The position numbers were made by a program, and so were the translations under genes. This document shows positions 1 through 64,000 of a DNA stretch of 64,000 nt, piece after piece. This DNA comes from a virus: positions 1-64,000 of IMG/VR virus record IMGVR_UViG_3300032286_000719. One strand, given 5' to 3'. Every line of letters starts with the position of its first letter. The stretch's first letter is position 1. Below the pieces are notes generated by a model, which saw only the letters and a program-made list of their open reading frames with translations, made no database searches and was not told where the DNA came from.

Positions 1-1
1 T

Positions 2-229
2 GATGGTTCAATGGTAAACAACATTAGAGAAGTACGTATGAAAGGTGCTCCTTCTATGACATGGGGTTATATTGATGGTACTCGTCACCACTTAGGTTTT
101 GCTAAGTCTCAAGGTATGAGTTCAGCTAACAAATTCCCAGGATACGAAATCTGGATGAAAGACAGATGTGACGTATTTATTGAAGATCTTTCTAGAACTG
201 TGTTGATCGAGGAAATCCCACAATTCTAA
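2..229 (+). CDS. Probable major capsid protein, C-terminal end (partial)
   Basis: The reading frame is open to the left edge of the window (the codons before the first Met at 11 are D-G-S), so this is the 3' end of a longer gene, not a 72-residue protein. The visible tail holds a basic/aromatic segment and ends in a short hydrophobic strand (DVFIEDLSRTVLIEEIPQF), the kind of C-terminal beta strand seen in HK97-fold capsid proteins of crAss-like phages. The position just upstream of connector and tail genes fits a major capsid protein. The identification rests on context and remembered family resemblance. It could be another abundant head protein. Confidence 0.55.
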   Translation, partial: DGSMVNNIREVRMKGAPSMTWGYIDGTRHHLGFAKSQGMSSANKFPGYEIWMKDRCDVFIEDLSRTVLIEEIPQF

Positions 230-240
230 TAATAAAATTC

Positions 241-288
241 GAGAAGAATCCCCTCACCTCCTCTCCCTCCTACGAGGGGATGATTCTC
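241..288 (+). other. RNA hairpin after the capsid gene
   Basis: Positions 241-255 and 274-288 are inverted repeats pairing at 13 of 15 positions (5 bp, a 2x2 internal loop, then the 8 bp ATCCCCTC/GAGGGGAT), around an 18-base pyrimidine-rich loop. It begins 12 bases after the capsid stop codon. There is no T-run after it, so it is not a classical intrinsic terminator. It could protect the 3' end of the capsid mRNA or be an RNA processing site. Confidence 0.6.
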
Positions 289-293
289 AACTC

Positions 294-348
294 AGAGTGT
301 TTGATATGGATAGTATCCATGATCAGGTTCCTTCGATGGGACCACTCT
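294..348 (+). other. Predicted three-way-junction RNA structure
   Basis: AGAGT (294-298) pairs with ACTCT (344-348), enclosing two hairpins. One is GAT-ATGGA / TCCAT-(G)-ATC (303-324) with a 5-base loop. The other is GGTTCC / GGGACC (326-343) with a loop containing TTCG. Together these form a compact three-way junction in the leader of the next gene. No match to a known riboswitch or tRNA is recognised. It follows directly on the 241-288 hairpin, so most of this 154-base gap is structured. Confidence 0.45.
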
Positions 349-383
349 ACTAAATAAAACCAAATTATTAAATTAACTACATT

Positions 384-1352
384 ATGGGTAAAACAGGCAA
401 AATTTCTACTATCAAGAGAGAATATAATAGTTCTCAATTACAAACTATGGATAGTGGGTTAGCACAAAAAGGAATGACAAGAATCCCTGGAACAGGTGTA
501 TTCAAATATCCTTATAAGGAATTAGATGGTAAATACAGAACAGGACTAGATCCAGATGCTGCTTACATCAAACGAATTCAAGATCCAACTGAAAAAGAAC
601 TTGAAATTGAAAGAGTTACTGCTCTTAGAAAAAGACTTGAAGACGAGATTGGTGATATTGATCTTGGACCACGTTCTAAATTCTGGAACTATGGATTATC
701 ATTATCTCCAGACGATCAAACTCACGTACAAGCAGTTAAATTGATGGATGGTGATAACTATTTTGATTTATCAAATGCTTTCCAAGAAATAGCCTTTTCA
801 TGGTTAAGAGTACATCCTACTATTGCATCAAGTCATCAAGCTTGGGAAAGAGGTGAATATCCAGCAGAGACACAGTTCTATGTTGTAGATGATGAAATAG
901 AGAATGCAGTGATCTTCAAGAAAAAACAATTGATAAACAAAGCAATTGTTAAGTTTGATTCAATGACTCCTGAGAAGAAACGTAAAGTTGCAAGACTTTT
1001 AGGACTTCCAGTATCAGAAGATTCAAAAGAAGAAGTGGTGTACAACTTAGTAGATAATGTATTAAAACAAACAGAATTCAAGAATGGTAAGTATTCAGGA
1101 TTGAATCCAGTTGAAGTTTTTAATAGATTTGCTGACATGAAAGAAAATTTACTCCATATTAAAGATTTAGTAAAACAAGCTATAACACATTCTATTTATA
1201 GAATCAAACCAAATGGTAAGGTTTATGAAGGTGAGTTTGAAATAGCTAAAGACGAAGAGGATTTAGTAAAATTCTTAGCTGATGATGATAACCAAGACGA
1301 GTTATTAGTATTAGAAGGAAAATTAAAAACTAAAAAACTAGCTGCTATATAA
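384..1352 (+). CDS. Virion structural protein next to the capsid gene (function unknown)
   Basis: This 322-residue soluble, charged protein has no signal peptide or membrane segment. The N-terminus is basic; residues about 65-95 are a charged helix (ELEIERVTALRKRLEDEI), followed by a conserved-looking region with FWNYGLSLSPDD. The C-terminus is acidic, then lysine-rich. It is the first gene after the structured leader and is followed 29 bases later by a connector-like gene, so it is probably translated from the late head operon. In crAss-like phages the genes right after the capsid gene encode head-associated or connector proteins. I do not recognise the exact family. Confidence 0.6.
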   Translation: MGKTGKISTIKREYNSSQLQTMDSGLAQKGMTRIPGTGVFKYPYKELDGKYRTGLDPDAAYIKRIQDPTEKELEIERVTALRKRLEDEIGDIDLGPRSKFWNYGLSLSPDDQTHVQAVKLMDGDNYFDLSNAFQEIAFSWLRVHPTIASSHQAWERGEYPAETQFYVVDDEIENAVIFKKKQLINKAIVKFDSMTPEKKRKVARLLGLPVSEDSKEEVVYNLVDNVLKQTEFKNGKYSGLNPVEVFNRFADMKENLLHIKDLVKQAITHSIYRIKPNGKVYEGEFEIAKDEEDLVKFLADDDNQDELLVLEGKLKTKKLAAI

Positions 1353-1381
1353 GTGTGGCTAGTTTAAAAATATAAAAGCAT

Positions 1382-2113
1382 ATGATACCAGTAGATAGTT
1401 TATTATACAAGATTGATCAAAAACTAAATAAACTATCGACTAATTCACATCAACAGATTCAATTAGAAGACAAAATCTTAGCCCTTAATGAAGCTCAGAT
1501 TAAATTGATAAAACAAAAAGTCGATGGTATTAGTACTACTAGTCAATTAGGTCAAGATTCTTTTAAGAAACGTTATGAAGATTTACAGAGTCTTATATTA
1601 GATTATAATCATCAACCATTACCACTTACATTAGAAGATCCTAATTTAAATCAATGGCGTGCTGATGTTCATGATCTTGACCCAAAATATATGTTCTATG
1701 TAGATTCATATGTTTTAGCTGATAAGGGAAGATGTAAAGACAGAAGAATTTGGATCAATAGAGATCTTGCAAAACATGGTGATCTTCAGTTTATATTAAA
1801 CAACGATCATTATAAACCAAGCTTTGAATATCAAGAGACATTTAACTTTCTAGCATCTGATAAAATTTCTGTATTCACAGATGGTACGTTCACACCTAAG
1901 AATCTACAAATAATGTACATGAGATATCCTGTATACATAAACAAAGCAGGATATATAATGTTAGATGGGACTCCATCATTTGATCAAGATTGTGAACTTG
2001 AATTATATTTAGAGGATGAATTGTTAGACTTAACAGTACAAAATCTAGCAATGTATACTGAGAATGCTGCAGCAGTACAAAGTGCTCAGTTCAGAATACA
2101 AACAAACGAGTAA
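1382..2113 (+). CDS. Putative connector/ring protein of the neck
   Basis: This 243-residue protein starts with an amphipathic helical segment (residues 5-75, heptad-like Leu/Ile spacing, likely coiled coil) and continues into an alpha/beta part rich in aromatic residues. The last 35 residues (LDLTVQNLAMYTEN followed by AVQSAQFRIQTNE) form a helix typical of small head-tail adaptor proteins of crAss-like phages. It lies between the head gene at 384 and a large virion protein at 2139, with a 25-base spacer ending in the A-rich leader common to this genome. The connector role is inferred from position and shape. Confidence 0.5.
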   Translation: MIPVDSLLYKIDQKLNKLSTNSHQQIQLEDKILALNEAQIKLIKQKVDGISTTSQLGQDSFKKRYEDLQSLILDYNHQPLPLTLEDPNLNQWRADVHDLDPKYMFYVDSYVLADKGRCKDRRIWINRDLAKHGDLQFILNNDHYKPSFEYQETFNFLASDKISVFTDGTFTPKNLQIMYMRYPVYINKAGYIMLDGTPSFDQDCELELYLEDELLDLTVQNLAMYTENAAAVQSAQFRIQTNE

Positions 2114-2138
2114 ATTTTTAACTTAATAAATAAATAAA

Positions 2139-3332
2139 ATGGCTGATTTTTCATTAACCACGTTATTCGTGGTTCCAGTAGGGCAGCAGGCTGTCCCTAG
2201 CTCTGGCTCAACACAAGACCTAACTGCAGGTACTGTGGGAATCTTTAACAACTTGTATGCTACAGTAGATGCTACAACTATTAAAGCTGCTCCTTATTTC
2301 TACGTTGCACAAGGTAGAGACAACACTTATCTTCAAGGATCTAAAAGATCTGACAAGATTGGAGTTCAAACAACTGCATTAACAGGTAATGCTCAAACAA
2401 TTTCAACAAAGAACTCTAATGTAACAGAATGGTACAAAGTATCAGGATGTCCTACAGCTGCTAATCAAATTACTGATGTAACTAATTTCACTGTACAATG
2501 TGGAGAAGTTATCACATTAACTTTGCGTGCTCACTCTTCTTACATTGATACATTGTATTTCAATGGTTTCACTCGTTCAGTAACAATCCAAGCTCCATGC
2601 TGTGGTTGTGACGAAAATCCATGTGATGATGTAAGTGATAACACTATCATCAACTTATTGATTGCTAAATTAACTCAACAAGCTCCTGGTATCAACCCTG
2701 ATAACATTAGTTTCAACACATTCTTTACATTTGAAAATGTAGGTGGTACAATCTTACGTATTACAGGAAAACCATTAACTCAATATGGACAACCTTGTGA
2801 TATTGCAGCGTTCCCATTTGAATATGACAGAATGTATTTCAGAACATTTGTATATGCTGGTCCAGCTACAACTGCTGACTTTATTGTTGCTGATAATTGT
2901 AACTTAGTTGCTAATCCTGTTATTACTCAACGTGCTTCTTATGCCACTGGTACATCTGCAGAAATTATCCAATTAGAGAAAAACTTCTACAGCTACCAAG
3001 CAGGTTACTTGAAACATTTATACAGAATAAATGGTTATAACGAAAACTTCGAATCTTATGTTTCTGCTGGTGAAACTTATAACACATTCTACATCAGATT
3101 CAATGAGTATAACAGATCTGAGTACCAATGGGGTGATTATATTCAACAAGACTCTACAGTTATTATTGCTATCCCACAAGGAGGTGGTAATTTAACTTCT
3201 GCGTTTGAAGCAATCTTAGTAGGTGCTTTAGGTGCTGTAGTAGATCAAGGTATTCCTTGTATCACAACTACAACTACTACATCTAGTGCTCCTGCATCAA
3301 CAACTACAACTACTTCTACAAATATTCCTTAA
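2139..3332 (+). CDS. Major virion surface/tail structural protein with Thr-rich tail
   Basis: A 397-residue beta-rich protein with strong Gly/Ala/Thr/Asn content, typical of an abundant virion protein. A cysteine cluster (APCCGCDENPC) sits near residues 151-161, separating an N-terminal beta domain from a second domain. Residues about 375-397 are almost only Thr/Ser with Ala/Pro, so this head- or tail-surface protein ends in the same low-complexity tract that joins domains in the downstream fibers. The leader is AATAAATAAATAAAATGG. A strong hairpin follows the gene (3368-3408). It could be a decoration protein or a tail tube/collar protein; the sequence does not decide. Confidence 0.55.
   Translation: MADFSLTTLFVVPVGQQAVPSSGSTQDLTAGTVGIFNNLYATVDATTIKAAPYFYVAQGRDNTYLQGSKRSDKIGVQTTALTGNAQTISTKNSNVTEWYKVSGCPTAANQITDVTNFTVQCGEVITLTLRAHSSYIDTLYFNGFTRSVTIQAPCCGCDENPCDDVSDNTIINLLIAKLTQQAPGINPDNISFNTFFTFENVGGTILRITGKPLTQYGQPCDIAAFPFEYDRMYFRTFVYAGPATTADFIVADNCNLVANPVITQRASYATGTSAEIIQLEKNFYSYQAGYLKHLYRINGYNENFESYVSAGETYNTFYIRFNEYNRSEYQWGDYIQQDSTVIIAIPQGGGNLTSAFEAILVGALGAVVDQGIPCITTTTTTSSAPASTTTTTSTNIP
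3261..3327 (+). repeat. Thr/Ser codon tract (terminal, 2139 gene)
   Basis: A short ACA/ACT/TCT tract encodes the Thr/Ser C-terminal tail of the upstream structural protein. It is the same type of tract as the fiber linkers but ends at a stop codon instead of joining another domain. Confidence 0.8.
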
Positions 3333-3367
3333 GGATAAAGAAGAGTAAAAAATTTAAAAAATAACCT

Positions 3368-3408
3368 ATGCCAGGGGAAAGAGGATATCACTCATATTCC
3401 TCTGGCAT
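3368..3408 (+). terminator. Hairpin between structural genes (weak terminator or mRNA-end structure)
   Basis: ATGCCAGGGGAA (3368-3379) pairs with TTCCTCTGGCAT (3397-3408): 12 bp with one G-T wobble and a 17-base loop. An AATTATTAT stretch follows rather than a clean T-run, so termination would be partial. It lies in the 91-base gap between 2139-3332 and 3424-3987 and could lower expression of the fiber genes relative to the upstream structural genes. Confidence 0.6.
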
Positions 3409-3423
3409 AATTATTATAAAAAC

Positions 3424-3987
3424 ATGGCAAACTTACAATTAGATATATTAGTAATCCCTACTTATAGTGTACTTACACTTGGTGTTGCAGATGTTTCTGT
3501 ATATCCTACTAATCCTCCAGTGGTGTCAGCACCTACTATTGAGATTGATATTCCAGGATTTGGAACCAAGATACTACCATTTGTTCCTGATGAAATCAAT
3601 GTATTTACATCGTCTAATTTAGGAATCACAGAACCAGGTTGTAATCAACCACTTCCAGATGGAATATACAGATTGAGATATTCTGTAGCTCCTTCATATT
3701 TATATAATGTAGAGAAGACAATAATACGTGTTGACAAGCTTCAAGAGAAGTTTGACAGTGCGTTTCTTCAATTAAATATGATGGAGTGTGATAGAGCCCT
3801 TAAAACACAATCTAGTGTACAACTAAATACAATTAACTTCTTTATTCAAGGAGCGATTGCAGCAGCTAATAACTGTGCAGAATTTGAATCAAATACATTA
3901 TATGCTCAGGCAGATAATTTGTTAAACAACTTTTTAAGAACCAACTGTGGTTGTTCTGGTAACAACTACTTAATAAACTTTTATTAA
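3424..3987 (+). CDS. Virion-associated protein of unknown function
   Basis: The first half of this 187-residue protein is beta-rich with many Pro and Val (an Ig-like or adaptor fold would fit). The second half, from about residue 100, is helical (KLQEKFDSAFLQLNMMECDR) and ends with a Cys-containing tail (NCGCSGNN). There is no signal peptide. It is followed two bases later by the Cys-rich miniprotein and then by the first Thr/Ser fiber, suggesting a baseplate or fiber-attachment role. Family not recognised. Confidence 0.5.
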   Translation: MANLQLDILVIPTYSVLTLGVADVSVYPTNPPVVSAPTIEIDIPGFGTKILPFVPDEINVFTSSNLGITEPGCNQPLPDGIYRLRYSVAPSYLYNVEKTIIRVDKLQEKFDSAFLQLNMMECDRALKTQSSVQLNTINFFIQGAIAAANNCAEFESNTLYAQADNLLNNFLRTNCGCSGNNYLINFY

Positions 3988-3989
3988 TT

Positions 3990-4085
3990 ATGGCACAATG
4001 TTCAGGATGTGGAGCTAATGTAGGCTGTGGATGTCAGCTGAAAAATGGAATGTGTGCAGCGTGTGCTGCAAAAGCAAATAAATAA
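3990..4085 (+). CDS. 31-residue cysteine-rich miniprotein
   Basis: The ATG at 3990 follows the previous stop (TAA 3985-3987) after two bases and gives a 31-residue peptide with six Cys in the order C-x2-C-x5-C-x-C-x7-C-x2-C (CSGCGANVGCGC ... CAACAA). The spacing resembles a zinc knuckle or rubredoxin-like metal site. Translation of this peptide pushes the start of the next gene downstream to 4096. I recall very similar tiny Cys peptides beside tail genes of other Bacteroidota phages, but their function is not known to me. A zinc-binding assembly factor is one possibility. Confidence 0.7.
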   Translation: MAQCSGCGANVGCGCQLKNGMCAACAAKANK

Positions 4086-4095
4086 AATTGTTATT

Positions 4096-5682
4096 ATGTT
4101 ATCACCAAGACTAACCAACTGTCCTGAATGCCCGGACATTTCATCTTTACTTAAAAAAATAGATTGCAAGTTAGCAGAACTTGGTAACAACTTGTACAAC
4201 AATATTTCATATATGTTGAATAAACCTGTACCTGCAGATGACATAACTCAATTTATAGGATATAGAAGAATATTAATGTACAAACGTATTAATCCTAGTT
4301 ATGTACAGGATTATTCTGTAGCTATGATAGCTAGTAGAGTGATACGTCTTACAGTGGGATGTGTAAGTAGATGTAATACACCAGAACCTTGTATAGAGGA
4401 ACGTTGTGATGTAACTATTGTACCAAATCCTACCAGTACTAGTACTAGTACACTTGCACCTATTACAACTACTACTACTACTAGTTCAACCAGTACTACA
4501 ACCAGTACTAGTACCACTTTAGTACCAACCACTACCACTACTAGTTCTAGTAGCACCAGTACAAGCACTAGTACTAGTTCAACAACAACAACATCTACTA
4601 GCAGTAGCAGTACAACAACTACTACAACAACATTTATTCCTCCAGGAGCTGTTCCAATACCAGTTTTACTTGAGTATCAAACAATATCACCAGTAGAAGA
4701 TATTGTTGTATTTAATATTTTAGAAGATACCTGTCTTTTTTTCTATAATCTAGAAACTAGTAATGTTAATTTAGGCTCACTTGTATTTGATATTACAACT
4801 TATTATTATGATGAAGAAACTTCAATGTTATATAATAGTGTTACAAATACTTTTGCTGAAGATGGTTATTATATTTCAGATGCACCTTTATATGTTACTA
4901 ATGGTTTAGTAGAAGTACTTACACAAGAAGATCTTGATGGATTATGTAATTTTACAACAACAACAAGTTCTAGTTCTACTAGCACTTCTACAAGTACCAG
5001 TACGTCTACATCAACAAGTACTTCAACAAGTACAACTACATCTACAACCACAGCTGCACCAACAACCACTACAACTAGTTCTAGCACCAGTACTAGCACG
5101 TCAACTAGTACTAGTAGTAGCACAACAACTACTACAACAACAATACCAACCCTTGCCTGTTCAGGTGTAACGAACGCTGGAGATAATGAAGTTAAGGATA
5201 CTTACATTGAATTAGACCCAAATGGTGGTGTCATTACAATGTTGTTTTTTGTTGGTGGCCAATCTGATAAATTAGAGATATATCATGGATTACCTGAAGA
5301 TGGTGGAACTAATAAGATGGCAACATCGTCTATGAATGCAAACAATAATTATGGTCCTTTTGATAATGTATGGGGAACAAACCCAAACCCAGTTCCAGCA
5401 ACAACTACTGCCTCTAATCAGCTACCCCAATTTATAGGTTCAAATAAAGGAACAATACCACAGCGTAGAACCCAATTTAGTGCTGATACAGGTCTTAATA
5501 TACCTGTTAATGGACTTGGTCAGATGGTGTTCCCTAACCCTAATTACCCAACTGATCCATATCAACAAGTTATATGGTGGAAATATGATTCCAATGATTA
5601 TTTAACTGACTCAACAGTAACAATTAGAGTTACAGGTGGAGGTGGAACAACAGGTTGGTCTTTTTATAGATGGTGTCCATAA
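4096..5682 (+). CDS. Tail fiber/adhesin with two mucin-like Thr/Ser linkers
   Basis: The ATG at 4096 is preferred (528 residues) over the in-frame ATG at 4045, which lies inside the miniprotein gene. Residues 1-110 form a mostly helical N-terminal domain with a CPEC motif, likely for virion attachment. Residues about 112-179 are a Thr/Ser/Pro linker, 180-286 a beta-rich domain with TYYYDEETSMLYN, 287-349 a second linker, and 350-528 a terminal domain rich in Gly/Asn/Trp. That layout is a stalk with two globular modules, as in a receptor-binding fiber. The ligand is unknown; no catalytic motif is seen. Confidence 0.65.
   Translation: MLSPRLTNCPECPDISSLLKKIDCKLAELGNNLYNNISYMLNKPVPADDITQFIGYRRILMYKRINPSYVQDYSVAMIASRVIRLTVGCVSRCNTPEPCIEERCDVTIVPNPTSTSTSTLAPITTTTTTSSTSTTTSTSTTLVPTTTTTSSSSTSTSTSTSSTTTTSTSSSSTTTTTTTFIPPGAVPIPVLLEYQTISPVEDIVVFNILEDTCLFFYNLETSNVNLGSLVFDITTYYYDEETSMLYNSVTNTFAEDGYYISDAPLYVTNGLVEVLTQEDLDGLCNFTTTTSSSSTSTSTSTSTSTSTSTSTSTTTSTTTAAPTTTTTSSSTSTSTSTSTSSSTTTTTTTIPTLACSGVTNAGDNEVKDTYIELDPNGGVITMLFFVGGQSDKLEIYHGLPEDGGTNKMATSSMNANNNYGPFDNVWGTNPNPVPATTTASNQLPQFIGSNKGTIPQRRTQFSADTGLNIPVNGLGQMVFPNPNYPTDPYQQVIWWKYDSNDYLTDSTVTIRVTGGGGTTGWSFYRWCP
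4431..4632 (+). repeat. Thr/Ser linker tract 1 of the 4096 fiber
   Basis: About 200 bases consist almost wholly of Thr and Ser codons, with one or two Pro/Val/Leu interruptions (LAPI, LVP). Thr codons ACA, ACT and ACC and Ser codons AGT, AGC, TCA and TCT are mixed without a fixed DNA period. The reverse strand gives a spurious Val/Leu ORF. Confidence 0.9.
4954..5142 (+). repeat. Thr/Ser linker tract 2 of the 4096 fiber
   Basis: About 190 bases of Thr/Ser codons encode poly-Thr, SSSS, a long (ST)n run, then poly-Thr, interrupted once by AAP. The block order matches tracts in the neighbouring fibers. Confidence 0.9.
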
Positions 5683-5736
5683 CCAACAGGGTAATAATAA
5701 AACTAATAATAAATCAAATTTTTAAAATAAAATAAT

Positions 5737-6825
5737 ATGTCAACTTGCTCAAATTGCTATAATGGATGTACAGAGATTGTCTCTGACAGATGTGTAAAAT
5801 ATACAGGAATAGATGTTCCTGTCCTAGGAATCCAAACAGGTGATTCATTATCATTTGTAGAACAAGCTTTAATTACATTCCTTGTATCAACATTAGATGG
5901 TACAGGAATAAAAATAGATCTTGGATCTACAGTGGTATGTAACCTTGTACAACAATATCTACCTACATGTGGAGACTTAACAATTGTAGATATATCAAAA
6001 GCTCTTATACAAGCTGCTTGTGATCTTCAAGTACAAGTGAATGCTATTAATGCTACACTTGCTACATTGAATGCTGATTATACAATTGGATGTTTGACAG
6101 GTGTTACAGCTTCTTCAGATACACATGCTATTGTACAAGCTGTAATTAACAAGTTGTGTCAAGTACAAGTTGATTTAACAGCATTAACTTTAAACTTATC
6201 TACTAATTATTCTAGTAATGGTGCACAGTTAGATGCTTACATAGCTAATTATTTAGCTACAAATTCTCCTACTTCTAATCTTATAAATAATAGAATGGTT
6301 CCTTATGCTGTAGTTGAATACTATGGTCCTGTTGCTGGTAATTTTGATGGAACAGGTAAAGGAACTGGAATTTGGGATAAAATATATCTATGTAATGGAT
6401 TAAATGGTACACCAGATAAAAGAGGAGTGGTAGGAGTAGGTGCTACAAATGGTGCAATGTTAGGAAATACAATGCCTGCACAGACTAATCCATCATTAGG
6501 AAATCCTACATATAATGTAGGTGGACCAATAGTAGGTAGCAATAATGTTGTCTTAGGACCTACACAAATACCTAGTCACACACACACTGCTACAGTTACA
6601 GACCCTGGACATACACATACAGTTACAGGATCGAATGCAAATAATGGTGATCCAGGAACTTTCTTTATTACTGCTGCTACAGAATCTAATGGTAATAGAA
6701 CTGTTGGAACACAAATTCCAAATATTACAGGTATAGGTGTAACTATTGGTCCTACAGGAGGAGGACAAGCACATGCAAACTTTCAACCTGGATTAGGTTG
6801 TTTATATATTCAATACAGACCTTAA
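5737..6825 (+). CDS. Tail-collar fiber with His-rich C-terminal tip
   Basis: Residues 1-50 carry Cys pairs (CSNCYNGC) and an adaptor motif (YTGIDVPVLGIQTGDSL) shared in outline with the proteins at 6838, 8118 and 51738. Residues 60-190 are helical/repetitive stalk. Residues about 190-362 match the phage tail-collar fold: WDKIYLCNG, then PDKRGVVGVGA, a paired HTHT...HTHT segment near residues 280-297, and a final HANFQPGLGCLYIQYRP. HxH pairs in such tips bind metal ions in a trimer, as in T4 short tail fibers. This is the one fiber in the first cluster with no Thr/Ser linker. It is a probable receptor-binding short fiber. Confidence 0.75.
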   Translation: MSTCSNCYNGCTEIVSDRCVKYTGIDVPVLGIQTGDSLSFVEQALITFLVSTLDGTGIKIDLGSTVVCNLVQQYLPTCGDLTIVDISKALIQAACDLQVQVNAINATLATLNADYTIGCLTGVTASSDTHAIVQAVINKLCQVQVDLTALTLNLSTNYSSNGAQLDAYIANYLATNSPTSNLINNRMVPYAVVEYYGPVAGNFDGTGKGTGIWDKIYLCNGLNGTPDKRGVVGVGATNGAMLGNTMPAQTNPSLGNPTYNVGGPIVGSNNVVLGPTQIPSHTHTATVTDPGHTHTVTGSNANNGDPGTFFITAATESNGNRTVGTQIPNITGIGVTIGPTGGGQAHANFQPGLGCLYIQYRP

Positions 6826-6837
6826 TAAATCAATAAG

Positions 6838-8082
6838 ATGGCATATCCTTTTTTACCAGTTAATCCTTGCTGTACAGACGTAGTCTTAAATAGTCCTTGT
6901 GGATGTAGTTCTACAATTTCTAATAGTGGTTGTGGACAAAATCCATGTGGAACTAATGTTATTCTATCTAGCAATGTACGTTATGATGGTCCTGTATTGG
7001 ATTGCATTATAGTTGAGCCATGTGATACACTTAATGTAATATTGCAAAAGATTGATGAGATTATATGTAATCTACTTGTTCAGATTAACACATTGAATAT
7101 TCAAGTGGCAAACATCACCACTCAAATAATCAATATTAATAATGAGATAATCAATATTAATACTACATTAGAAGGATGTTGTGGTGCTACAACTACTACT
7201 ACTACTACTAGTTCAACTAGCACTACAACTACCACAACCACTCCAATACCAACTACTACAACTACAAGTTCTAGTTCAACTAGCACTAGCACATCTACTA
7301 GTACGTCTACATCAACTAGCACTTCTACAACAACAAGTTCAAGTACGAGTACAACAACAACTACAACTACAGCTGGACCTACCACTACTACAACAACAAC
7401 AGAATTTTCTGCAGCTTGTACATGTTTAAATTTTAACATAACTCAAGAAGATATAGATGCTGCTACAGGAAATGTTATCCATGGAAATAATATAGTTAGT
7501 ATAAGTGTTGGAAAAGGTGCAGTATGTGGAGGTGGTGATTTTGGTCAGAATGTTACCTCTGCAGGAACAATAGGTATATGTATTGAAACTTCAGAAATAG
7601 GTACAGCTGATATACTTTATTATGTAAACGATATCCCTGTTTTCTACCCAGCTACAACAAGTACATATGACGTGTTATACTCTGCTTGTACAACAAATGG
7701 TGAATGTGTACCTACAACTACTACCACTAGTTCTAGTAGTACAAGTACATCTACGAGTACAAGTACCTCGACTAGTACATCGACCAGTACTACAACTAGC
7801 ACAACTACAATACCTCCAACTACAACAACAACTACCACTGTAATTTATTCAGCAGAATTTTCTATAGGAACTGCAAATAATGCTTTAGCTTGTCTTGAAA
7901 CTGTTGCAGTGATAACGTTATACTCAACTAGTTCTACGTTTGCTTTTGGAAGTTTTGTATACACTGATGCAGGATTAACAACTATATTTGTTGGAGGAAA
8001 TTTATATTATAAAAATATATCAGCAAATAATGTAATCAGAGTGCCTAATTCTGGACAGATTAACTCAACTAGCTCTTGTTAA
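6838..8082 (+). CDS. Tail fiber/adhesin with Cys-rich adaptor and two Thr/Ser linkers
   Basis: This 414-residue protein begins with nine Cys in the first 40 residues, then the adaptor motif YDGPVLDCIIVEPCDTLNVI (about 49-68) shared with 8118, 5737 and 51738. A short coiled coil (about 78-113, Ile/Asn heptads) may trimerise it. Linkers cover residues about 118-187 and 293-334; between them is a beta domain (189-292). The terminal 80 residues contain FVYTDAGLTTIFVGGNLYYK, a small module common in Bacteroidota phage fibers. It starts 12 bases after the collar fiber. The role is inferred as a receptor-binding appendage. Confidence 0.65.
   Translation: MAYPFLPVNPCCTDVVLNSPCGCSSTISNSGCGQNPCGTNVILSSNVRYDGPVLDCIIVEPCDTLNVILQKIDEIICNLLVQINTLNIQVANITTQIININNEIININTTLEGCCGATTTTTTTSSTSTTTTTTTPIPTTTTTSSSSTSTSTSTSTSTSTSTSTTTSSSTSTTTTTTTAGPTTTTTTTEFSAACTCLNFNITQEDIDAATGNVIHGNNIVSISVGKGAVCGGGDFGQNVTSAGTIGICIETSEIGTADILYYVNDIPVFYPATTSTYDVLYSACTTNGECVPTTTTTSSSSTSTSTSTSTSTSTSTSTTTSTTTIPPTTTTTTTVIYSAEFSIGTANNALACLETVAVITLYSTSSTFAFGSFVYTDAGLTTIFVGGNLYYKNISANNVIRVPNSGQINSTSSC
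7189..7401 (+). repeat. Thr/Ser linker tract 1 of the 6838 fiber
   Basis: About 213 bases encode Thr/Ser only, apart from PIP and AGP interruptions. The block order is poly-Thr, SSSS, (TS)n, poly-Thr. Confidence 0.9.
7714..7839 (+). repeat. Thr/Ser linker tract 2 of the 6838 fiber
   Basis: About 126 bases of Thr/Ser codons with a single IPP break join the middle and terminal domains. Confidence 0.9.
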
Positions 8083-8117
8083 ACTTTTAAATTTAAATTA
8101 TATAATAGCAATATAAT

Positions 8118-8957
8118 ATGGCTGATTGTCCTCAAATAAATAATACAACAATAATAGGAACGAGTGCTGTCTCATATGATAGCACTCCACTTCCTTGTAC
8201 AGATGTAAAAGCATGTGATAATCTTAATACAATCCTTACTAAGTTTGATAATGTTATATGTTCTGCCATAAACAGTGTAAACATCCTTAAAGAAGAGATA
8301 ACAAATATCACTGAGGACTTAATGATGATTACAGAAGAGATAGAGGATATAAATGATCAAATCTTTATATGTTGTCCTATTTGTGATTTTACAATAACTG
8401 CCACTGAATTACCTGTATGTGATTTCACTGCAAGTGCTACTGAATTACCTACATGTAATTTTACAGGAAATGTTAATCAAGTTCCAGATCCTACAACTAC
8501 TACAACTAGTAGTTCTACTTCTACTTCTACTAGTACAAGTACAAGCACGTCTACAAGTACTACTAGTACAAGTACATCTACTTCAACAAGTACTAGCACT
8601 TCGACTAGTACATCAACTTCAACAAGTAGTAGTACTACTACAACAACCACCACCCCTACACCTGGTGAGTTAGGACAGTGTTGGTCATTGACTTGGCAAA
8701 ACGACGAAGAACCACCTTCAACGTTATACGCTCGATATACTAATTCATCAGGCAATGAAGTAGATACACAAATAACTAATCTTCCTAGGACAGTAGGAAC
8801 TTTTGAAACCACAGCATATATCTGTTCATATTACCCTAATGCACCTAACTGTGTAAGTTATGCTGTAAGCCCACCACTTATTGTAACTTGTGACCCATAT
8901 ACTTGGTTTACTCAATTTAATACGTGTACGAACAACTTAAGTTGTCTCCAAACATAA
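8118..8957 (+). CDS. Tail fiber with adaptor, coiled coil, triplicated Cys repeat and Thr/Ser linker
   Basis: The N-terminal adaptor (YDSTPLPCTDVKACDNLNTI, about residues 20-39) is clearly related to the adaptor of the 6838 protein. A coiled coil spans about 45-83. Residues 89-125 are three tandem copies of a 12-residue unit beginning C-D/N-F-T (CDFTITATELPV, CDFTASATELPT, CNFTGNVNQVPD). The linker covers residues about 126-179. The 100-residue terminal domain has several Cys and Tyr and is not recognised. The leader is a 35-base AT-rich spacer. Role: probable receptor-binding appendage, by architecture. Confidence 0.65.
   Translation: MADCPQINNTTIIGTSAVSYDSTPLPCTDVKACDNLNTILTKFDNVICSAINSVNILKEEITNITEDLMMITEEIEDINDQIFICCPICDFTITATELPVCDFTASATELPTCNFTGNVNQVPDPTTTTTSSSTSTSTSTSTSTSTSTTSTSTSTSTSTSTSTSTSTSTSSSTTTTTTTPTPGELGQCWSLTWQNDEEPPSTLYARYTNSSGNEVDTQITNLPRTVGTFETTAYICSYYPNAPNCVSYAVSPPLIVTCDPYTWFTQFNTCTNNLSCLQT
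8493..8654 (+). repeat. Thr/Ser linker tract of the 8118 fiber
   Basis: About 160 bases of nearly pure (ST)n, flanked by poly-Thr at each end; one of the longest uninterrupted Ser-Thr alternations in the window. Confidence 0.9.
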
Positions 8958-9025
8958 TTAACCTTATTTAGTGGATGTAAAGTTTTATGTTGCAATTTAA
9001 TAATAAAAATAAATAAATAAAAAAT

Positions 9026-10258
9026 ATGATAATAGTAACAACATTAGTTATTCCTCCTGGAGGTGATGTAGGGCCATTTAATCTTTATTCAGATTCAGAT
9101 GGGTACACAGTTCCATTTGCAACGAATGTGTCTGCTGCTGCATTGCAAGCTGGATACAGTTCAACTGTACCTAATAATGCTACAATAATTAGAGTGGTGT
9201 CTACTGGATTATGTACAAACTTTATTGATTTAAATATAAATTTAATTACTACAACAACAACAAGTAGTTCTTCAACAAGCACAAGCACTACTAGCACTAG
9301 TACATCTACTAGTAGTAGTACTACAACAACAACAACAACGTGTTGTGTTGCTCAGAACGTAACAATTGGAATTCAAACTTGGTCGTCTTGTAACTTAAAT
9401 GTTTCTACATATAGTGATGGAACTCCAATTCCTGAAGTACAAGATGATGCTGAATGGGCAGCTTTAACCACAGGTGCTTGGTGCTATTTTAATAACGATC
9501 CTGCACTTGGATGCGTTTATGGTAAATTATATAACTGGTATGCAATGGTTGGTATATGGAATGAAGCCTCAAAAACAAATCCTGCATTGAGAAAACAGCT
9601 TGCTCCAGTAGGGTATCGTGTACCATCTATGAATGGTGATGTTGATACTTTAAGTACTTTTTTAGGTGGTTATACTGTTGCAGGTGGTAAAATGAAAACT
9701 ACAAATGCATCCCCTACTCCTATTTCAGGTGATGGATATTGGTATTCACCAAATGTTGGAGCTACTAATAGTAGTGGATGGTCAGCACTTGCAGGAGGTT
9801 GGAGATCTCATGGTACTGGTAGTTTTGGATTTGAACATTTTGAAGGTAAGTGGTGGACTGATTTGGGTGTTGAGAGTGGTGTTACTGAGAATTTTTCACT
9901 TTTTTATTTACAAGCTTCTTTAAATAAGGAAAATTATTTTAATGGGTTTAAAAGTCAAGGTTCTTCTATTAGAGTATTAGCAGATGACACTGGATTAATT
10001 ATAGGACTAAGGTCAAATACTAGTCTTGATTCAGGAGATGCTTGTCTTGAAGAGTTACTAACTTATTGTTATATTGACAACAATGGAATAGAGGGAAATT
10101 GGTATAGAGTGTACACTAACTCTGCAAGGGACCCATTTGATGGAAATGATAAATTTTGGCATTTACTAGATATAAATGCAGGAATTGAAGTTAGTGCTCA
10201 AATTGATACTGATGGATTTATTACACAACCTGTTACTGTTTGTATTCCACCACCATAA
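9026..10258 (+). CDS. FISUMP-domain adhesin with GPFNLY adaptor
   Basis: Residues 1-73 are an adaptor domain with GPFNLYSDSDGY and IIRVVSTGLC, shared with 10323, 10945 and the tail protein at 20977. A Thr/Ser linker covers about 75-105. Residues about 108-330 match the FISUMP family (Fibrobacter succinogenes paralogous domain): IGIQTWSSCNLNV, ALTTGAWCYFNNDP, YGKLYNWYAM, LAPVGYRVPS, ATNSSGWSALAGGWR, SIRVLADD. FISUMP domains are Bacteroidota/Fibrobacterota surface modules; a C-type-lectin-like binding role is assumed here. The last 70 residues (ELLTYCYIDNNG...) form a separate small domain. A second FISUMP protein is at 58315. Confidence 0.8.
   Translation: MIIVTTLVIPPGGDVGPFNLYSDSDGYTVPFATNVSAAALQAGYSSTVPNNATIIRVVSTGLCTNFIDLNINLITTTTTSSSSTSTSTTSTSTSTSSSTTTTTTTCCVAQNVTIGIQTWSSCNLNVSTYSDGTPIPEVQDDAEWAALTTGAWCYFNNDPALGCVYGKLYNWYAMVGIWNEASKTNPALRKQLAPVGYRVPSMNGDVDTLSTFLGGYTVAGGKMKTTNASPTPISGDGYWYSPNVGATNSSGWSALAGGWRSHGTGSFGFEHFEGKWWTDLGVESGVTENFSLFYLQASLNKENYFNGFKSQGSSIRVLADDTGLIIGLRSNTSLDSGDACLEELLTYCYIDNNGIEGNWYRVYTNSARDPFDGNDKFWHLLDINAGIEVSAQIDTDGFITQPVTVCIPPP
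9248..9340 (+). repeat. Thr/Ser linker tract of the 9026 FISUMP adhesin
   Basis: About 93 bases of ACA/ACT/AGT/TCT codons lie between the GPFNLY adaptor and the FISUMP domain. Confidence 0.9.
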
Positions 10259-10322
10259 ATTAAACTGAATACAATAAGTAAACTATTTATAAATAAAATA
10301 ATAATATAACAAACCAAATAAT

Positions 10323-10925
10323 ATGACAGTATTAATAACATTAACAGTAGCAGGAACAGACTCTGGACCATTTAATCTTTATTCAAATCTTGATGGATAT
10401 ACATCAGCTTTTGAATCAGGAGTGAGTAGAGCAGCTCTTTTAGCAGGATACGCTTCTGCATTAGTTCCTGATTTCACAACTATTGTAAGAGTACAATCTG
10501 TAGGGGATTGTAACAATCATATCGACATACAATTGTATGCTATTAGTACAACAAGTACTAGCACAAGTAGCACAAGTAGTACAACAACTACTAGTACAAC
10601 TGTTGCTAATACATGTTATGAATTTGAAAGTGATCCTTACACCACTACATTTTCAGCTCAATATATAGATTGTAATGGTGTTGTTCAAACAGCTAATGAT
10701 ACATGTTTATCTCCACCTTGTACATATACATTGTGTGGATTTGCTGTATTATCTAGTAGTTTACCTATAAATACTGTAGGAGTTTGTGGAACAACCACTA
10801 CTACAACTACATCTACTCCAACTACCACGACCACTAGTTCTAGTTCTAGTTCAACTACTACAAGCACAACTACTATAGTTGGTCCAACAACAACAACAAC
10901 AACTACTCCTGTTACTATTCTTTAA
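10323..10925 (+). CDS. Short fiber with GPFNLY adaptor, ending in a bare Thr/Ser tract
   Basis: Residues 1-72 are the GPFNLY adaptor (DSGPFNLYSNLDGY), followed by a short linker (75-93). A Cys-rich domain at about 96-155 has AQYIDCNGVVQTAND, similar to YTDCNGIYQTGN in the 59315 protein. Residues 157-195 are a second linker, followed only by PVTIL and a stop. The missing terminal domain suggests loss or exchange of the C-terminal module, although a naked stalk may be functional, since the proteins at 61257 and 61493 also end this way. The next gene starts 20 bases downstream with another GPFNLY adaptor. Confidence 0.65.
   Translation: MTVLITLTVAGTDSGPFNLYSNLDGYTSAFESGVSRAALLAGYASALVPDFTTIVRVQSVGDCNNHIDIQLYAISTTSTSTSSTSSTTTTSTTVANTCYEFESDPYTTTFSAQYIDCNGVVQTANDTCLSPPCTYTLCGFAVLSSSLPINTVGVCGTTTTTTTSTPTTTTTSSSSSSTTTSTTTIVGPTTTTTTTPVTIL
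10545..10601 (+). repeat. Thr/Ser linker tract 1 of the 10323 fiber
   Basis: A short Thr/Ser codon tract joins the GPFNLY adaptor to the DCNG domain. Confidence 0.85.
10791..10908 (+). repeat. Thr/Ser tract 2 of the 10323 fiber (C-terminal)
   Basis: About 118 bases of Thr/Ser codons with single Pro/Val/Gly breaks, running to just before the stop codon. Confidence 0.9.
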
Positions 10926-10944
10926 TCTTATAATAAATAAAAAC

Positions 10945-11976
10945 ATGACAATATTGATAACATTGACTTTACCACCTGGAGGTGACGCAGGTCCTTTCAA
11001 TCTTTATTCAAACACAGATGGGTATGTTACTCCATTTGCAACAAATATATCAGCTTCAGCTTTAATTGCTGGATATACAGCTACAAACGTGCCTAATGGA
11101 ACCACTACAATAAGAGTGCAGTCTGTAGGTGTATGTACAAACTTTGTTAATGTACAAGTTAATGTACTTCCTACTACAACAACAACTAGTAGTACATCTA
11201 CAAGTAGCACATCTACCACTACAAGTACTAGCACTACAGCTGTTCCAACTACCACTACAACTAGTAGTAGTTCAACAAGCACATCAACAACAAGCACATC
11301 AACATCAACCAGCACCAGTACATCTACAAGTTCAACTACTACTAGTACAACTACAGCAACCCCTACAACAACCACTACCACTACTCCAAGTGAGAATAAC
11401 TTAATTATTAATAATCAACAGTCAAGTGTTATAGTAGAAGGAATAACAGCAGGACCTTGTCCTGTAGCAAGTAGTGTACCTTTTGGTCCAGGAGGTGTTG
11501 ATTATGGATCTATTGGAACTTGTAATTCTGATATTGGTTTGGTATTTTCTGGAGTTTCTCCTGGTGATCATTGTATGTCACTTATTATAAATGGTATAAT
11601 AGAAGATGAGGTAACCTTTAATACAAATGGAACACATACATTTACTTTAACTCCACCAATTGCTAGTAATGATATAGTTGTAATAGTAATTAGAGATGGT
11701 GAATGTTTATCAGCTAGAGAAGGAGTTGTTTCAGCAACATCTGATCCATCAGATCCTTGTTCAATACCAATGACAATCCCTTGTTGGGTAGATGGTAATA
11801 CAGATATTGTCAATGGATTAACTGTATATACAGATATGTCAATGCTACAAGCATATAAATTTGTAGGTGATGGAGATTTTTATCACATAATATTAAATGA
11901 TTTTGGTCAGGATTACAGTACAATAATAACTAATGCTGGACTAATAGATACAGCAGTACCAGGAATATGTTTATAA
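10945..11976 (+). CDS. Tail adhesin with GPFNLY adaptor and long Thr/Ser linker
   Basis: The start at 10945 is chosen over the in-frame ATG at 10879 because the latter lies inside the repeat tract of the previous gene and adds a Gln/Leu artefact; 10945 has the usual AATAAATAAAAAC leader and gives MTILITLTLPPGGD like its paralogues. The product has 343 residues: adaptor 1-73 (GPFNLYSNTDGY), linker about 76-147, and a C-terminal part (148-343) with a beta-sandwich-like region (VTFNTNGTHTFTLTPP) and a last segment beginning IPCWVDGNTD. It is the last gene of the first fiber island and is followed by a strong terminator. Ligand unknown. Confidence 0.65.
   Translation: MTILITLTLPPGGDAGPFNLYSNTDGYVTPFATNISASALIAGYTATNVPNGTTTIRVQSVGVCTNFVNVQVNVLPTTTTTSSTSTSSTSTTTSTSTTAVPTTTTTSSSSTSTSTTSTSTSTSTSTSTSSTTTSTTTATPTTTTTTTPSENNLIINNQQSSVIVEGITAGPCPVASSVPFGPGGVDYGSIGTCNSDIGLVFSGVSPGDHCMSLIINGIIEDEVTFNTNGTHTFTLTPPIASNDIVVIVIRDGECLSAREGVVSATSDPSDPCSIPMTIPCWVDGNTDIVNGLTVYTDMSMLQAYKFVGDGDFYHIILNDFGQDYSTIITNAGLIDTAVPGICL
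11172..11386 (+). repeat. Thr/Ser linker tract of the 10945 adhesin
   Basis: About 215 bases of Thr/Ser codons broken only by AVP and ATP. The same block order is used as in the other tracts. Confidence 0.9.
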
Positions 11977-12017
11977 TAATAATAAAAAAATCATAGTTTG
12001 TTGGTTTTCTGTGATTT

Positions 12018-12050
12018 CTCCTCAAGGGTTTCCTTGGGGAGTTTTTGTTT
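12018..12050 (+). terminator. Intrinsic terminator closing the fiber island
   Basis: CTCCTCAAGG (12018-12027) pairs with CCTTGGGGAG (12032-12041) through a 4-base loop, with one G-T wobble, followed at once by TTTTTGTTT. This is a textbook Rho-independent terminator, 42 bases after the stop of the last fiber gene. The gap 11977-12156 holds only this and the promoter candidate. Confidence 0.9.
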
Positions 12051-12094
12051 CTAACTAATTTAGTTATAAATAATTACAGCTCTAACTAGAATTA

Positions 12095-12127
12095 TTTGGA
12101 ATATATAAAAACTATTATTTATCTTTA
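12095..12127 (+). promoter_or_regulatory. Candidate Bacteroidota-type promoter upstream of the phosphoesterase gene
   Basis: TTTG at 12095-12098, a 21-base spacer and TATCTTTA at 12120-12127 match the Bacteroidota -33/-7 pattern (TTTG, about 19-21 bases, TAnnTTTG) except for the last base. It lies between the terminator and the ATG at 12157, so a new transcript for the connector and tail-tip genes could start here. Confidence 0.5.
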
Positions 12128-12156
12128 CAATATTTTTTTAACTAATATGAGTACAT

Positions 12157-13371
12157 ATGTCTGATTATCAAAGCTTATTAGGTCAATTGCAAGAATTACT
12201 GACACAAAAAAAGAGTAAGAAATTCTATGCTGAAAGACTTGGAATAAGTGAATATGAAGTTAATGAGCTTTTAAAAGAGCTTAGGGAGAAGGACAATTAT
12301 CAAAACGCAGAAGGAAAAAACTATATAGAAGAACGAAAAGTAAATGTTGAAAAGGGTACAATAGAAAGTACAATTGTATCTGATTTTGATCCTAAAGATG
12401 ATCTTGAACTAGCTAAGCTACACAAGATAAACCTAGATAAATACATCATAACCAACTACTGGTCTAAGATGTTACCAAGTGGAAAGTTCACTTCCTCAAT
12501 CTTTTCTAAGAGAAAAGAAGCAAAAGATTACTCACCTGAGGACTTTGCTAAGTTTTTAGAAAACTACAAACCAGCCAATATATTAGTTACCAAAATACCT
12601 AACTTCAAAGATGTGGTAAATGTAGAGATATCTCTATCTGACTACCACTTAGCTAAGAGAACTGTAGATGGTGATAACAGTGTTGAAGCAAGAGCTAAAC
12701 GATATCTTGATGTGGCTCAATCTTTGATTAACAAAGTTGTATCTAATTATCATATAGACACTGTTATATTGCCTATATCGAATGATTTCTTTCACACAGA
12801 TAACTATCAACATCAAACTACAAATGGTACCCCACAAGACACTATAATGGATTATTCAGAAGAATATGAATTAGGGTTTTCTATTCTTGTAGATACAATC
12901 AACATGTTGAGACAGTATGCAAATCAAGTGGTGGTAGTCTTAGTACAGGGTAACCATGATAGAACTAAATCTTTCTACCTAGCACATGCGTTAGATGTAT
13001 TCTTTAAAGACACACATGATGTAGATTTTATAAGAGAACATAGTGTAGTTAAGGGAATCACATTAGGAAATACATTCATTGGTTGGCACCATGGTAACTG
13101 TAAGATAGAAGATCTTCCATTATTGTTTGCAACACATTCTCAATATAGTCAAGCATTTGGTAATGCTAAATACAGAGAGGTGCATACAGGAGATAAACAT
13201 CACTACATGGCTAAAGAAATCAAGGGAGTGAGAATACAACAAATGCCTAGTCTTTCAGGAACTGATAGATGGCACTTAGATAATAACTACGTACATTCAG
13301 TAAGAGCTGCTCTAGCATTAGTATATGATCTTGAGCTTGGTAAGATTGCTGAATTTGAAAGTCGAATATAA
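12157..13371 (+). CDS. Calcineurin-like metallophosphoesterase with N-terminal helix-turn-helix-like segment
   Basis: This 404-residue protein has the ordered metal-binding motifs of metallophosphoesterases: DYH at 162-164, SNDFFHTD at 208-215 (the GDxxD position), QGNHDR at 264-269, WHHGN at 310-314 and TGDKHHY at 344-350. These would bind two metal ions and cleave phosphodiesters or phosphomonoesters. Residues 1-45 (YAERLGISEYEVNELLKEL) look like a small helix-turn-helix. The substrate is unknown; nuclease or nucleotide phosphatase are both possible. It is the first gene of a new transcript and is followed two bases later by a neck protein, an unusual place for an enzyme unless it acts on packaged DNA or ends up in the virion. 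Confidence 0.8.
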   Translation: MSDYQSLLGQLQELLTQKKSKKFYAERLGISEYEVNELLKELREKDNYQNAEGKNYIEERKVNVEKGTIESTIVSDFDPKDDLELAKLHKINLDKYIITNYWSKMLPSGKFTSSIFSKRKEAKDYSPEDFAKFLENYKPANILVTKIPNFKDVVNVEISLSDYHLAKRTVDGDNSVEARAKRYLDVAQSLINKVVSNYHIDTVILPISNDFFHTDNYQHQTTNGTPQDTIMDYSEEYELGFSILVDTINMLRQYANQVVVVLVQGNHDRTKSFYLAHALDVFFKDTHDVDFIREHSVVKGITLGNTFIGWHHGNCKIEDLPLLFATHSQYSQAFGNAKYREVHTGDKHHYMAKEIKGVRIQQMPSLSGTDRWHLDNNYVHSVRAALALVYDLELGKIAEFESRI

Positions 13372-13373
13372 TT

Positions 13374-14102
13374 ATGGCAACATTAAGAAAATTAGTCAGT
13401 GATGTTAGAAGTGTCCACAAGATACTTTCTACAGATAGTCTCATCACAGATAGAGCTATTGCTTCTGAGATCAGAAACAATGCTCTATTACTTATTAAGA
13501 GAGAAACCAATCTTAGAAAACTTTGGGCAACTGACACATTGTTCACTACAATTCCTTGTTTAGAGATGGTAGAAGTACCTATCTCTGAATGTTGCAACTA
13601 TGTAGATGAATGTAGTATTGCAAGAACTAAGTTTAAACTTCCACGTATATCAGAAGGTAATTACCAATATGTAATACAAGGAGTTTATTCTATTAATGCA
13701 TTAGGTGGTCAAGGAAAGAAGTTAAAAGAGATTACTATAAATAGATACATCAATCTATTGAAGCTTCCTATAATCAAGAAAGAAGAATACTATTGGATTA
13801 CTAATGGTTATTTATATGTGAACAATCCTTTGCTTAAATCAATTAGATTTGTAGCATTGTTTGAAGAAGATGTAGAGAATGAAATCATGTATCCAGAATG
13901 TGGATGTGGTTCTCCTGATTATACAAATGAACAATTATGTATGAACCCATTAGATAAAGAGTTTGCTCTTCCAGGATATCTAGAACAACAGGTGTTACAA
14001 CTTACATCACAAAAACTTCTAACTACTTATTTTAATCTTAAAACAGATATAAGTCAAGAAGGAATAGATGGCCAAGCACCTAATGCAAAACCAACTAATT
14101 AA
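13374..14102 (+). CDS. Putative tail ring/neck structural protein
   Basis: A 242-residue protein with an N-terminal helix (LRKLVSDVRSVHKILSTDSL), a central beta-rich part holding Cys pairs (SECCNYVDEC at about 71-80, PECGCGSP near 180), and a C-terminal helix (GYLEQQVLQLTSQKLL). It overlaps the next gene by one base (TAATG). It stands immediately before an HU/IHF-like gene and a P22 gp4-like gene, a conserved order in crAss-like phages where these encode ring proteins between portal and tail tip. The ring role is assigned by context; the Cys pairs could bind metal. Confidence 0.55.
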   Translation: MATLRKLVSDVRSVHKILSTDSLITDRAIASEIRNNALLLIKRETNLRKLWATDTLFTTIPCLEMVEVPISECCNYVDECSIARTKFKLPRISEGNYQYVIQGVYSINALGGQGKKLKEITINRYINLLKLPIIKKEEYYWITNGYLYVNNPLLKSIRFVALFEEDVENEIMYPECGCGSPDYTNEQLCMNPLDKEFALPGYLEQQVLQLTSQKLLTTYFNLKTDISQEGIDGQAPNAKPTN

Positions 14103-14581
14103 TGAGAACAAAGGTTGATTGGAGAAGTTCTAGTAAGGACAACTATAATAGTTTCTGTAAAAAACATCCATCTATAAAACTAACATATGATGAATGGAGA
14201 AATGTCTTATACACTTACAATGAATTTTTTAAAGAATACATATTAGAAACAGGAGAGAAGGTAAAACTTCCTTTTGGATTTGGAGAGTTCTCTATCAACA
14301 AGAAGAAAAGAAGAAAACTAAAGAACAATGTAGATGGTAAAGAGTTTGTTAATCTTCCCATAGATTGGCAAAAGACCAGAGAGAAAGGAAAGGTGATCTA
14401 CAACTTTAATTACCACACAGAAGGTTATTTCTTTGGTTGGATGTGGTTTAAGAACACAGCAAGATTTAAAAACTCTGACCTATGGTATTTCAAACCTTCT
14501 AGACTAACATCAAGACTTTTGTCACATTACTTAAAGACCAACGACAAGTATCAATATATCTATAACGAATGGAAAAAATAA
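14102..14581 (+). CDS. HU/IHF-like fold structural protein
   Basis: This 159-residue basic protein has the pattern of an HU/IHF subunit in residues about 27-72: LTYDEW helix, EFFKEYILETGEKVKLPFGF, then GEFSINKKKRR (compare the 'GFGtF..R..R' signature before the DNA-binding arm in HU/IHF). Residues 95-159 are an added Trp/Phe-rich helical region (YFFGWMWFKNTARF). crAss-like phages carry IHF-like genes in this block. It may have become a virion ring component or may bind DNA at the head exit. The DNA-binding arm is short, so DNA binding is uncertain. Confidence 0.55.
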   Translation: MRTKVDWRSSSKDNYNSFCKKHPSIKLTYDEWRNVLYTYNEFFKEYILETGEKVKLPFGFGEFSINKKKRRKLKNNVDGKEFVNLPIDWQKTREKGKVIYNFNYHTEGYFFGWMWFKNTARFKNSDLWYFKPSRLTSRLLSHYLKTNDKYQYIYNEWKK

Positions 14582-14584
14582 ATT

Positions 14585-15559
14585 ATGTCGTACTACTATA
14601 AATACAATTTCGTATCCCCAGAGCCTGTCTATTCAACAGTTAAAGAAGAACTTAAGAGTTATTTCGATACTGGTGCAGTGGATGATCTTTTATTTCCTAC
14701 TTACTTAGACAAAGCTCTTAAGAAGTTAGGAAGAACAACCTTTGTTATAAGTGAAGAGATCTTATATATAGAAGACTTTCAAGCTAGACTTCCTGATAAC
14801 TTTTATGCAGTGAGAGAAGCTTGGATGTGTACAGCAGTGAATGGTTTTCCATATCAAGATGCTAACTCATTTTATTCTCAAGCAGCTAATGCAACAACTA
14901 TACAAGTCTCTCCATTAACTATTGGAGGTACACCTTGTAACAATCCTGGTTGTCAGAATTCAGCTTGTGATGGTACGTGTATGCCAACATTAGTGCAAGC
15001 TGTTTATAAAACAAACAATAGTACACCTAGACAATTTACTCATGAGTATTTACTTAGACCTGGTAATATATCTGCAAGACAAAACTGTGGTGTAGATTAT
15101 ACAAGTGCTTGGGAATTCTATGCTGAAGCTCCTCCTATTCATCAGTTCACACCTGGTTCTGCTAGTCATGACTCATTTGACATTAGAGACAATAAGTTTG
15201 TAACAAACTTCAGAAATGGTATTGTTCACTTGTTATTCTATGCTACAGAGTATGATGATATAGGAAATCAAATGATTCCTGATAATTATCGTATAAGAGA
15301 ATATGTAGAAGCATTCATTAAGTTCAAAGTGTTTGAGATGCTTACTAATCAAACCAATGATGAAACATTCAATCAGTTACAACAAAAGATGATGTATCAC
15401 AAGCAAGCTTATGAAGAATCATATATCATGGCTGAGATTGAAATGAAGAAACAATCTCCTTGGGAAAAACAAAGAAGAATCAAAAATGATCTTAACAGAT
15501 TTAACATGTATGAACTTCCAAATCGTACTAACAGGTATGGTAGAAGACGTAATAATTAA
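14585..15559 (+). CDS. Tail tubular / head-completion protein (P22 gp4-like)
   Basis: This 324-residue protein has the shape of the P22 gp4/T7 gp11 family: an N-terminal helix with LDKALKKLGRTTF, then a beta segment (ARLPDNFYAVREAWMCTA) and a long C-terminal helical part (IREYVEAFIKFKVFEMLTNQTND, MMYHKQAYEESYIMAEIEMKK) that would pack in a dodecameric ring under the portal. An insertion with six Cys (CNNPGCQNSACDGTC, about 119-133) is unusual for the family and could be a zinc loop. It starts three bases after the IHF-like gene and ends eight bases before the tail-tip gene. Confidence 0.7.
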   Translation: MSYYYKYNFVSPEPVYSTVKEELKSYFDTGAVDDLLFPTYLDKALKKLGRTTFVISEEILYIEDFQARLPDNFYAVREAWMCTAVNGFPYQDANSFYSQAANATTIQVSPLTIGGTPCNNPGCQNSACDGTCMPTLVQAVYKTNNSTPRQFTHEYLLRPGNISARQNCGVDYTSAWEFYAEAPPIHQFTPGSASHDSFDIRDNKFVTNFRNGIVHLLFYATEYDDIGNQMIPDNYRIREYVEAFIKFKVFEMLTNQTNDETFNQLQQKMMYHKQAYEESYIMAEIEMKKQSPWEKQRRIKNDLNRFNMYELPNRTNRYGRRRNN

Positions 15560-15567
15560 TACACATC

Positions 15568-18500
15568 ATGGCTGAAGAACAATCAAGAAATAACATAAAT
15601 CAAGAATCTAACACTGCAATTACTGGTCTAAACTTAGATAGCTCTGTAAATCAAGTTAAACAAGGTTCATTGACCTATGCGTTAAATGCTGCAATTGAAA
15701 ATTTTGATGGTAATATAGTTAACTATCAAAATGAAATGGGTAATGATTTATGTGTCACCTTTCCAAAATCTTATTTACTAATTGGTACTCATTTCATTAA
15801 TGAGAAGAATAAACATATATTCTTTCTTTTAAATCCTTTGACATCACTGAGTCAAATTGGATATATGGAAAACAATGATTGTATCTATCATGTATTAGTA
15901 GAAGCTGCATGTCTTAATTTTAACGTTGATCATCCTATACATAAAGTTGTACATAAGATTACAAACTGTACAATAGAGTTATATTGGACAGATGGATTAA
16001 ACCCAAGAAGATGGTTAGACATAAATAATATTCCTTATTTATTGACACCTGGAGCAGATCTTTGTAACCCTGAGTTTACAAATGAATTAGATTGTAATCA
16101 AATTAAGATACAACCTAACTTTAGTATTCCTCAACTTAAAGTTGTAGATGTTAGATCTGGAGGAGAACTTATATCAGGAACTTATCAGTTTGCTATACAA
16201 TATTGTGATCCTGTAGGTAATCCATACACTTCTTATTACTCAGTAACAAACCCCACTCCTATAGTAGATTTAACAATAGCCACTGTAAATTTCAACACTC
16301 CTGTAAGTAAATCTATTGTAGTGGATATAACAGATCTTGATGTTACAGGACAATTTCAATACTATAATATAGCTGTAATTAAAACAATCAACAATGTTTC
16401 ATCTGTTGAGTTAGTAGGTACATATTTTATTGAAGAAAACTACGATCAAATTATATACACTGGAGAGGATCAAACTGCAACACAACTAACTATTGCTGAT
16501 ATATTTGAGAAATTTCCTTATTACGAAATAGCACAAGATATTACATCTGTACAAGATATTCTTGTATGGGACAACCTTACATCTATTAGTAGAATCAACT
16601 ATCAATCAATAGCTAGTCAAATAACTGTTCAATGGGAATCATATAGAATACCTGCTAATGAAAGTTATGAAGATGAGCTCAATGCTACAAACCTACGTGG
16701 TTATCTACGTGATGAGGTGTATGCACTTGAGATTGTGTTCCTATTAAAGAATGGAAAACAAACAGATGGTTTTCATATTCCTGGAAGAGAACAAAACTTT
16801 AATGAGTTTTCTCAACCAGATATACCTGATACGAGTGCTGACTTTATTGGTGAACCTGATTACTATTCAGGTGGTGTAGGATATAGTCCTTATTGGAAAA
16901 TATATAATACAGCTTCTGTTACTGGATCTTCTCCAGGATATTCTCCTGACCCTGCTTACAAAGGACCATATCAATATGGCCAAATGGCGTATTGGGAATC
17001 TACAGAAGAGTATCCTTGTAATGAAGATCTTTGGGGTGATCTTGCTGGTAAAAATATTAGACACCACAAATTTCCAGATGTATTAGTTTCTCCTATAAAT
17101 GAAACAAAGATATTCTCAGGTCCTACAACAATGGTGATGGGTAATGATGCTGTATTTCCTATTGGTATTAAGATAGATATTGGTCAGATATCAAATCTTA
17201 TATACAACTCTAATTTAACTGATGATGAAAAGAGTGAGATAGCAGCGTTTAAAATCATTAGAGGTAACAGAGGAGTACATAAATCTATTATAGCTAAAGG
17301 AATACTTCGTAATGTTAACTCTTATGAAAGAGAAGACCAATATTATTATTATCCAAATTACCCATATAATGAAACAGGTCCTGACGATGATCCATTCTTA
17401 AATGAGACGAACAATGCATGGACAGACATATGTGAACCATGGGAGATTAATGTATTAGAATTTAATCTACCTGAAGGTCCTGGTCCATATACATATGCAG
17501 AAGTTGAATACACTAGTTGTAACAATGATAAAATTGGTAAAAAACAATACAATAAAATAGGTAAACATACATTGTGCTCTATTACTAGACCTGTACCACA
17601 AGGAAATGGACCATTCAATAGAATGAGACTTAATAGAGCAAGTCTTGAGACTCCTGTTCCAGGAACAAAGATGAATGTGTCTCCAATGAATTATGATATT
17701 TATAAACTTCAAGTTAAGACAAATTTTCTTGGACTTCCTAGAGCTGGATGGAGAGCTCAATGGCAAGATACAGTGACAGGAATAACTGATTTTTGGGTAT
17801 GCTGTGGAAGAAGTTATTTTGTTAATTGTATAAAAGGAACTCGACCAGTTAGCATACAGAATAATACTGATAGAATTTCTGGACCAGAAGAAATTAGAGT
17901 TTCTGATTGTAAAACTGAAGCTCCTCAAAAACCTGTATCTGCTAAACCAGAACTAGCATACAGACAAGTATTTAATTCTCCAGAAACATCTTTTGGACAA
18001 CCTTTCTTAGGTGATATATTAAAGATTGAGAATGTAATATTTGGTAAAGGACTTGGTCACTTTGTTGAAGTGAGAGGTAATGCTAAATATAAATTGCTTA
18101 CAGAACAAGCACAAAGAGATGCTCTTCAGGCTTCACAAAATATTGCTAATCTTGGTGGTTTCAGTGCAACAGCAATGTTTACTGTATACCAATCATATCT
18201 AACTATTTATATTAATGGTATTACAAGAAGAAACTATGCTTATTCATATAACTCAATAGCTGATTATAATTATAATGTAGGAGTGGGTAATAACATTACA
18301 ATGAATGGTGTTACAGGTATCAAACAAAGACCACTTGACATTAAGAGATATCTTATCCCTGGTGTACAATCTGTTGGTGATACAATTGTTGTTAATGGTG
18401 TTACTAAAAACGCTCCCATCAACAATTATAGAAGAGAGTCAACTGTTTATTTAAGAACATCGCTTTTTAGAGAAGATGGAGTTACAGCAGTACCACCATT

Positions 18501-20973
18501 ACCATTACCAAGTAACAGTCCTAGTATGATTATAGGAGGTTCTTCTATCGTTACAGAAAAATCTAGAATAACTATTGGATCAAGTGGAGCATGTGCTACC
18601 CCAGCTAGAGAACAAGATATTAGCGTTGTATCTTATTATGCGTCATTGAAAAATATAGTGGTGAATCAATGGGGACAAATATATTCATACAGAACAGTAG
18701 ACACAGGATTCCAATCACCTATTAATCCTACCTCAACAGGAAATTCAACAGTGTTTGGTGGAGATACATTTATAGGTAGGTTTACATTCAAAACAAAGCT
18801 TCCATTCTTTATTGATAACAGAGTGAATGCTCCTGATGATTCAGATATATTCTATGACGAGATTGGTAATATAGCCTATCCAAAATACTGGCACTCTGCT
18901 AGATCCATTTTAAAAGACTACACTGTAGTATCAGGAGCAGTAGGAACATTATCTAATATTATTTCATACAAAGCACATAACTTTGATTGTCCTAATAATC
19001 AAGAACCTGGACCAACATCAACTCCTTCTTTCCCAGGACAAGATAATCCTAATAGAACATTCTATAATGGATACTTCTATTTGTTTGCTTATGGTATTCC
19101 TAACTTCTATTGTGAGAGTTCTTACAATACAGACTTAAGACAAGCGTTTAATAATAGAGAAGGTGATTTCTGGCCACACGTATCAACAGGTATTCCTGAT
19201 GATTGGGTACAAGAGAACTACGTATCAATTGCGTTTGACAATACGTACAACTACAATGTAACATTCTCTAAACAAAACAAAGAGAATAACTTTACTCATT
19301 TACCTGCAGACTGGAAGAAAGACTTCTGTTTCACATACTATCCATTCAGAACTATCTATTCAGATTCTCAAAATACAGATGCTGATAATAGAGTGAATAG
19401 CTGGTTGACATATAGAGCAGTTTCATATTTTGATTTTCCTCAAAACTATGGTAACTTAACATCACTAGATGGTATTCAGAATAAAGCTATTCTTGCTAGA
19501 TTTGAGAATAAGTCATTGTTATACAATACATTATTAACAATTGATACAAGTAATCCACAAGCTGCTTATTTAGGTAACCCTACGTTATTTAGAAGTTCTC
19601 CTCCAGTTGATTTTGCTGAAACAGATCTTGGATACGTAGGAAGTCAGAATAAGTTCTTATTGAAGATTCCACAAGGACAAATCACTGTAGATGCTAAAAG
19701 AGGACAAGTCTTTTTACTTGGTAGTGAAGGAGCAAAAGATCTTACATCGTTCTCTTCAGGAATGAACAACTTCTTTACAAACCATTTAGCTTTTGAAATA
19801 CTAAGATATTTTCCAAGTAAGGATGTAATGGTAAATGGTAAACTAGTTACTATCCCTGGAGTTGATATAGATAATCATTTCAATGGTATTGGATTACATG
19901 GTGTATACGATAACAGATATGAAAGAATTATTATAACTAAAATTGATTACATTCCTGTAGACTCTAATGTTAAGTATGATTATGTAACAAAAGAATTCTA
20001 TGTAGAAGAACCTATCGTTGGAAGTGCTCCACTTAGAACAATTGTAAGTTTACAAGATCCTGATTACTTCTGTAACAAGTCTTGGTCAGTTTCTTATAAC
20101 TTCAATACACAAAGCTGGATATCATTCCATAGCTATATTCCTAATTTCTACATAGGAGAAAATAACTTCTTCTATTCAGGAATTAATGGATGTTGCGATG
20201 GTTTTGATGTTGATTCTAATTCTACTTTTAATTTTGTGGCAGGAAAAATTATTCCTGACCCTCCAAAAACAACAACCACTACCACTACTATTAATGAACC
20301 AATTACCACAACAACAACCACTACTGGATTTAGTTGTGATTTGTCTGGAAATATTATAATAACTGATTGTTCCTTAGATGGTACAGGTGTGATCACAGTG
20401 GAACCAGCACCTCCACCTTGTGAGAGACCTACAGATTTAACAGAGAATGACTTTATTATTGGATATACAATAACATCTATACCAATAACTGTAGTGTCTA
20501 CAGCTAGTCAATCAGATGCTTGTAATGCAATTAATTATTTAAATACTATTCCACCAAACACAACAGTTGATGAAATAACAGTAAGTTACTCAGATCTTCA
20601 AATTGGATCAGTAATTTATGAAGGACCAAACTTCCAAACAGATTGTACAGTTATTTCTGATGGATGGTATTTTACAAATGAAAGTTCAGCTAGTGGAATA
20701 GTTTATGAAGTGATAAGTGGAATAATTACACAAATTGGAAATTGTTTCCCAACTACGACCAGTACTACTACTGAATCCTTCTGTACATCATATAGAGCTA
20801 TTAAAACAACTGCTGGTGTAACATCAATAACCTTTACAAATTGTTTAGGACTTTCAGAAACTGTAATTGTTGGAAATGAAAATGGTGGTGCTTCATCAGT
20901 ATCTTTCTGTGCAAAATGTTGTATATCTGCTCTGCCATCAGATGTAACACTAACTAATAATGGAATTTGTTAA
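15568..20973 (+). CDS. Giant tail-tip (stump/muzzle) protein
   Basis: This 1801-residue protein opens with LNLDSSVNQVKQGSLTYALNAAIENFDG, the start seen in crAss-like stump/muzzle proteins that close the tail tube. The body is a long series of beta-rich segments without membrane helices, as in P22 gp10-type tail needle/stabilisation hubs. Residues about 1568-1587 are a Thr-rich tract. After it come two Cys-rich mini-domains, the second (CTSYRAIKTTAGVTSITFTNC) similar in outline to the DCNG domains of the fibers at 10323 and 59315. Thus the tail tip carries fiber-type modules at its C-terminus, which may be surface exposed. It is the longest tail protein of the window and essential for ejection by family analogy. 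Confidence 0.75.
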   Translation: MAEEQSRNNINQESNTAITGLNLDSSVNQVKQGSLTYALNAAIENFDGNIVNYQNEMGNDLCVTFPKSYLLIGTHFINEKNKHIFFLLNPLTSLSQIGYMENNDCIYHVLVEAACLNFNVDHPIHKVVHKITNCTIELYWTDGLNPRRWLDINNIPYLLTPGADLCNPEFTNELDCNQIKIQPNFSIPQLKVVDVRSGGELISGTYQFAIQYCDPVGNPYTSYYSVTNPTPIVDLTIATVNFNTPVSKSIVVDITDLDVTGQFQYYNIAVIKTINNVSSVELVGTYFIEENYDQIIYTGEDQTATQLTIADIFEKFPYYEIAQDITSVQDILVWDNLTSISRINYQSIASQITVQWESYRIPANESYEDELNATNLRGYLRDEVYALEIVFLLKNGKQTDGFHIPGREQNFNEFSQPDIPDTSADFIGEPDYYSGGVGYSPYWKIYNTASVTGSSPGYSPDPAYKGPYQYGQMAYWESTEEYPCNEDLWGDLAGKNIRHHKFPDVLVSPINETKIFSGPTTMVMGNDAVFPIGIKIDIGQISNLIYNSNLTDDEKSEIAAFKIIRGNRGVHKSIIAKGILRNVNSYEREDQYYYYPNYPYNETGPDDDPFLNETNNAWTDICEPWEINVLEFNLPEGPGPYTYAEVEYTSCNNDKIGKKQYNKIGKHTLCSITRPVPQGNGPFNRMRLNRASLETPVPGTKMNVSPMNYDIYKLQVKTNFLGLPRAGWRAQWQDTVTGITDFWVCCGRSYFVNCIKGTRPVSIQNNTDRISGPEEIRVSDCKTEAPQKPVSAKPELAYRQVFNSPETSFGQPFLGDILKIENVIFGKGLGHFVEVRGNAKYKLLTEQAQRDALQASQNIANLGGFSATAMFTVYQSYLTIYINGITRRNYAYSYNSIADYNYNVGVGNNITMNGVTGIKQRPLDIKRYLIPGVQSVGDTIVVNGVTKNAPINNYRRESTVYLRTSLFREDGVTAVPPLPLPSNSPSMIIGGSSIVTEKSRITIGSSGACATPAREQDISVVSYYASLKNIVVNQWGQIYSYRTVDTGFQSPINPTSTGNSTVFGGDTFIGRFTFKTKLPFFIDNRVNAPDDSDIFYDEIGNIAYPKYWHSARSILKDYTVVSGAVGTLSNIISYKAHNFDCPNNQEPGPTSTPSFPGQDNPNRTFYNGYFYLFAYGIPNFYCESSYNTDLRQAFNNREGDFWPHVSTGIPDDWVQENYVSIAFDNTYNYNVTFSKQNKENNFTHLPADWKKDFCFTYYPFRTIYSDSQNTDADNRVNSWLTYRAVSYFDFPQNYGNLTSLDGIQNKAILARFENKSLLYNTLLTIDTSNPQAAYLGNPTLFRSSPPVDFAETDLGYVGSQNKFLLKIPQGQITVDAKRGQVFLLGSEGAKDLTSFSSGMNNFFTNHLAFEILRYFPSKDVMVNGKLVTIPGVDIDNHFNGIGLHGVYDNRYERIIITKIDYIPVDSNVKYDYVTKEFYVEEPIVGSAPLRTIVSLQDPDYFCNKSWSVSYNFNTQSWISFHSYIPNFYIGENNFFYSGINGCCDGFDVDSNSTFNFVAGKIIPDPPKTTTTTTTINEPITTTTTTTGFSCDLSGNIIITDCSLDGTGVITVEPAPPPCERPTDLTENDFIIGYTITSIPITVVSTASQSDACNAINYLNTIPPNTTVDEITVSYSDLQIGSVIYEGPNFQTDCTVISDGWYFTNESSASGIVYEVISGIITQIGNCFPTTTSTTTESFCTSYRAIKTTAGVTSITFTNCLGLSETVIVGNENGGASSVSFCAKCCISALPSDVTLTNNGIC
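20269..20325 (+). repeat. Thr tract in the tail-tip gene
   Basis: Two short poly-Thr runs (ACA/ACC/ACT codons) separated by INEPI link the large stump body to its C-terminal Cys-rich modules. Confidence 0.85.
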
Positions 20974-20976
20974 ACT

Positions 20977-21843
20977 ATGTCAAAAACTATTTCTATAAGA
21001 CTAACGCAATCAGGATCTAATACAGGACCCTTTGATATCTATGACCAATTTGGAAATTTGATAGCTGAAGGTGTGTCTAAGAAAACTCTTGCTAGAGGTG
21101 TGAGTTACATTGTAGACAATAATGTAACAATCATCACTATTAAATCTACTGGTAAATGTAGATCAGAAAAGAGTGTTAATGTTGAAAATATAACAGTATC
21201 GAATTACACAAGTATAAAGTTAGTTCAAACTACAACAGCATGTGTATGGACACACTTACTTAATATAAGAAACTATAACACCTTCTATGGAAACATAGAA
21301 CCTTACATTATTGAATACCCCTTTGCTTATAAGTTCCAGGATGAGATATTACAGAATGTAGTAGACTACACTAAGGCATATGATTATTTTCCTATTTTTG
21401 ATGGTGTGTTTAATAACAACACAAGAATAGAAACAAATGATAAATACTTTAATAAATCTATTCTATATAATGGACAACAGAGTTCTGGTCTCCTTGAGCT
21501 TGTAGCAAAACCATTAAATAATTTACAAGCATATAATCAATACCCTATCTTTAACGCTGATAGTAAAACCATCACATACACTAAGAGTGATAACTTCTAT
21601 CAGTACAATACATTCTGGGCTTTAGAGAAAAGTTCTCAGATTCCATTATTCAATAGAACATGTGAAAGCTTATCAATTGATAAAGTGATTAATCAAGGGA
21701 ATATGGATTATGGAACAAGAAGTTTTAAGAAATCTCCCCTAAGAGCAAAAGAACTTAAAGTGAGACATATATTAGATAACACATCAACAACACATCTAGT
21801 GAGTCAATTTATATTAACTCCTGCACAAATATCTTATAAGTAA
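20977..21843 (+). CDS. Tail-tip partner protein with GPFNLY-type adaptor
   Basis: Residues 1-70 of this 288-residue protein (NTGPFDIYDQFGNLIAEGVS, later TIITIKSTGKCRSEKSVNV) align in outline with the adaptor domains that start the fibers at 9026, 10323 and 10945. The rest is a beta-rich Tyr/Phe/Asn domain with no known motif, ending in LVSQFILTPAQISYK. It starts three bases after the stump gene and overlaps the cargo gene by one base. The shared adaptor suggests it mediates fiber docking or is itself a docked component of the tail tip. No Thr/Ser linker is present. Confidence 0.6.
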   Translation: MSKTISIRLTQSGSNTGPFDIYDQFGNLIAEGVSKKTLARGVSYIVDNNVTIITIKSTGKCRSEKSVNVENITVSNYTSIKLVQTTTACVWTHLLNIRNYNTFYGNIEPYIIEYPFAYKFQDEILQNVVDYTKAYDYFPIFDGVFNNNTRIETNDKYFNKSILYNGQQSSGLLELVAKPLNNLQAYNQYPIFNADSKTITYTKSDNFYQYNTFWALEKSSQIPLFNRTCESLSIDKVINQGNMDYGTRSFKKSPLRAKELKVRHILDNTSTTHLVSQFILTPAQISYK

Positions 21844-24800
21844 TGAAAGGAAAAGTAAACTGCACATGTGGATGGAGCTGGAACAAATCTGATTCTAGCG
21901 TTAAAGATATGTACGTATGTCATCAATGTGGAAGAGACAATAGCAACAACATGAAGAATGGTGGTTGGTTAGAAAACTATAATGACTCACAAGCTTCTGC
22001 TCCTGAGGGAATGGTGGGTGATGGATTCTCTAATGTAGGTAGAAACTATTCTCCTGCATGGGGAGGACAGTTTCAAGGTGGTGGTTCTATTCCAGGAACT
22101 CCAGGATTTACATATGCACGTACAAATGATCCTGCTCCTTCAGAAGGACCTTATGCAAAGAAAACAATGGCTAGTGCTCAAGGTGGTAAGAAGATAAAGA
22201 TAAAAGATGAGAGAGGACTAGTAATGAAACCTGCTGAATCTACTAGTGTTAAAAGAAAAGACTTCGACTTATTACAATCTAAAGATAACAAAGCATACAA
22301 TAGTGCAGTGGTAGCACAAAATAAAGAAGCTGCTAGAAGAGCAAAGTTAACTAAAGAACAAAGAGAAAGAGAAGACTACAATGCATATGCTCAAGAGCAT
22401 GGAAACATTACTAAATCTGTTCCAGAAACAACTTGGGAAAGAACAAAAGCAATTGTATCTAATCCTATGACTGCTATAGGATATAAAGTGAGAGGTGAAA
22501 ATCTTCCTGGACGTTTTCAATATGGTCCAAGAAATGAACATGATTATGCAGTTGATTGGATAAACCCTTTACAAAGTGCTGCAGCTCTTTCTAATATTCC
22601 TGGACAATTAGGTAGAGGAGAATTTTTAGATGCAGGACTAAGTGCATTAGATGCTGCAGATCTTGGTATAATGTCTAAAGGACTAAAGAAAGTTGGTACT
22701 AATCAATTAAGAAATTTATCACCAGCAATGGGATATAGAGATGGTGGAATTGTTACAGACTATCCAATATCTCAGAATGGTAAGAAATTTGATTTTAGTA
22801 ATGGACCAGCTGGTAACATGAAACAATCTTTAATAACTGCAATCAATAAAGATAAAAAACAAACTTCAAACATAAAAGAACGAAACACTACAGTAGTAGA
22901 TAAAACTTCTACTAAACAAAATAAACAAAAAAAAACAGTAGATATACCATTAACAGAAAAAGAAAGGTTATACAATTCTATTAATAATCAAACACGTTTC
23001 ATGAAAGATTGGATGGACTCTCCAATGTATGATGAAATGGTTGATAATAGTACAACTGGATATTTTGATGAGCAGTATTTAAATTCTGGAAGAAATTTTA
23101 ATTTTAATAATACAAGAGTTCAACTACATCCTCAACCTAAAAATCATCCAACTTATGGTGCTGATTCTAATAATGAAACAGGATTAATAAGACTTTTTCC
23201 AGCAGGATCTCAGAGTGAGGCTGTTCAAGGAATGCTTGCTCATGAGTTTTCTCATTCTTCAGATAAACCTAGATTTTTAAATACTAATTCGTCTAGTAAA
23301 TTTATACCAAGAAACAAATATAATAATAAAGGTATTGATGAAGAAGTTAGATTAATACCTGAGAAAGATATAAATCTAATGAAGAGTTTTTACTCAAATA
23401 ATAAAACTTATAAAAACTTATTTAATAAATCTGCTTTAAAAAATAAAGACTTAAACGAGCAAAGAGAATGGTTTAACTATGTTAGTGAGCCAACAGAAAC
23501 AAGAGCTAGGTTAAATGACATAAGATATAATGCTAAAATACATGGCATATATGATCCATTCACTCAAAAAGTAACTCCTGAAATTCTAAATGAAATTAAA
23601 GAGTTAACAAAAAAAGCTGAAGGCTTTGATCCATTTAATCAATTACAAGGTGTGTATAGCGATGAAGAAATTCTTAAGTTACTAAACACTGTAAGTCAAA
23701 ATGAACAACCTAATGAAAATCCAAATATTGCTACAGCAAAGTATGGAAGAGTAATTAAAGATGATCGTGGACAATGGGATTATCCAGGAGAAATAACTGA
23801 AATCAATAGTAATGTAATAACAATGAAACCAGATCCAAAAACAGGTAAGCCATTAACAAAACCTTTATTAGGTATATCAGACACAGGAGATGTTAAACTT
23901 ATGCGTCCAGGTGGCAATTATAAATTTGATGGTAAAAGAGTTACAGAGTATCCTATCGCACAAGGTGGGTTAACTATGGGTACAACATCAACAGAAAATG
24001 ATGCAAGAGAATCTTCAGCAAAAGCTGCTAAAGCTAATACTGAAGCTAAAAGAAAAGCTAAATTAGAAGAAGCTCAATTGTTAGCAGACCAAAAAGAAAA
24101 TAGAAGAAATCTTTTTGCTAGAGATATTAAGGTGAGACAACCTGATGGTACAATTAAAATTGTAAATACAGGTTCACCAGAATATGAAGAAATGTATAAG
24201 GCAGGAGAAATACAAAGTGCTGATGCAGGCGAAGGTGATAATCCTTTCTTTGGTGGACAGCTTCCTGAAGTTGTTTTACAACAACAGATGACTCCTCTAT
24301 TAAGAAATAAACTAGATTATGGACGATTACATAATAGAGAAGATTTTATTAATCAAAAGAAAGATGAGTATATAAAAGGACTTGGTAAAAATAATTGGTA
24401 TGGTACTGATAGAAATAACTTCCCTGAGACTGTATTGCGTGATATAAACTCTCACTATGATTATGATAGAAATACAAGTGCTTTAGAAAAGATTGCAAAA
24501 AAAAGAGGCTTTGATTTAAATACTAGAGGTAATTGGATTTATGATCTTACACCAAGTGAAAGAGAAGCATTGATTAATTCTAAATACTCATCGCAACTAA
24601 ATCCAAATGAGTTTTCAGAGATGGCAAGTGGTATACAAGAAATTGGAAATACAATGCTTCCTGGACAACCTTTTAGATTTAAGATTCCTGGTCTTACAGA
24701 AAGAGAACTAGAAGAAGATAGAGAATCATGGCTATCTCCATTAAAGACATTTGCTCCTATAAATATGCCAGGTAACGCTGCAGCAAACTATTTGAAAAAC

Positions 24801-26705
24801 AATAACATGAGTTCATACCCACAATATAGAAATCAGGGTGAATTCGACATGCCATTTTTGGATGCACAAAGAATGGGTAACGTTGATGTTTGGGATTCAA
24901 TGGCTTTAAATCCACTTACGTATGTGGGTGCTGACGCTCTTGTAAATTTACCAGGTGCTGTAACTAAAGGTGCGAGAACATTAGCAACTATTGGAGGAGA
25001 AAATATTAGTAATATTAAGAACGCTATACCTGCTGTTAAAAAAGCTATACCTGCTGTTAAAGAGGTAGTAAAAGAATTACCAAAAGCAATAAAGAAAGGA
25101 GAAGTACCAGAGACAGTCTTTAAAGCAATGCCTGATGAATTTAAACAAAGTCCATTAGGAAAAGATATTCAAGGCACTATTGATCAGAGAGAAATGCTTA
25201 GAAATATGAAAAAGGATCTTCAGAAGACACTCGATGTAGAAGGTAGAGATCAAATTAAATATGATTGGATACAATCTCCATGGGATTTAGAATCTGAGGT
25301 TCAAAATCTGGATCGTATGTTTAGAAGAACAATGACTGATGTAGGAGGAAGAGAGCTTGCAGAGAAAGGTATGAAGGATGTAATAAATTTTCAAAATCAA
25401 TCTCCTGCATATCAAAGATTTCAAGAAATTGTTTTTCAAGGTAAATCTGCTACTCAAGCTGAAATGCAAGCTGTATTAAAAGAAATAGCTGACACTATGC
25501 CTAAAGCAACAAATTATACTAAAGAAGCAAGAAAAGCTATTACTCTTAGACAAAAAGATTTATTATACAATAAGAAAGATGTTCAAGACTTAAAAGCTGG
25601 TATTAAAGCTACTGCAAAAAATACCATTAATAAAATCAAAGGAAAGGATACACCAGATATATCAGAAGCTGCTCCAGTAAATTATTCTCCAGAAGAGGAA
25701 GCAACGCTTGATACAATTAAAGAATTAGGTAAGTATAAAAATTTATTTAGTCAAAATGCAGCACTAGCAAAATCTCATCCTCAGACAATGGAGAATGTAA
25801 ATAATCTAATATCAAAACTTGATGATGATGTTGTAAAGAACGTATTAGGAGTTGGTAAACAAGATCTTATTAATTCATATAGAAACATTGCTCCAAATGT
25901 AAAACAAGCAGAAGCTAATGCAGCAATGGCACAAAAACCTTTTGGTTTAAGTGAGCTTCAAACTATCCTTCCTGATGAATCTAATAATGCTCTTCGAGAT
26001 CTTTACATGAATAAGTATGATGCTCCATATACTAGTGAGCCTAGTTTAGTATCAAAAATTAATAAACGTAAAGCACTAGAGAACTTAGGATATGAACTTG
26101 AAGCTCCTTCATCTTATCCACAAGATTTAATAAAGTACGTAGCAACTAATTATGAACTTAATCCTGATAGCACTAAACCAATCATGGATGCTGCTGGAAA
26201 TGTAATAGATTATGAAAGAGTTTTATCAAGTGCAGGTAATGCAAAAGCACAAATAAAAAATGCAATTAATACTGTAAATAATGCTCTACCAGGTGAAAAT
26301 GTAATAGGATCATCTAGTCTTAGTACAGATTCATATGCTCTTACACTTGATGCAGCGTTACCATATGTAAAAAAAGGTAGATTAGAAGTTAAGGTGGATG
26401 TTGATCCACAAGTTACAAATTCTATGGGATATGCTACTAGGTTTCCAGGATTAGCTTTAAAAGATATTAACTCTAAAATTGAAGCAATAGAAAAAGCTTC
26501 AGGAGTAAAAATACCTAGAGCAAAATATAACAAAGACTATAATGAGTATGATTTTCCAAGAATTTATTTTACTAAAATTAAAAAAAATGGAGGATACATA
26601 GATAGAGCAAAACATGGAAATCAGTTGGTCAAACTAGATCAATTAACTAACTTTACAAACTATAACAAACCACAACCAGGTGGATGGTTGAGCAAATACG
26701 AATAA
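21843..26705 (+). CDS. Virion cargo protein with zinc ribbon and zincin (HEFSH) protease motif
   Basis: This 1620-residue protein begins with a zinc ribbon (CTCGWSW ... YVCHQCGRDN, residues about 8-35) followed by NGGWLENY, a start I associate with crAss-like cargo genes. A zinc metallopeptidase motif HEFSH lies at residues 467-471 in the context GMLAHEFSHSSDKPR, and a downstream SEPTETRARLNDIR supplies a plausible third ligand glutamate. The rest is charged helical sequence. GG motifs recur (DGGIVTDY, NGGYIDRAKHG, PGGWLSKY at the extreme C-terminus). It may be packed in the head and ejected; the protease could process cargo proteins or act in the host envelope. Confidence 0.65.
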   Translation: MKGKVNCTCGWSWNKSDSSVKDMYVCHQCGRDNSNNMKNGGWLENYNDSQASAPEGMVGDGFSNVGRNYSPAWGGQFQGGGSIPGTPGFTYARTNDPAPSEGPYAKKTMASAQGGKKIKIKDERGLVMKPAESTSVKRKDFDLLQSKDNKAYNSAVVAQNKEAARRAKLTKEQREREDYNAYAQEHGNITKSVPETTWERTKAIVSNPMTAIGYKVRGENLPGRFQYGPRNEHDYAVDWINPLQSAAALSNIPGQLGRGEFLDAGLSALDAADLGIMSKGLKKVGTNQLRNLSPAMGYRDGGIVTDYPISQNGKKFDFSNGPAGNMKQSLITAINKDKKQTSNIKERNTTVVDKTSTKQNKQKKTVDIPLTEKERLYNSINNQTRFMKDWMDSPMYDEMVDNSTTGYFDEQYLNSGRNFNFNNTRVQLHPQPKNHPTYGADSNNETGLIRLFPAGSQSEAVQGMLAHEFSHSSDKPRFLNTNSSSKFIPRNKYNNKGIDEEVRLIPEKDINLMKSFYSNNKTYKNLFNKSALKNKDLNEQREWFNYVSEPTETRARLNDIRYNAKIHGIYDPFTQKVTPEILNEIKELTKKAEGFDPFNQLQGVYSDEEILKLLNTVSQNEQPNENPNIATAKYGRVIKDDRGQWDYPGEITEINSNVITMKPDPKTGKPLTKPLLGISDTGDVKLMRPGGNYKFDGKRVTEYPIAQGGLTMGTTSTENDARESSAKAAKANTEAKRKAKLEEAQLLADQKENRRNLFARDIKVRQPDGTIKIVNTGSPEYEEMYKAGEIQSADAGEGDNPFFGGQLPEVVLQQQMTPLLRNKLDYGRLHNREDFINQKKDEYIKGLGKNNWYGTDRNNFPETVLRDINSHYDYDRNTSALEKIAKKRGFDLNTRGNWIYDLTPSEREALINSKYSSQLNPNEFSEMASGIQEIGNTMLPGQPFRFKIPGLTERELEEDRESWLSPLKTFAPINMPGNAAANYLKNNNMSSYPQYRNQGEFDMPFLDAQRMGNVDVWDSMALNPLTYVGADALVNLPGAVTKGARTLATIGGENISNIKNAIPAVKKAIPAVKEVVKELPKAIKKGEVPETVFKAMPDEFKQSPLGKDIQGTIDQREMLRNMKKDLQKTLDVEGRDQIKYDWIQSPWDLESEVQNLDRMFRRTMTDVGGRELAEKGMKDVINFQNQSPAYQRFQEIVFQGKSATQAEMQAVLKEIADTMPKATNYTKEARKAITLRQKDLLYNKKDVQDLKAGIKATAKNTINKIKGKDTPDISEAAPVNYSPEEEATLDTIKELGKYKNLFSQNAALAKSHPQTMENVNNLISKLDDDVVKNVLGVGKQDLINSYRNIAPNVKQAEANAAMAQKPFGLSELQTILPDESNNALRDLYMNKYDAPYTSEPSLVSKINKRKALENLGYELEAPSSYPQDLIKYVATNYELNPDSTKPIMDAAGNVIDYERVLSSAGNAKAQIKNAINTVNNALPGENVIGSSSLSTDSYALTLDAALPYVKKGRLEVKVDVDPQVTNSMGYATRFPGLALKDINSKIEAIEKASGVKIPRAKYNKDYNEYDFPRIYFTKIKKNGGYIDRAKHGNQLVKLDQLTNFTNYNKPQPGGWLSKYE

Positions 26706-26706
26706 T

Positions 26707-29700
26707 ATGAAAGCACAAATTTTAAAAATCGCTGGTGTTAAATCTGAAAAGGAGTTCTACAAAAAATATCCTTCAGAGGAAGCATTCATGAAAGTGCATG
26801 GAAAAGCTTTTAAGAAAGCTCAGTTTGGAACTCTTATTGGTGGAGCCACTCCTAAACAAACTGTTCCTAAACCTATGTCATTTATAGACTACCAAGAGTA
26901 TCGTGATGAAGCTGATAAAATAGTCACTGGAAAAACTCAAGAAGAAAAAGATAAAGAAGCATATGAACAAGCTATGCTTGCTGCTGCTGCCAAAGGTGGA
27001 GGTGGTGGAGGTGGTGGAATGGGTAGTTTAAGTAGCATCATGAGTATGGCAGGTATGGCAGCTGGTGGTGGTGGTGGAGAAGCTCTTGGTGGTGGAACTG
27101 ATTCTGCTATGCCTGATTTAGCTATGTCTTTAGGAGGTGGTGGTAGATATGGAAAAAGAATTCGTAAAGCACAAGATGGTGATGGTGTAATGGATGGTAT
27201 TGGTAATTTCCCACCTCCTATAGATTCAAGTCTTGAAGGATCTCCTGGATATCAATACCAACAAGCACACGATGCTCCAAGTGGTGGTGGATTTATGAAT
27301 AGCTTAAGTAATATAGGGCAACTTGCTGGAAAATATGCAGGTCCTATTGGTCAAATAGGTGAAGGACTTAGTATGCTTAAAGCTGGAAGACAAAAAAAGA
27401 AAGAAGCTCAACGAATGGCTAAGATTAGTGATGTTGCTGCTAGAGCATCAGCAACTAGAGAAGAAGAATCTAAAAGAAGATATGTTCGTCCTGAAGATAT
27501 ATCAAATACAGGAGAAGAATTTTTCCCTATATATGGTGTAGGTACAAATGTACTTACTAGAAATGGTGGAGCAGTTAGAAGAGCTCAAGATGGTAGTTTT
27601 ATAACTGGTAATCCTACAGAGATACAAAACACTTATTCTCCTGAATATGATCTTTATGAAGATCTTGGATATGAACCATTGAATGATTCAAACCAAGTTA
27701 AATCTTTTTATCATGGTGGAAGATTATATCAAATGCAAGATGGTGGTGGAACTCCATGGGGAGCAATAGGAGGTATGGCTAATAACCTTGGACAATCTAT
27801 GATGGGTGGAGAAGATGGTGGTGGTAAAATTGGTAGTACAATAGGAAGCACTGCAGGTACTCTTATTGGTGGACCTCTTGGAGGAGCCATTGGTGGATTT
27901 GTTGGTGGTGTGGCTGGTAATCTTTTAGACACAAATGATAGAGATACTAGAAAAGCAGAAGCTAGAACAAAAAATAATGTCCAAAGAATGGCTCTTAATT
28001 CAGCATTCCAAGGATTAAATGCACAGAACAATAGATACGTAAGAAATGGTGGTGATATAGATAGCTATGAAGATGGTGGGTACATGAATCCTGAATATAA
28101 TCCAAAAGTGATAACAATGTTTGGTGATCACACTGCACAAGACTTTGCTGACTATGCAAAGAAAGATCAATTTAGAGCTGGTGGACATTTAAAATCATAC
28201 ACTCCTCCAAGTGAGAGAGCTATGGAAACATATGCTATGGGTGGACAGCTTAAAACTCATTGGGGTGGAAAAGCTGAGACTATGTCTCATAATCCTTATA
28301 TGCCAGGTTCTGGTGAGACAGTAGTATTTAGAGGACAATCACATAATGAGTCTGACAAAGAAGGTAACACTGGTATTGGTATTACATATGGTGAGAGTCC
28401 TGTAGAAGTGGAAAGAGGAGAACCTATGTTTGAAATGCAAGCTGGTGGTGAAATAAATCCTGAAACAGGAGAAGCAGAAAACACTGGTGTAGTATTTGGT
28501 AATATGCCTATAGATAAAAAAATAGCAGGACAGTTTGATGATCCAGACCTTATGGAAATAGCAAACAAATATCATGGTAAGAAATTCAAGAACGTTGGAA
28601 TAGAACTTGCTAAACAAGAAGCTAAACAAAACAAGATTATTGATAAGAACGCAAAAATGTTAGATTCATTTAAAGTGGAGACATCTCTTGACAAAGCAAA
28701 ATTTGCTGCAATACAAGCTAACATGGAAGGAGCTGATTCTAAACTTAGAAACATAGCTAATACTAAAATAACATTAGCTAACTACCAAAACGCAATCAAT
28801 GATGCTAAAGAAGAACTATCTGATGCGATAGGAGAAAATCTTAGTGCTGAAGATCTTGCTAGAGGATACACTAAGCTTGACAAAGACCCTGTAACAAAAG
28901 ATGCTAAGTGGGGTGGTAACATTGCTAAGAAAGCTAAAGATGGTATAACTACAACAGCTGAAACAACTCTTCCTCCAAAAACATTTAAGACTAAAAGAGA
29001 AGCTGAAGCTGCAGGATATAAACAAAACCCTACTACAAAGGTATGGGAAAGAGTTATTACAAAATATAACAAAGATAAGACTAAAGTAGATAAATCTGCA
29101 ACTGCTATGGATAACATTCCTAAACAATCAATAGATAAAGGAACAGGGTTTGCAGGAGGAGTAACAAAAGACAAATTTGAACAGTTTAAAAAGAGATTCC
29201 CTGATTATCCTGGTATAGACAAGTTAGACCCAAAAGATCCAATTAGTTTACATGACTTTAAAACTTGGGCTAACAACAAAGCTAAAGAAATGGGATCAAG
29301 TGCTCGTATATTAGATGATCCTAAAACTAAAAGCAATCCACAAGGACTTCCTATATTTGGTGATCAATACCTTAGTTTTACTGTAGATGAATCTAAGAAA
29401 TCAGAACCAGATGAAACTAAAGAAGTATCAACAGCAGTAGTTGATGAACCAGGTGAAACTCCTATGCCAGAAGAGAAAGCTAAGTTCCCTTGGCAAGCAA
29501 TAGGTAATGCAATTCTTCCTTTTATTAGACCTACAGATCAAGAAGGAATGGATATGAATCAACTATATCCAGAAATGTATGCTATGGCTACTAATCAAGT
29601 AGAACCTGTGCCTGCACAGAGCTATCAACCAGAACTAATAGTTCCTTATGATATTTCTTTACAGGCACAACGTAATGCTGTAACATCTGGTCAAAGAGCT

Positions 29701-30306
29701 CTTGAAAGACAAGTTGGTTATAATCCAGCTGCACAAGCTAATCTTGCTCCAGCTGCTTACAATGCAATAAACGAAATAAACGAAAAAGAGTTTATTGCTA
29801 ATCAAGGATTGAAGAACCAAGTTTACACTGGTAACGTTAATACAATGAACGAAGCTAAGAAAATAAACTTAGCAATATTTGCTGATCAATGGGCTAAACA
29901 ATCTCAAGCTCTATCTAACACTAAAGCTACAACACAGGCTGCTCTTAACTCTATTGCTGACAAGTATGCTAAAAACAAACTTGAGAATAGAAAACTTAGC
30001 ATCTACGAGAACATGTACAACTATAGATTTGGTAAGAGTGGTAGAGCTCAAAACTACAACCCACTTCAATTCTTTGATACTAGTGCAGGTGGAAGTGGTT
30101 CATCAGATAAATCAGGAGGATTGGCTGAAGGAAAAGAGTTCACATATGATAAGTATGGAAATATTGTAGGTGTTAAATCTGTTGATAAAAATAGTGTATC
30201 AGATGCTGATCTTGAAGCAGTAGGAGGAATCAAAGATAGAAATGGAGGATACACTAAAATCAAAAGTAAAAATGGTTCGATACTAAGAGCCTTCAAAAAT
30301 TTATAA
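26707..30306 (+). CDS. Gly-rich virion cargo protein with repeated GG motifs and glycine-zipper segment
   Basis: A 1199-residue protein. Residues about 97-130 are Gly/Met/Ala rich (a run of eight Gly). Residues about 373-408 form a glycine-zipper-like hydrophobic stretch (IGSTAGTLIGGPLGGAIGGF), a feature of membrane-inserting proteins. At least nine short GG motifs occur (NGGAVRRAQDG, HGGRLYQMQDG, NGGDIDSYEDG, AGGHLKSY, MGGQLKTHW, NGGYTKIKSKNG). The centre has TVVFRGQSHNESDKEG and GESPVEVERGEPMF. The C-terminal 250 residues are helical. It is one base after the zincin gene. An ejected protein that helps DNA or proteins cross the membranes would fit. Confidence 0.6.
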   Translation: MKAQILKIAGVKSEKEFYKKYPSEEAFMKVHGKAFKKAQFGTLIGGATPKQTVPKPMSFIDYQEYRDEADKIVTGKTQEEKDKEAYEQAMLAAAAKGGGGGGGGMGSLSSIMSMAGMAAGGGGGEALGGGTDSAMPDLAMSLGGGGRYGKRIRKAQDGDGVMDGIGNFPPPIDSSLEGSPGYQYQQAHDAPSGGGFMNSLSNIGQLAGKYAGPIGQIGEGLSMLKAGRQKKKEAQRMAKISDVAARASATREEESKRRYVRPEDISNTGEEFFPIYGVGTNVLTRNGGAVRRAQDGSFITGNPTEIQNTYSPEYDLYEDLGYEPLNDSNQVKSFYHGGRLYQMQDGGGTPWGAIGGMANNLGQSMMGGEDGGGKIGSTIGSTAGTLIGGPLGGAIGGFVGGVAGNLLDTNDRDTRKAEARTKNNVQRMALNSAFQGLNAQNNRYVRNGGDIDSYEDGGYMNPEYNPKVITMFGDHTAQDFADYAKKDQFRAGGHLKSYTPPSERAMETYAMGGQLKTHWGGKAETMSHNPYMPGSGETVVFRGQSHNESDKEGNTGIGITYGESPVEVERGEPMFEMQAGGEINPETGEAENTGVVFGNMPIDKKIAGQFDDPDLMEIANKYHGKKFKNVGIELAKQEAKQNKIIDKNAKMLDSFKVETSLDKAKFAAIQANMEGADSKLRNIANTKITLANYQNAINDAKEELSDAIGENLSAEDLARGYTKLDKDPVTKDAKWGGNIAKKAKDGITTTAETTLPPKTFKTKREAEAAGYKQNPTTKVWERVITKYNKDKTKVDKSATAMDNIPKQSIDKGTGFAGGVTKDKFEQFKKRFPDYPGIDKLDPKDPISLHDFKTWANNKAKEMGSSARILDDPKTKSNPQGLPIFGDQYLSFTVDESKKSEPDETKEVSTAVVDEPGETPMPEEKAKFPWQAIGNAILPFIRPTDQEGMDMNQLYPEMYAMATNQVEPVPAQSYQPELIVPYDISLQAQRNAVTSGQRALERQVGYNPAAQANLAPAAYNAINEINEKEFIANQGLKNQVYTGNVNTMNEAKKINLAIFADQWAKQSQALSNTKATTQAALNSIADKYAKNKLENRKLSIYENMYNYRFGKSGRAQNYNPLQFFDTSAGGSGSSDKSGGLAEGKEFTYDKYGNIVGVKSVDKNSVSDADLEAVGGIKDRNGGYTKIKSKNGSILRAFKNL

Positions 30307-30347
30307 CTAATTTAATTATAAAGAATTAACACAGATCGTTATACTCT

Positions 30348-30379
30348 ATTGTATAATCTAATAATTCATATTATATTTG
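30348..30379 (+). promoter_or_regulatory. Candidate Bacteroidota-type promoter in the 88-base gap before the 30395 gene
   Basis: ATTG (30348-30351), a 20-base spacer and a perfect TATATTTG (30372-30379) fit the -33/-7 pattern of Bacteroidota promoters. It is the only sizeable gap inside the cargo block, and the following CTTAACTAATA resembles the TTAACTAATA before the ATG at 12157. Confidence 0.5.
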
Positions 30380-30394
30380 CTTAACTAATACGCT

Positions 30395-33124
30395 ATGGCT
30401 TCATATACAGACAAAATCCCAACCTTTAATCCTTACGTAGAGCAACAACCTGTTGATGCTATGCTTAAGGTGGGTATGTACAAACAACAAAAGTACGAAG
30501 AGGGTGTAAAGAAAATACAAACCAATATTGACAATGTTGCAGGATTAGATATTGCTAATGAGGTTCAACAGAAATATCTACAGTCTAAACTTAATGCTCT
30601 TGGTAATAACTTGACATTCTTTGCTGCTAGTGATTTCTCAGACTTCTCATTGGTAAACTCTGTTAATGGAATGACTAAGCAGATAACTAAAGATGATGAT
30701 ATTATAAATGCTGTTAGTTCTACATCTAAGCTTAGAGCAGGATATAAGAAAAAAGCTGAGTTAGCAAAGAAAGGACTGACAGATAAAAACAATGATGACT
30801 ACTATGATATGTATGCATCAGAGTATGTTGATAGTAAAGACTTAAAAGCTTCTTTCAGTGCTGACTACATTCCTTATACAAACATTGTTAAAAAGTTACA
30901 AGATGCTCTTAAAGAAGCAGGTGAAAGTGAAACTATAGCAGAACAGATATTCGTTACTGGTCCTGATGGTAAACCACTTATCACTAATGGACAATTTACA
31001 TATGCTGATTCAAAAGCTATTGATAAGCTTGTGACAAACAAACCAGCAGTGATGGCTGCTATAGGTAATGTACTAAATGAAGGAAATGTAAAACAACAAT
31101 TAGCAATTGATGGTTGGGCTACATATAGAAACACTGAAGCTACAGAATTACTAGAACCTTTAAAGAATCAATATGATGATGAGAGAGATAGACTAGAACA
31201 ACAGTCAGTAGAAATAACTGCTATGTTGAATAGCACAAACCTATCTACTGAAGAAAAAGAAATGTATACTAAAGCAGCTGCTGAAATAGAAGCTTCTTTA
31301 TTAAAGAATGATAATACATTTATGACACTCTCTCAAGAAGCTGAGGAAAATCCAGAATCATTTAAACAAAGTTATTACACTCAAGAGTTCAAACAACGAT
31401 TGATGAATCAGTTTGTTAAAGAAAATATATCTAGAACATATGGAAAGAATGATGCTCTAGAAGTACAAATGAAAAGAGATGAAACTGCATTTAATCAGGC
31501 AATGAAGAGAAGAGAACTAGCGATTAGTGAATCTAAACTTAGTTTGGACTACATGACATTTTATAGAGACTCTGAACAAGATCCTGTTACAGGAAATTGG
31601 AATAAAAAACCTGATCCAAATAAAACACCAGGAACAACATTTGATGCAAACAAACCTTTATTCACTGGATCTAATTCAGGAGAGGAAGTGGATGCTGTAT
31701 ATCTGATGAAAGAAGATATAAATACATTGAGTAACGATAAAAATAAAATGGCAATGTCATTATATGCTGATTTTATTAGAGCGAATAAAGATGATCCTTC
31801 ACTTTCAGATCAAGTTATATTAGCACAAGCTGATAAATATGCAAAGAAGTTAGGGGTTACCAGAGAAGCATTCTTAGATAGATGGGCAACTAACATCAAA
31901 AACAAATATGAAGAGAATGACTTAATGCCTCCACCTAATTTAAATGAAAAGTTAATAGAATATAACAACACTGCGTTTTCATTAAACAATAAAGTTAACT
32001 CAGATAACACAGCTTGGGTAGCTGCTTCTAGAGAATCTGGATTAGCTGATTTAGAAAGCAAAGTATTAAAAGGAAAGACAGGTCTTAAGTTTACTTACAA
32101 AGGTCAAACAGTTCAACTATCTGCTAAAGAAATTATGGATGTTTCACTAGCATTAACTCCTACCAAAATTAAAGATAATGCAGGCCATGAGAAAACTGTA
32201 CAGTTATTAGATATTGGTAAATTAAATGATAGACAATTAAAGTATGCAGAAGGTACTTATGGAAAAGGAATGTTTGGAAAAATGACAAATGGTCAGATGA
32301 AATCACTTGGTTATTCAGGTAACCCAACTTTAGATGTGGGAGTGAGAATGGATATTTCTAAAATAGTACAACCACATGCACAAGCTGCAAATCAAATACG
32401 TGAAGCTAATAAAAAAACATTTAAAATATATAATCAAAATCTAGCTAAGGTAGTTGGTGTCTCAGATAGTGTTACAGGAACTTTACCAACAGCAGAAGCT
32501 ACTCAAAGAGAAGTGAGTGTAGCTAAAGTGGTTACGTATGTAACTGGTGGTTTAAGAAACTATGCATCTGGATCAGATAAAGAAAAGATATTAAAAGCTT
32601 TAAAAAATGATGCCACTATAACTTGGACAGCAAAGAAACCTACTAACTCTAGAGAAACCTGGACAGGTAACATAATAATTAGTGACAAAGATGGGAAAGA
32701 TTATACCATCACTAATATAAATCAGACAGACTTAGCAACTTTTACAGACGCTAAGTTTACTCAATATGAAGAGAAACCTATTCAGGATGCTTTAAATATA
32801 AATCAGAATACAAAATCTACAAATGCTGTTTATATGCCTAACTCTCCTAATGCATGGCGTACAGCTTATTTTAAAGGAGGTCAGATAAATCCTGAAGTTC
32901 AAAAACAAGGATGGGCATATAGAGCAGATGTTGTAAATACAGCTGGAGGATATAGACTTGTTCATTATGTTAGAAAACCAGGGAGCAAACAATTTACCAC
33001 TATATATGGTAATGCAATAGCACTTGATGAACGTATTATAACTAATACAGTAAGCATGACAACTCCAGCACAATTAAACGCTATGTACTTAAATCACGAA
33101 CATAGTACTAAATCTAAAAAATAA
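30395..33124 (+). CDS. Helical virion cargo protein
   Basis: This 909-residue, highly charged and mostly helical protein starts MASYTDKIPTFNPYVEQQPV and moves straight into coiled-coil-like sequence (QKYEEGVKKIQTNID). Long Glu/Lys helices run to about residue 400; the C-terminal third is more beta-like. There is no membrane segment and no catalytic motif. The start resembles that of other crAss-like cargo proteins, which are packed in the capsid and ejected. It follows a promoter-like gap and precedes the RNA polymerase-like giant by 12 bases. Confidence 0.6.
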   Translation: MASYTDKIPTFNPYVEQQPVDAMLKVGMYKQQKYEEGVKKIQTNIDNVAGLDIANEVQQKYLQSKLNALGNNLTFFAASDFSDFSLVNSVNGMTKQITKDDDIINAVSSTSKLRAGYKKKAELAKKGLTDKNNDDYYDMYASEYVDSKDLKASFSADYIPYTNIVKKLQDALKEAGESETIAEQIFVTGPDGKPLITNGQFTYADSKAIDKLVTNKPAVMAAIGNVLNEGNVKQQLAIDGWATYRNTEATELLEPLKNQYDDERDRLEQQSVEITAMLNSTNLSTEEKEMYTKAAAEIEASLLKNDNTFMTLSQEAEENPESFKQSYYTQEFKQRLMNQFVKENISRTYGKNDALEVQMKRDETAFNQAMKRRELAISESKLSLDYMTFYRDSEQDPVTGNWNKKPDPNKTPGTTFDANKPLFTGSNSGEEVDAVYLMKEDINTLSNDKNKMAMSLYADFIRANKDDPSLSDQVILAQADKYAKKLGVTREAFLDRWATNIKNKYEENDLMPPPNLNEKLIEYNNTAFSLNNKVNSDNTAWVAASRESGLADLESKVLKGKTGLKFTYKGQTVQLSAKEIMDVSLALTPTKIKDNAGHEKTVQLLDIGKLNDRQLKYAEGTYGKGMFGKMTNGQMKSLGYSGNPTLDVGVRMDISKIVQPHAQAANQIREANKKTFKIYNQNLAKVVGVSDSVTGTLPTAEATQREVSVAKVVTYVTGGLRNYASGSDKEKILKALKNDATITWTAKKPTNSRETWTGNIIISDKDGKDYTITNINQTDLATFTDAKFTQYEEKPIQDALNINQNTKSTNAVYMPNSPNAWRTAYFKGGQINPEVQKQGWAYRADVVNTAGGYRLVHYVRKPGSKQFTTIYGNAIALDERIITNTVSMTTPAQLNAMYLNHEHSTKSKK

Positions 33125-33136
33125 TAATAATATATT

Positions 33137-36100
33137 ATGCCAGATCCTACTAATATTAATTTTGCAGGAAGACCTTACGTAAGAGGACCTCTTGATCCAA
33201 ATCTTCCATCATCTCCAAATACAGGATTTCCAGGACAACGTTCAGGAAAAGCTTTGACTCCAGATGACATGATCAATATGCAGAATAGTCAGCTAGATCT
33301 TAATGAGATTAGACCAGGTAAAACTTATTTAGCTGATGTTGCAGGAGACTTAACAGGTAGATATGATACAGTTGTCTATGGAGCTAATAATGAAGATGCT
33401 TGGGGAGCACAACAATCTACAATATCAAGAGGTGTAAATGGTATATTAAAAGGTACCAGCCTTGCTGCTACAACTGTAGTTGGTGGGTTTGCTGCACTTG
33501 GTGGAGCTGTTGCATCTTTGTTTACAGGAAGAATGTCTGACATTTGGGATAATCCTGTAATGCAAAATATTGATAAATGGAATGAGAAGCTAGATCAAGA
33601 ATACCTACCTAACTATTATACAGATCAAGAAAAGAATGCTGAGTGGTATTCTCCTGATAACTGGTTTACAGCAAACTTCTTATTTGATAAAGTGATTAAG
33701 AACTCAGGCTTTGCTGTGGGTGCTGTTATATCTGGTAACCTAGCTTCTGGTGCATTAGGTGCAGCAGGTAGTGGTATTGGTAGAGGAGCTGCTGCATTAG
33801 AAGCTAACCAAGCATTTAAAGCGTTCTCTCCATTATTAAAAGGTACAGCTAGAGCTTTCTCTGCAGGTAAGAATGCTGAGGCTGCTGCTATATTGGAAGG
33901 TCGAATTTCTTCTATTGCAGATATTACAGAAAGAACTTCTAAGCTAGCTCAAATTGCACAACAGACAAATCAGTTTGGAAAAATTAATGATGTTGGTAGA
34001 AGAATTGGTATCGCTGTATATTCTCAAGGTGGAGAATCTGCATTCGAAGGATTGCAAACATCTAATGAGTTTAGAAAACAATTAATAGAAAAACAAACAA
34101 TAGATAACTTTGGTGTAGCACCAAACGAAGAACAGTTAAGAAAAATTGATCAACAAGTAGAAAAGTTAGGTAAAGCATCTTTTCTTGCCAACATGGCATT
34201 ATTAGCTGCTACAGAATATGTACAGCTTCCTAAGTTATTAGGAAGTACATATGCTGCTGAAAGACAGGCTGCAAATAACTTAGCTGGAATGACTGGTGAT
34301 GTTATATTGAAAGATGGTAAGTATATTGCTAAAGAGGCTGCTAAAACTAAGTTTGGTAAACTATATAATACAGTTAAAGGTGTAGGTAAATATGTATTTG
34401 ATCCTAAAGAGATGCGTCAAGAGATTGGTCAGTATGCTATACAGATAGGATCACAAAACTATTACAGTAAAGCATTTCAAGGAAAAGATGCTAACGTATT
34501 AGTTGATGGTGTGCTATATGGTATGTTTGGTACAGATGAATCTGGTAAAGACGTTGGTGCATTAGTATCTAAAGAAGGACTTGAAGGTGGACTTATTGGA
34601 GGTCTTACTGGTGGTGTTATGCAAGCTAAGGCTAATTATAAAATGGACAAAGCTGTTAAGACAAACACTGCAGCCTTTTTAGAAGAACTTAACACTACAC
34701 CTACATTTAAAGAAGCAGTTCAATATAAAATGGATGCTGTAAATAGAGGAGTAAAACTTCAAGAACAACAACAAGATGCTATTGAACAAGGTGAGAAGTT
34801 AGAAGCAAAAGATCTTAACGCTGACATGATGCATAACTATTTATCACCACGTATCAAGTATGGTAGAATAGATATGGTGATGGATGATATTTCTGAAATG
34901 AGAAAAGAATCCATGTCTGAGGAAGGAATGGCATCTCTTAAACAATTAGGACTTGCTAATGCAAATGATACATCTATAACATTCAATGCTAGACTTTCTA
35001 AGTTTGAACAAACAGCTAAAAATACAGAACAAATATTTAACTCTACAAACCTTAGATACTCTGGAGAGATATTAAGAGAATATACTCTTGAGACAAAAGA
35101 TGGTATTAGAAATCTTACTATAGAAGAATATAATAAACTTGATAAAGAAGATAAGGCAAAAGCAAAAGCTAATGGTAAACCTATATTAAACGAAAAAGGA
35201 GAAAAACAAAGAAAATACTCTGATCAAGTAATTGATCAAATGATTTATACTGCTAGTAAAGTGGCAGACTATGATGTTCGTATTCCTGAAGTGTCTATGC
35301 TTCCTGTTTCACAAGGTGTCCTCGTACAAGATATAATCAATGAAGAATTAACTAATCCAGAATCTACAGCACTTGCTGATAAGCTTGCTGAACTTGATGC
35401 TAACCCAGAAGTCGACACTCCAGAAGTTAAACAAGACTTGATAGACTCTGTTGAATTAGCAATGAGAAGAAAAGAATATCTTAAAGAATACAATGATCTT
35501 ATTACTAATCCATCTAAATACAATCAACAAAGAGAAGAGTTTAAAGATCCTGAAGAAATTGCAAAGGCTAAAGAAACAATCTCTATCAAGACTAAAAGAG
35601 GACCTAGAGATATTGAGATAGGTACAGAATACTTCTTAGGAAAAGTTACTGATAAAAGTAAAGGAGGTAAAGATGTATATCGTGCTCCTAGATTAATTGT
35701 CTTAGGTAGAAATGAAGATGGTACAATCAAGGTGCAAGACTCAGATGGTGTAATTCATGATGTAAAAGAATCTACACTAGAGAGATATAATCTTGGAAAA
35801 GTAGAATCAACATTAAAGAATAAGAAAGCCAAGTTCTATATGGAACATTGGAACACTGTCTATGAGTTTAACTTTGGTGCAAAAACAGGAGGTAAACAAA
35901 AAGGTAGAATTGAGTATGATCCTGAGGAGAATAAAATGCTTTTTGTTTATAATAATAAAAAAGGAGAGCGTAAAGAGATTGAGGTTACAGGAGATCAATT
36001 TGTTCCTAATAAGAAAAAAGGATTTACAGAACCTATGATTAAGGCAATAGATGAGTTAACTGCTGTTCAAAAACAAGCTTTAGCTGCATTTACTTCTGAA

Positions 36101-39100
36101 ACAGATCCACGTCTAGATGCTAAACGAGAAGCTCGTCTTGCTATATTGACTGAGTTATTTGATGAACTAGCTGGTAGACAAGATAAGATTCAAAAGACTA
36201 TTGATCAAAAACAAAAAGAACTTACTAAAGCTAAAGAGGAGTACGAAGCATTAGCAAAAGAAATAGAAGAAGCTGGCCTTGATAAACGTAATAAGAAAGT
36301 TGACAAGTTTAAAGCCACTACATCAAGAGCTCTTGAGAATGCTATGAAGCTTTCTAGAATGCAAGAGCAAATTGAAAGAGAGATAGAAGACCTAACTACA
36401 GACTCAGAAGAGATTGAAGCTACACTTGCTTATATTACAGACATGGCTGATAATATAGATGAGTACTCAACCAACTTCAAAGATTTCATGAATGAGTTAC
36501 AAGAAGAAATCTTAGATCTTGAAATCTTACAAGAGACAACTAAAAAACAAATCACTATTCTATCTAAGTTAGGAAGAGAAACACAGAATGCATTAGATGC
36601 AACTATTGACTATCTATCTAAACTAATATCAAACTTTGAATCTAAGTATCCAAATGTTCCTAGACTTATGGGACAAGACTGGGTTGACTTCTTAAAAGAC
36701 AATCCTAACTTCCTTAAACTTAAACCTAACTATCGATCTGATTTACAGATGATTGATGACATTGTTGCTGAGATGGAAGATGGAGAAATCAACATCAATG
36801 AAACAAGACTGAAAGATGTTATTGAGCATTTAGATATTTTACAAGGATCTTTAGATGAAACTCAAAGAGAAATCGAAGCTAAAGAAGCTATTCTTAATAA
36901 GTTTAGAGATATTGCTGAGAAATATAAACAACAGAAAGCTGAAGAGAAGAGATTACAAAATGATCTTGCTCTTCGTAAGGAATACTTAGGAACTAACAGT
37001 GATGCTGTACAAAGTTTCTTTAGTAATGAATACTATGAAGCATCAGCTAAGAAAGATGATCTTGAGTTAGTTAGTTCAACAGTTGCTGTTACTAGAGGTA
37101 AAAAAGGTGAGCAGATTAGAGAACATCATGCTAGAGCAAATCGTTTTGGTTTCAACATGCACAAGTTTGCAAATAGAGATGATATTCGTGGTGTTGTAGT
37201 TACATCTAAAACAGAAGAAACACTTGGCATTGAAGGCCTTATGAATCATCTAACTGATGGTGGTAGAGCTGTAGATGATAAAGGTAAACCTATTGACCCT
37301 AACAAAATCATTGCTCTTGTAATGGTACAAGATAATGGGGATGGTACGATTACAATGGTTGATGAAAATGGAACTCCTTTTACAGCAGACCAATTAGCTG
37401 ATCCTATTAATAATGCTATCTATCAAGTATTTCCTAATTCTGAATTAGAAGCTAACTATAGAAATCCAGAAGGTGATATAGAGAGAGGATCTATGTTCAG
37501 AAAACAAACTGAAGATGGCTCATTAACTGATGCACAAAAATCTTTACAGTTACAATATGCTAAGTGGAGAGATGATCGTTTAAAAGAAATTAAACTTCCT
37601 GAAGCACAACCTGTATCTGAATCATTTGGTATTCCAGACTATGTTACACGCTTAGATGAAAAAGGAAAAGAAGTAAGAGATCTTGATGCTAGAGTGGCTG
37701 TAACAGAAACAGGTATGGTATCTGAATCAGATCTACTTGAGGATAATGTATTAATGGTTGCTACAAAGAATGACTCTGTTACTTATGGTAATGTTACATT
37801 CAACACTCCACAAGGTAGAGTGTTCTTGAAAGTTCCTGGTGGATTACTTAAGTTGAAAAACAGACAACTTAATGAGAAAGAAGTTAATGCAATATATGAT
37901 GTAATGCTTCAAGTAACTAAGAACACACAGAGAGATGGCACTACTAAAACAAAAGAAACACAATACTTATTTGACTGGTTAAAGACTATTGTCTATTGGG
38001 GTATTCCTAGAAACACTCAGACAGGGGAAAGAAAAGAAAATCCTGGATATAACAGTGTATGGTTTGAAGATGTTACAGAAGGTAATAAGTCTTTCACTAA
38101 ACTATTCATGTCAGGTATTGGTGCAGAACCATTTGATTTTACAACAACTGGATTACAGAATAAAGAAAATGAAATCAAAGCTGTCCTTAGAGGAATGTAC
38201 AATAATGTAAATGCCACTTTGGTTAACGAGAGATCATTTAGAGATGACTACACTGAAATACTTGGTATAGATGAGAATGGTGAGCCTATCAAAAAAGAAT
38301 GGGATAACTATCAAACATATCTATTATCACCAGAAGGAAGAACTGCTGATGAGATTCCTTTAGTGACACAAGTTAGACCACTGACTAATCCTGATATTCC
38401 TAACAAGAAAGGTATTTATTTTACAATGGATTCAATATCAGATGATTTTGAAATTCCAAAAGCTCCTCCTGTGGCTACAGCTGCTCCAGCTCCTAAAGCT
38501 CCTGCTAAACCTAATGTTAAAAAAGATGCATTAGAAAGAATCAAAAACACAGTTACCACTGAAGAGGATATTGAACCTTTCATGGATGGTATATTCAATA
38601 TCATTGACCAAGATAAATATATAGCTTGGCAAGAAACTTTAGATCAAGAAGAATTAGCTATTGATTTAGGAAATCTTCTTGAAGGTGTTGAGCAAGATGA
38701 AGCTAAGATCTATAACATAACTAGCAAGTATTTATTAAATAAGTACATTGATCAGTTATTAGCTGAAGCAAATAAAACTGCTGCTGCTGCACCTGCTGCA
38801 ACAACAGCTGCTACACAAAAAGAATATGATTTAGAAGGTGGAGAGAATAATTATGCTTTAGGTAAGTATGGTAATCTTTCTTTTAAAATGAATGGTCAGG
38901 AGTTTGTAGACACAAATGAAGAAAAAGGATTCACTATTACATTTGTAGGTTCTACTATGGATGCATTTATGAATGATAGAGGAATCACTGATCAAGAAGA
39001 AGCTAAAGCAATTGTGTATGGTGCTATACTAGCTAAACTAAGACCACAATTAGATGCACTAAAGACTAAGACCAAGGTGCCTGCTGCAAATGCTCCACAA

Positions 39101-42100
39101 ACTACATTCCAATTAAATGGACTAGCAGAGAACACTGTACAGATAGGTGGATATGGTAAAATAGTATTTACATTAGATGGTAAGAAGTTTAATGAAACTG
39201 GTGATGGATTCAATATTCAGTTTGGTTCTTATGATGGAGAGGTTACAAAAGGAGTGATGCAAGCTAAGGGTATTACACAACCAGAAGCTCAAGAATTAAT
39301 TGGTAATGATATATACGCTAAAGTGTATACACAATTGGAAGCAATGAAAGTTCCAGTTGAACCACCACTTGCTACACCATTTACACCAAATGTTCCTCCT
39401 GATGTAATTGGAGCAGATGAGTATGCTAACTTCATTGATAATGGAATAGTTACAGAAGATAGAATCAATTCTATTGCTGAGAAGATTAAGAACAATGAAC
39501 AATTATCTCCAAAAGAAATGGAGATATTTACTGATAAGACTTCTGAGATAAATGCAAAACTTGCTGATGAAGAAGTAGTAGTACCAACTCCTCCTACTCA
39601 ACCAAAAACTACTGGAGCACAAATGCTTGCTAGTAGACAAAGAAAACAAGCTCCTGATGATTCAGCAATGCGTGTTGTCTTAGCTGAACAAGCTAGAAAG
39701 TTCCAAGGTGAAGACTGGAGTAAATTAGAAGAAGGTATCAAGAAGATGCTTCCTAATGTTCCTATATACAGAGTGAAGAACATCATTCAAGCTACCAATG
39801 GTAGACAAGCTTGGGGTATGCTTCACAATGGTGCTATTTACATATATGAGAATGCTGAGGTTGGTACTGTGTATCACGAGGTGTTTGAAGCTGTATGGAA
39901 AATGTTTGCTGATCCAAGTGAGAAAGAAGCTATCCTTAAAGAGTTTGCAAGTAGACCAGGAACATTTGTTGATAGAGAAACAGGCAAAACTGTTGAATAT
40001 AAATATGCTACAGCTTTTCAAATCAAAGAAGAACTTGCTGAAGAGTTTAGAGATGCTGTACTTAATGATAAGTTAGGTATTCCAAATGAATCTAAAAGCT
40101 TAATTGGTAGATTGTTTTCTCAATTGATTGACTTCATCAAGTCTTTCTTTACAGGAAATAATGCTCAACGTAATACAAGAGAGTTATTCAACAAGATAGG
40201 TAATGGATATTATAATACATATAATCCATACATGTCTCAGTTAGCATATGCTAAGGTGGGGATAATCGATATAGAAAATGCTACAGCTGATATTACATCA
40301 GATCTTAGAGTGGAAGGAATACCTGGTGTCCAATTACATGAGGTGATAGAGGAGATGACGTTCATCACTCTTAAAGATATGATTGATAGAAAGGAAAGCT
40401 TATTTAATGTAGTTAAACCTAGACAAAAAGAATTATATCAGATGCTTCAAGTAAGAATGTCAGATGTAATTGGTCATCAAATAGATCTTGTTGAGGATAA
40501 CATGGCTGATGGTACAACTACTAAGAAAGATGGGGCTAAACAGAAAAATGATTTAGAAGCTTTATACATTAATGTATTTGATAAATGGGATGACATTATT
40601 GAATTACACAAACAAAAGCTTAAAACATTTGATATACAGTTTGATGAGAATGATGAACTTGTTTTAGGTGACGAGGATGCATCTGGAAAATCAGACTGGC
40701 AAGATGCTAGAAAGATTGATTCATTCAGAAAAGCAAATGGTGCTGTTAAGTTATTACTAGGAACTCTTCCTGTTTCATATGTAGACACAACTGATGGAGT
40801 TAGAAAATTAAGAAATAAGCGTTCTTCTATTGGTGGTGCTATTCTTCTACCTGCAGATGAGGTGTTTATTAAATTGAAAAACAAACTTCACAACTCCTTA
40901 AGTCCAAATGAGATGTTAGCCACACTTAAAGATATGGCTAAAACAGATCCTACTTATGAGAATCTATATGCAAGACTTACTAAAACAAGTCCTAGTGCAA
41001 CAATTGATTTCAAATCATTTGATCAAAGTACAATACAACTGTTCTCTGCATTCTGGAAAGCAATGAAGAGTCAGAATGCTGATGCTATTTCTGTATTCGT
41101 TCTTCCTGGTGGAGAAGTGATAGTTAGTGATTCAACATTAACTAGTGCTGCTAAACAAGCTAAGCGTGACATGACTACTGATATGATTGATAAAATCAAA
41201 TCTGATTCTAAATTATTTACATATGATAATAAGACAGGAAGATATTTTGCTACAGACGTGATCAAATCAATGCAATTGACTGGTTCAGATTTAAGTAGCT
41301 ATACTAAACTACTTGAGGAATTAGGAATTGAGTTTAACATCAAAGACATAAAGAAGTTAAAAGATGATAAGTTATTAAACTTTACAGATGCTGTAGAAGG
41401 TATTAAACAAACATTCATTGAATTAAATGATCAAGGTAAAGCTAAAACTGAAGCAGAGATTGCAGCAGATGAAGCTAATGGAGAAGTTGCCAGAGGTATC
41501 ACTGTATTAACTCCTAGAACATTAAATATAGAAGGACGTTTAATGCAACTAGGACTTACTAAAGCTTTCATTGAGAATAAATCATTTGAGAGTACGTATT
41601 TCAATATGAATGGAGAACGTACACAAACTTACATAGGAGTGAATGCATTAAGTAGTTTACATAATGTTCTTTCTAAATTAAATAACATTAAAGAATTAGA
41701 CACTCAACCTGAATATAGTCAATACAGATACTTACGTACAGATGTATTTGCTAAAGGAAGTGTATTGTTACAGAAGATGTTTAACTTAGATCCTAAAAAA
41801 GGAACAGGTAATCGTATCAAGGGTACAGAAGACTTAGGTAAATCTGTATACATTGATGGTATGGATAACCAACGTAAAGGTAAAAAGAAAGAAAGTTCTA
41901 AACTTACAGCTAAAGAAAGAATCGTACAAGAGCTAAATCTTAATGTAAATGGATACTACTTAAATCTTGTACCTGGAGATGCATCTATTGAGTGGGCTGT
42001 TAAGATGGGTGAATTCTTAAATGGCAAAAGCTTTATAGATGGTAAACATTATGAGATATTTAAAAACTATTTCATGTCTGAACTAGAACTTGCTAGAGAT

Positions 42101-45100
42101 GATCGTTTTGTTGTTGAAGGTAAGAAAGCAACAGACTTACGTTTCTTTAAAGCTATTCTTGGTGAAGAACTTAATAATGAAATTACTAGTGATAAATACA
42201 AAAACACTCCTGCTGAGGAGGTGTATGATGCATTTGAATCTAAAATAAAAAGAGCTGTAGATGCATTTATTGAACAAGATGCTAAAGACACAAGAGAACT
42301 TCTTGGAGACTATGGTATTGTATTTTATAGTGATGAAGGACTGACTATCGAAGATGTTGAGTTTGAGAATAGTAGTGACATAAAATTAACAGAAGAAAGT
42401 TTACAAGATAGACTTAAACTACTTTCAGTTAACTATATGATTGCAAACATTGAGATGCATAAGATTCTTTATTCAGATCCTTATCAATATAGTGATGAGT
42501 TGAAACGTATCAAAAACTTCAACTCTCCTAGACAAGCTCTTATGACTGGATCCCAAGATATAAATGATGCACTTGATGCTGTTTACAATAAAGGATATAA
42601 ACCTGGAGATGCTGGTTACACTGATATGAATAATGAATTCTTCAGAGCAATCACTATGGGTGATGTATTAAGTGCTAGTGATCTTAAGGATTATGACCCA
42701 TACAAAGAGACTGATGGTGGTGGATATATTCTTGATAAGGCTAATCGTATCTTTGGAATACGTTCTGGAGAATGGACTGAAGCTAATGAAGCTCAGTACA
42801 GACATGATATAGAGTATATGGAATTAGTTAAAGCTGGAGCAACTAAAAGAGAACTAGAAAGATTTGATAGAAAAAGCCCTAATGTAGCAAGTACATACAC
42901 TCCTAGAAAACCTATTGTATCTGGTAACAAACAGGATGGTAGAAACTATAATGATGTTGTGCTACACAAGTTTGCATTACTTCCTCTATCATTTAGATTG
43001 CTACATAAGATGAACCCTAACTCTAATGCTATCAAGTTGTATGACAAGATGATGAATGAGAATATAGACTATGCTGTATTCGAAACAGGAGTTAAAGTGG
43101 GTGCTGAAAAGATATCTCCTCTATATGATAAAGATGGTAACTTTGATGAGACACCATTCGAAGATCCTAATGCTCTAATAGATATTTATGAGAAACAAGC
43201 TGTTTCCAAAATACCATTTAGTATCATGGGTGTACAGGCAGAGATTCCTTCTAAAGAGGCTAACTACGTAACACAAGGATCTCAGATTACAAAACTTGTT
43301 ACAATGGACTTCATGGAAGCTGGTGTACCAATTGATTTTGAAACTAAAGATTCTAAAGGAAACGTTATTACAGATTTCAATGCTAGATTTATTAAATGGA
43401 TGGGAATGTCTGAGGCTGAGAAAAATGATAGTTCTGAGTTGTATAGAGACATCAAACATAACCAAGAACTATTACAAGCTAAAATAGAGAATGGATACAA
43501 AACTCTTCTTAAAAAACTTGGTATAAAAGAAACTATTGGTGCTAATGGTAAAAAGAGTTTCAGAATATCTGATGTCAATAAACTAGTTGATACATTAGAA
43601 GATGAGATATTGAAACGAGAAGTGAACTATAACATCACTGATGCGTTTAATGGATTTAAGAATGGAGATGTTGTGTTAGAAGCAACGCCTGCATATCAAC
43701 AGATCAGAAACATTCTATATTCTATTGCTGACAAAAATGTTACATCTCCTAAGATATCTGGAGGTATGAAAGTACAGATTCCTAATACATTATTAGAATC
43801 AAAAAGACCTGGGCAACAAGTAGTTAAAGGTAAGAATGTTTATAGCTCAGACCTACTTAGATTCTATAGTAGAAATGAGAATGGTAAGCCAATTAATGTT
43901 TGTCAAATAATGGTGGCTCCATGGTTTAAATCAACTATGTCTGAGGATGAGCTTATTGACTATTTCAACAATGATCCAGAAGGAAAGAAAGAGTTTCAAG
44001 CTATAATGGGTGTAGCATTTCGTATTCCAACACAGAAACAAAACTCTATTGATGTATTTGAGATAGCTAAGTTCTTACCTGAAGGATATAAAGACTCAGT
44101 AGTTATTCCATCAGAACTTGTTATGAAAGCTGGATCTGACTTTGATATTGATAAGTTGTCAATCTATTTGAAAAACATATATCCTGGTGAAGATGGAAAA
44201 CCTAAAGTGATTCCTTACTTAGGAATAGGTGAGAAAGCAATTGCTAAGTTTGGTAAGATGTATGATGATGGAGCATTCAATGAGTATTTAAGATCTAAAA
44301 AACTTTTACAAAAAGGAGAGTCTGTAGATAAGTTAATGGAAGCCATCTTCCCTGAGGACTACTCATTCCAAAGAGAAGATGTTATTGAAGATCTTTACAG
44401 ACAATCATTAGAGAATGAATATATAGACTCTCTACAAAAACTAGTATCAAACGATCTTAACTTTGATAACTTAATCAAACCTAACTCTGCAGACGATCTT
44501 AAAGGTTTATCTAAAGAGATAAATGATAAGCTTGGTAATCCTGAGATTGACTATGGTGATGTTAAGAACATGCTAAGTAGAACATTCATGACTAACTTAA
44601 GACATGCGTTTGTTACAGGTAAGTATGCAATTGGTATTGCTGCTGTAAACCAAACTAACAATGCACAAAATCAACGTACTCCTATATTTATTGATCCAGA
44701 AAAAATAGAAACAATAGTTAATGAGGAAGATAGAGAATGGTTAGGTGATGGTAAAATTAAATTCAAAGAATATAACTCAATCATGGTTAATGGTGAGAGA
44801 TATGCCACTCTATCTAAAATAAAAAGTGCTGATAATAAAACATATATCTCTGATACTATTGGACAGTTTATTGATGGATATGTGGATATTGCTAAGGGAC
44901 CATGGATTATGAGACTTGGTGCTACACCAAACGTAGCTTCTACATGGTTGTTCTTGGCTAAAGTGGGTGTACCTATTAAGACAGTTGGTTATTTTATGAA
45001 CCAACCAATTGTTCGTGAGTACTTAAAAACAATTCAGAACAATGGATACTCATGGTTGTTTATTGATAACTTTGTTGCAGATGCTAAGTATGAATACTTA

Positions 45101-46831
45101 ACTGATGAACAAGTGGATGAAATGCCTAGTGAGACAGAGTTATTTGACATGATAGGTAAGTCTCCTGCAGACATGAGTCCTAAAGAATTAGCTGCACAAT
45201 CGTTTGTATTAGATGAATTCTTGAAATATTCCATGATGGCTAACCACATGTTTCAAGTTACACAAGGATCTAACTTTGATACAGCTACAATTAATGATCC
45301 ATATTTAGTAACTAAGAAACAAGTACAACTTGCTAAAGCACAAAAGACTATATTTTCTTCTGTAAATGAAGATGGTGATATAATCCCTGCTGTAGATGCT
45401 ATTCTTAGTAGTTCTTTTATAGGACCTCTTGCTGACACTATATATAATATACGTGATGCAAATGCTGAAATTCTTATATCTGATAAACCTAAGATAAGAG
45501 CTGTGCTAGAACCTGTTCTTATTCCTTATGCAGATCTTAATGATAGAGACTTCCTTAAGATTTCTCAGAAAACAGTGAATGATCTATTTGACTGGGCTGT
45601 ACAAAATAATAGAAAGCTTAACAACTCTATTAAGAAAATCTTATTAGGAACTGCAACAGAAAAAAGTGCTGCTAAACAACTTATTGAGTTTAGAGATAAA
45701 GTGTTAAAAGATAAGAATCATTCTTTGTTTGATAACTTGATTATCAACTCATTACAACTTGAAGCTGGTAATAAGATTATATTAGATGAATACAAACTAA
45801 GTGATGGTAATACTTATAAGAAAGAAGACATAAGCGAAGAGTTATTAAATAGATTAGGGTATCTTCCTAGACAAGTTAAAAAGATGATGAATATGTTTAT
45901 TCCTAAAGTGGATAACATTTCTATCAAAGGAAGAGATGGTAAAGTGTATGACCAAAACTTGATCATATATGGATTCGAAGAACTGAAAAAGAAACTTGGA
46001 GATGAGAACAAAGATCTTTATGGTAAACTTGTTAGACTTGCTGTAATACAGTCAGGACTTACTAACTCTCCTATTGCGTTCACTAATCTTCTTCCTTATG
46101 AAGACTTCAAAGAATTTTACAATCAAACGTTGTCAAATCTAGAAAATATACCTAATTTAGCTGACTTCAAGACATTAGATACAATGGAAAGAAACAACTG
46201 GAATAATACTAACATTGTATCTTATAGAAAAGGAAAGCTACAAGAAAGTAAATCAACTCCAGGAAGATGGTTTTATAAAGAAGAACAATTCTTAAGTAAA
46301 AAACTATCTAATAAAATGAAATCAGGAGAACTACCTAAAATGATTGTGTTCTCTAAAGGTTCAAAAGAAGGACGTAATGATTTTGTTTCATTCACTTGGG
46401 AAGATAAGATAACTAAGAACCAAAGAAAGAAAGCTAGAAGAACAGGTGATACAGCTCATATCAATAAAGGATTGTTTAAGAAAGTGTATACAGTGAATGA
46501 AGCTGGTAAAAGAGTTCCTTTGATTCAAGAATCTGAATATGATGGTAGAGTATATTTAAATTATGTATATAAAGCTATCAATGCTTGGGGTGATTCATTC
46601 AGAGCTCAAGAGTTTTATGGTAAAGAGTTTCCTTCAGAACGTTTATCAACAGTGTCTACACAATCTGTATTAGATAATGGATTCTTGAAAGTGACAAGAG
46701 AAGTGGAAGATAGTGAGATTGAATTGGCTCTTCTAGGTACAACACCTTCAATTGAAAAACCTGAAAATATTGCACAAGAAGAATGGGATGGTTTATCAGA
46801 TGAAGAAAAAATTAAAATAAAAGAATGTTAA
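33137..46831 (+). CDS. Giant virion protein with RNA-polymerase-like catalytic signature
   Basis: This 4564-residue protein fills 13.7 kb. The N-terminus has two hydrophobic Gly/Ala stretches (about 108-131 and 191-216) that could enter membranes. Coiled coils cover about 1015-1300. A zincin-like site with HEVFE at 2247-2251 lacks the second His of HExxH. Near residue 3629, FRIPTQ is followed 39 residues later by GSDFDIDKL (D3668, D3670, D3672). This matches the order RxPT ... NADFDGDQM of multisubunit RNA polymerase beta' chains, with Ile for Gly. Virion RNA polymerases of crAss-like phages (known from Cellulophaga phage phi14:2) are ejected to transcribe early genes. Other parts likely serve as ejection modules. 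Confidence 0.7.
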   Translation: MPDPTNINFAGRPYVRGPLDPNLPSSPNTGFPGQRSGKALTPDDMINMQNSQLDLNEIRPGKTYLADVAGDLTGRYDTVVYGANNEDAWGAQQSTISRGVNGILKGTSLAATTVVGGFAALGGAVASLFTGRMSDIWDNPVMQNIDKWNEKLDQEYLPNYYTDQEKNAEWYSPDNWFTANFLFDKVIKNSGFAVGAVISGNLASGALGAAGSGIGRGAAALEANQAFKAFSPLLKGTARAFSAGKNAEAAAILEGRISSIADITERTSKLAQIAQQTNQFGKINDVGRRIGIAVYSQGGESAFEGLQTSNEFRKQLIEKQTIDNFGVAPNEEQLRKIDQQVEKLGKASFLANMALLAATEYVQLPKLLGSTYAAERQAANNLAGMTGDVILKDGKYIAKEAAKTKFGKLYNTVKGVGKYVFDPKEMRQEIGQYAIQIGSQNYYSKAFQGKDANVLVDGVLYGMFGTDESGKDVGALVSKEGLEGGLIGGLTGGVMQAKANYKMDKAVKTNTAAFLEELNTTPTFKEAVQYKMDAVNRGVKLQEQQQDAIEQGEKLEAKDLNADMMHNYLSPRIKYGRIDMVMDDISEMRKESMSEEGMASLKQLGLANANDTSITFNARLSKFEQTAKNTEQIFNSTNLRYSGEILREYTLETKDGIRNLTIEEYNKLDKEDKAKAKANGKPILNEKGEKQRKYSDQVIDQMIYTASKVADYDVRIPEVSMLPVSQGVLVQDIINEELTNPESTALADKLAELDANPEVDTPEVKQDLIDSVELAMRRKEYLKEYNDLITNPSKYNQQREEFKDPEEIAKAKETISIKTKRGPRDIEIGTEYFLGKVTDKSKGGKDVYRAPRLIVLGRNEDGTIKVQDSDGVIHDVKESTLERYNLGKVESTLKNKKAKFYMEHWNTVYEFNFGAKTGGKQKGRIEYDPEENKMLFVYNNKKGERKEIEVTGDQFVPNKKKGFTEPMIKAIDELTAVQKQALAAFTSETDPRLDAKREARLAILTELFDELAGRQDKIQKTIDQKQKELTKAKEEYEALAKEIEEAGLDKRNKKVDKFKATTSRALENAMKLSRMQEQIEREIEDLTTDSEEIEATLAYITDMADNIDEYSTNFKDFMNELQEEILDLEILQETTKKQITILSKLGRETQNALDATIDYLSKLISNFESKYPNVPRLMGQDWVDFLKDNPNFLKLKPNYRSDLQMIDDIVAEMEDGEININETRLKDVIEHLDILQGSLDETQREIEAKEAILNKFRDIAEKYKQQKAEEKRLQNDLALRKEYLGTNSDAVQSFFSNEYYEASAKKDDLELVSSTVAVTRGKKGEQIREHHARANRFGFNMHKFANRDDIRGVVVTSKTEETLGIEGLMNHLTDGGRAVDDKGKPIDPNKIIALVMVQDNGDGTITMVDENGTPFTADQLADPINNAIYQVFPNSELEANYRNPEGDIERGSMFRKQTEDGSLTDAQKSLQLQYAKWRDDRLKEIKLPEAQPVSESFGIPDYVTRLDEKGKEVRDLDARVAVTETGMVSESDLLEDNVLMVATKNDSVTYGNVTFNTPQGRVFLKVPGGLLKLKNRQLNEKEVNAIYDVMLQVTKNTQRDGTTKTKETQYLFDWLKTIVYWGIPRNTQTGERKENPGYNSVWFEDVTEGNKSFTKLFMSGIGAEPFDFTTTGLQNKENEIKAVLRGMYNNVNATLVNERSFRDDYTEILGIDENGEPIKKEWDNYQTYLLSPEGRTADEIPLVTQVRPLTNPDIPNKKGIYFTMDSISDDFEIPKAPPVATAAPAPKAPAKPNVKKDALERIKNTVTTEEDIEPFMDGIFNIIDQDKYIAWQETLDQEELAIDLGNLLEGVEQDEAKIYNITSKYLLNKYIDQLLAEANKTAAAAPAATTAATQKEYDLEGGENNYALGKYGNLSFKMNGQEFVDTNEEKGFTITFVGSTMDAFMNDRGITDQEEAKAIVYGAILAKLRPQLDALKTKTKVPAANAPQTTFQLNGLAENTVQIGGYGKIVFTLDGKKFNETGDGFNIQFGSYDGEVTKGVMQAKGITQPEAQELIGNDIYAKVYTQLEAMKVPVEPPLATPFTPNVPPDVIGADEYANFIDNGIVTEDRINSIAEKIKNNEQLSPKEMEIFTDKTSEINAKLADEEVVVPTPPTQPKTTGAQMLASRQRKQAPDDSAMRVVLAEQARKFQGEDWSKLEEGIKKMLPNVPIYRVKNIIQATNGRQAWGMLHNGAIYIYENAEVGTVYHEVFEAVWKMFADPSEKEAILKEFASRPGTFVDRETGKTVEYKYATAFQIKEELAEEFRDAVLNDKLGIPNESKSLIGRLFSQLIDFIKSFFTGNNAQRNTRELFNKIGNGYYNTYNPYMSQLAYAKVGIIDIENATADITSDLRVEGIPGVQLHEVIEEMTFITLKDMIDRKESLFNVVKPRQKELYQMLQVRMSDVIGHQIDLVEDNMADGTTTKKDGAKQKNDLEALYINVFDKWDDIIELHKQKLKTFDIQFDENDELVLGDEDASGKSDWQDARKIDSFRKANGAVKLLLGTLPVSYVDTTDGVRKLRNKRSSIGGAILLPADEVFIKLKNKLHNSLSPNEMLATLKDMAKTDPTYENLYARLTKTSPSATIDFKSFDQSTIQLFSAFWKAMKSQNADAISVFVLPGGEVIVSDSTLTSAAKQAKRDMTTDMIDKIKSDSKLFTYDNKTGRYFATDVIKSMQLTGSDLSSYTKLLEELGIEFNIKDIKKLKDDKLLNFTDAVEGIKQTFIELNDQGKAKTEAEIAADEANGEVARGITVLTPRTLNIEGRLMQLGLTKAFIENKSFESTYFNMNGERTQTYIGVNALSSLHNVLSKLNNIKELDTQPEYSQYRYLRTDVFAKGSVLLQKMFNLDPKKGTGNRIKGTEDLGKSVYIDGMDNQRKGKKKESSKLTAKERIVQELNLNVNGYYLNLVPGDASIEWAVKMGEFLNGKSFIDGKHYEIFKNYFMSELELARDDRFVVEGKKATDLRFFKAILGEELNNEITSDKYKNTPAEEVYDAFESKIKRAVDAFIEQDAKDTRELLGDYGIVFYSDEGLTIEDVEFENSSDIKLTEESLQDRLKLLSVNYMIANIEMHKILYSDPYQYSDELKRIKNFNSPRQALMTGSQDINDALDAVYNKGYKPGDAGYTDMNNEFFRAITMGDVLSASDLKDYDPYKETDGGGYILDKANRIFGIRSGEWTEANEAQYRHDIEYMELVKAGATKRELERFDRKSPNVASTYTPRKPIVSGNKQDGRNYNDVVLHKFALLPLSFRLLHKMNPNSNAIKLYDKMMNENIDYAVFETGVKVGAEKISPLYDKDGNFDETPFEDPNALIDIYEKQAVSKIPFSIMGVQAEIPSKEANYVTQGSQITKLVTMDFMEAGVPIDFETKDSKGNVITDFNARFIKWMGMSEAEKNDSSELYRDIKHNQELLQAKIENGYKTLLKKLGIKETIGANGKKSFRISDVNKLVDTLEDEILKREVNYNITDAFNGFKNGDVVLEATPAYQQIRNILYSIADKNVTSPKISGGMKVQIPNTLLESKRPGQQVVKGKNVYSSDLLRFYSRNENGKPINVCQIMVAPWFKSTMSEDELIDYFNNDPEGKKEFQAIMGVAFRIPTQKQNSIDVFEIAKFLPEGYKDSVVIPSELVMKAGSDFDIDKLSIYLKNIYPGEDGKPKVIPYLGIGEKAIAKFGKMYDDGAFNEYLRSKKLLQKGESVDKLMEAIFPEDYSFQREDVIEDLYRQSLENEYIDSLQKLVSNDLNFDNLIKPNSADDLKGLSKEINDKLGNPEIDYGDVKNMLSRTFMTNLRHAFVTGKYAIGIAAVNQTNNAQNQRTPIFIDPEKIETIVNEEDREWLGDGKIKFKEYNSIMVNGERYATLSKIKSADNKTYISDTIGQFIDGYVDIAKGPWIMRLGATPNVASTWLFLAKVGVPIKTVGYFMNQPIVREYLKTIQNNGYSWLFIDNFVADAKYEYLTDEQVDEMPSETELFDMIGKSPADMSPKELAAQSFVLDEFLKYSMMANHMFQVTQGSNFDTATINDPYLVTKKQVQLAKAQKTIFSSVNEDGDIIPAVDAILSSSFIGPLADTIYNIRDANAEILISDKPKIRAVLEPVLIPYADLNDRDFLKISQKTVNDLFDWAVQNNRKLNNSIKKILLGTATEKSAAKQLIEFRDKVLKDKNHSLFDNLIINSLQLEAGNKIILDEYKLSDGNTYKKEDISEELLNRLGYLPRQVKKMMNMFIPKVDNISIKGRDGKVYDQNLIIYGFEELKKKLGDENKDLYGKLVRLAVIQSGLTNSPIAFTNLLPYEDFKEFYNQTLSNLENIPNLADFKTLDTMERNNWNNTNIVSYRKGKLQESKSTPGRWFYKEEQFLSKKLSNKMKSGELPKMIVFSKGSKEGRNDFVSFTWEDKITKNQRKKARRTGDTAHINKGLFKKVYTVNEAGKRVPLIQESEYDGRVYLNYVYKAINAWGDSFRAQEFYGKEFPSERLSTVSTQSVLDNGFLKVTREVEDSEIELALLGTTPSIEKPENIAQEEWDGLSDEEKIKIKEC

Positions 46832-46832
46832 T

Positions 46833-49800
46833 ATGGCATATTGTGTAAACAGAAGCTCACCAGAGTTTAAAGCATTAGCTGAACAATCTAATATCAATCC
46901 AGTAATTCTTGCTGCAAAGGTTTCTTTGTGGCAAGAAAAGAATGGATTAGATAGCTTTCCTAACTTGGATGACATAGAGATCAAGTCATTTCCTAAACTT
47001 GATATTAAACCTGAAGAGTTTGTTTCTCTTCAATTAGAGGATATGCCTGCGTCTAAAGCTTCTGATCAGACAGTTTCTTTAATGAGAGCTGTAGCTAAAC
47101 AGATGGATGTAGATATACAATCGCTAGATGAATATGCTAAAGGTAATCCTGATATAAATGTTAAAGGAATAAATGGACTTGCTGATCTATTTAAAGGAGT
47201 GATAGCTGTTGCCCAGGGTAAGGAAAACTATGCTATAACAGAAGAGGTGATACACATAGCTACAGCTATCATAGAACAAACTAACCCAAGAGTTATTACA
47301 GAAATGATCTCTAAGATAGGTAGATTCAAAATCTATGATGAGACATTAAAAGCTTACAAAAATAATAAGGCATATCAACTATCTAATGGTAAACCAGACA
47401 TCAGAAAGATAAAAAAGGAAGCTGTGGATAAACTTATAGCTGAATTGATTATCAATGAATCTGAAGGCTCTACACAGTTTCCTGAGTTAATGGATGAAGC
47501 TAATCGTTCTATGATTCAGAAATTTTTTGATTTTATTCTTGATTTAATTAAATTACAATATAGAAAGTCTAATATAGATATATTCCAACAAACTTCTAAT
47601 AGAGTGTTGTCTGGTAAAGTGGGTGGTATAGTTTCTGATATAACTAATGGTGGTATATTCTATCAAGTTAAGAACTCTGCTGTAGATAAACTTTATGATA
47701 TAATTGCAGATTTCAATGAAAGAATAACATTAGTTGATCAAACAATAAACGCAGCAGGTGAAACAATACCTAGACACTATGAAATTGATGGACTGCCTGA
47801 ACAGATTCCTTCTGTAACAGCAAAACTTAAAAAGAGTAGTAAAATGCCTGATAGAACTGATCTTCAGAAGTTCTTAGATGATCAGAAAAAAGATTGGGGA
47901 ACTGAGATACATGATTACATAGACAAATACATTACTAATAATCTTATTGATAAGAATGGATATAAATTAGCTACTCCTTTAAATGATGCGATAGCAACTA
48001 AACTTACTCCTAAAATTAAAGAACGAGTAGAACAATTTAGTAAAGAGCTTATCAACTCTTATGAGCCAGGTACACGTTTTATATTAGAAGCAAAAGCAAT
48101 TAATGAAAAGGTGAAAGGTAAACTTGCATCTAAAATTGACTTCATTGCTATTGAGCCTTATACAAAAGAAGATGGTACAGAGGATGTTAAAGTGGATATC
48201 CTTGACTGGAAAACTACATCTGTGAACAAAAGTCTTGATGAAGATATCCATTGGGGTAAACAGAAAGATTGGAAAGCTCAGATGGGTGAGTATACAAAAA
48301 TGCTTTACAACTATGGATTGAAGCCTAATCAATTGAGAAAGGCCAGAATGATTCCTTTTGTAATAAATTATAAATACGCTGTTGAAGGAAAACCTGAAAG
48401 TGGATTCTCTGCTCCTACATCAATGGAGATAGGTAAGTTGAATTCATTAGAAGAAACAAACTTATATTTACTTCCTGTTCCTATCAATTCAGAAACTACA
48501 GGTAATGCAAAGATTGATTCTCTTGTTAAATCATTAAGAGAGCAATGGGAAAAACTATATAAGAAACCAGTGCCTGCTGAAGATAGATATGCTAAGATTT
48601 TAGAAATCAATAAGTTAAGTGATGCTATTCGTAATCTACATGTTAGATTAAACTTCTCACCTCTTGTAACTGTAGGTAAATCATTCTTGAATAACGCAAG
48701 AACTGCATTAGATGACTTTGCTAATGTAGACTATGAAACAATAAGTAAAGAGGAGCTAGATAAAAAACTAGGGGACTTAATTGAGTATGGTGCTAGTGCT
48801 GTAAAGTTTACATCAATGGACCAAGTGTTTCTTTCTCAATATGAAAGAGAAGGAATGACTGATGAAAACAAAAAGACATTAAAGGAACTAGAGCATATAT
48901 CTTCTATGGCAGGCAGAATGTTGAATGAGATTTCTGAATTACAGAGTCAATACGCTGTACACTTAGGAATGAAAGAAGGCATCACTACAGAGAAAACAAA
49001 AGAAACTATACTTAATGCTGAAAGAGAGATTGATGGTTTTGCTAAGACATTCTTAGAAGGATCTAAACTTTCTGCTAAAATCATCAAGCTTGCTTCTAAT
49101 TTAATTATGAATGCAAAGAGTCTTGTAAACATTGAGTTTGCTAGAAAAATGAAGGAGTATGAAAAAATACTTATTCCATTAGAGAAAGAAGCTGCAGCCA
49201 GAGGTGTGAAAGCATTTGACTTGATTGGGACAATGTCTCCAACAGGATTAAATCTTATCAAGAAGTTTGATCCAGCATTCTGGACTGAAATGAAAGATGC
49301 TAGAGAGAAACGTGATAAATCTTTCTTCTTAAAGAACATGAATATCACTGAGTATGATAAACTTTCTAAAGCTGCAATTGAAAAAGGATTGGCAGATCTT
49401 GATAAAACTGTATTCTCAAATGATGCAGAGGAAGATTCATTACAACGTTCTTGGAGAAAAGCTAAACTTAGAGACTCATTAGATATACACAGTGAGAAAT
49501 TTGATGGATATGATAACTACAGATTCAAACAGTTGTTCAGAGAAACAATGATTGAAGAAGGACATCTATCTAAAGAGTATGAAGACTTACGTAAAAACAA
49601 AGCTGCACATGATGTATGGCAATTTTTTACTGACTTAAATGTTAAAGCTGCTAAAATGGGATACCTTGATAAACAAGGAAGTTCTTTCTTTCCATTAATA
49701 GAAGCTACAATGCTTCAGAAGTTTGCACAAACAGATGACCTGTCTGCTCAAGCAAAAGAATCTTTGTGGACAGACTTTTATCAAACTAGGATAAATGAAG

Positions 49801-51668
49801 AACAGAATCTTTCTAAGATAGATCCTGAGACAGGTAAGGTGAGAAAATCAATTCCTAAATACTTTACTCGAACAGATAAATCTGTAAATCAATTGTCTAC
49901 AGATCTTAATAAGATTGGGGCACTGTGGGTTAAGTCTTTATTTGAATATGAGAGTTCTAAAAACTTAGAGAACACTCTACTTACATTACATGCTGTTGAG
50001 AAAGCTAAAGGAAGTCTTATAGTTGAGAATGGTGTGGTTCAGTTTACAGATGGAGAGTTAAGTGTAAATGAATCAGAGAACAAGAACGCAGATGTATTAA
50101 GAACAATCATTGATGATGGACTGTATAAACTAGGACAAGATCTTGGGTCATTAGGAAATGTTGGTTTTGCTACACTTGGAGAAAAACTTGGTAAGACAGA
50201 AGAAGAAAAAGAAGCAAAGGCAGTGAATGCTAAAAAGCTGTTAAGTAATGCTGACTCATTAACTAGATCTCTTGCTGTTGGTCTTAAACCTCTTATTGCT
50301 ATAGCTAACTTTGTAGGATATAATTTCCAGGCATTTGTTAATGAAGGAACTATGTATTCATTTAAAGAATTTCAAAAGAACAACTTCAAGGTTGTTACAG
50401 GAAATAACTTCAGTGTAATACAAAAAGGACTTCTAGATCTTATTGTACCATTGAATGAAGATGTAACTACAGAAGAAAGAAGAAAAATAGCTAAGAAACA
50501 AGGACTTGGTAAATACTTATCTACATGGACATTTACTGATGTGATGATGTCAACTAACTCTTTTGCTGAGAGAAGATTACAAATGGGTAATGCATTGAGC
50601 ATTATTGATAACTCAATGGTGGTAGATGGTAAGATTGTGAACATAGTTCAATATCTAAAACAGCAAGATAGAAATGCTAGAAAAGGATTGTCTGAGAGTG
50701 AAAGAAAGGCTTTGGAAAAATCATTCAAAGAGAGAGTAAAAGAACTAAAAGAATCTTCTTCATTAGATAAGGTGGCTACCATTGAAAATGATGAGGTGAT
50801 TATTCCAGGAGTGAGTGATCTTGAACTTGCTAAATTCAGAACAATGATTGTTGAGTATGGTAGAAAGCTTAATGGACAGATGAATGAAGACAATAAAGCT
50901 GGCTATAGAAGAGATACTATATTCAGTTCATTCATGATGTTCAAGAACTGGATGCCTAAATTGGTTGCTGAGCATACATTAGGAATTGACAAGAATGCAG
51001 AACTTGATAAATGGGAGTATGGTAGAACTAGAGCATTTGTTAAAACCTGGCAACATGTAGGGTTTAGAAACATAGCAAAAATGAGAGCCATCATAACTGG
51101 TACTGATGAAGGATTGCAAATTCTTAATGAAATGCTTGAAGCTAAGAAGTTGGACTATTTCAAAAAGACTGGTCAAGAATTAGAGATTACAGAAGAAGAG
51201 TTTCAAGATCTTATAAGAGAACAGATAGCTAATCAAATGAAAGAACTATATTTATTATTTAGTGTAATAGGTTTAGTTATTGCAGCTAAAGCAGCTGAAC
51301 CACCAGAAGATGCTACAGATGAAGAAAAGAATAAATACAAATGGACTCTAAAACTTGTAAACAAAGTGTCTGATGAGATTACATTCTATTACAATCCTCT
51401 ATCATTTGAAAGTATGACAAAAGGATCTGTAATTCCATCTCTTGGACTTTTAACTAGAGCTACACAAGTGATGTGGTATACAAGTAGAGAAATGTATGGA
51501 GAAGCAACAGATGATGAACAGATGATTGAGAAGTCACATCCTACTAAATATTTCTTTAATATGATTCCTGTAGCTGCACAATTTCAAAATGAACTACTTC
51601 CTTATTTATATCCAGAACTAGCTAAAGAACAAGGCATAAGAGTTACTGGTGAAGCTAGATCTAGATAA
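46833..51668 (+). CDS. Virion cargo protein with PD-(D/E)XK nuclease domain
   Basis: Within this 1611-residue protein, residues about 350-500 carry a complete RecB/Cas4-type PD-(D/E)XK set: H360 in TEIHDYID, D436 in ASKIDFIAI, D458-W-K460 in ILDWKTTS, and Q483-xxx-Y487 in AQMGEYTKML. Such domains are Mg-dependent DNA nucleases. An EEVIH motif lies near residue 137. The remainder is helical, with a hydrophobic segment near the C-terminus (LYLLFSVIGLVIAAKAA). It begins one base after the RNA polymerase-like gene and ends the cargo block. Roles could be host DNA degradation on entry or genome end processing. Translational coupling with the giant gene is likely. Confidence 0.7.
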   Translation: MAYCVNRSSPEFKALAEQSNINPVILAAKVSLWQEKNGLDSFPNLDDIEIKSFPKLDIKPEEFVSLQLEDMPASKASDQTVSLMRAVAKQMDVDIQSLDEYAKGNPDINVKGINGLADLFKGVIAVAQGKENYAITEEVIHIATAIIEQTNPRVITEMISKIGRFKIYDETLKAYKNNKAYQLSNGKPDIRKIKKEAVDKLIAELIINESEGSTQFPELMDEANRSMIQKFFDFILDLIKLQYRKSNIDIFQQTSNRVLSGKVGGIVSDITNGGIFYQVKNSAVDKLYDIIADFNERITLVDQTINAAGETIPRHYEIDGLPEQIPSVTAKLKKSSKMPDRTDLQKFLDDQKKDWGTEIHDYIDKYITNNLIDKNGYKLATPLNDAIATKLTPKIKERVEQFSKELINSYEPGTRFILEAKAINEKVKGKLASKIDFIAIEPYTKEDGTEDVKVDILDWKTTSVNKSLDEDIHWGKQKDWKAQMGEYTKMLYNYGLKPNQLRKARMIPFVINYKYAVEGKPESGFSAPTSMEIGKLNSLEETNLYLLPVPINSETTGNAKIDSLVKSLREQWEKLYKKPVPAEDRYAKILEINKLSDAIRNLHVRLNFSPLVTVGKSFLNNARTALDDFANVDYETISKEELDKKLGDLIEYGASAVKFTSMDQVFLSQYEREGMTDENKKTLKELEHISSMAGRMLNEISELQSQYAVHLGMKEGITTEKTKETILNAEREIDGFAKTFLEGSKLSAKIIKLASNLIMNAKSLVNIEFARKMKEYEKILIPLEKEAAARGVKAFDLIGTMSPTGLNLIKKFDPAFWTEMKDAREKRDKSFFLKNMNITEYDKLSKAAIEKGLADLDKTVFSNDAEEDSLQRSWRKAKLRDSLDIHSEKFDGYDNYRFKQLFRETMIEEGHLSKEYEDLRKNKAAHDVWQFFTDLNVKAAKMGYLDKQGSSFFPLIEATMLQKFAQTDDLSAQAKESLWTDFYQTRINEEQNLSKIDPETGKVRKSIPKYFTRTDKSVNQLSTDLNKIGALWVKSLFEYESSKNLENTLLTLHAVEKAKGSLIVENGVVQFTDGELSVNESENKNADVLRTIIDDGLYKLGQDLGSLGNVGFATLGEKLGKTEEEKEAKAVNAKKLLSNADSLTRSLAVGLKPLIAIANFVGYNFQAFVNEGTMYSFKEFQKNNFKVVTGNNFSVIQKGLLDLIVPLNEDVTTEERRKIAKKQGLGKYLSTWTFTDVMMSTNSFAERRLQMGNALSIIDNSMVVDGKIVNIVQYLKQQDRNARKGLSESERKALEKSFKERVKELKESSSLDKVATIENDEVIIPGVSDLELAKFRTMIVEYGRKLNGQMNEDNKAGYRRDTIFSSFMMFKNWMPKLVAEHTLGIDKNAELDKWEYGRTRAFVKTWQHVGFRNIAKMRAIITGTDEGLQILNEMLEAKKLDYFKKTGQELEITEEEFQDLIREQIANQMKELYLLFSVIGLVIAAKAAEPPEDATDEEKNKYKWTLKLVNKVSDEITFYYNPLSFESMTKGSVIPSLGLLTRATQVMWYTSREMYGEATDDEQMIEKSHPTKYFFNMIPVAAQFQNELLPYLYPELAKEQGIRVTGEARSR

Positions 51669-51701
51669 CGCTATATTATATCATTTATTTGATACACCCT
51701 C

Positions 51702-51732
51702 TTTCAAAATACATAATTAATAATTAAATTTG
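51702..51732 (+). promoter_or_regulatory. Candidate promoter before the lysis/fiber genes
   Basis: TTTC (51702-51705), 19 bases, then TAAATTTG (51725-51732) only six bases from the ATG at 51738. The -7 box fits TAnnTTTG exactly; the -33 box is off by one base. TTTGCT follows as in the 30372 candidate. A start so close to the ATG would give a nearly leaderless mRNA. Confidence 0.35.
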
Positions 51733-51737
51733 CTCAC

Positions 51738-52127
51738 ATGAGAACAGCTGCAATTTGCCCAACCTGTGCTACGTATGAGAATGCTAAATGCATTATATAC
51801 AATGGCCCAATCCTTACTAATATAAATGTAAATCCTTTAGAGGATCTACCAACTATATTAGCAAAGATAAATACTAACTTAGTACCAAAAACTGGTACCA
51901 CTGCTCCTAGCATCCCTGCTATATATCTAGGACAAACTTATTTAAATACAACCACAAAGCTGCTATACTTTGCTAAGTCTGTAGGTACAGGAGCAACAGA
52001 CTGGAATCTTGTATTAACAGCACCTACTGTCACTCCTCAATTTGCTAACAACTCTGCTGCAGTATTTGCTGGTTTAGTTCCTGGACAAATATATCGTACA
52101 GGAGATCTTCTTAAAATAGTTCATTAA
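51738..52127 (+). CDS. Small fiber/adaptor protein
   Basis: This 129-residue protein starts with a CPTC pair and the adaptor motif YNGPILTNINVNPLEDLPTI (about 21-40), the same outline as in the fibers at 5737, 6838 and 8118. The second half is a beta-rich Thr/Asn domain (GQTYLNTTTKLLYFAKSV, DWNLVLTAP). It lacks a Thr/Ser linker. It may be a short fiber or an adaptor piece. It is separated from the holin by 18 bases. Confidence 0.55.
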   Translation: MRTAAICPTCATYENAKCIIYNGPILTNINVNPLEDLPTILAKINTNLVPKTGTTAPSIPAIYLGQTYLNTTTKLLYFAKSVGTGATDWNLVLTAPTVTPQFANNSAAVFAGLVPGQIYRTGDLLKIVH

Positions 52128-52145
52128 CAATCTATTGCTCCCTAA

Positions 52146-52583
52146 ATGAAAACATTTCTTTTACAACTATTAACAGCCCTACTTTTATTCTTTGCACCAA
52201 TTCAACAGTTAGTTATTGTTGTAGGTCTAGCAATCTTGTGTGACACATTCACAGGTATTTATAAATCAGTTAAATTACATGGATGGAAATCTATTCGTAG
52301 TAGAAAGTTATCAAACATAATAAGCAAAATGGTTCTTTATGAGGTGGCAATTATTGTCCTCTATCCAATTGATAAATTTTTATTGAACGAACTATTACTA
52401 AACATTGTTTCAGTTCAATACTTTTCTACAAAAGTTGCATGTGTTCTTCTTATTCTTGTAGAAATAACATCAATTAAAGAAAACATAGAAGCAGCTTTAA
52501 AGATTGACATTTGGAAAACATTAAAAAACTTTATCAAAAGAGCAAAAGAAGTATCAAATAACTACGATGAAATCAAAAATTAA
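52146..52583 (+). CDS. Holin
   Basis: A 145-residue membrane protein with three or four predicted transmembrane helices: about 3-19 (LLQLLTALLLFFAPI), 21-38 (LVIVVGLAILCDTFTGIY), 60-85 and 95-115. The motif LxxCDTFTGIYKSxK after the second helix and a charged C-terminal tail (KNFIKRAKEVSNN) fit phage holins of the Bacteroidota / TcdE-like superfamily. It overlaps the spanin-like gene by 17 bases and sits two genes before the endolysin, as a lysis cassette would. It should form lethal holes in the inner membrane at the end of infection. Confidence 0.75.
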   Translation: MKTFLLQLLTALLLFFAPIQQLVIVVGLAILCDTFTGIYKSVKLHGWKSIRSRKLSNIISKMVLYEVAIIVLYPIDKFLLNELLLNIVSVQYFSTKVACVLLILVEITSIKENIEAALKIDIWKTLKNFIKRAKEVSNNYDEIKN

Positions 52584-53187
52584 CTTTACTTACATAATTA
52601 TAGCTGTACTTGTTGTAATAATCTTTTTACAAAGGTCTTGTTCTTCTGTATCAACTACTGAGGAACCAACTGTTATTACAAAGTATGACACTATATGGAA
52701 AGAAACACACGACACTATTACGAAGGAAGTGGAGGTTGTTAAAATACAATATGTTAAACCAGAGGGTCCTGAATACACTCCAGGAGAACATATAGACACA
52801 TGTAGAGCAAGATTCAATTACTTATTGAAACAACACACTGCAAGAAGAACATATAAAGACACAATTAAACTAGACAGTCTTGGAACTATAACAGTGATTG
52901 ACACTGTTTGGTTAAACAAGCTTGGTAAAAGAACCTACATTAAAGACTATAAGATACCTCTTGTTACCAAGACAGTTACAATTATTAAAGCACAACAACC
53001 AAAAAGACAGCTTTACATAGGAGGTAACTTGTTTGGTGACAGGAGAACCCTACAATCATTTACTCCTGGTCTTATATATAAAGATAGAAAGGACAGAGTG
53101 TATCAAGCTAATGTTGGTGTAAACTTTGATGGTACATTAATCTTTGGTGTTGGTACATATTGGAAAATCAACTTGAACAAAAAATAA
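52567..53187 (+). CDS. Membrane-anchored lysis-associated (spanin-like) protein
   Basis: The single N-terminal membrane helix (about residues 8-22, FTYIIIAVLVVIIFL) of this 206-residue protein is followed by QRSCSS and a long periplasmic part. The middle is rich in Thr/Lys/Val beta strands (KYDTIWKETHDTITKEVEVV), then Asp-Thr repeats (IKLDSLGTITVIDTVW); the C-terminus has beta hairpins (YQANVGVNFDGTLIFGVGTY) that could approach the outer membrane. Its position between holin and endolysin suggests a unimolecular spanin-like job in outer-membrane disruption. No lipobox is clear: the Cys after the helix is not in a canonical position. Function inferred from context. Confidence 0.5.
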   Translation: MKSKINFTYIIIAVLVVIIFLQRSCSSVSTTEEPTVITKYDTIWKETHDTITKEVEVVKIQYVKPEGPEYTPGEHIDTCRARFNYLLKQHTARRTYKDTIKLDSLGTITVIDTVWLNKLGKRTYIKDYKIPLVTKTVTIIKAQQPKRQLYIGGNLFGDRRTLQSFTPGLIYKDRKDRVYQANVGVNFDGTLIFGVGTYWKINLNKK

Positions 53188-53193
53188 TAACCA

Positions 53194-53610
53194 ATGGTAA
53201 CAAGTGCACAAGCTTTAAAAAAATATGGAGATCCAAACTTACAAAAAAGTTTAGTTCTTTTTGATGTACCAACTGAACTTGAAATAGGTTTAATACCTAA
53301 AAGAATATATTGCAACAAAGATCTTGTTGCACCTCTTACACAAGCATTTAAAAACTTAATTGCAACTGGTCATGTAAAAGAAATTAAAACATGGGATGGT
53401 TGTTTTAACATTAGAAAGAAAAGAGGATTAACTAGTATGTCATTACATTCTTGGGGAATTGCTGTTGATATAAATGCATTTGAAAATGGTCTTGGTAAAA
53501 CTCCTAAGTTGTCATCAGGATTTGTAAAATGTTTTACAGATGCAGGTTTTGATTGGGGAGGAACATGGACACGTAAAGATGGAATGCACTTCCAATTAAG
53601 TAAAATATAA
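53194..53610 (+). CDS. Endolysin, M15-family peptidase
   Basis: This 138-residue enzyme has the zinc-binding pattern of M15 D,D-/L,D-peptidases (VanY or T5 endolysin type): SLHSWGIAVDIN with H85 and D92, and KDGMHFQLS with D129 and H132. The length fits a single catalytic domain. It lacks a signal peptide, so it needs the holin at 52146 to reach peptidoglycan, where it would cut stem-peptide bonds. It starts seven bases after the spanin-like gene and overlaps the next small gene by one base (TAATG). Confidence 0.85.
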   Translation: MVTSAQALKKYGDPNLQKSLVLFDVPTELEIGLIPKRIYCNKDLVAPLTQAFKNLIATGHVKEIKTWDGCFNIRKKRGLTSMSLHSWGIAVDINAFENGLGKTPKLSSGFVKCFTDAGFDWGGTWTRKDGMHFQLSKI

Positions 53611-53747
53611 TGGCAAAGATAACCAACACAGTAGTGAAGTTAGAAAGACCAAAGGTTAATAGACCTAATGTACATGCTAAATCACAAACATCAAACTTAA
53701 AAAGCTCTAAGAATTACAAGAAACTTTATAAAGGACAAGGTAGATGA
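53610..53747 (+). CDS. 45-residue basic protein
   Basis: The ATG overlaps the endolysin stop by one base and the gene ends in TGA, the only non-TAA stop among complete genes in the window. The product (MAKITNTVVKLERPKVNRPN ...) is Lys/Asn/Ser rich (pI strongly basic) and ends KNYKKLYKGQGR. It overlaps the next gene by four bases (ATGA). The tight coupling on both sides supports translation. A nucleic-acid-binding or scaffold role is possible but not shown. Confidence 0.55.
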   Translation: MAKITNTVVKLERPKVNRPNVHAKSQTSNLKSSKNYKKLYKGQGR

Positions 53748-53896
53748 TGGAATGGGAATTAGAAATAGGGTTTCATTGGCCACATGATAGACTAGCTTTA
53801 GGTTGGGAGATTATATATGCTGATGACAAATATAATTTTGATACATATATTCTATATGTTGGAATTATGACAATAACACTAGACGTATGGAAGTAA
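53744..53896 (+). CDS. 50-residue protein with conserved-looking beta/Trp pattern
   Basis: Start ATG at 53744 (ATGATGG; a second Met follows at 53747) inside the ATGA overlap. The peptide MMEWELEIGFHWPHDRLALG ... LYVGIMTITLDVWK has a beta-like pattern. I recall similar short 'W-x-x-D-x-x-xGW-E' proteins in many phages near lysis and DNA-metabolism genes, function unknown. It overlaps the next gene by ten bases. Confidence 0.6.
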   Translation: MMEWELEIGFHWPHDRLALGWEIIYADDKYNFDTYILYVGIMTITLDVWK

Positions 53897-54189
53897 TATA
53901 TCAAGGAGATGTAGCAACAGATGGTAGTACAAAAATACTTTGTACAACGTCATCATTGAATGTAACTAACATTGTTATAAACAATCTTAGTTCAAACTAT
54001 GTTTTCAACTTAAATAGAATTAAGAATGACTCTCCTTTAGTTACAGTTCCTATATATGAATTAAGTTTAGATGCAGGAGATTCAATAAGAGATACAAATC
54101 CTTACATCTTATATAACTCTGATTATATACAATTCATTTCAGATGTAGTAGGAACAACATATTATGTTAAAGCAACACTAGAAATATAA
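53887..54189 (+). CDS. Small beta-rich protein before a tail fiber
   Basis: This 100-residue protein has alternating hydrophobic beta strands (TNIVINNLSSNYVFNLNRI, YELSLDAGDSI, TYYVKATLEI), like small head/tail beta-sandwich proteins or fiber chaperones. There is no signal or membrane segment. It overlaps its upstream neighbour by ten bases and its downstream fiber gene by one base, so it is likely co-translated with the fiber. Confidence 0.5.
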   Translation: MEVIYQGDVATDGSTKILCTTSSLNVTNIVINNLSSNYVFNLNRIKNDSPLVTVPIYELSLDAGDSIRDTNPYILYNSDYIQFISDVVGTTYYVKATLEI

Positions 54190-55604
54190 TGTATGAGTTT
54201 ATAGATAAGAATGGAAAAATCTCAGCTAACTCTGCTAATGTTATTGTAATAGATAAGAATGGATTAGTAAAGCAAGTTGGCACAGGGGGAGGAGGAGGCT
54301 CTCCAACAGGCCCTGCAGGAGGTGACTTATCTGGAACCTATCCCAATCCATCAGTTGTATGGAATAATGGAACAAGTACATATAATTTATTATACTATCC
54401 TCTTTCATCTAATCCAGCTAATTATCTTACATCAACTTCAGCAGGCTTACTTTATTATCCTTTATCAAGTAATCCTGCAGGATATGTAACTCCTACTTTT
54501 CCAGGAGCAGGAACAAATAGATATATTACTAGATGGAGTGGTACAGGAACTATTGAAAATAGTAATCTGTATGATTCAGGAGGAGGTATATATAATGTTA
54601 ATCCTGTATCAGGTAATTATTCTTTTCAAATAAATGGATTTTCTGGTTTAGGAACATCTTATGGATTACAAATAATTGCAGGTTCAAATAATAGCGATAC
54701 TTCTTTTAATGTAAGAAATTATAATGGAACTGTTCAATTATTTAAAATAAAAGGAGATGGAGAATTACAAATAGGTGTAACTCCAACAACAGGAACAACA
54801 TCTGATTATATTTTATTAAGAGATAGTTCAGGTAATGTAAAACAAATAGCCTATCCTACTATTCCTAGTGGAGGTGTTATATCAGTTACAGGAACTTCTC
54901 CAATAGTTTCAAGTGGAGGAGCTACTCCTGCAATTAGTATTCCTTTAGGAACATCATCAGTTGATGGCTATTTATCTGCTACTGATAGAACAAATTTTCA
55001 AACTGCTTATTCTAATAGAATAACATCTTTAACTACAACAGGTTCTGGTGCTGCAACATTAATATCTAATGTGTTAAATATACCTACTCCAGTTATACCA
55101 ACAGTTGGTACTTGGGGAACATTAAACTATCCAACATGGACTACAGGCACACCATTTGTTAAAATGACTGCTGTAGGCACATTTACTTTAGATACAACTA
55201 CATATTTATCATCTATTACATCTTCAGATGTAACAACAGCATTAGGATATACACCAGTTACAAACGCAAGAACAATATCCACAACATCTCCTTTGAGTGG
55301 TGGTGGTGATTTAACTGCAGATAGAACATTTAGTATTACACAAGCTACAACATCAACTGATGGATATTTAAGTGCTACAGATTGGACTACATTTAATAGT
55401 AAACAAAATGGTTCATCAAGAAGAAATGCAAACAATTCTACAAATAATAATATAAATTATTGTGGATATGCACCAGTTGGTTCTGCAGAATCTGCAACAG
55501 TGTGGACAATAACAAGAATAACAGTAGCTGCAAGTGGCTCAATAACAACAGGTTTAGCTACAAACGTAGCTTGGACAAGTAGAGAATCTATACCATATAC
55601 ATAA
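54189..55604 (+). CDS. Tail fiber
   Basis: The N-terminal adaptor of this 471-residue protein (FIDKNGKISANSANVIVIDK) is followed by a Gly-rich hinge with PTGPAGGDLSGTYPNPSV, a common phage fiber signature. Repeats containing LLYYPLSSNPA appear twice. The shaft has a motif found in many Bacteroidota phage fibers (STDGYLSATDRTNFQTAYS and STDGYLSATDWTTFNSKQ, a duplicated unit). The last 60 residues (YAPVGSAESATVWTITRITV ... NVAWTSRESIPYT) are a small terminal domain seen on phage fibers. There is no Thr/Ser linker. Likely trimeric, receptor-binding. Confidence 0.8.
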   Translation: MYEFIDKNGKISANSANVIVIDKNGLVKQVGTGGGGGSPTGPAGGDLSGTYPNPSVVWNNGTSTYNLLYYPLSSNPANYLTSTSAGLLYYPLSSNPAGYVTPTFPGAGTNRYITRWSGTGTIENSNLYDSGGGIYNVNPVSGNYSFQINGFSGLGTSYGLQIIAGSNNSDTSFNVRNYNGTVQLFKIKGDGELQIGVTPTTGTTSDYILLRDSSGNVKQIAYPTIPSGGVISVTGTSPIVSSGGATPAISIPLGTSSVDGYLSATDRTNFQTAYSNRITSLTTTGSGAATLISNVLNIPTPVIPTVGTWGTLNYPTWTTGTPFVKMTAVGTFTLDTTTYLSSITSSDVTTALGYTPVTNARTISTTSPLSGGGDLTADRTFSITQATTSTDGYLSATDWTTFNSKQNGSSRRNANNSTNNNINYCGYAPVGSAESATVWTITRITVAASGSITTGLATNVAWTSRESIPYT

Positions 55605-55615
55605 AAAATAAAATT

Positions 55616-55906
55616 ATGCCAATTACAAGTAATAATCCAATAGAAGTAGATGGAAATGTTTATCCATACTACATGATTAATTTAGCAATATCGCCATTAG
55701 TTAAACCAACTGATATAGGTGGTAGTGTAGCTATGCGTTTAACACCTTACAGAGTTTTAGAAGATGGAAGTTCAGTAAGTTTGCCTGACAATTCAATTCC
55801 TATTACATATATGGATGTTTTTGATAGTGGAGACACAGATGCTATAAATGCAGCAGCTACAATTATGGGTGCATTGCAAACATTTATTAATGATAAAAAT
55901 CTTTAA
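55616..55906 (+). CDS. Small fiber-cluster protein
   Basis: This 96-residue protein is beta-rich in its first half (YYMINLAISPLV, SVAMRLTPYRVL) and helical at the end (AINAAATIMGALQTFINDKN). Small proteins of this look often sit beside fibers in Bacteroidota phages, as a chaperone or minor tip protein. It starts 11 bases after the fiber and two bases before the next fiber gene. Function not known. Confidence 0.5.
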   Translation: MPITSNNPIEVDGNVYPYYMINLAISPLVKPTDIGGSVAMRLTPYRVLEDGSSVSLPDNSIPITYMDVFDSGDTDAINAAATIMGALQTFINDKNL

Positions 55907-55908
55907 TT

Positions 55909-57183
55909 ATGGCAGTAAGATATGCAGTAGCAAGTGGTAACTGGAGTAATACTGCTACTTGGAATGGTGGTACATTACCAACAAGTGCAGATGATGTATA
56001 TGCTAATGGTTTTACTGTTACTATAAATGGTACTTTTACTGTATTATCTATAAGAAGTACATCAAATGCGTCACCTGTTGTTTTGGTAGGAGGTCAATTT
56101 ATTTATGCTAATGGGGGAGATTTAACTTGCACTGCTGCTCAAGCTATTGTTATTGGTTCACTCACTTCAGTATTAGAGATGAATTTAGCAAGTCCTAATA
56201 CTGCCACTTTTAGAGGTAGTATTTTAACGTCTAATGTTGTTACAGGTTCTACTACTATTTTATTATCATCAACTGGAACTTTTAATTTAATAGGAAATTA
56301 TAGTGCAGATGGTTCCACAAGCAATTCAACTGGAGGTAAAACTATTATAGGTTCAACAGGAAATGGAACATTAAATATAGTTGGTGATTTAAATAATGCA
56401 AGTAATATTGGAGGAAGTCAAAGTAGTAACACATTAGTATTAACAGGAGGAATATTAAATTTAACAGGCAATGTAAGTAATGCTTCTATTTCATCAGGTT
56501 CAGGAAATGCATTTACAATAAATTCAGCATCTGCTACTGCAAATATAACTGGAAATATTACAAATTCATCTCCTAAAATATCTATATCAATTAATGGAGG
56601 TAACCTTAATGTTGTTGGAAATACAACAGGAGGTAGTACTCAACCAGCAATTTTTAATCAAACAACTGCTGCAACAATTTCTGTTACTGGTATAATTACT
56701 GCAAGTACTGGAGCACCAGCTATTTATTCATCTTTTGCTCTTACATCAGCATATAGTTCAGGAACATTTGTAAAAGTCTCTGGAAACGTAGTTAATTCAA
56801 CTAATAATATGGCTATTGTAGCACCAAGAGTAACAATAGACACTGCTACATCAAGTTGGTTATTTCAAATAAGCACAGGTGGTAATAGAACATTATACGC
56901 AGCAGGTGTTGCTTTAGGAAATCCTGCAACTAATAATGTAAGAAGTGGAACAGTTTATGGAGCATCAAGTGAATTAACAGGAACATTGATTGTACCATCT
57001 CCATCTAATGTATTACAGGGAGTTGGAACAGATGCTACAGTGGGAACATTATTAATGACACCAGCTGACTTTTGGAATTATTTAATATCAAGTGGTTTCA
57101 CAGCAAATAGTATTGGAGATAGATTACAAAATGCAGCAACTGTAGCTACAACTGGTGGACAAATAGCATCATATAATATATAA
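55909..57183 (+). CDS. Beta-helical tail fiber / tailspike-like protein with G8-like start
   Basis: This 424-residue protein starts with ASGNWSNTATWNGGTLPTSADD, the opening of G8-type/right-handed beta-helix modules. Repeating turns follow with Asn/Ser/Thr/Gly (LNIVGDLNNASNI, LNLTGNVSNASIS, ANITGNITNSSPK, LNVVGNTTGGST), spaced at about 25-30 residues like beta-helix coils. The C-terminus (SPSNVLQGVGTDATVGTLLM ... GQIASYNI) is helical. No enzymatic motif is clear. Probably a surface stalk or spike that binds polysaccharide. Confidence 0.7.
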   Translation: MAVRYAVASGNWSNTATWNGGTLPTSADDVYANGFTVTINGTFTVLSIRSTSNASPVVLVGGQFIYANGGDLTCTAAQAIVIGSLTSVLEMNLASPNTATFRGSILTSNVVTGSTTILLSSTGTFNLIGNYSADGSTSNSTGGKTIIGSTGNGTLNIVGDLNNASNIGGSQSSNTLVLTGGILNLTGNVSNASISSGSGNAFTINSASATANITGNITNSSPKISISINGGNLNVVGNTTGGSTQPAIFNQTTAATISVTGIITASTGAPAIYSSFALTSAYSSGTFVKVSGNVVNSTNNMAIVAPRVTIDTATSSWLFQISTGGNRTLYAAGVALGNPATNNVRSGTVYGASSELTGTLIVPSPSNVLQGVGTDATVGTLLMTPADFWNYLISSGFTANSIGDRLQNAATVATTGGQIASYNI

Positions 57184-57270
57184 ATAAAAATAAATAAAAT
57201 ATATTTGTATTTGATATAGAAATTATCACTACATTTATAGCGTCATTTAATAATCTTTAAAATAAAAATC

Positions 57271-58296
57271 ATGGCAATACCATCAAGAGGAATAGGCTGG
57301 AGTACAGAAGATAACCTGTTATGGCAAATCTCTAAGCAATTAGAAAGACTAACGCAAGTTACAGGTAATAGTGTAAGTGGATCTCAAACACTTGCACAAA
57401 CACTTGTTATTGGAAACAATACAGGTGGAACTGATATACTATTAAATAATGATGATGCAATACAGTTAGAGAATAATTCTTCAATTAAAAAAGGAACTTA
57501 TGACTTTGGTCAAAATGGTGGTGTTTCTCGTATATGTGGAGTCGATTATGAGGATATGTGGCAAGGTGGAATTAGACACGTTTTTGATAACAATGGATAT
57601 ATTAGAAATTCAACAAATGGTTTTAATACAGTTCCTAATACCAGTTTTGATGATACTTTAAGATTTAAAGTAGGTTCATTTTGGACTTTAGATGATGGTA
57701 CTACTTACAAATGTATTGACAATAGTACAGGAGCAGCTGTTTGGGAATTATATTCTTCACCACCTAAATATAAAGTGTATACAGCTTTATTAACACAGAG
57801 TGGTTCTAGTAATCCTCAAGATATTAACTCAGGAAATTTAACTGTAGGTGTAACATATTTCATCAATAATAATGTGTTAGGAGATTTTACAAATGTAGGA
57901 GCACCTAATAATGATAATGGTACATATTTTGTGGCAACAGGTACAACTCCAGCTGACTGGGGTATAAATATTAGTGGTGATACACTTACTTTTGATACAG
58001 CAACTCCAATAGTAAGAATATTAGAAAACACTATTGGTGATGTTTGGTTTGTATATTTAGACCTTGGGAATTACGCTTGTTATTGCTCAACGCCTTTATT
58101 TACTGTTAATAAAACAACATTAAATAGTGAGATATTTTATAGTAACACTAACGACCAAATGTGCTCTTTAATTAGTAGCACAGGTGATTTTGACAGCCAA
58201 TCTGTAGTTTTTTCATCTGTAAGAAGTTCAGGGTCAATACAATTTGAAAATAACGCATTGCAAGATACATTTTTTGAAATAAGAGTGTACAACTAA
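57271..58296 (+). CDS. Tail fiber with MAIPSR adaptor
   Basis: The first 35 residues (MAIPSRGIGWSTEDNLLWQI SKQLERLT) are nearly identical to the start of the next two genes, marking an anchor that fixes alternative appendages to one virion site. The body of this 341-residue protein is beta-rich (residues 80-341) with a module ILENTIGDVWFVYLDL near 248-265 and an earlier DINSGNLTVGVTYFINN unit found in other phage fibers. It lacks a Thr/Ser linker. An 87-base AT-rich gap precedes it; within that, TATATTTG at 57200-57207 resembles a promoter -7 box without a partner. Confidence 0.7.
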   Translation: MAIPSRGIGWSTEDNLLWQISKQLERLTQVTGNSVSGSQTLAQTLVIGNNTGGTDILLNNDDAIQLENNSSIKKGTYDFGQNGGVSRICGVDYEDMWQGGIRHVFDNNGYIRNSTNGFNTVPNTSFDDTLRFKVGSFWTLDDGTTYKCIDNSTGAAVWELYSSPPKYKVYTALLTQSGSSNPQDINSGNLTVGVTYFINNNVLGDFTNVGAPNNDNGTYFVATGTTPADWGINISGDTLTFDTATPIVRILENTIGDVWFVYLDLGNYACYCSTPLFTVNKTTLNSEIFYSNTNDQMCSLISSTGDFDSQSVVFSSVRSSGSIQFENNALQDTFFEIRVYN

Positions 58297-58314
58297 TAAT
58301 ATATAAAGAAAGAA

Positions 58315-59301
58315 ATGGCTATACCTAGTAGACAAATTGGTTGGAGCACACAATCTAACTTACTATGGCAGATATCTAAACAATTAGAACGTCTGACATG
58401 TGTAACTGCTGGTGGATGTGGCACAACTACTACTACAACTACTACTACTACAGGATGTTTAAATTGTGTAGAAGAACCTGTTGTTATTGGCACACAAACT
58501 TGGGACAAATGTAATTTAAATGTAACTACTTATGCTAATGGAGATCCTATCCCAGAGGTAACAGATCCTGCTGTATGGACTAGTTTAACTACTGGAGCTT
58601 GGTGCTATTATGACAATGACCCTCTAAATGAACCTATATATGGAAAACTCTACAACTGGTATGCATTAACAGATCCAAGAGGATTAGCTCCTGTAGGTAA
58701 AAGTATTCCAACAGATGAAGACTGGACCACTTTAACCACTTTCTTAGGAGGAGAATCAATTGCTGGAGGATCAATGAAAGAGACAGGACTATGTCATTGG
58801 GCAGATCCAAACACAGATGCTACAAACAGTAGTGGTTTTACAGCTCTTGGAGGAGGTTATAGAGACATTGATAGCACATTCTTAGAGTTTAATACCTATG
58901 GTGTATGGTGGGCTTCGACAGAGATAAATTCAGGTGCTTATCTTCGAATTTTATTTTACAGCGATGGTAGTGTAAACAGATCAGGTAGTGATAAAAGGCA
59001 TGGTTTCTCAGTTAGATGCTTAGTAGATAATACAACTACTACTACTACAACATTAAATCCTTTAATTAATACAAATTATACATTTATTAATTGTATAGCA
59101 CCTTGTGGTGGTGGATGTAGAAGACCTCTTTCTTATTATGATGTTTGGATGATACAATCATGTATAGACTCTTGGCCATTGATAGGATGTGCAGTTTGGT
59201 TAGATGAAGCAGGAACAACACCATTTCCTTCAGGTAATTATAATAATAATGACATTAATTGTATTGAAATAACAGATGGTGTGGTAACCAATATTGTTTA
59301 A
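58315..59301 (+). CDS. FISUMP-domain adhesin with MAIPSR adaptor
   Basis: The N-terminus MAIPSRQIGWSTQSNLLWQI is the shared anchor. A poly-Thr stretch (about 37-46) precedes a full FISUMP domain (about 48-235: VIGTQTWDKCNLNVTTYANG, WCYYDNDP, YGKLYNWYAL, LAPVGKSIPTDEDW, GSMKETGLCHW, FTALGGGYRD, FSVRCLVDN). A second Thr run near 241-247 leads to an 80-residue Cys-rich terminal domain (NCIAPCGGGC ... VWLDEAGTTPFPSG) repeated in the next protein. Compared with the 9026 FISUMP protein, the FISUMP module is attached to a different anchor. Putative receptor-binding protein. Confidence 0.85.
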   Translation: MAIPSRQIGWSTQSNLLWQISKQLERLTCVTAGGCGTTTTTTTTTTGCLNCVEEPVVIGTQTWDKCNLNVTTYANGDPIPEVTDPAVWTSLTTGAWCYYDNDPLNEPIYGKLYNWYALTDPRGLAPVGKSIPTDEDWTTLTTFLGGESIAGGSMKETGLCHWADPNTDATNSSGFTALGGGYRDIDSTFLEFNTYGVWWASTEINSGAYLRILFYSDGSVNRSGSDKRHGFSVRCLVDNTTTTTTTLNPLINTNYTFINCIAPCGGGCRRPLSYYDVWMIQSCIDSWPLIGCAVWLDEAGTTPFPSGNYNNNDINCIEITDGVVTNIV

Positions 59302-59314
59302 AATAAAAATAAAA

Positions 59315-60190
59315 ATGAGTATAGCACCAAGACAAATAGGACAGAGTACAAGAAGTAATCTTCTTTGGCAAATATCTAAACAACTTGAAAGATTGATATG
59401 TGTTAGAGCTGGTGGATGTAATACTACAACTACATCAACAACAACCATAACACCTACCACCACCACTACTACCACTCCTGCTCCAACATCAGAATGGTAT
59501 GAAGTAACTGAGTGTTATACTACAAATGTTATTTATAGTGTTGAGTATCCTGTAGGAACATTTCAATTAAATGATGGTGTTACTTATTATCTTGGTGGTG
59601 ATTGGACAATAACAAATATATTTTATACAGATCCAGGAGGTGCACAATTTGGTTTAAGTAACATATTTCAGATAGGATGTCCAACTACAACCACAACAAC
59701 AACAACAATTACACCATGTATTGAAGTGTCATTTTTAGCTATTACTGATTGTCCTGATTTAGGATATGCTACAGTGGAATACACAGATTGTAATGGAATA
59801 TATCAAACAGGTAATGTTGTTGCTGGAAGTGGAAATTCTTTAAAAGTTTGTACATTAACTGCAGGTATAACTCCTGCATTTACATGTGGAGATGGAGAGA
59901 TTACCTATGGATCAGCTTGTACTACTACAACTACTACTACAGCTGCACCTGTAGTTAATAGCACAAATAAATTTGTTAATTGTGCAGGACCATGTTTTGA
60001 ATCTGAATGTGTACCACTTAATTATTTTAATGTATGGATGACACAAGCATGTATAAATTCATGGCCAACTATTGGTTGTGAAGTATGGTTGGATTCTGAA
60101 GGAACAATACCATTTCCTAGTGGAGCTTATAATAATGGTGAGGGTGGTTGTGTATATATAGAAAATGGCACAATAACTGATATTCCTTAA
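59315..60190 (+). CDS. Thr-linker adhesin with MSIAPR adaptor
   Basis: The start at 59315 is preferred over 59294, which overlaps the preceding stop and adds MFKIKIK; 59315 aligns MSIAPRQIGQST with MAIPSRQIGWST of its neighbours. After the anchor (1-32) come a Thr/Ser linker, a beta domain (SEWYEVTECYTTNV...), a poly-Thr run, a DCNG domain (VEYTDCNGIYQTGN), another poly-Thr run and a terminal Cys-rich domain (NCAGPCFESEC ... VWLDSEGTIPFPSG) paralogous to the end of the 58315 protein. It has 291 residues in three linker-separated modules, and is followed 33 bases later by the glycosyltransferase. Confidence 0.7.
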   Translation: MSIAPRQIGQSTRSNLLWQISKQLERLICVRAGGCNTTTTSTTTITPTTTTTTTPAPTSEWYEVTECYTTNVIYSVEYPVGTFQLNDGVTYYLGGDWTITNIFYTDPGGAQFGLSNIFQIGCPTTTTTTTTITPCIEVSFLAITDCPDLGYATVEYTDCNGIYQTGNVVAGSGNSLKVCTLTAGITPAFTCGDGEITYGSACTTTTTTTAAPVVNSTNKFVNCAGPCFESECVPLNYFNVWMTQACINSWPTIGCEVWLDSEGTIPFPSGAYNNGEGGCVYIENGTITDIP

Positions 60191-60223
60191 TATAAAAAAA
60201 TAAAAATTAAAACCAACTACATT

Positions 60224-61240
60224 ATGAAAGAATTAAAATTTATCCAAGCTTGTCCTAGTGACATTTATTACACATGGCAAGTGAATCTATGGATGGAGAG
60301 TCTTAAAGAAATAGGACACTCTGACAAAGCAATCAATCTAATCTTTACACCTAAAGGAAGAGAGAATAGAGATAAGTGGAAACAGATAGAAGATCTATAT
60401 CCAGAAGCAGAGTTTCATTATTACGAAGATGAGGATAATCTGAATCGATTGATTGGAATATATATTCCTGTATTAAGACCATACGTTCTTTGGAAACATT
60501 TTAAGAAACATCCAGAACTAAGTGATTGTGCTATATTCTATTGTGATTCAGATATTCTTTTTATGAAAGATTTTAATGTGGATCAGTTTTTGGAAGATGA
60601 TGTTAACTACTTATCAGATACAAACAGTTATATTAACGCTAAGTATTTTGATAGCAAGGTGCATCAAGTGTTACCAGAGAAACTGGAAGAATATAAAGGA
60701 AGAGATGTTCTTGCTGAGATAGCAAGTGTTGTTGGAATAAGCAGAGAAATAGCTGAAGCTAATAATGATCATTCAGGAGGAGCTCAATATCTATTAAAGA
60801 ATGTAGATGCTGACTTCTGGAGTAAGGTGATGAATGATTGTATTCTTATAAGAACCTATTTACAACAAGTGAATAGAGAATTCTTTAAAGATGAGAACAG
60901 TGGATTCCAAAGTTGGTGTGCAGACATGTGGGCTGTTCTTTGGAACATATGGGTTAGAGAAAAAGAAACAAGAGTGGTGCCTGAACTAGCATTTGCTTGG
61001 GCAACAGATCCTATCACAAAACTTGATACCCACACCATCTTTCATAATGCAGGCATAGTGTCTGAGACAGGAAATGGTTATCCAGCTTTCTATAAAGGTA
61101 AATATCACATGGGAACAGATCCAACAAAAGATCCTAACCTAGATATGATTCTTGAGAACGAACAATCAAAAAAATATTGCACGTGGTTTTATGCCACTAA
61201 ACTAAACGAAATCAAAAACAAATATAACCTAGACTATTAA
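60224..61240 (+). CDS. Putative GT-A glycosyltransferase
   Basis: This 338-residue protein has FIQACPSDIYYTWQVNLWM at the N-terminus (sugar-nucleotide-binding side), then AIFYCDSDILF with a DSD (DxD) motif at 108-110 for metal and nucleotide-sugar binding, and NNDHSGGAQYLLKNVDADFW near 180-199 (acceptor-side loop). The GT-A assignment rests on these; donor and acceptor are unknown. It sits between the Thr-linker fiber at 59315 and two proteins with Thr tails (61257, 61493). That placement suggests it could modify Thr/Ser tracts. Host surface glycan or DNA modification are alternatives. The leader AACCAACTACATTATG resembles the one before 384. Confidence 0.7.
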   Translation: MKELKFIQACPSDIYYTWQVNLWMESLKEIGHSDKAINLIFTPKGRENRDKWKQIEDLYPEAEFHYYEDEDNLNRLIGIYIPVLRPYVLWKHFKKHPELSDCAIFYCDSDILFMKDFNVDQFLEDDVNYLSDTNSYINAKYFDSKVHQVLPEKLEEYKGRDVLAEIASVVGISREIAEANNDHSGGAQYLLKNVDADFWSKVMNDCILIRTYLQQVNREFFKDENSGFQSWCADMWAVLWNIWVREKETRVVPELAFAWATDPITKLDTHTIFHNAGIVSETGNGYPAFYKGKYHMGTDPTKDPNLDMILENEQSKKYCTWFYATKLNEIKNKYNLDY

Positions 61241-61256
61241 CCCTAAATTTTAAACA

Positions 61257-61490
61257 ATGGGAAGCATTAATTCAAGACCTTTAAAGGCTTTTGTTAGATT
61301 CGATGGATCTGGCAGAATAGTTGCAGGAAGCTTAATCCTTAGAAAAAATAAGCCCAAGGTGGGTAAGTGGAAAGAAATACAAGCATATGAGTGCTGTTTT
61401 CTTACTACCACTACAACCACTACAGTAGCTCCTACTACTACTAGCACAACAACTGCAAGAGCTACAACAACAACTACAACAACAAGATAA
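61257..61490 (+). CDS. 77-residue protein with Thr-rich tail (tandem copy 1)
   Basis: Residues about 8-47 form a small basic beta domain (LKAFVRFDGSGRIVAGSLIL, ending YECCF). From about 49 to the end the chain is Thr/Ser with Ala/Val/Pro/Arg breaks. It is paralogous to the next gene (LKAFVRFDGSGR in both, with a CC pair before the tail). Immediately after the glycosyltransferase, it looks like a small substrate or decoration protein. Function unknown. Confidence 0.7.
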   Translation: MGSINSRPLKAFVRFDGSGRIVAGSLILRKNKPKVGKWKEIQAYECCFLTTTTTTTVAPTTTSTTTARATTTTTTTR

Positions 61491-61732
61491 TCATGGCTAG
61501 AAATAACAATAACAAGCTTAAAGCTTTTGTACGTTTTGATGGATCAGGACGTATTATACCAAGTAGTTTAATTGTACAAGCATTTAAACCTGCTGTAGGT
61601 AACTATGTAGAGATAGATGCTAAAGAGTGTTGCAACTATACAACCACTACAACATCAACAACTGCTGCCCCTACTACAACTACTACAACTACTGTAGCAC
61701 CAACCACCACTAGTACGACAACACCAGCTCCT
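61401..61732 (+). repeat. Thr-codon tracts in the two small tandem genes
   Basis: Positions 61401-61486 and 61639-61732 are ACA/ACT/ACC-rich tracts with occasional Ala and Pro codons. In the interval between them lies the start of the second gene. They resemble the fiber linkers but hold less Ser. Confidence 0.8.
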
Positions 61733-61735
61733 TAA
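61493..61735 (+). CDS. 80-residue protein with Thr-rich tail (tandem copy 2)
   Basis: Paralogue of 61257: LKAFVRFDGSGRIIPSSLIV, then VEIDAKECC and a tail of Thr runs broken by AAP, VAP and PAP. The copies differ in most of the rest of the body, so the duplication is not recent. The two-base spacing suggests co-translation. Function unknown, but it is the smallest two-part unit (globule plus mucin-like tail) in the window. Confidence 0.7.
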   Translation: MARNNNNKLKAFVRFDGSGRIIPSSLIVQAFKPAVGNYVEIDAKECCNYTTTTTSTTAAPTTTTTTTVAPTTTSTTTPAP

Positions 61736-61737
61736 TT

Positions 61738-62154
61738 ATGGCAATGAAATCTATATTTCCAGATGACATGATGAAATCATCAGCATCTGAAGGCTTAACG
61801 TTAGAAAGCATAGCTGCAAAGCTTACTTACTTCCATGAGCAATTACATTTGACTCATTGGCAAACAACTAGTTATGCAGAGCATCAAGCCACAGGAGCAT
61901 TGTATGATTATGTACATGATTTCAAAGATGGATTGGTTGAAAAGATTATGGGATATACAGGTAAAAGACCTGCTCCATATAAAATAGAACCTCTTACAAA
62001 CTGTACAGCTGGTGAGTGCGTTAATAATCTTTTATCTTTTGCATCAGCTTTAAAGATGTATGGTGAGAAGAATGGTTATCATGATGTATGTAATCTAGCA
62101 GATTCATTATCAGGAGAAGCAGCTAAAACTAAATACCTGTTAACATTGTCATAA
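61738..62154 (+). CDS. Dps/ferritin-like small protein
   Basis: A 138-residue, fully helical protein. LHLTHWQTTSYAEHQATGAL followed by YDYVHDFKDGLVEKIMGYTG repeats the Dps arrangement (helix with H-W, acidic second helix D-xxxE). Metal-binding His/Glu/Asp are placed as in Dps ferroxidase helices, but Dps has about 20-40 more residues and an extra helix. It may be an iron- or DNA-protecting protein or a non-catalytic relative. It starts two bases after 61735 and overlaps the next gene by one base. Confidence 0.6.
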   Translation: MAMKSIFPDDMMKSSASEGLTLESIAAKLTYFHEQLHLTHWQTTSYAEHQATGALYDYVHDFKDGLVEKIMGYTGKRPAPYKIEPLTNCTAGECVNNLLSFASALKMYGEKNGYHDVCNLADSLSGEAAKTKYLLTLS

Positions 62155-62441
62155 TGGATATAAACAGAAAACATTTTCCTAAGGTGATGCAAGATAACGA
62201 TGAAGTCTTTCTTGCACACTTAGAAGGTGTTATCTCTTCTGTTGATGAACTATGTAGTCTTGAGATCACAAAGAATCCTGATAACTATAGATTCAGAATA
62301 GCAGCAAGTCATCCAATGTACAACAATATGCTTATAGAAGAAATTCTTAAGTTCTGTAACATGTTCAAGATAAGAGTGGACATGAGCAAATCAATTAAAA
62401 CAACAAGCGTTATTACGTTTGAAATAAACTTAAAAGAATAA
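62154..62441 (+). CDS. Small alpha/beta protein, unknown
   Basis: This 95-residue protein overlaps the Dps-like stop by one base. It has mixed helices and strands (AHLEGVISSVDELCSLEI, FRIAASHPMYNNMLIEEILK, VITFEINLKE), no signal peptide and no known motif. The coupling suggests a function with the Dps-like protein. Confidence 0.45.
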   Translation: MDINRKHFPKVMQDNDEVFLAHLEGVISSVDELCSLEITKNPDNYRFRIAASHPMYNNMLIEEILKFCNMFKIRVDMSKSIKTTSVITFEINLKE

Positions 62442-62443
62442 TT

Positions 62444-63016
62444 ATGCCTACATTTATTAAACCTACCCTTTGGGAAAAAAGAACTAATCCTGCACAAGGA
62501 TATAAAGGAGAATTAAACCTTGATCAATTTGTAGAAAATAAAATACCTGCTCCTACGAGTCTGTATTCTGCTACTTTTTTTGATACCACATTACAAACTA
62601 ATGGTGGAGCAACAACAGCTAATCAAGTTTTAATTAATTCAACACAATCTGCTAATGGATTTACATTAGGACCTAATAATAGAGTAAATGTTACTAATGC
62701 AGGAATTTATTATATAGATCTTAGTCTTCAACTTGCATTTACAGGAGGTGCATCAAATTTTAATGTGACAGTATGGTATACAATAAATGATGCAATTGTA
62801 CCTAACTCTGCTTTTACATTTACAACATCATCTCAACAAAATGATCAAACTTTAGCAAGGATAGCAGATACAATAGCATTAACAGCTGGACAATATCTTA
62901 AGTTCTATTGGTGGGCTCCAGCAACTGGTATGCGTTTGTTACCAACTGCTGCAGGAACTAATCCAACAAGACCATTATCACCATCAGTAAACTTTTCTAT
63001 ATTTAATGTTGGATAA
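62444..63016 (+). CDS. C1q/jelly-roll-like virion protein
   Basis: Residues about 40-190 of this 190-residue protein form a jelly-roll pattern: NRVNVTNAGIYYIDLSLQL with the G-I/T-Y-x-I/L turn typical of C1q/TNF-like domains, then NVTVWYTINDAIVPNSAFTF and TIALTAGQYLKFYWW. The N-terminal 30 residues (MPTFIKPTLWEKRTNPAQGY) may be an anchor. Such domains cap phage fibers or decorate heads. It is two bases after the previous gene and ends before a 49-base AT-rich spacer. Confidence 0.6.
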   Translation: MPTFIKPTLWEKRTNPAQGYKGELNLDQFVENKIPAPTSLYSATFFDTTLQTNGGATTANQVLINSTQSANGFTLGPNNRVNVTNAGIYYIDLSLQLAFTGGASNFNVTVWYTINDAIVPNSAFTFTTSSQQNDQTLARIADTIALTAGQYLKFYWWAPATGMRLLPTAAGTNPTRPLSPSVNFSIFNVG

Positions 63017-63065
63017 TTAAAAAACATTATATACTTTTACTGTTAATTTTAAAACCAATTAAACT

Positions 63066-63320
63066 ATGGCACAGTATGATCCTGCAAAAAGGTACACATG
63101 GACTCCTGAAGACAAATTCACGTTAACAGGACAACAGTTTGGATTAATCCTAAACACAGTTAGATCTTATTTATCATCAGAAGAAGCAGCACGTTTCCAA
63201 TTGATGGTTCAAACTAATCAAGTGATTGAAGAGTTAATGATCCAAGGTGTGGAAGCTGACATCATTAAAGAAGTGATAGAAGAAGCTCCTATAGAAGAAG
63301 TTTCTTCTAAAGATCTTTAA
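63066..63320 (+). CDS. 84-residue helical protein, unknown
   Basis: Starts MAQYDPAKRYTWTPEDKFTL, followed by amphipathic helices (LILNTVRSYLSSEEAARFQ, NQVIEELMIQGVEADIIKEV) and an acidic C-terminus (EEAPIEEVSSKDL). A terminator-like hairpin follows. I do not recognise the family. Confidence 0.5.
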   Translation: MAQYDPAKRYTWTPEDKFTLTGQQFGLILNTVRSYLSSEEAARFQLMVQTNQVIEELMIQGVEADIIKEVIEEAPIEEVSSKDL

Positions 63321-63328
63321 AACAACGT

Positions 63329-63359
63329 AGCTGCTGGGTGAAGAATAGCAGCTGTTTTC
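63329..63359 (+). terminator. Terminator-like hairpin after 63066-63320
   Basis: AGCTGCT (63329-63335) pairs perfectly with AGCAGCT (63347-63353) through an 11-base loop, followed by GTTTTC. The stem is short and the T-run only four bases, so termination is probable but weaker than at 12018. Confidence 0.55.
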
Positions 63360-63377
63360 AAACAAAAGCACTTCTCT

Positions 63378-63578
63378 ATGAGAATATACGAACCAAAGAA
63401 TAGAATAGATGTTATAACGCCTAAGGGAGAAGGTATTATCTGGCTTGTTACAGAATTTGGAACAGAGACAGACACCATCTATACAATTATAATAAACACT
63501 ACAGGTGAGCTGTGGCAATACACTCACAAAGATATAATCGTTAAACCCAATATAACATTTAAACGCTATGGCAAATAA
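63378..63578 (+). CDS. 66-residue beta-rich protein
   Basis: A small protein with alternating strands (GEGIIWLVTEFG, DTIYTIIINTTGELWQYTHK), compatible with an SH3-like barrel. It overlaps the next gene by 11 bases. Function unknown. Confidence 0.5.
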   Translation: MRIYEPKNRIDVITPKGEGIIWLVTEFGTETDTIYTIIINTTGELWQYTHKDIIVKPNITFKRYGK

Positions 63579-63750
63579 AACAAAAGGTGGAAGTCTATCT
63601 GGACTTAAAGCATCTAACAAAAGAGTTGGTCCTGTAGATCCTAAAGGAGCATTCACAAATGTGCAAAAGAATACATTAGCTGGTGCTACAAGTAAAGCTA
63701 AACTTGTTAAAAATAAACAACTTGGTGCTACCAAGATGAAGAAGAAATAA
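63568..63750 (+). CDS. 60-residue basic protein
   Basis: MANKTKGGSLSGLKASNKRV ... LGATKMKKK is Lys/Gly/Ala-rich and disordered-looking, with a strongly basic end. Its overlap with 63378-63578 supports translation by coupling. A nucleoid- or head-associated basic peptide is possible. Confidence 0.45.
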   Translation: MANKTKGGSLSGLKASNKRVGPVDPKGAFTNVQKNTLAGATSKAKLVKNKQLGATKMKKK

Positions 63751-63753
63751 GTC

Positions 63754-64000
63754 ATGAAAGCTATTAAGAAAGCAGTTAATGGTACTACTACCAAAAAAAC
63801 TACTCTTGATCCTAAGAGTAGAGAGCTTATTGTTAAACAATTTAAAGAGAATCAAATAAAAAAAGATTCTACTTATGAGGCTAATACAAAAAGTAATTTA
63901 GAAAAAAGTATAAAAGATCTTGCATTAAAAGCTCAACAGAAGCAATTAGAAGAAAATAGAAAAGCTAAATTACCTAGACAGAAAAATGGTGGTTCTGTAG
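63754..64000 (+). CDS. Partial charged helical protein running off the window
   Basis: ATG at 63754, three bases after the previous stop; open to the right edge (82 codons visible). Lys/Glu/Gln-rich coiled-coil-like sequence (KDLALKAQQKQLEENRKAKL) ends in KNGGSV, the type of GG motif repeated in the cargo proteins at 21843 and 26707. It may be the start of another cargo-type protein. Confidence 0.5.
   Translation, partial: MKAIKKAVNGTTTKKTTLDPKSRELIVKQFKENQIKKDSTYEANTKSNLEKSIKDLALKAQQKQLEENRKAKLPRQKNGGSV

Follow-up and report, generated by a model that had tools for sequence, protein, structure and literature searches.

Seven consecutive viral genes, six of which carry Thr/Ser tracts, raise the question of whether low-complexity linker DNA drives recombination of the domains it joins or merely tolerates it, and the array they form is a clear test case for this distinction. 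The stretch analyzed (the window) comprises bases 1–64000 of a 112,819-base virus record. The seven plus strand genes (4045–11976) are located between the conserved genes A (2139..3332, plus strand), which has a short tract at its end but no tip, and B (3424) on one side, and on the other a conserved DNA repair exonuclease gene that adjoins the array (12157..13371, plus strand; phrog_704, E 1e-52) and was used as core marker. In slot 1 (4045..5682), an adaptor (~4045–4428) is followed by a tract (~4429–4629), a module, a second tract (~4951–5151), and a terminal tip; the slot 3 gene (6838..8082) likewise consists of adaptor, tract (~7189–7410), module, tract (~7714–7809), and terminal tip. Slot 4 (8118..8957) contains an adaptor, a tract (~8493–8660), and a tip; slot 5 (9026..10258) an adaptor (9026–9247), a tract (9248–9340), and a FISUMP tip; slot 6 (10323..10925) an adaptor (10323–10544), a tract (10545–10601), a small Cys-rich tip, and a C-terminal tract (open joint); and slot 7 (10945..11976) an adaptor (10945–11172), a long tract (11173–11391), and a terminal tip. 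The slot 2 gene (5737..6825) encodes a tail/collar-type fibre that matches PHROG tail families and has no Thr/Ser tract; its identity profile showed a conserved N terminus of ~135 amino acids and an exchanged middle part, and it served as internal control. The adaptors of slots 5, 6, and 7, which a preliminary description of this DNA had taken as identical, are only related (53–62% amino acid and 58–72% nucleotide identity). The FISUMP assignment (PF09603) in slot 5 was verified with E 1e-24 and 88.1 bits at a Pfam gathering cut-off of 33.9.

The major head protein, terminase, and portal of the virus matched PHROG families. Nearest cultured relatives by the major head protein are the Flavobacterium phages Fpv1–4 and Leptolyngbya phage Lbo-JY46, with only 20–24% identity, and the first 25 kb of the window had no near match among 50,697 phage records, the relatives of the major head protein and the exonuclease being distant only. 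In Lbo-JY46, gene order is kept, but Thr/Ser tracts are absent. The host of the virus is probably a member of the Bacteroidota. From 402 stretches retrieved in a scan with the exonuclease, 80 loci were retained, which together with the window gave 81 arrays; setting aside 17 near-duplicates left 64 distinct arrays. The adaptor order was the same in all 81 arrays, A-B-1-2-3-4-(5)-6-(7), with slots 5 and/or 7 as optional paralogs beside slot 6. The modules behind the adaptors fell into 75 families; 49 had at least two members, and of these, 25 were found in more than one slot. FISUMP was seen in slots 1, 3, 4, and 5 of the window and the 80 loci. Open joints like the one described above, with a tract followed by little or no further sequence, terminate roughly half of the slot 1 and slot 3 genes and the majority of the slot 6 genes.

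Several tip families had no Pfam match in the window. In the commonest small Cys-rich tip (A1), four cysteines are invariant or nearly so, and it was modeled as a five-strand β domain (pLDDT 92); the slot 5/6/7 adaptor (A2) gave a small, mostly β domain (pLDDT 90). A fold search of the PDB with both models returned no significant match, nor did a PDB sequence search with the virion neighbours and the protein encoded at 58315 return any. Close relatives carry near-identical N termini with non-homologous C termini, as expected for a modular phage receptor-binding protein, and the position among virion genes together with the lectin-like tips suggests that the slot proteins may bind a host receptor.

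The turnover of the tips was evaluated against a core tree of the 64 arrays built from the exonuclease and the next gene. On this tree, slot order required 20 changes (minimum 6), slot 7 presence 12, and slot 5 presence 10. The parsimony changes of the terminal tips approached those obtained with shuffled labels: 31 versus 33 in slot 1, 35 versus 44 in slot 3, 36 versus 42 in slot 4, 23 versus 26 in slot 6, and 15 versus 20 in slot 7. The tips are thus largely decoupled from the core tree, with some clustering left but little in slot 1, and full congruence of adaptor and tip trees, which would have spoken against module swapping, is excluded. Even at core DNA identities of at least 93%, a terminal tip was common to only 26% of slot pairs, with a random background of 9%. 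Recent moves between slots were also found: the last tip of slot 3 in the window and that of slot 1 in locus L008 share 98.6% identity, far more than the two cores (87.9%), and the tips of L030 slot 6 and L043 slot 7 are 99.5% identical. Module swapping at the linkers is therefore real, recent, and frequent, and the pattern across relatives is far beyond chance, stronger than the preliminary description had seen; as an observation, that description holds largely, if only in part. In this lineage of uncultured phages, the bases of the probable host-attachment genes keep a fixed order, while the rapid replacement of the tips leaves even near-identical viruses with unrelated ones.

The ends of exchanged segments were determined by block analysis of eleven close pairs, partly non-independent (the window takes part in four), using segments differing over at least 60 nt and leaving slot 2 apart. 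Of the 26 left ends of replaced segments, 21 were located in a tract and five in an adaptor. Of the 28 right ends, 15 were located in the leader, the stretch from the stop codon to the next ATG, whereas 10 were within a tract and three within a tip domain. Feature lengths alone predict 16% for the tract and 22% for tract or leader (binomial p ~1e-12 for left and ~1e-13 for right ends). The anticipated clustering of breakpoints in tracts was thus obtained for the left boundaries, whereas on the right it applies to internal modules, which have a tract at both ends, and not to terminal tips, whose right end is in the leader. Pairs of similar tips from different slots behaved alike: the left boundary was inside a tract or close to one, and the right boundary no more than ~25 nt past the stop codon or, for internal modules, near the next tract; the few pairs that remained alike further on mostly both had slot 6 next. 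A strict x-drop scan gave 49 junctions in tracts, 35 before, and 5 past them, with some identity breaks inside adaptors; the block analysis is preferred because the scan mixes real crossovers with local divergence. Alignment of tract to tract blurs the exact crossover point.

Individual events had the same shape. L001 contains a 246-nt in-frame module between two tracts that is absent from L005. In L024, the slot 1 tract contains a 219-nt module and a further tract that L016 lacks, and the next 1,559 nt are 99% identical. Slot 1 of L077 has a FISUMP tip, while that of L079 ends after a short tract, at 100% identical cores. In genomes without slot 7, the slot 4 adaptor can carry the slot 7 tip of relatives (L031/L032, L020/L024, and L011/L042), as would result from fusion or splitting of the two genes at their tracts. 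Each of these clean events may be an insertion or a deletion.

Every locus is a metagenomic contig, and low-complexity DNA combined with common adaptors can mislead assemblers, so that chimeric contigs joined at the tracts might simulate mosaics. We consider this very improbable. Within one genome no two tracts shared an exact match of 27 nt, which is shorter than the final k-mers of the usual assemblers. Reading frames are intact, and identical strings of modules reappear on contigs that bear different sample numbers (such as L038–L041, L051/L053/L055, and L070/L072/L075), which argues against chimeras.

The preliminary description had further proposed that the near-repetitive tract DNA is itself the substrate, with in-register pairing of tracts between genes or genomes driving the exchange. 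The junction clustering fits this proposal, as does the reading frame: in seven genomes, the longest strings common to tracts of different genes were in frame in 100% of the pairs, confirming that every tract is read in the Thr/Ser frame. Tract length is also unstable, since near-identical genes had 12 of their 16 indels in tracts, which make up 14% of the residues. Clustering in tracts is, however, not diagnostic of tract-guided recombination, because selection for intact domains gives tract junctions just as well. The linker DNA of different genes is indeed similar, but no more so than codon usage dictates. The longest exact matches between tracts of different genes in the seven genomes had a mean of ~15 nt and a maximum of 23 nt, close to those after codon shuffling within tracts (L008 alone was slightly above) and mostly a little below the prediction from genome codon usage; the tracts over-use AGY serine and ACC threonine codons. 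An exact match of 24 nt was present in 0.3% of within-genome tract pairs. The identity is thus usually below the minimal exact pairing lengths reported as 31–34 bp for RecA and 23–27 bp for Red β (PMC3945230). The genome codes for RecA (PF00154, E 2e-85) as well as for an exonuclease VIII-like protein, and no match to a RecT or ERF annealase was found in it. Together with the terminal tips that end outside tracts and the slot 2 exchanges described below, these data render the tract DNA an unlikely driver. In its specific form, in which a phage RecA plus exonuclease pathway would pair tracts of different adhesin genes as true in-register joints, so that cassettes recombine among the seven slots into new adaptor–tip combinations without a dedicated recombinase, the proposal appears slightly less likely still. 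Moves between non-homologous adaptors, where the tract is the sole common left-hand sequence, nevertheless leave room for a possible minor direct role of the tracts.

Slot 2 provided the control for exchange without tracts: the window has none in this slot, nor do 42 of 62 arrays. At core identities of at least 94%, the median identity was 87% for its N terminus and 47% for its middle part, and the middle was below 50% identical in 20 of 35 pairs. Among tip pairs with at least 80% DNA identity, only 4% were from different slots versus 68% expected at random (20% when slot 3 pairs were excluded), and exchange therefore proceeds mainly slot for slot. Part of this same-slot bias is simple shared descent. 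The codon test and the slot 2 control suggest that the linkers tolerate recombination and do not drive it.

Codon-level tract identity, slot 2 exchange, and same-slot bias together favour ordinary recombination through the flanks. The probable explanation, in our view, is a fixed-slot adhesin array in which such recombination via conserved flanks swaps alleles, and the tracts act as tolerant joints that preserve the frame and allow cassette and cross-slot moves at a lower frequency. Short, conserved, position-specific N-terminal adaptors would presumably dock on the virion, and the flexible Thr/Ser linker would bear a single small exchangeable tip or several of them; these tips include lectin-like or Cys-rich β domains and probably bind glycans or proteins of the host surface. 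Tip replacement would mostly result from ordinary homologous recombination during co-infection by relatives, with the encoded RecA and exonuclease VIII-like protein as candidate enzymes, and presumably to the benefit of the phage. Homology would be offered by conserved DNA on both sides, namely the adaptor upstream and the 10–25-nt leader plus the next adaptor downstream, and most exchange would consequently be slot for slot. A crossover or join in register inside the linker would keep the Thr/Ser frame and leave folded domains unharmed, thereby allowing the rarer insertion or deletion of internal cassettes, moves between slots, and fusion of an adaptor to the tip of the next slot. The earlier interpretation of the linker as an exchange joint is in this respect partly supported. 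Against flank recombination, it has to be considered that adaptor homology cannot serve cross-slot moves between non-homologous adaptors, and that the same-slot bias may derive from common descent or slot-specific function instead of flank homology.

If the tracts were pure spacers, tips would swap only via random illegitimate joining followed by purifying selection. The L001/L005 junction, which by inspection shares only ~4 nt, would agree with this, as would tract DNA that is not optimised for identity. DNA-similar tips, however, mostly keep their slot, which points to flank homology, and some identity breaks are inside adaptors; we therefore judge random joining as the sole route to be improbable.

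A dedicated machinery, either a diversity-generating retroelement (DGR) or site-specific inversion, might also shuffle the tips. FISUMP domains have reportedly been linked to DGR targets in earlier work, which counts for the former. In addition, DGRs act on the tail fibres of zeta crAss-like phages (PMC12386605), and the array shares with these a fast change of probable host-binding proteins, partly of the C-type-lectin type. Unlike point-mutated alleles, however, the tips are unrelated domains, so that whole modules change here instead of undergoing adenine-directed point mutations. No reverse transcriptase was found in this genome or in the records of nine relatives, which leaves the tips outside the definition of a DGR target; neither a tyrosine integrase nor a serine resolvase was found, as an invertible tail-fibre switch would demand, and the array contained neither long nor otherwise informative inverted repeats. 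A dedicated machinery is already contradicted by these findings and hardly credible.

Modularity of phage adhesins is known, usually for one or two fibre genes. Passages of Smug et al. (2023, PMC10684548) describe domain mosaicism and ongoing shuffling in phage receptor-binding proteins; by comparison, the present array combines six to seven parallel slots, its tips also change slots, and nearly all joints carry a single recurrent type of low-complexity linker. The T-even gp38 adhesins, as portrayed in parts of the literature (PMC12892980; Trojet 2011, cited in PMC8651126), have glycine-rich motifs flanking hypervariable segments, and so likewise have constant low-complexity motifs that part variable receptor-binding segments. 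This likeness is one of description, as the gp38 motifs are within one folded tip (a poly-glycine sandwich) of one gene, whereas many genes of the present array have long Thr/Ser linkers that bear whole domains. Antireceptors of Streptococcus thermophilus phages also have repeat linkers between conserved and host-specific variable domains, but these are collagen-like repeats in a single gene of phages with a Gram-positive host, and a multi-slot array is not described there (PMC5601072). A search of the open literature yielded no paper describing such an array, and any statement on its novelty is limited to that coverage. Keeping as many as seven adaptor slots in parallel and in an unchanging order, with most tips turned over at cores more than 93% identical, the lineage offers a natural data set for the rebuilding of host range and a catalogue of ~75 small tip families.

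Related modules are also present outside the array. A second array with paralogous short adaptors (MAIPSRQIGWST..) is located at 57271..60190 (plus strand) and includes the genes 58315, with a FISUMP domain, and 59315, with small Cys-rich modules. That FISUMP occurs behind another adaptor was borne out for 58315 (E 2e-39, 136.5 bits, cut-off 33.9); its domain is 53.5% identical to that of slot 5, and judged by sequence their kinship is old. The DCNG module proposed to be common to 10323 and 59315 was reduced to a 15-residue motif with 8 of 15 positions identical, although over its whole domain the 59315 module is related to one in slot 3 of the first array of another genome, L008 (58% amino acid identity). 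Recent exchange between the two arrays was considered and rejected, the relationships being at family level only, at best ~79% DNA identity over part of one domain. A C-terminal tract with tip modules (20260..20973, plus strand) is also present in an 1801-amino acid virion protein (15568–20973).

The C-terminal end of the 1801-aa virion protein (window 15568-20973) consists of Thr tracts followed by tip modules, and the latter matched slot-3 cluster 6, one of the tip families of the probable adhesin gene array, with 31% identity (E 1e-6). The modules at the C-terminus of the virion protein are thus relatives of array tips, and this large structural protein may be an additional carrier of tips.

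Arrays with slot 7 ahead of slot 6 (order 4-7-6) were found in related loci L011 (4719-5084), L012, L020, L025, and others. The slot-4 gene lacked a tip in 8 of the 10 genomes with this order, the tip being located in slot 7; some of these tipless genes stop shortly ahead of the expected tract start. In the window, the small ORF 61493 (within 61404-61735) encodes mostly Thr tracts, with additional tract coding immediately upstream (61404-61484), and looks like a slot without a tip or an eroded slot.

In all tracts, AGY accounted for 54-66% of serine codons versus 30% elsewhere, and ACC for 11% of threonine codons versus 3-4%. Long open frames were also observed across the tracts in the remaining frames and on the opposite strand (window 4311-11404; e.g. 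7122-7439, minus strand, and 7181-7429, plus strand); these are by-products of the repetitive ACN/AGY codons.

Among the related loci, L164 is a named phage, Leptolyngbya phage Lbo-JY46 (PP438436.1). It shares the order head protein, variable region, exonuclease with the window lineage but lacks the Thr/Ser tracts. Its recorded host is a cyanobacterium, which is surprising for a relative of Flavobacterium phages.
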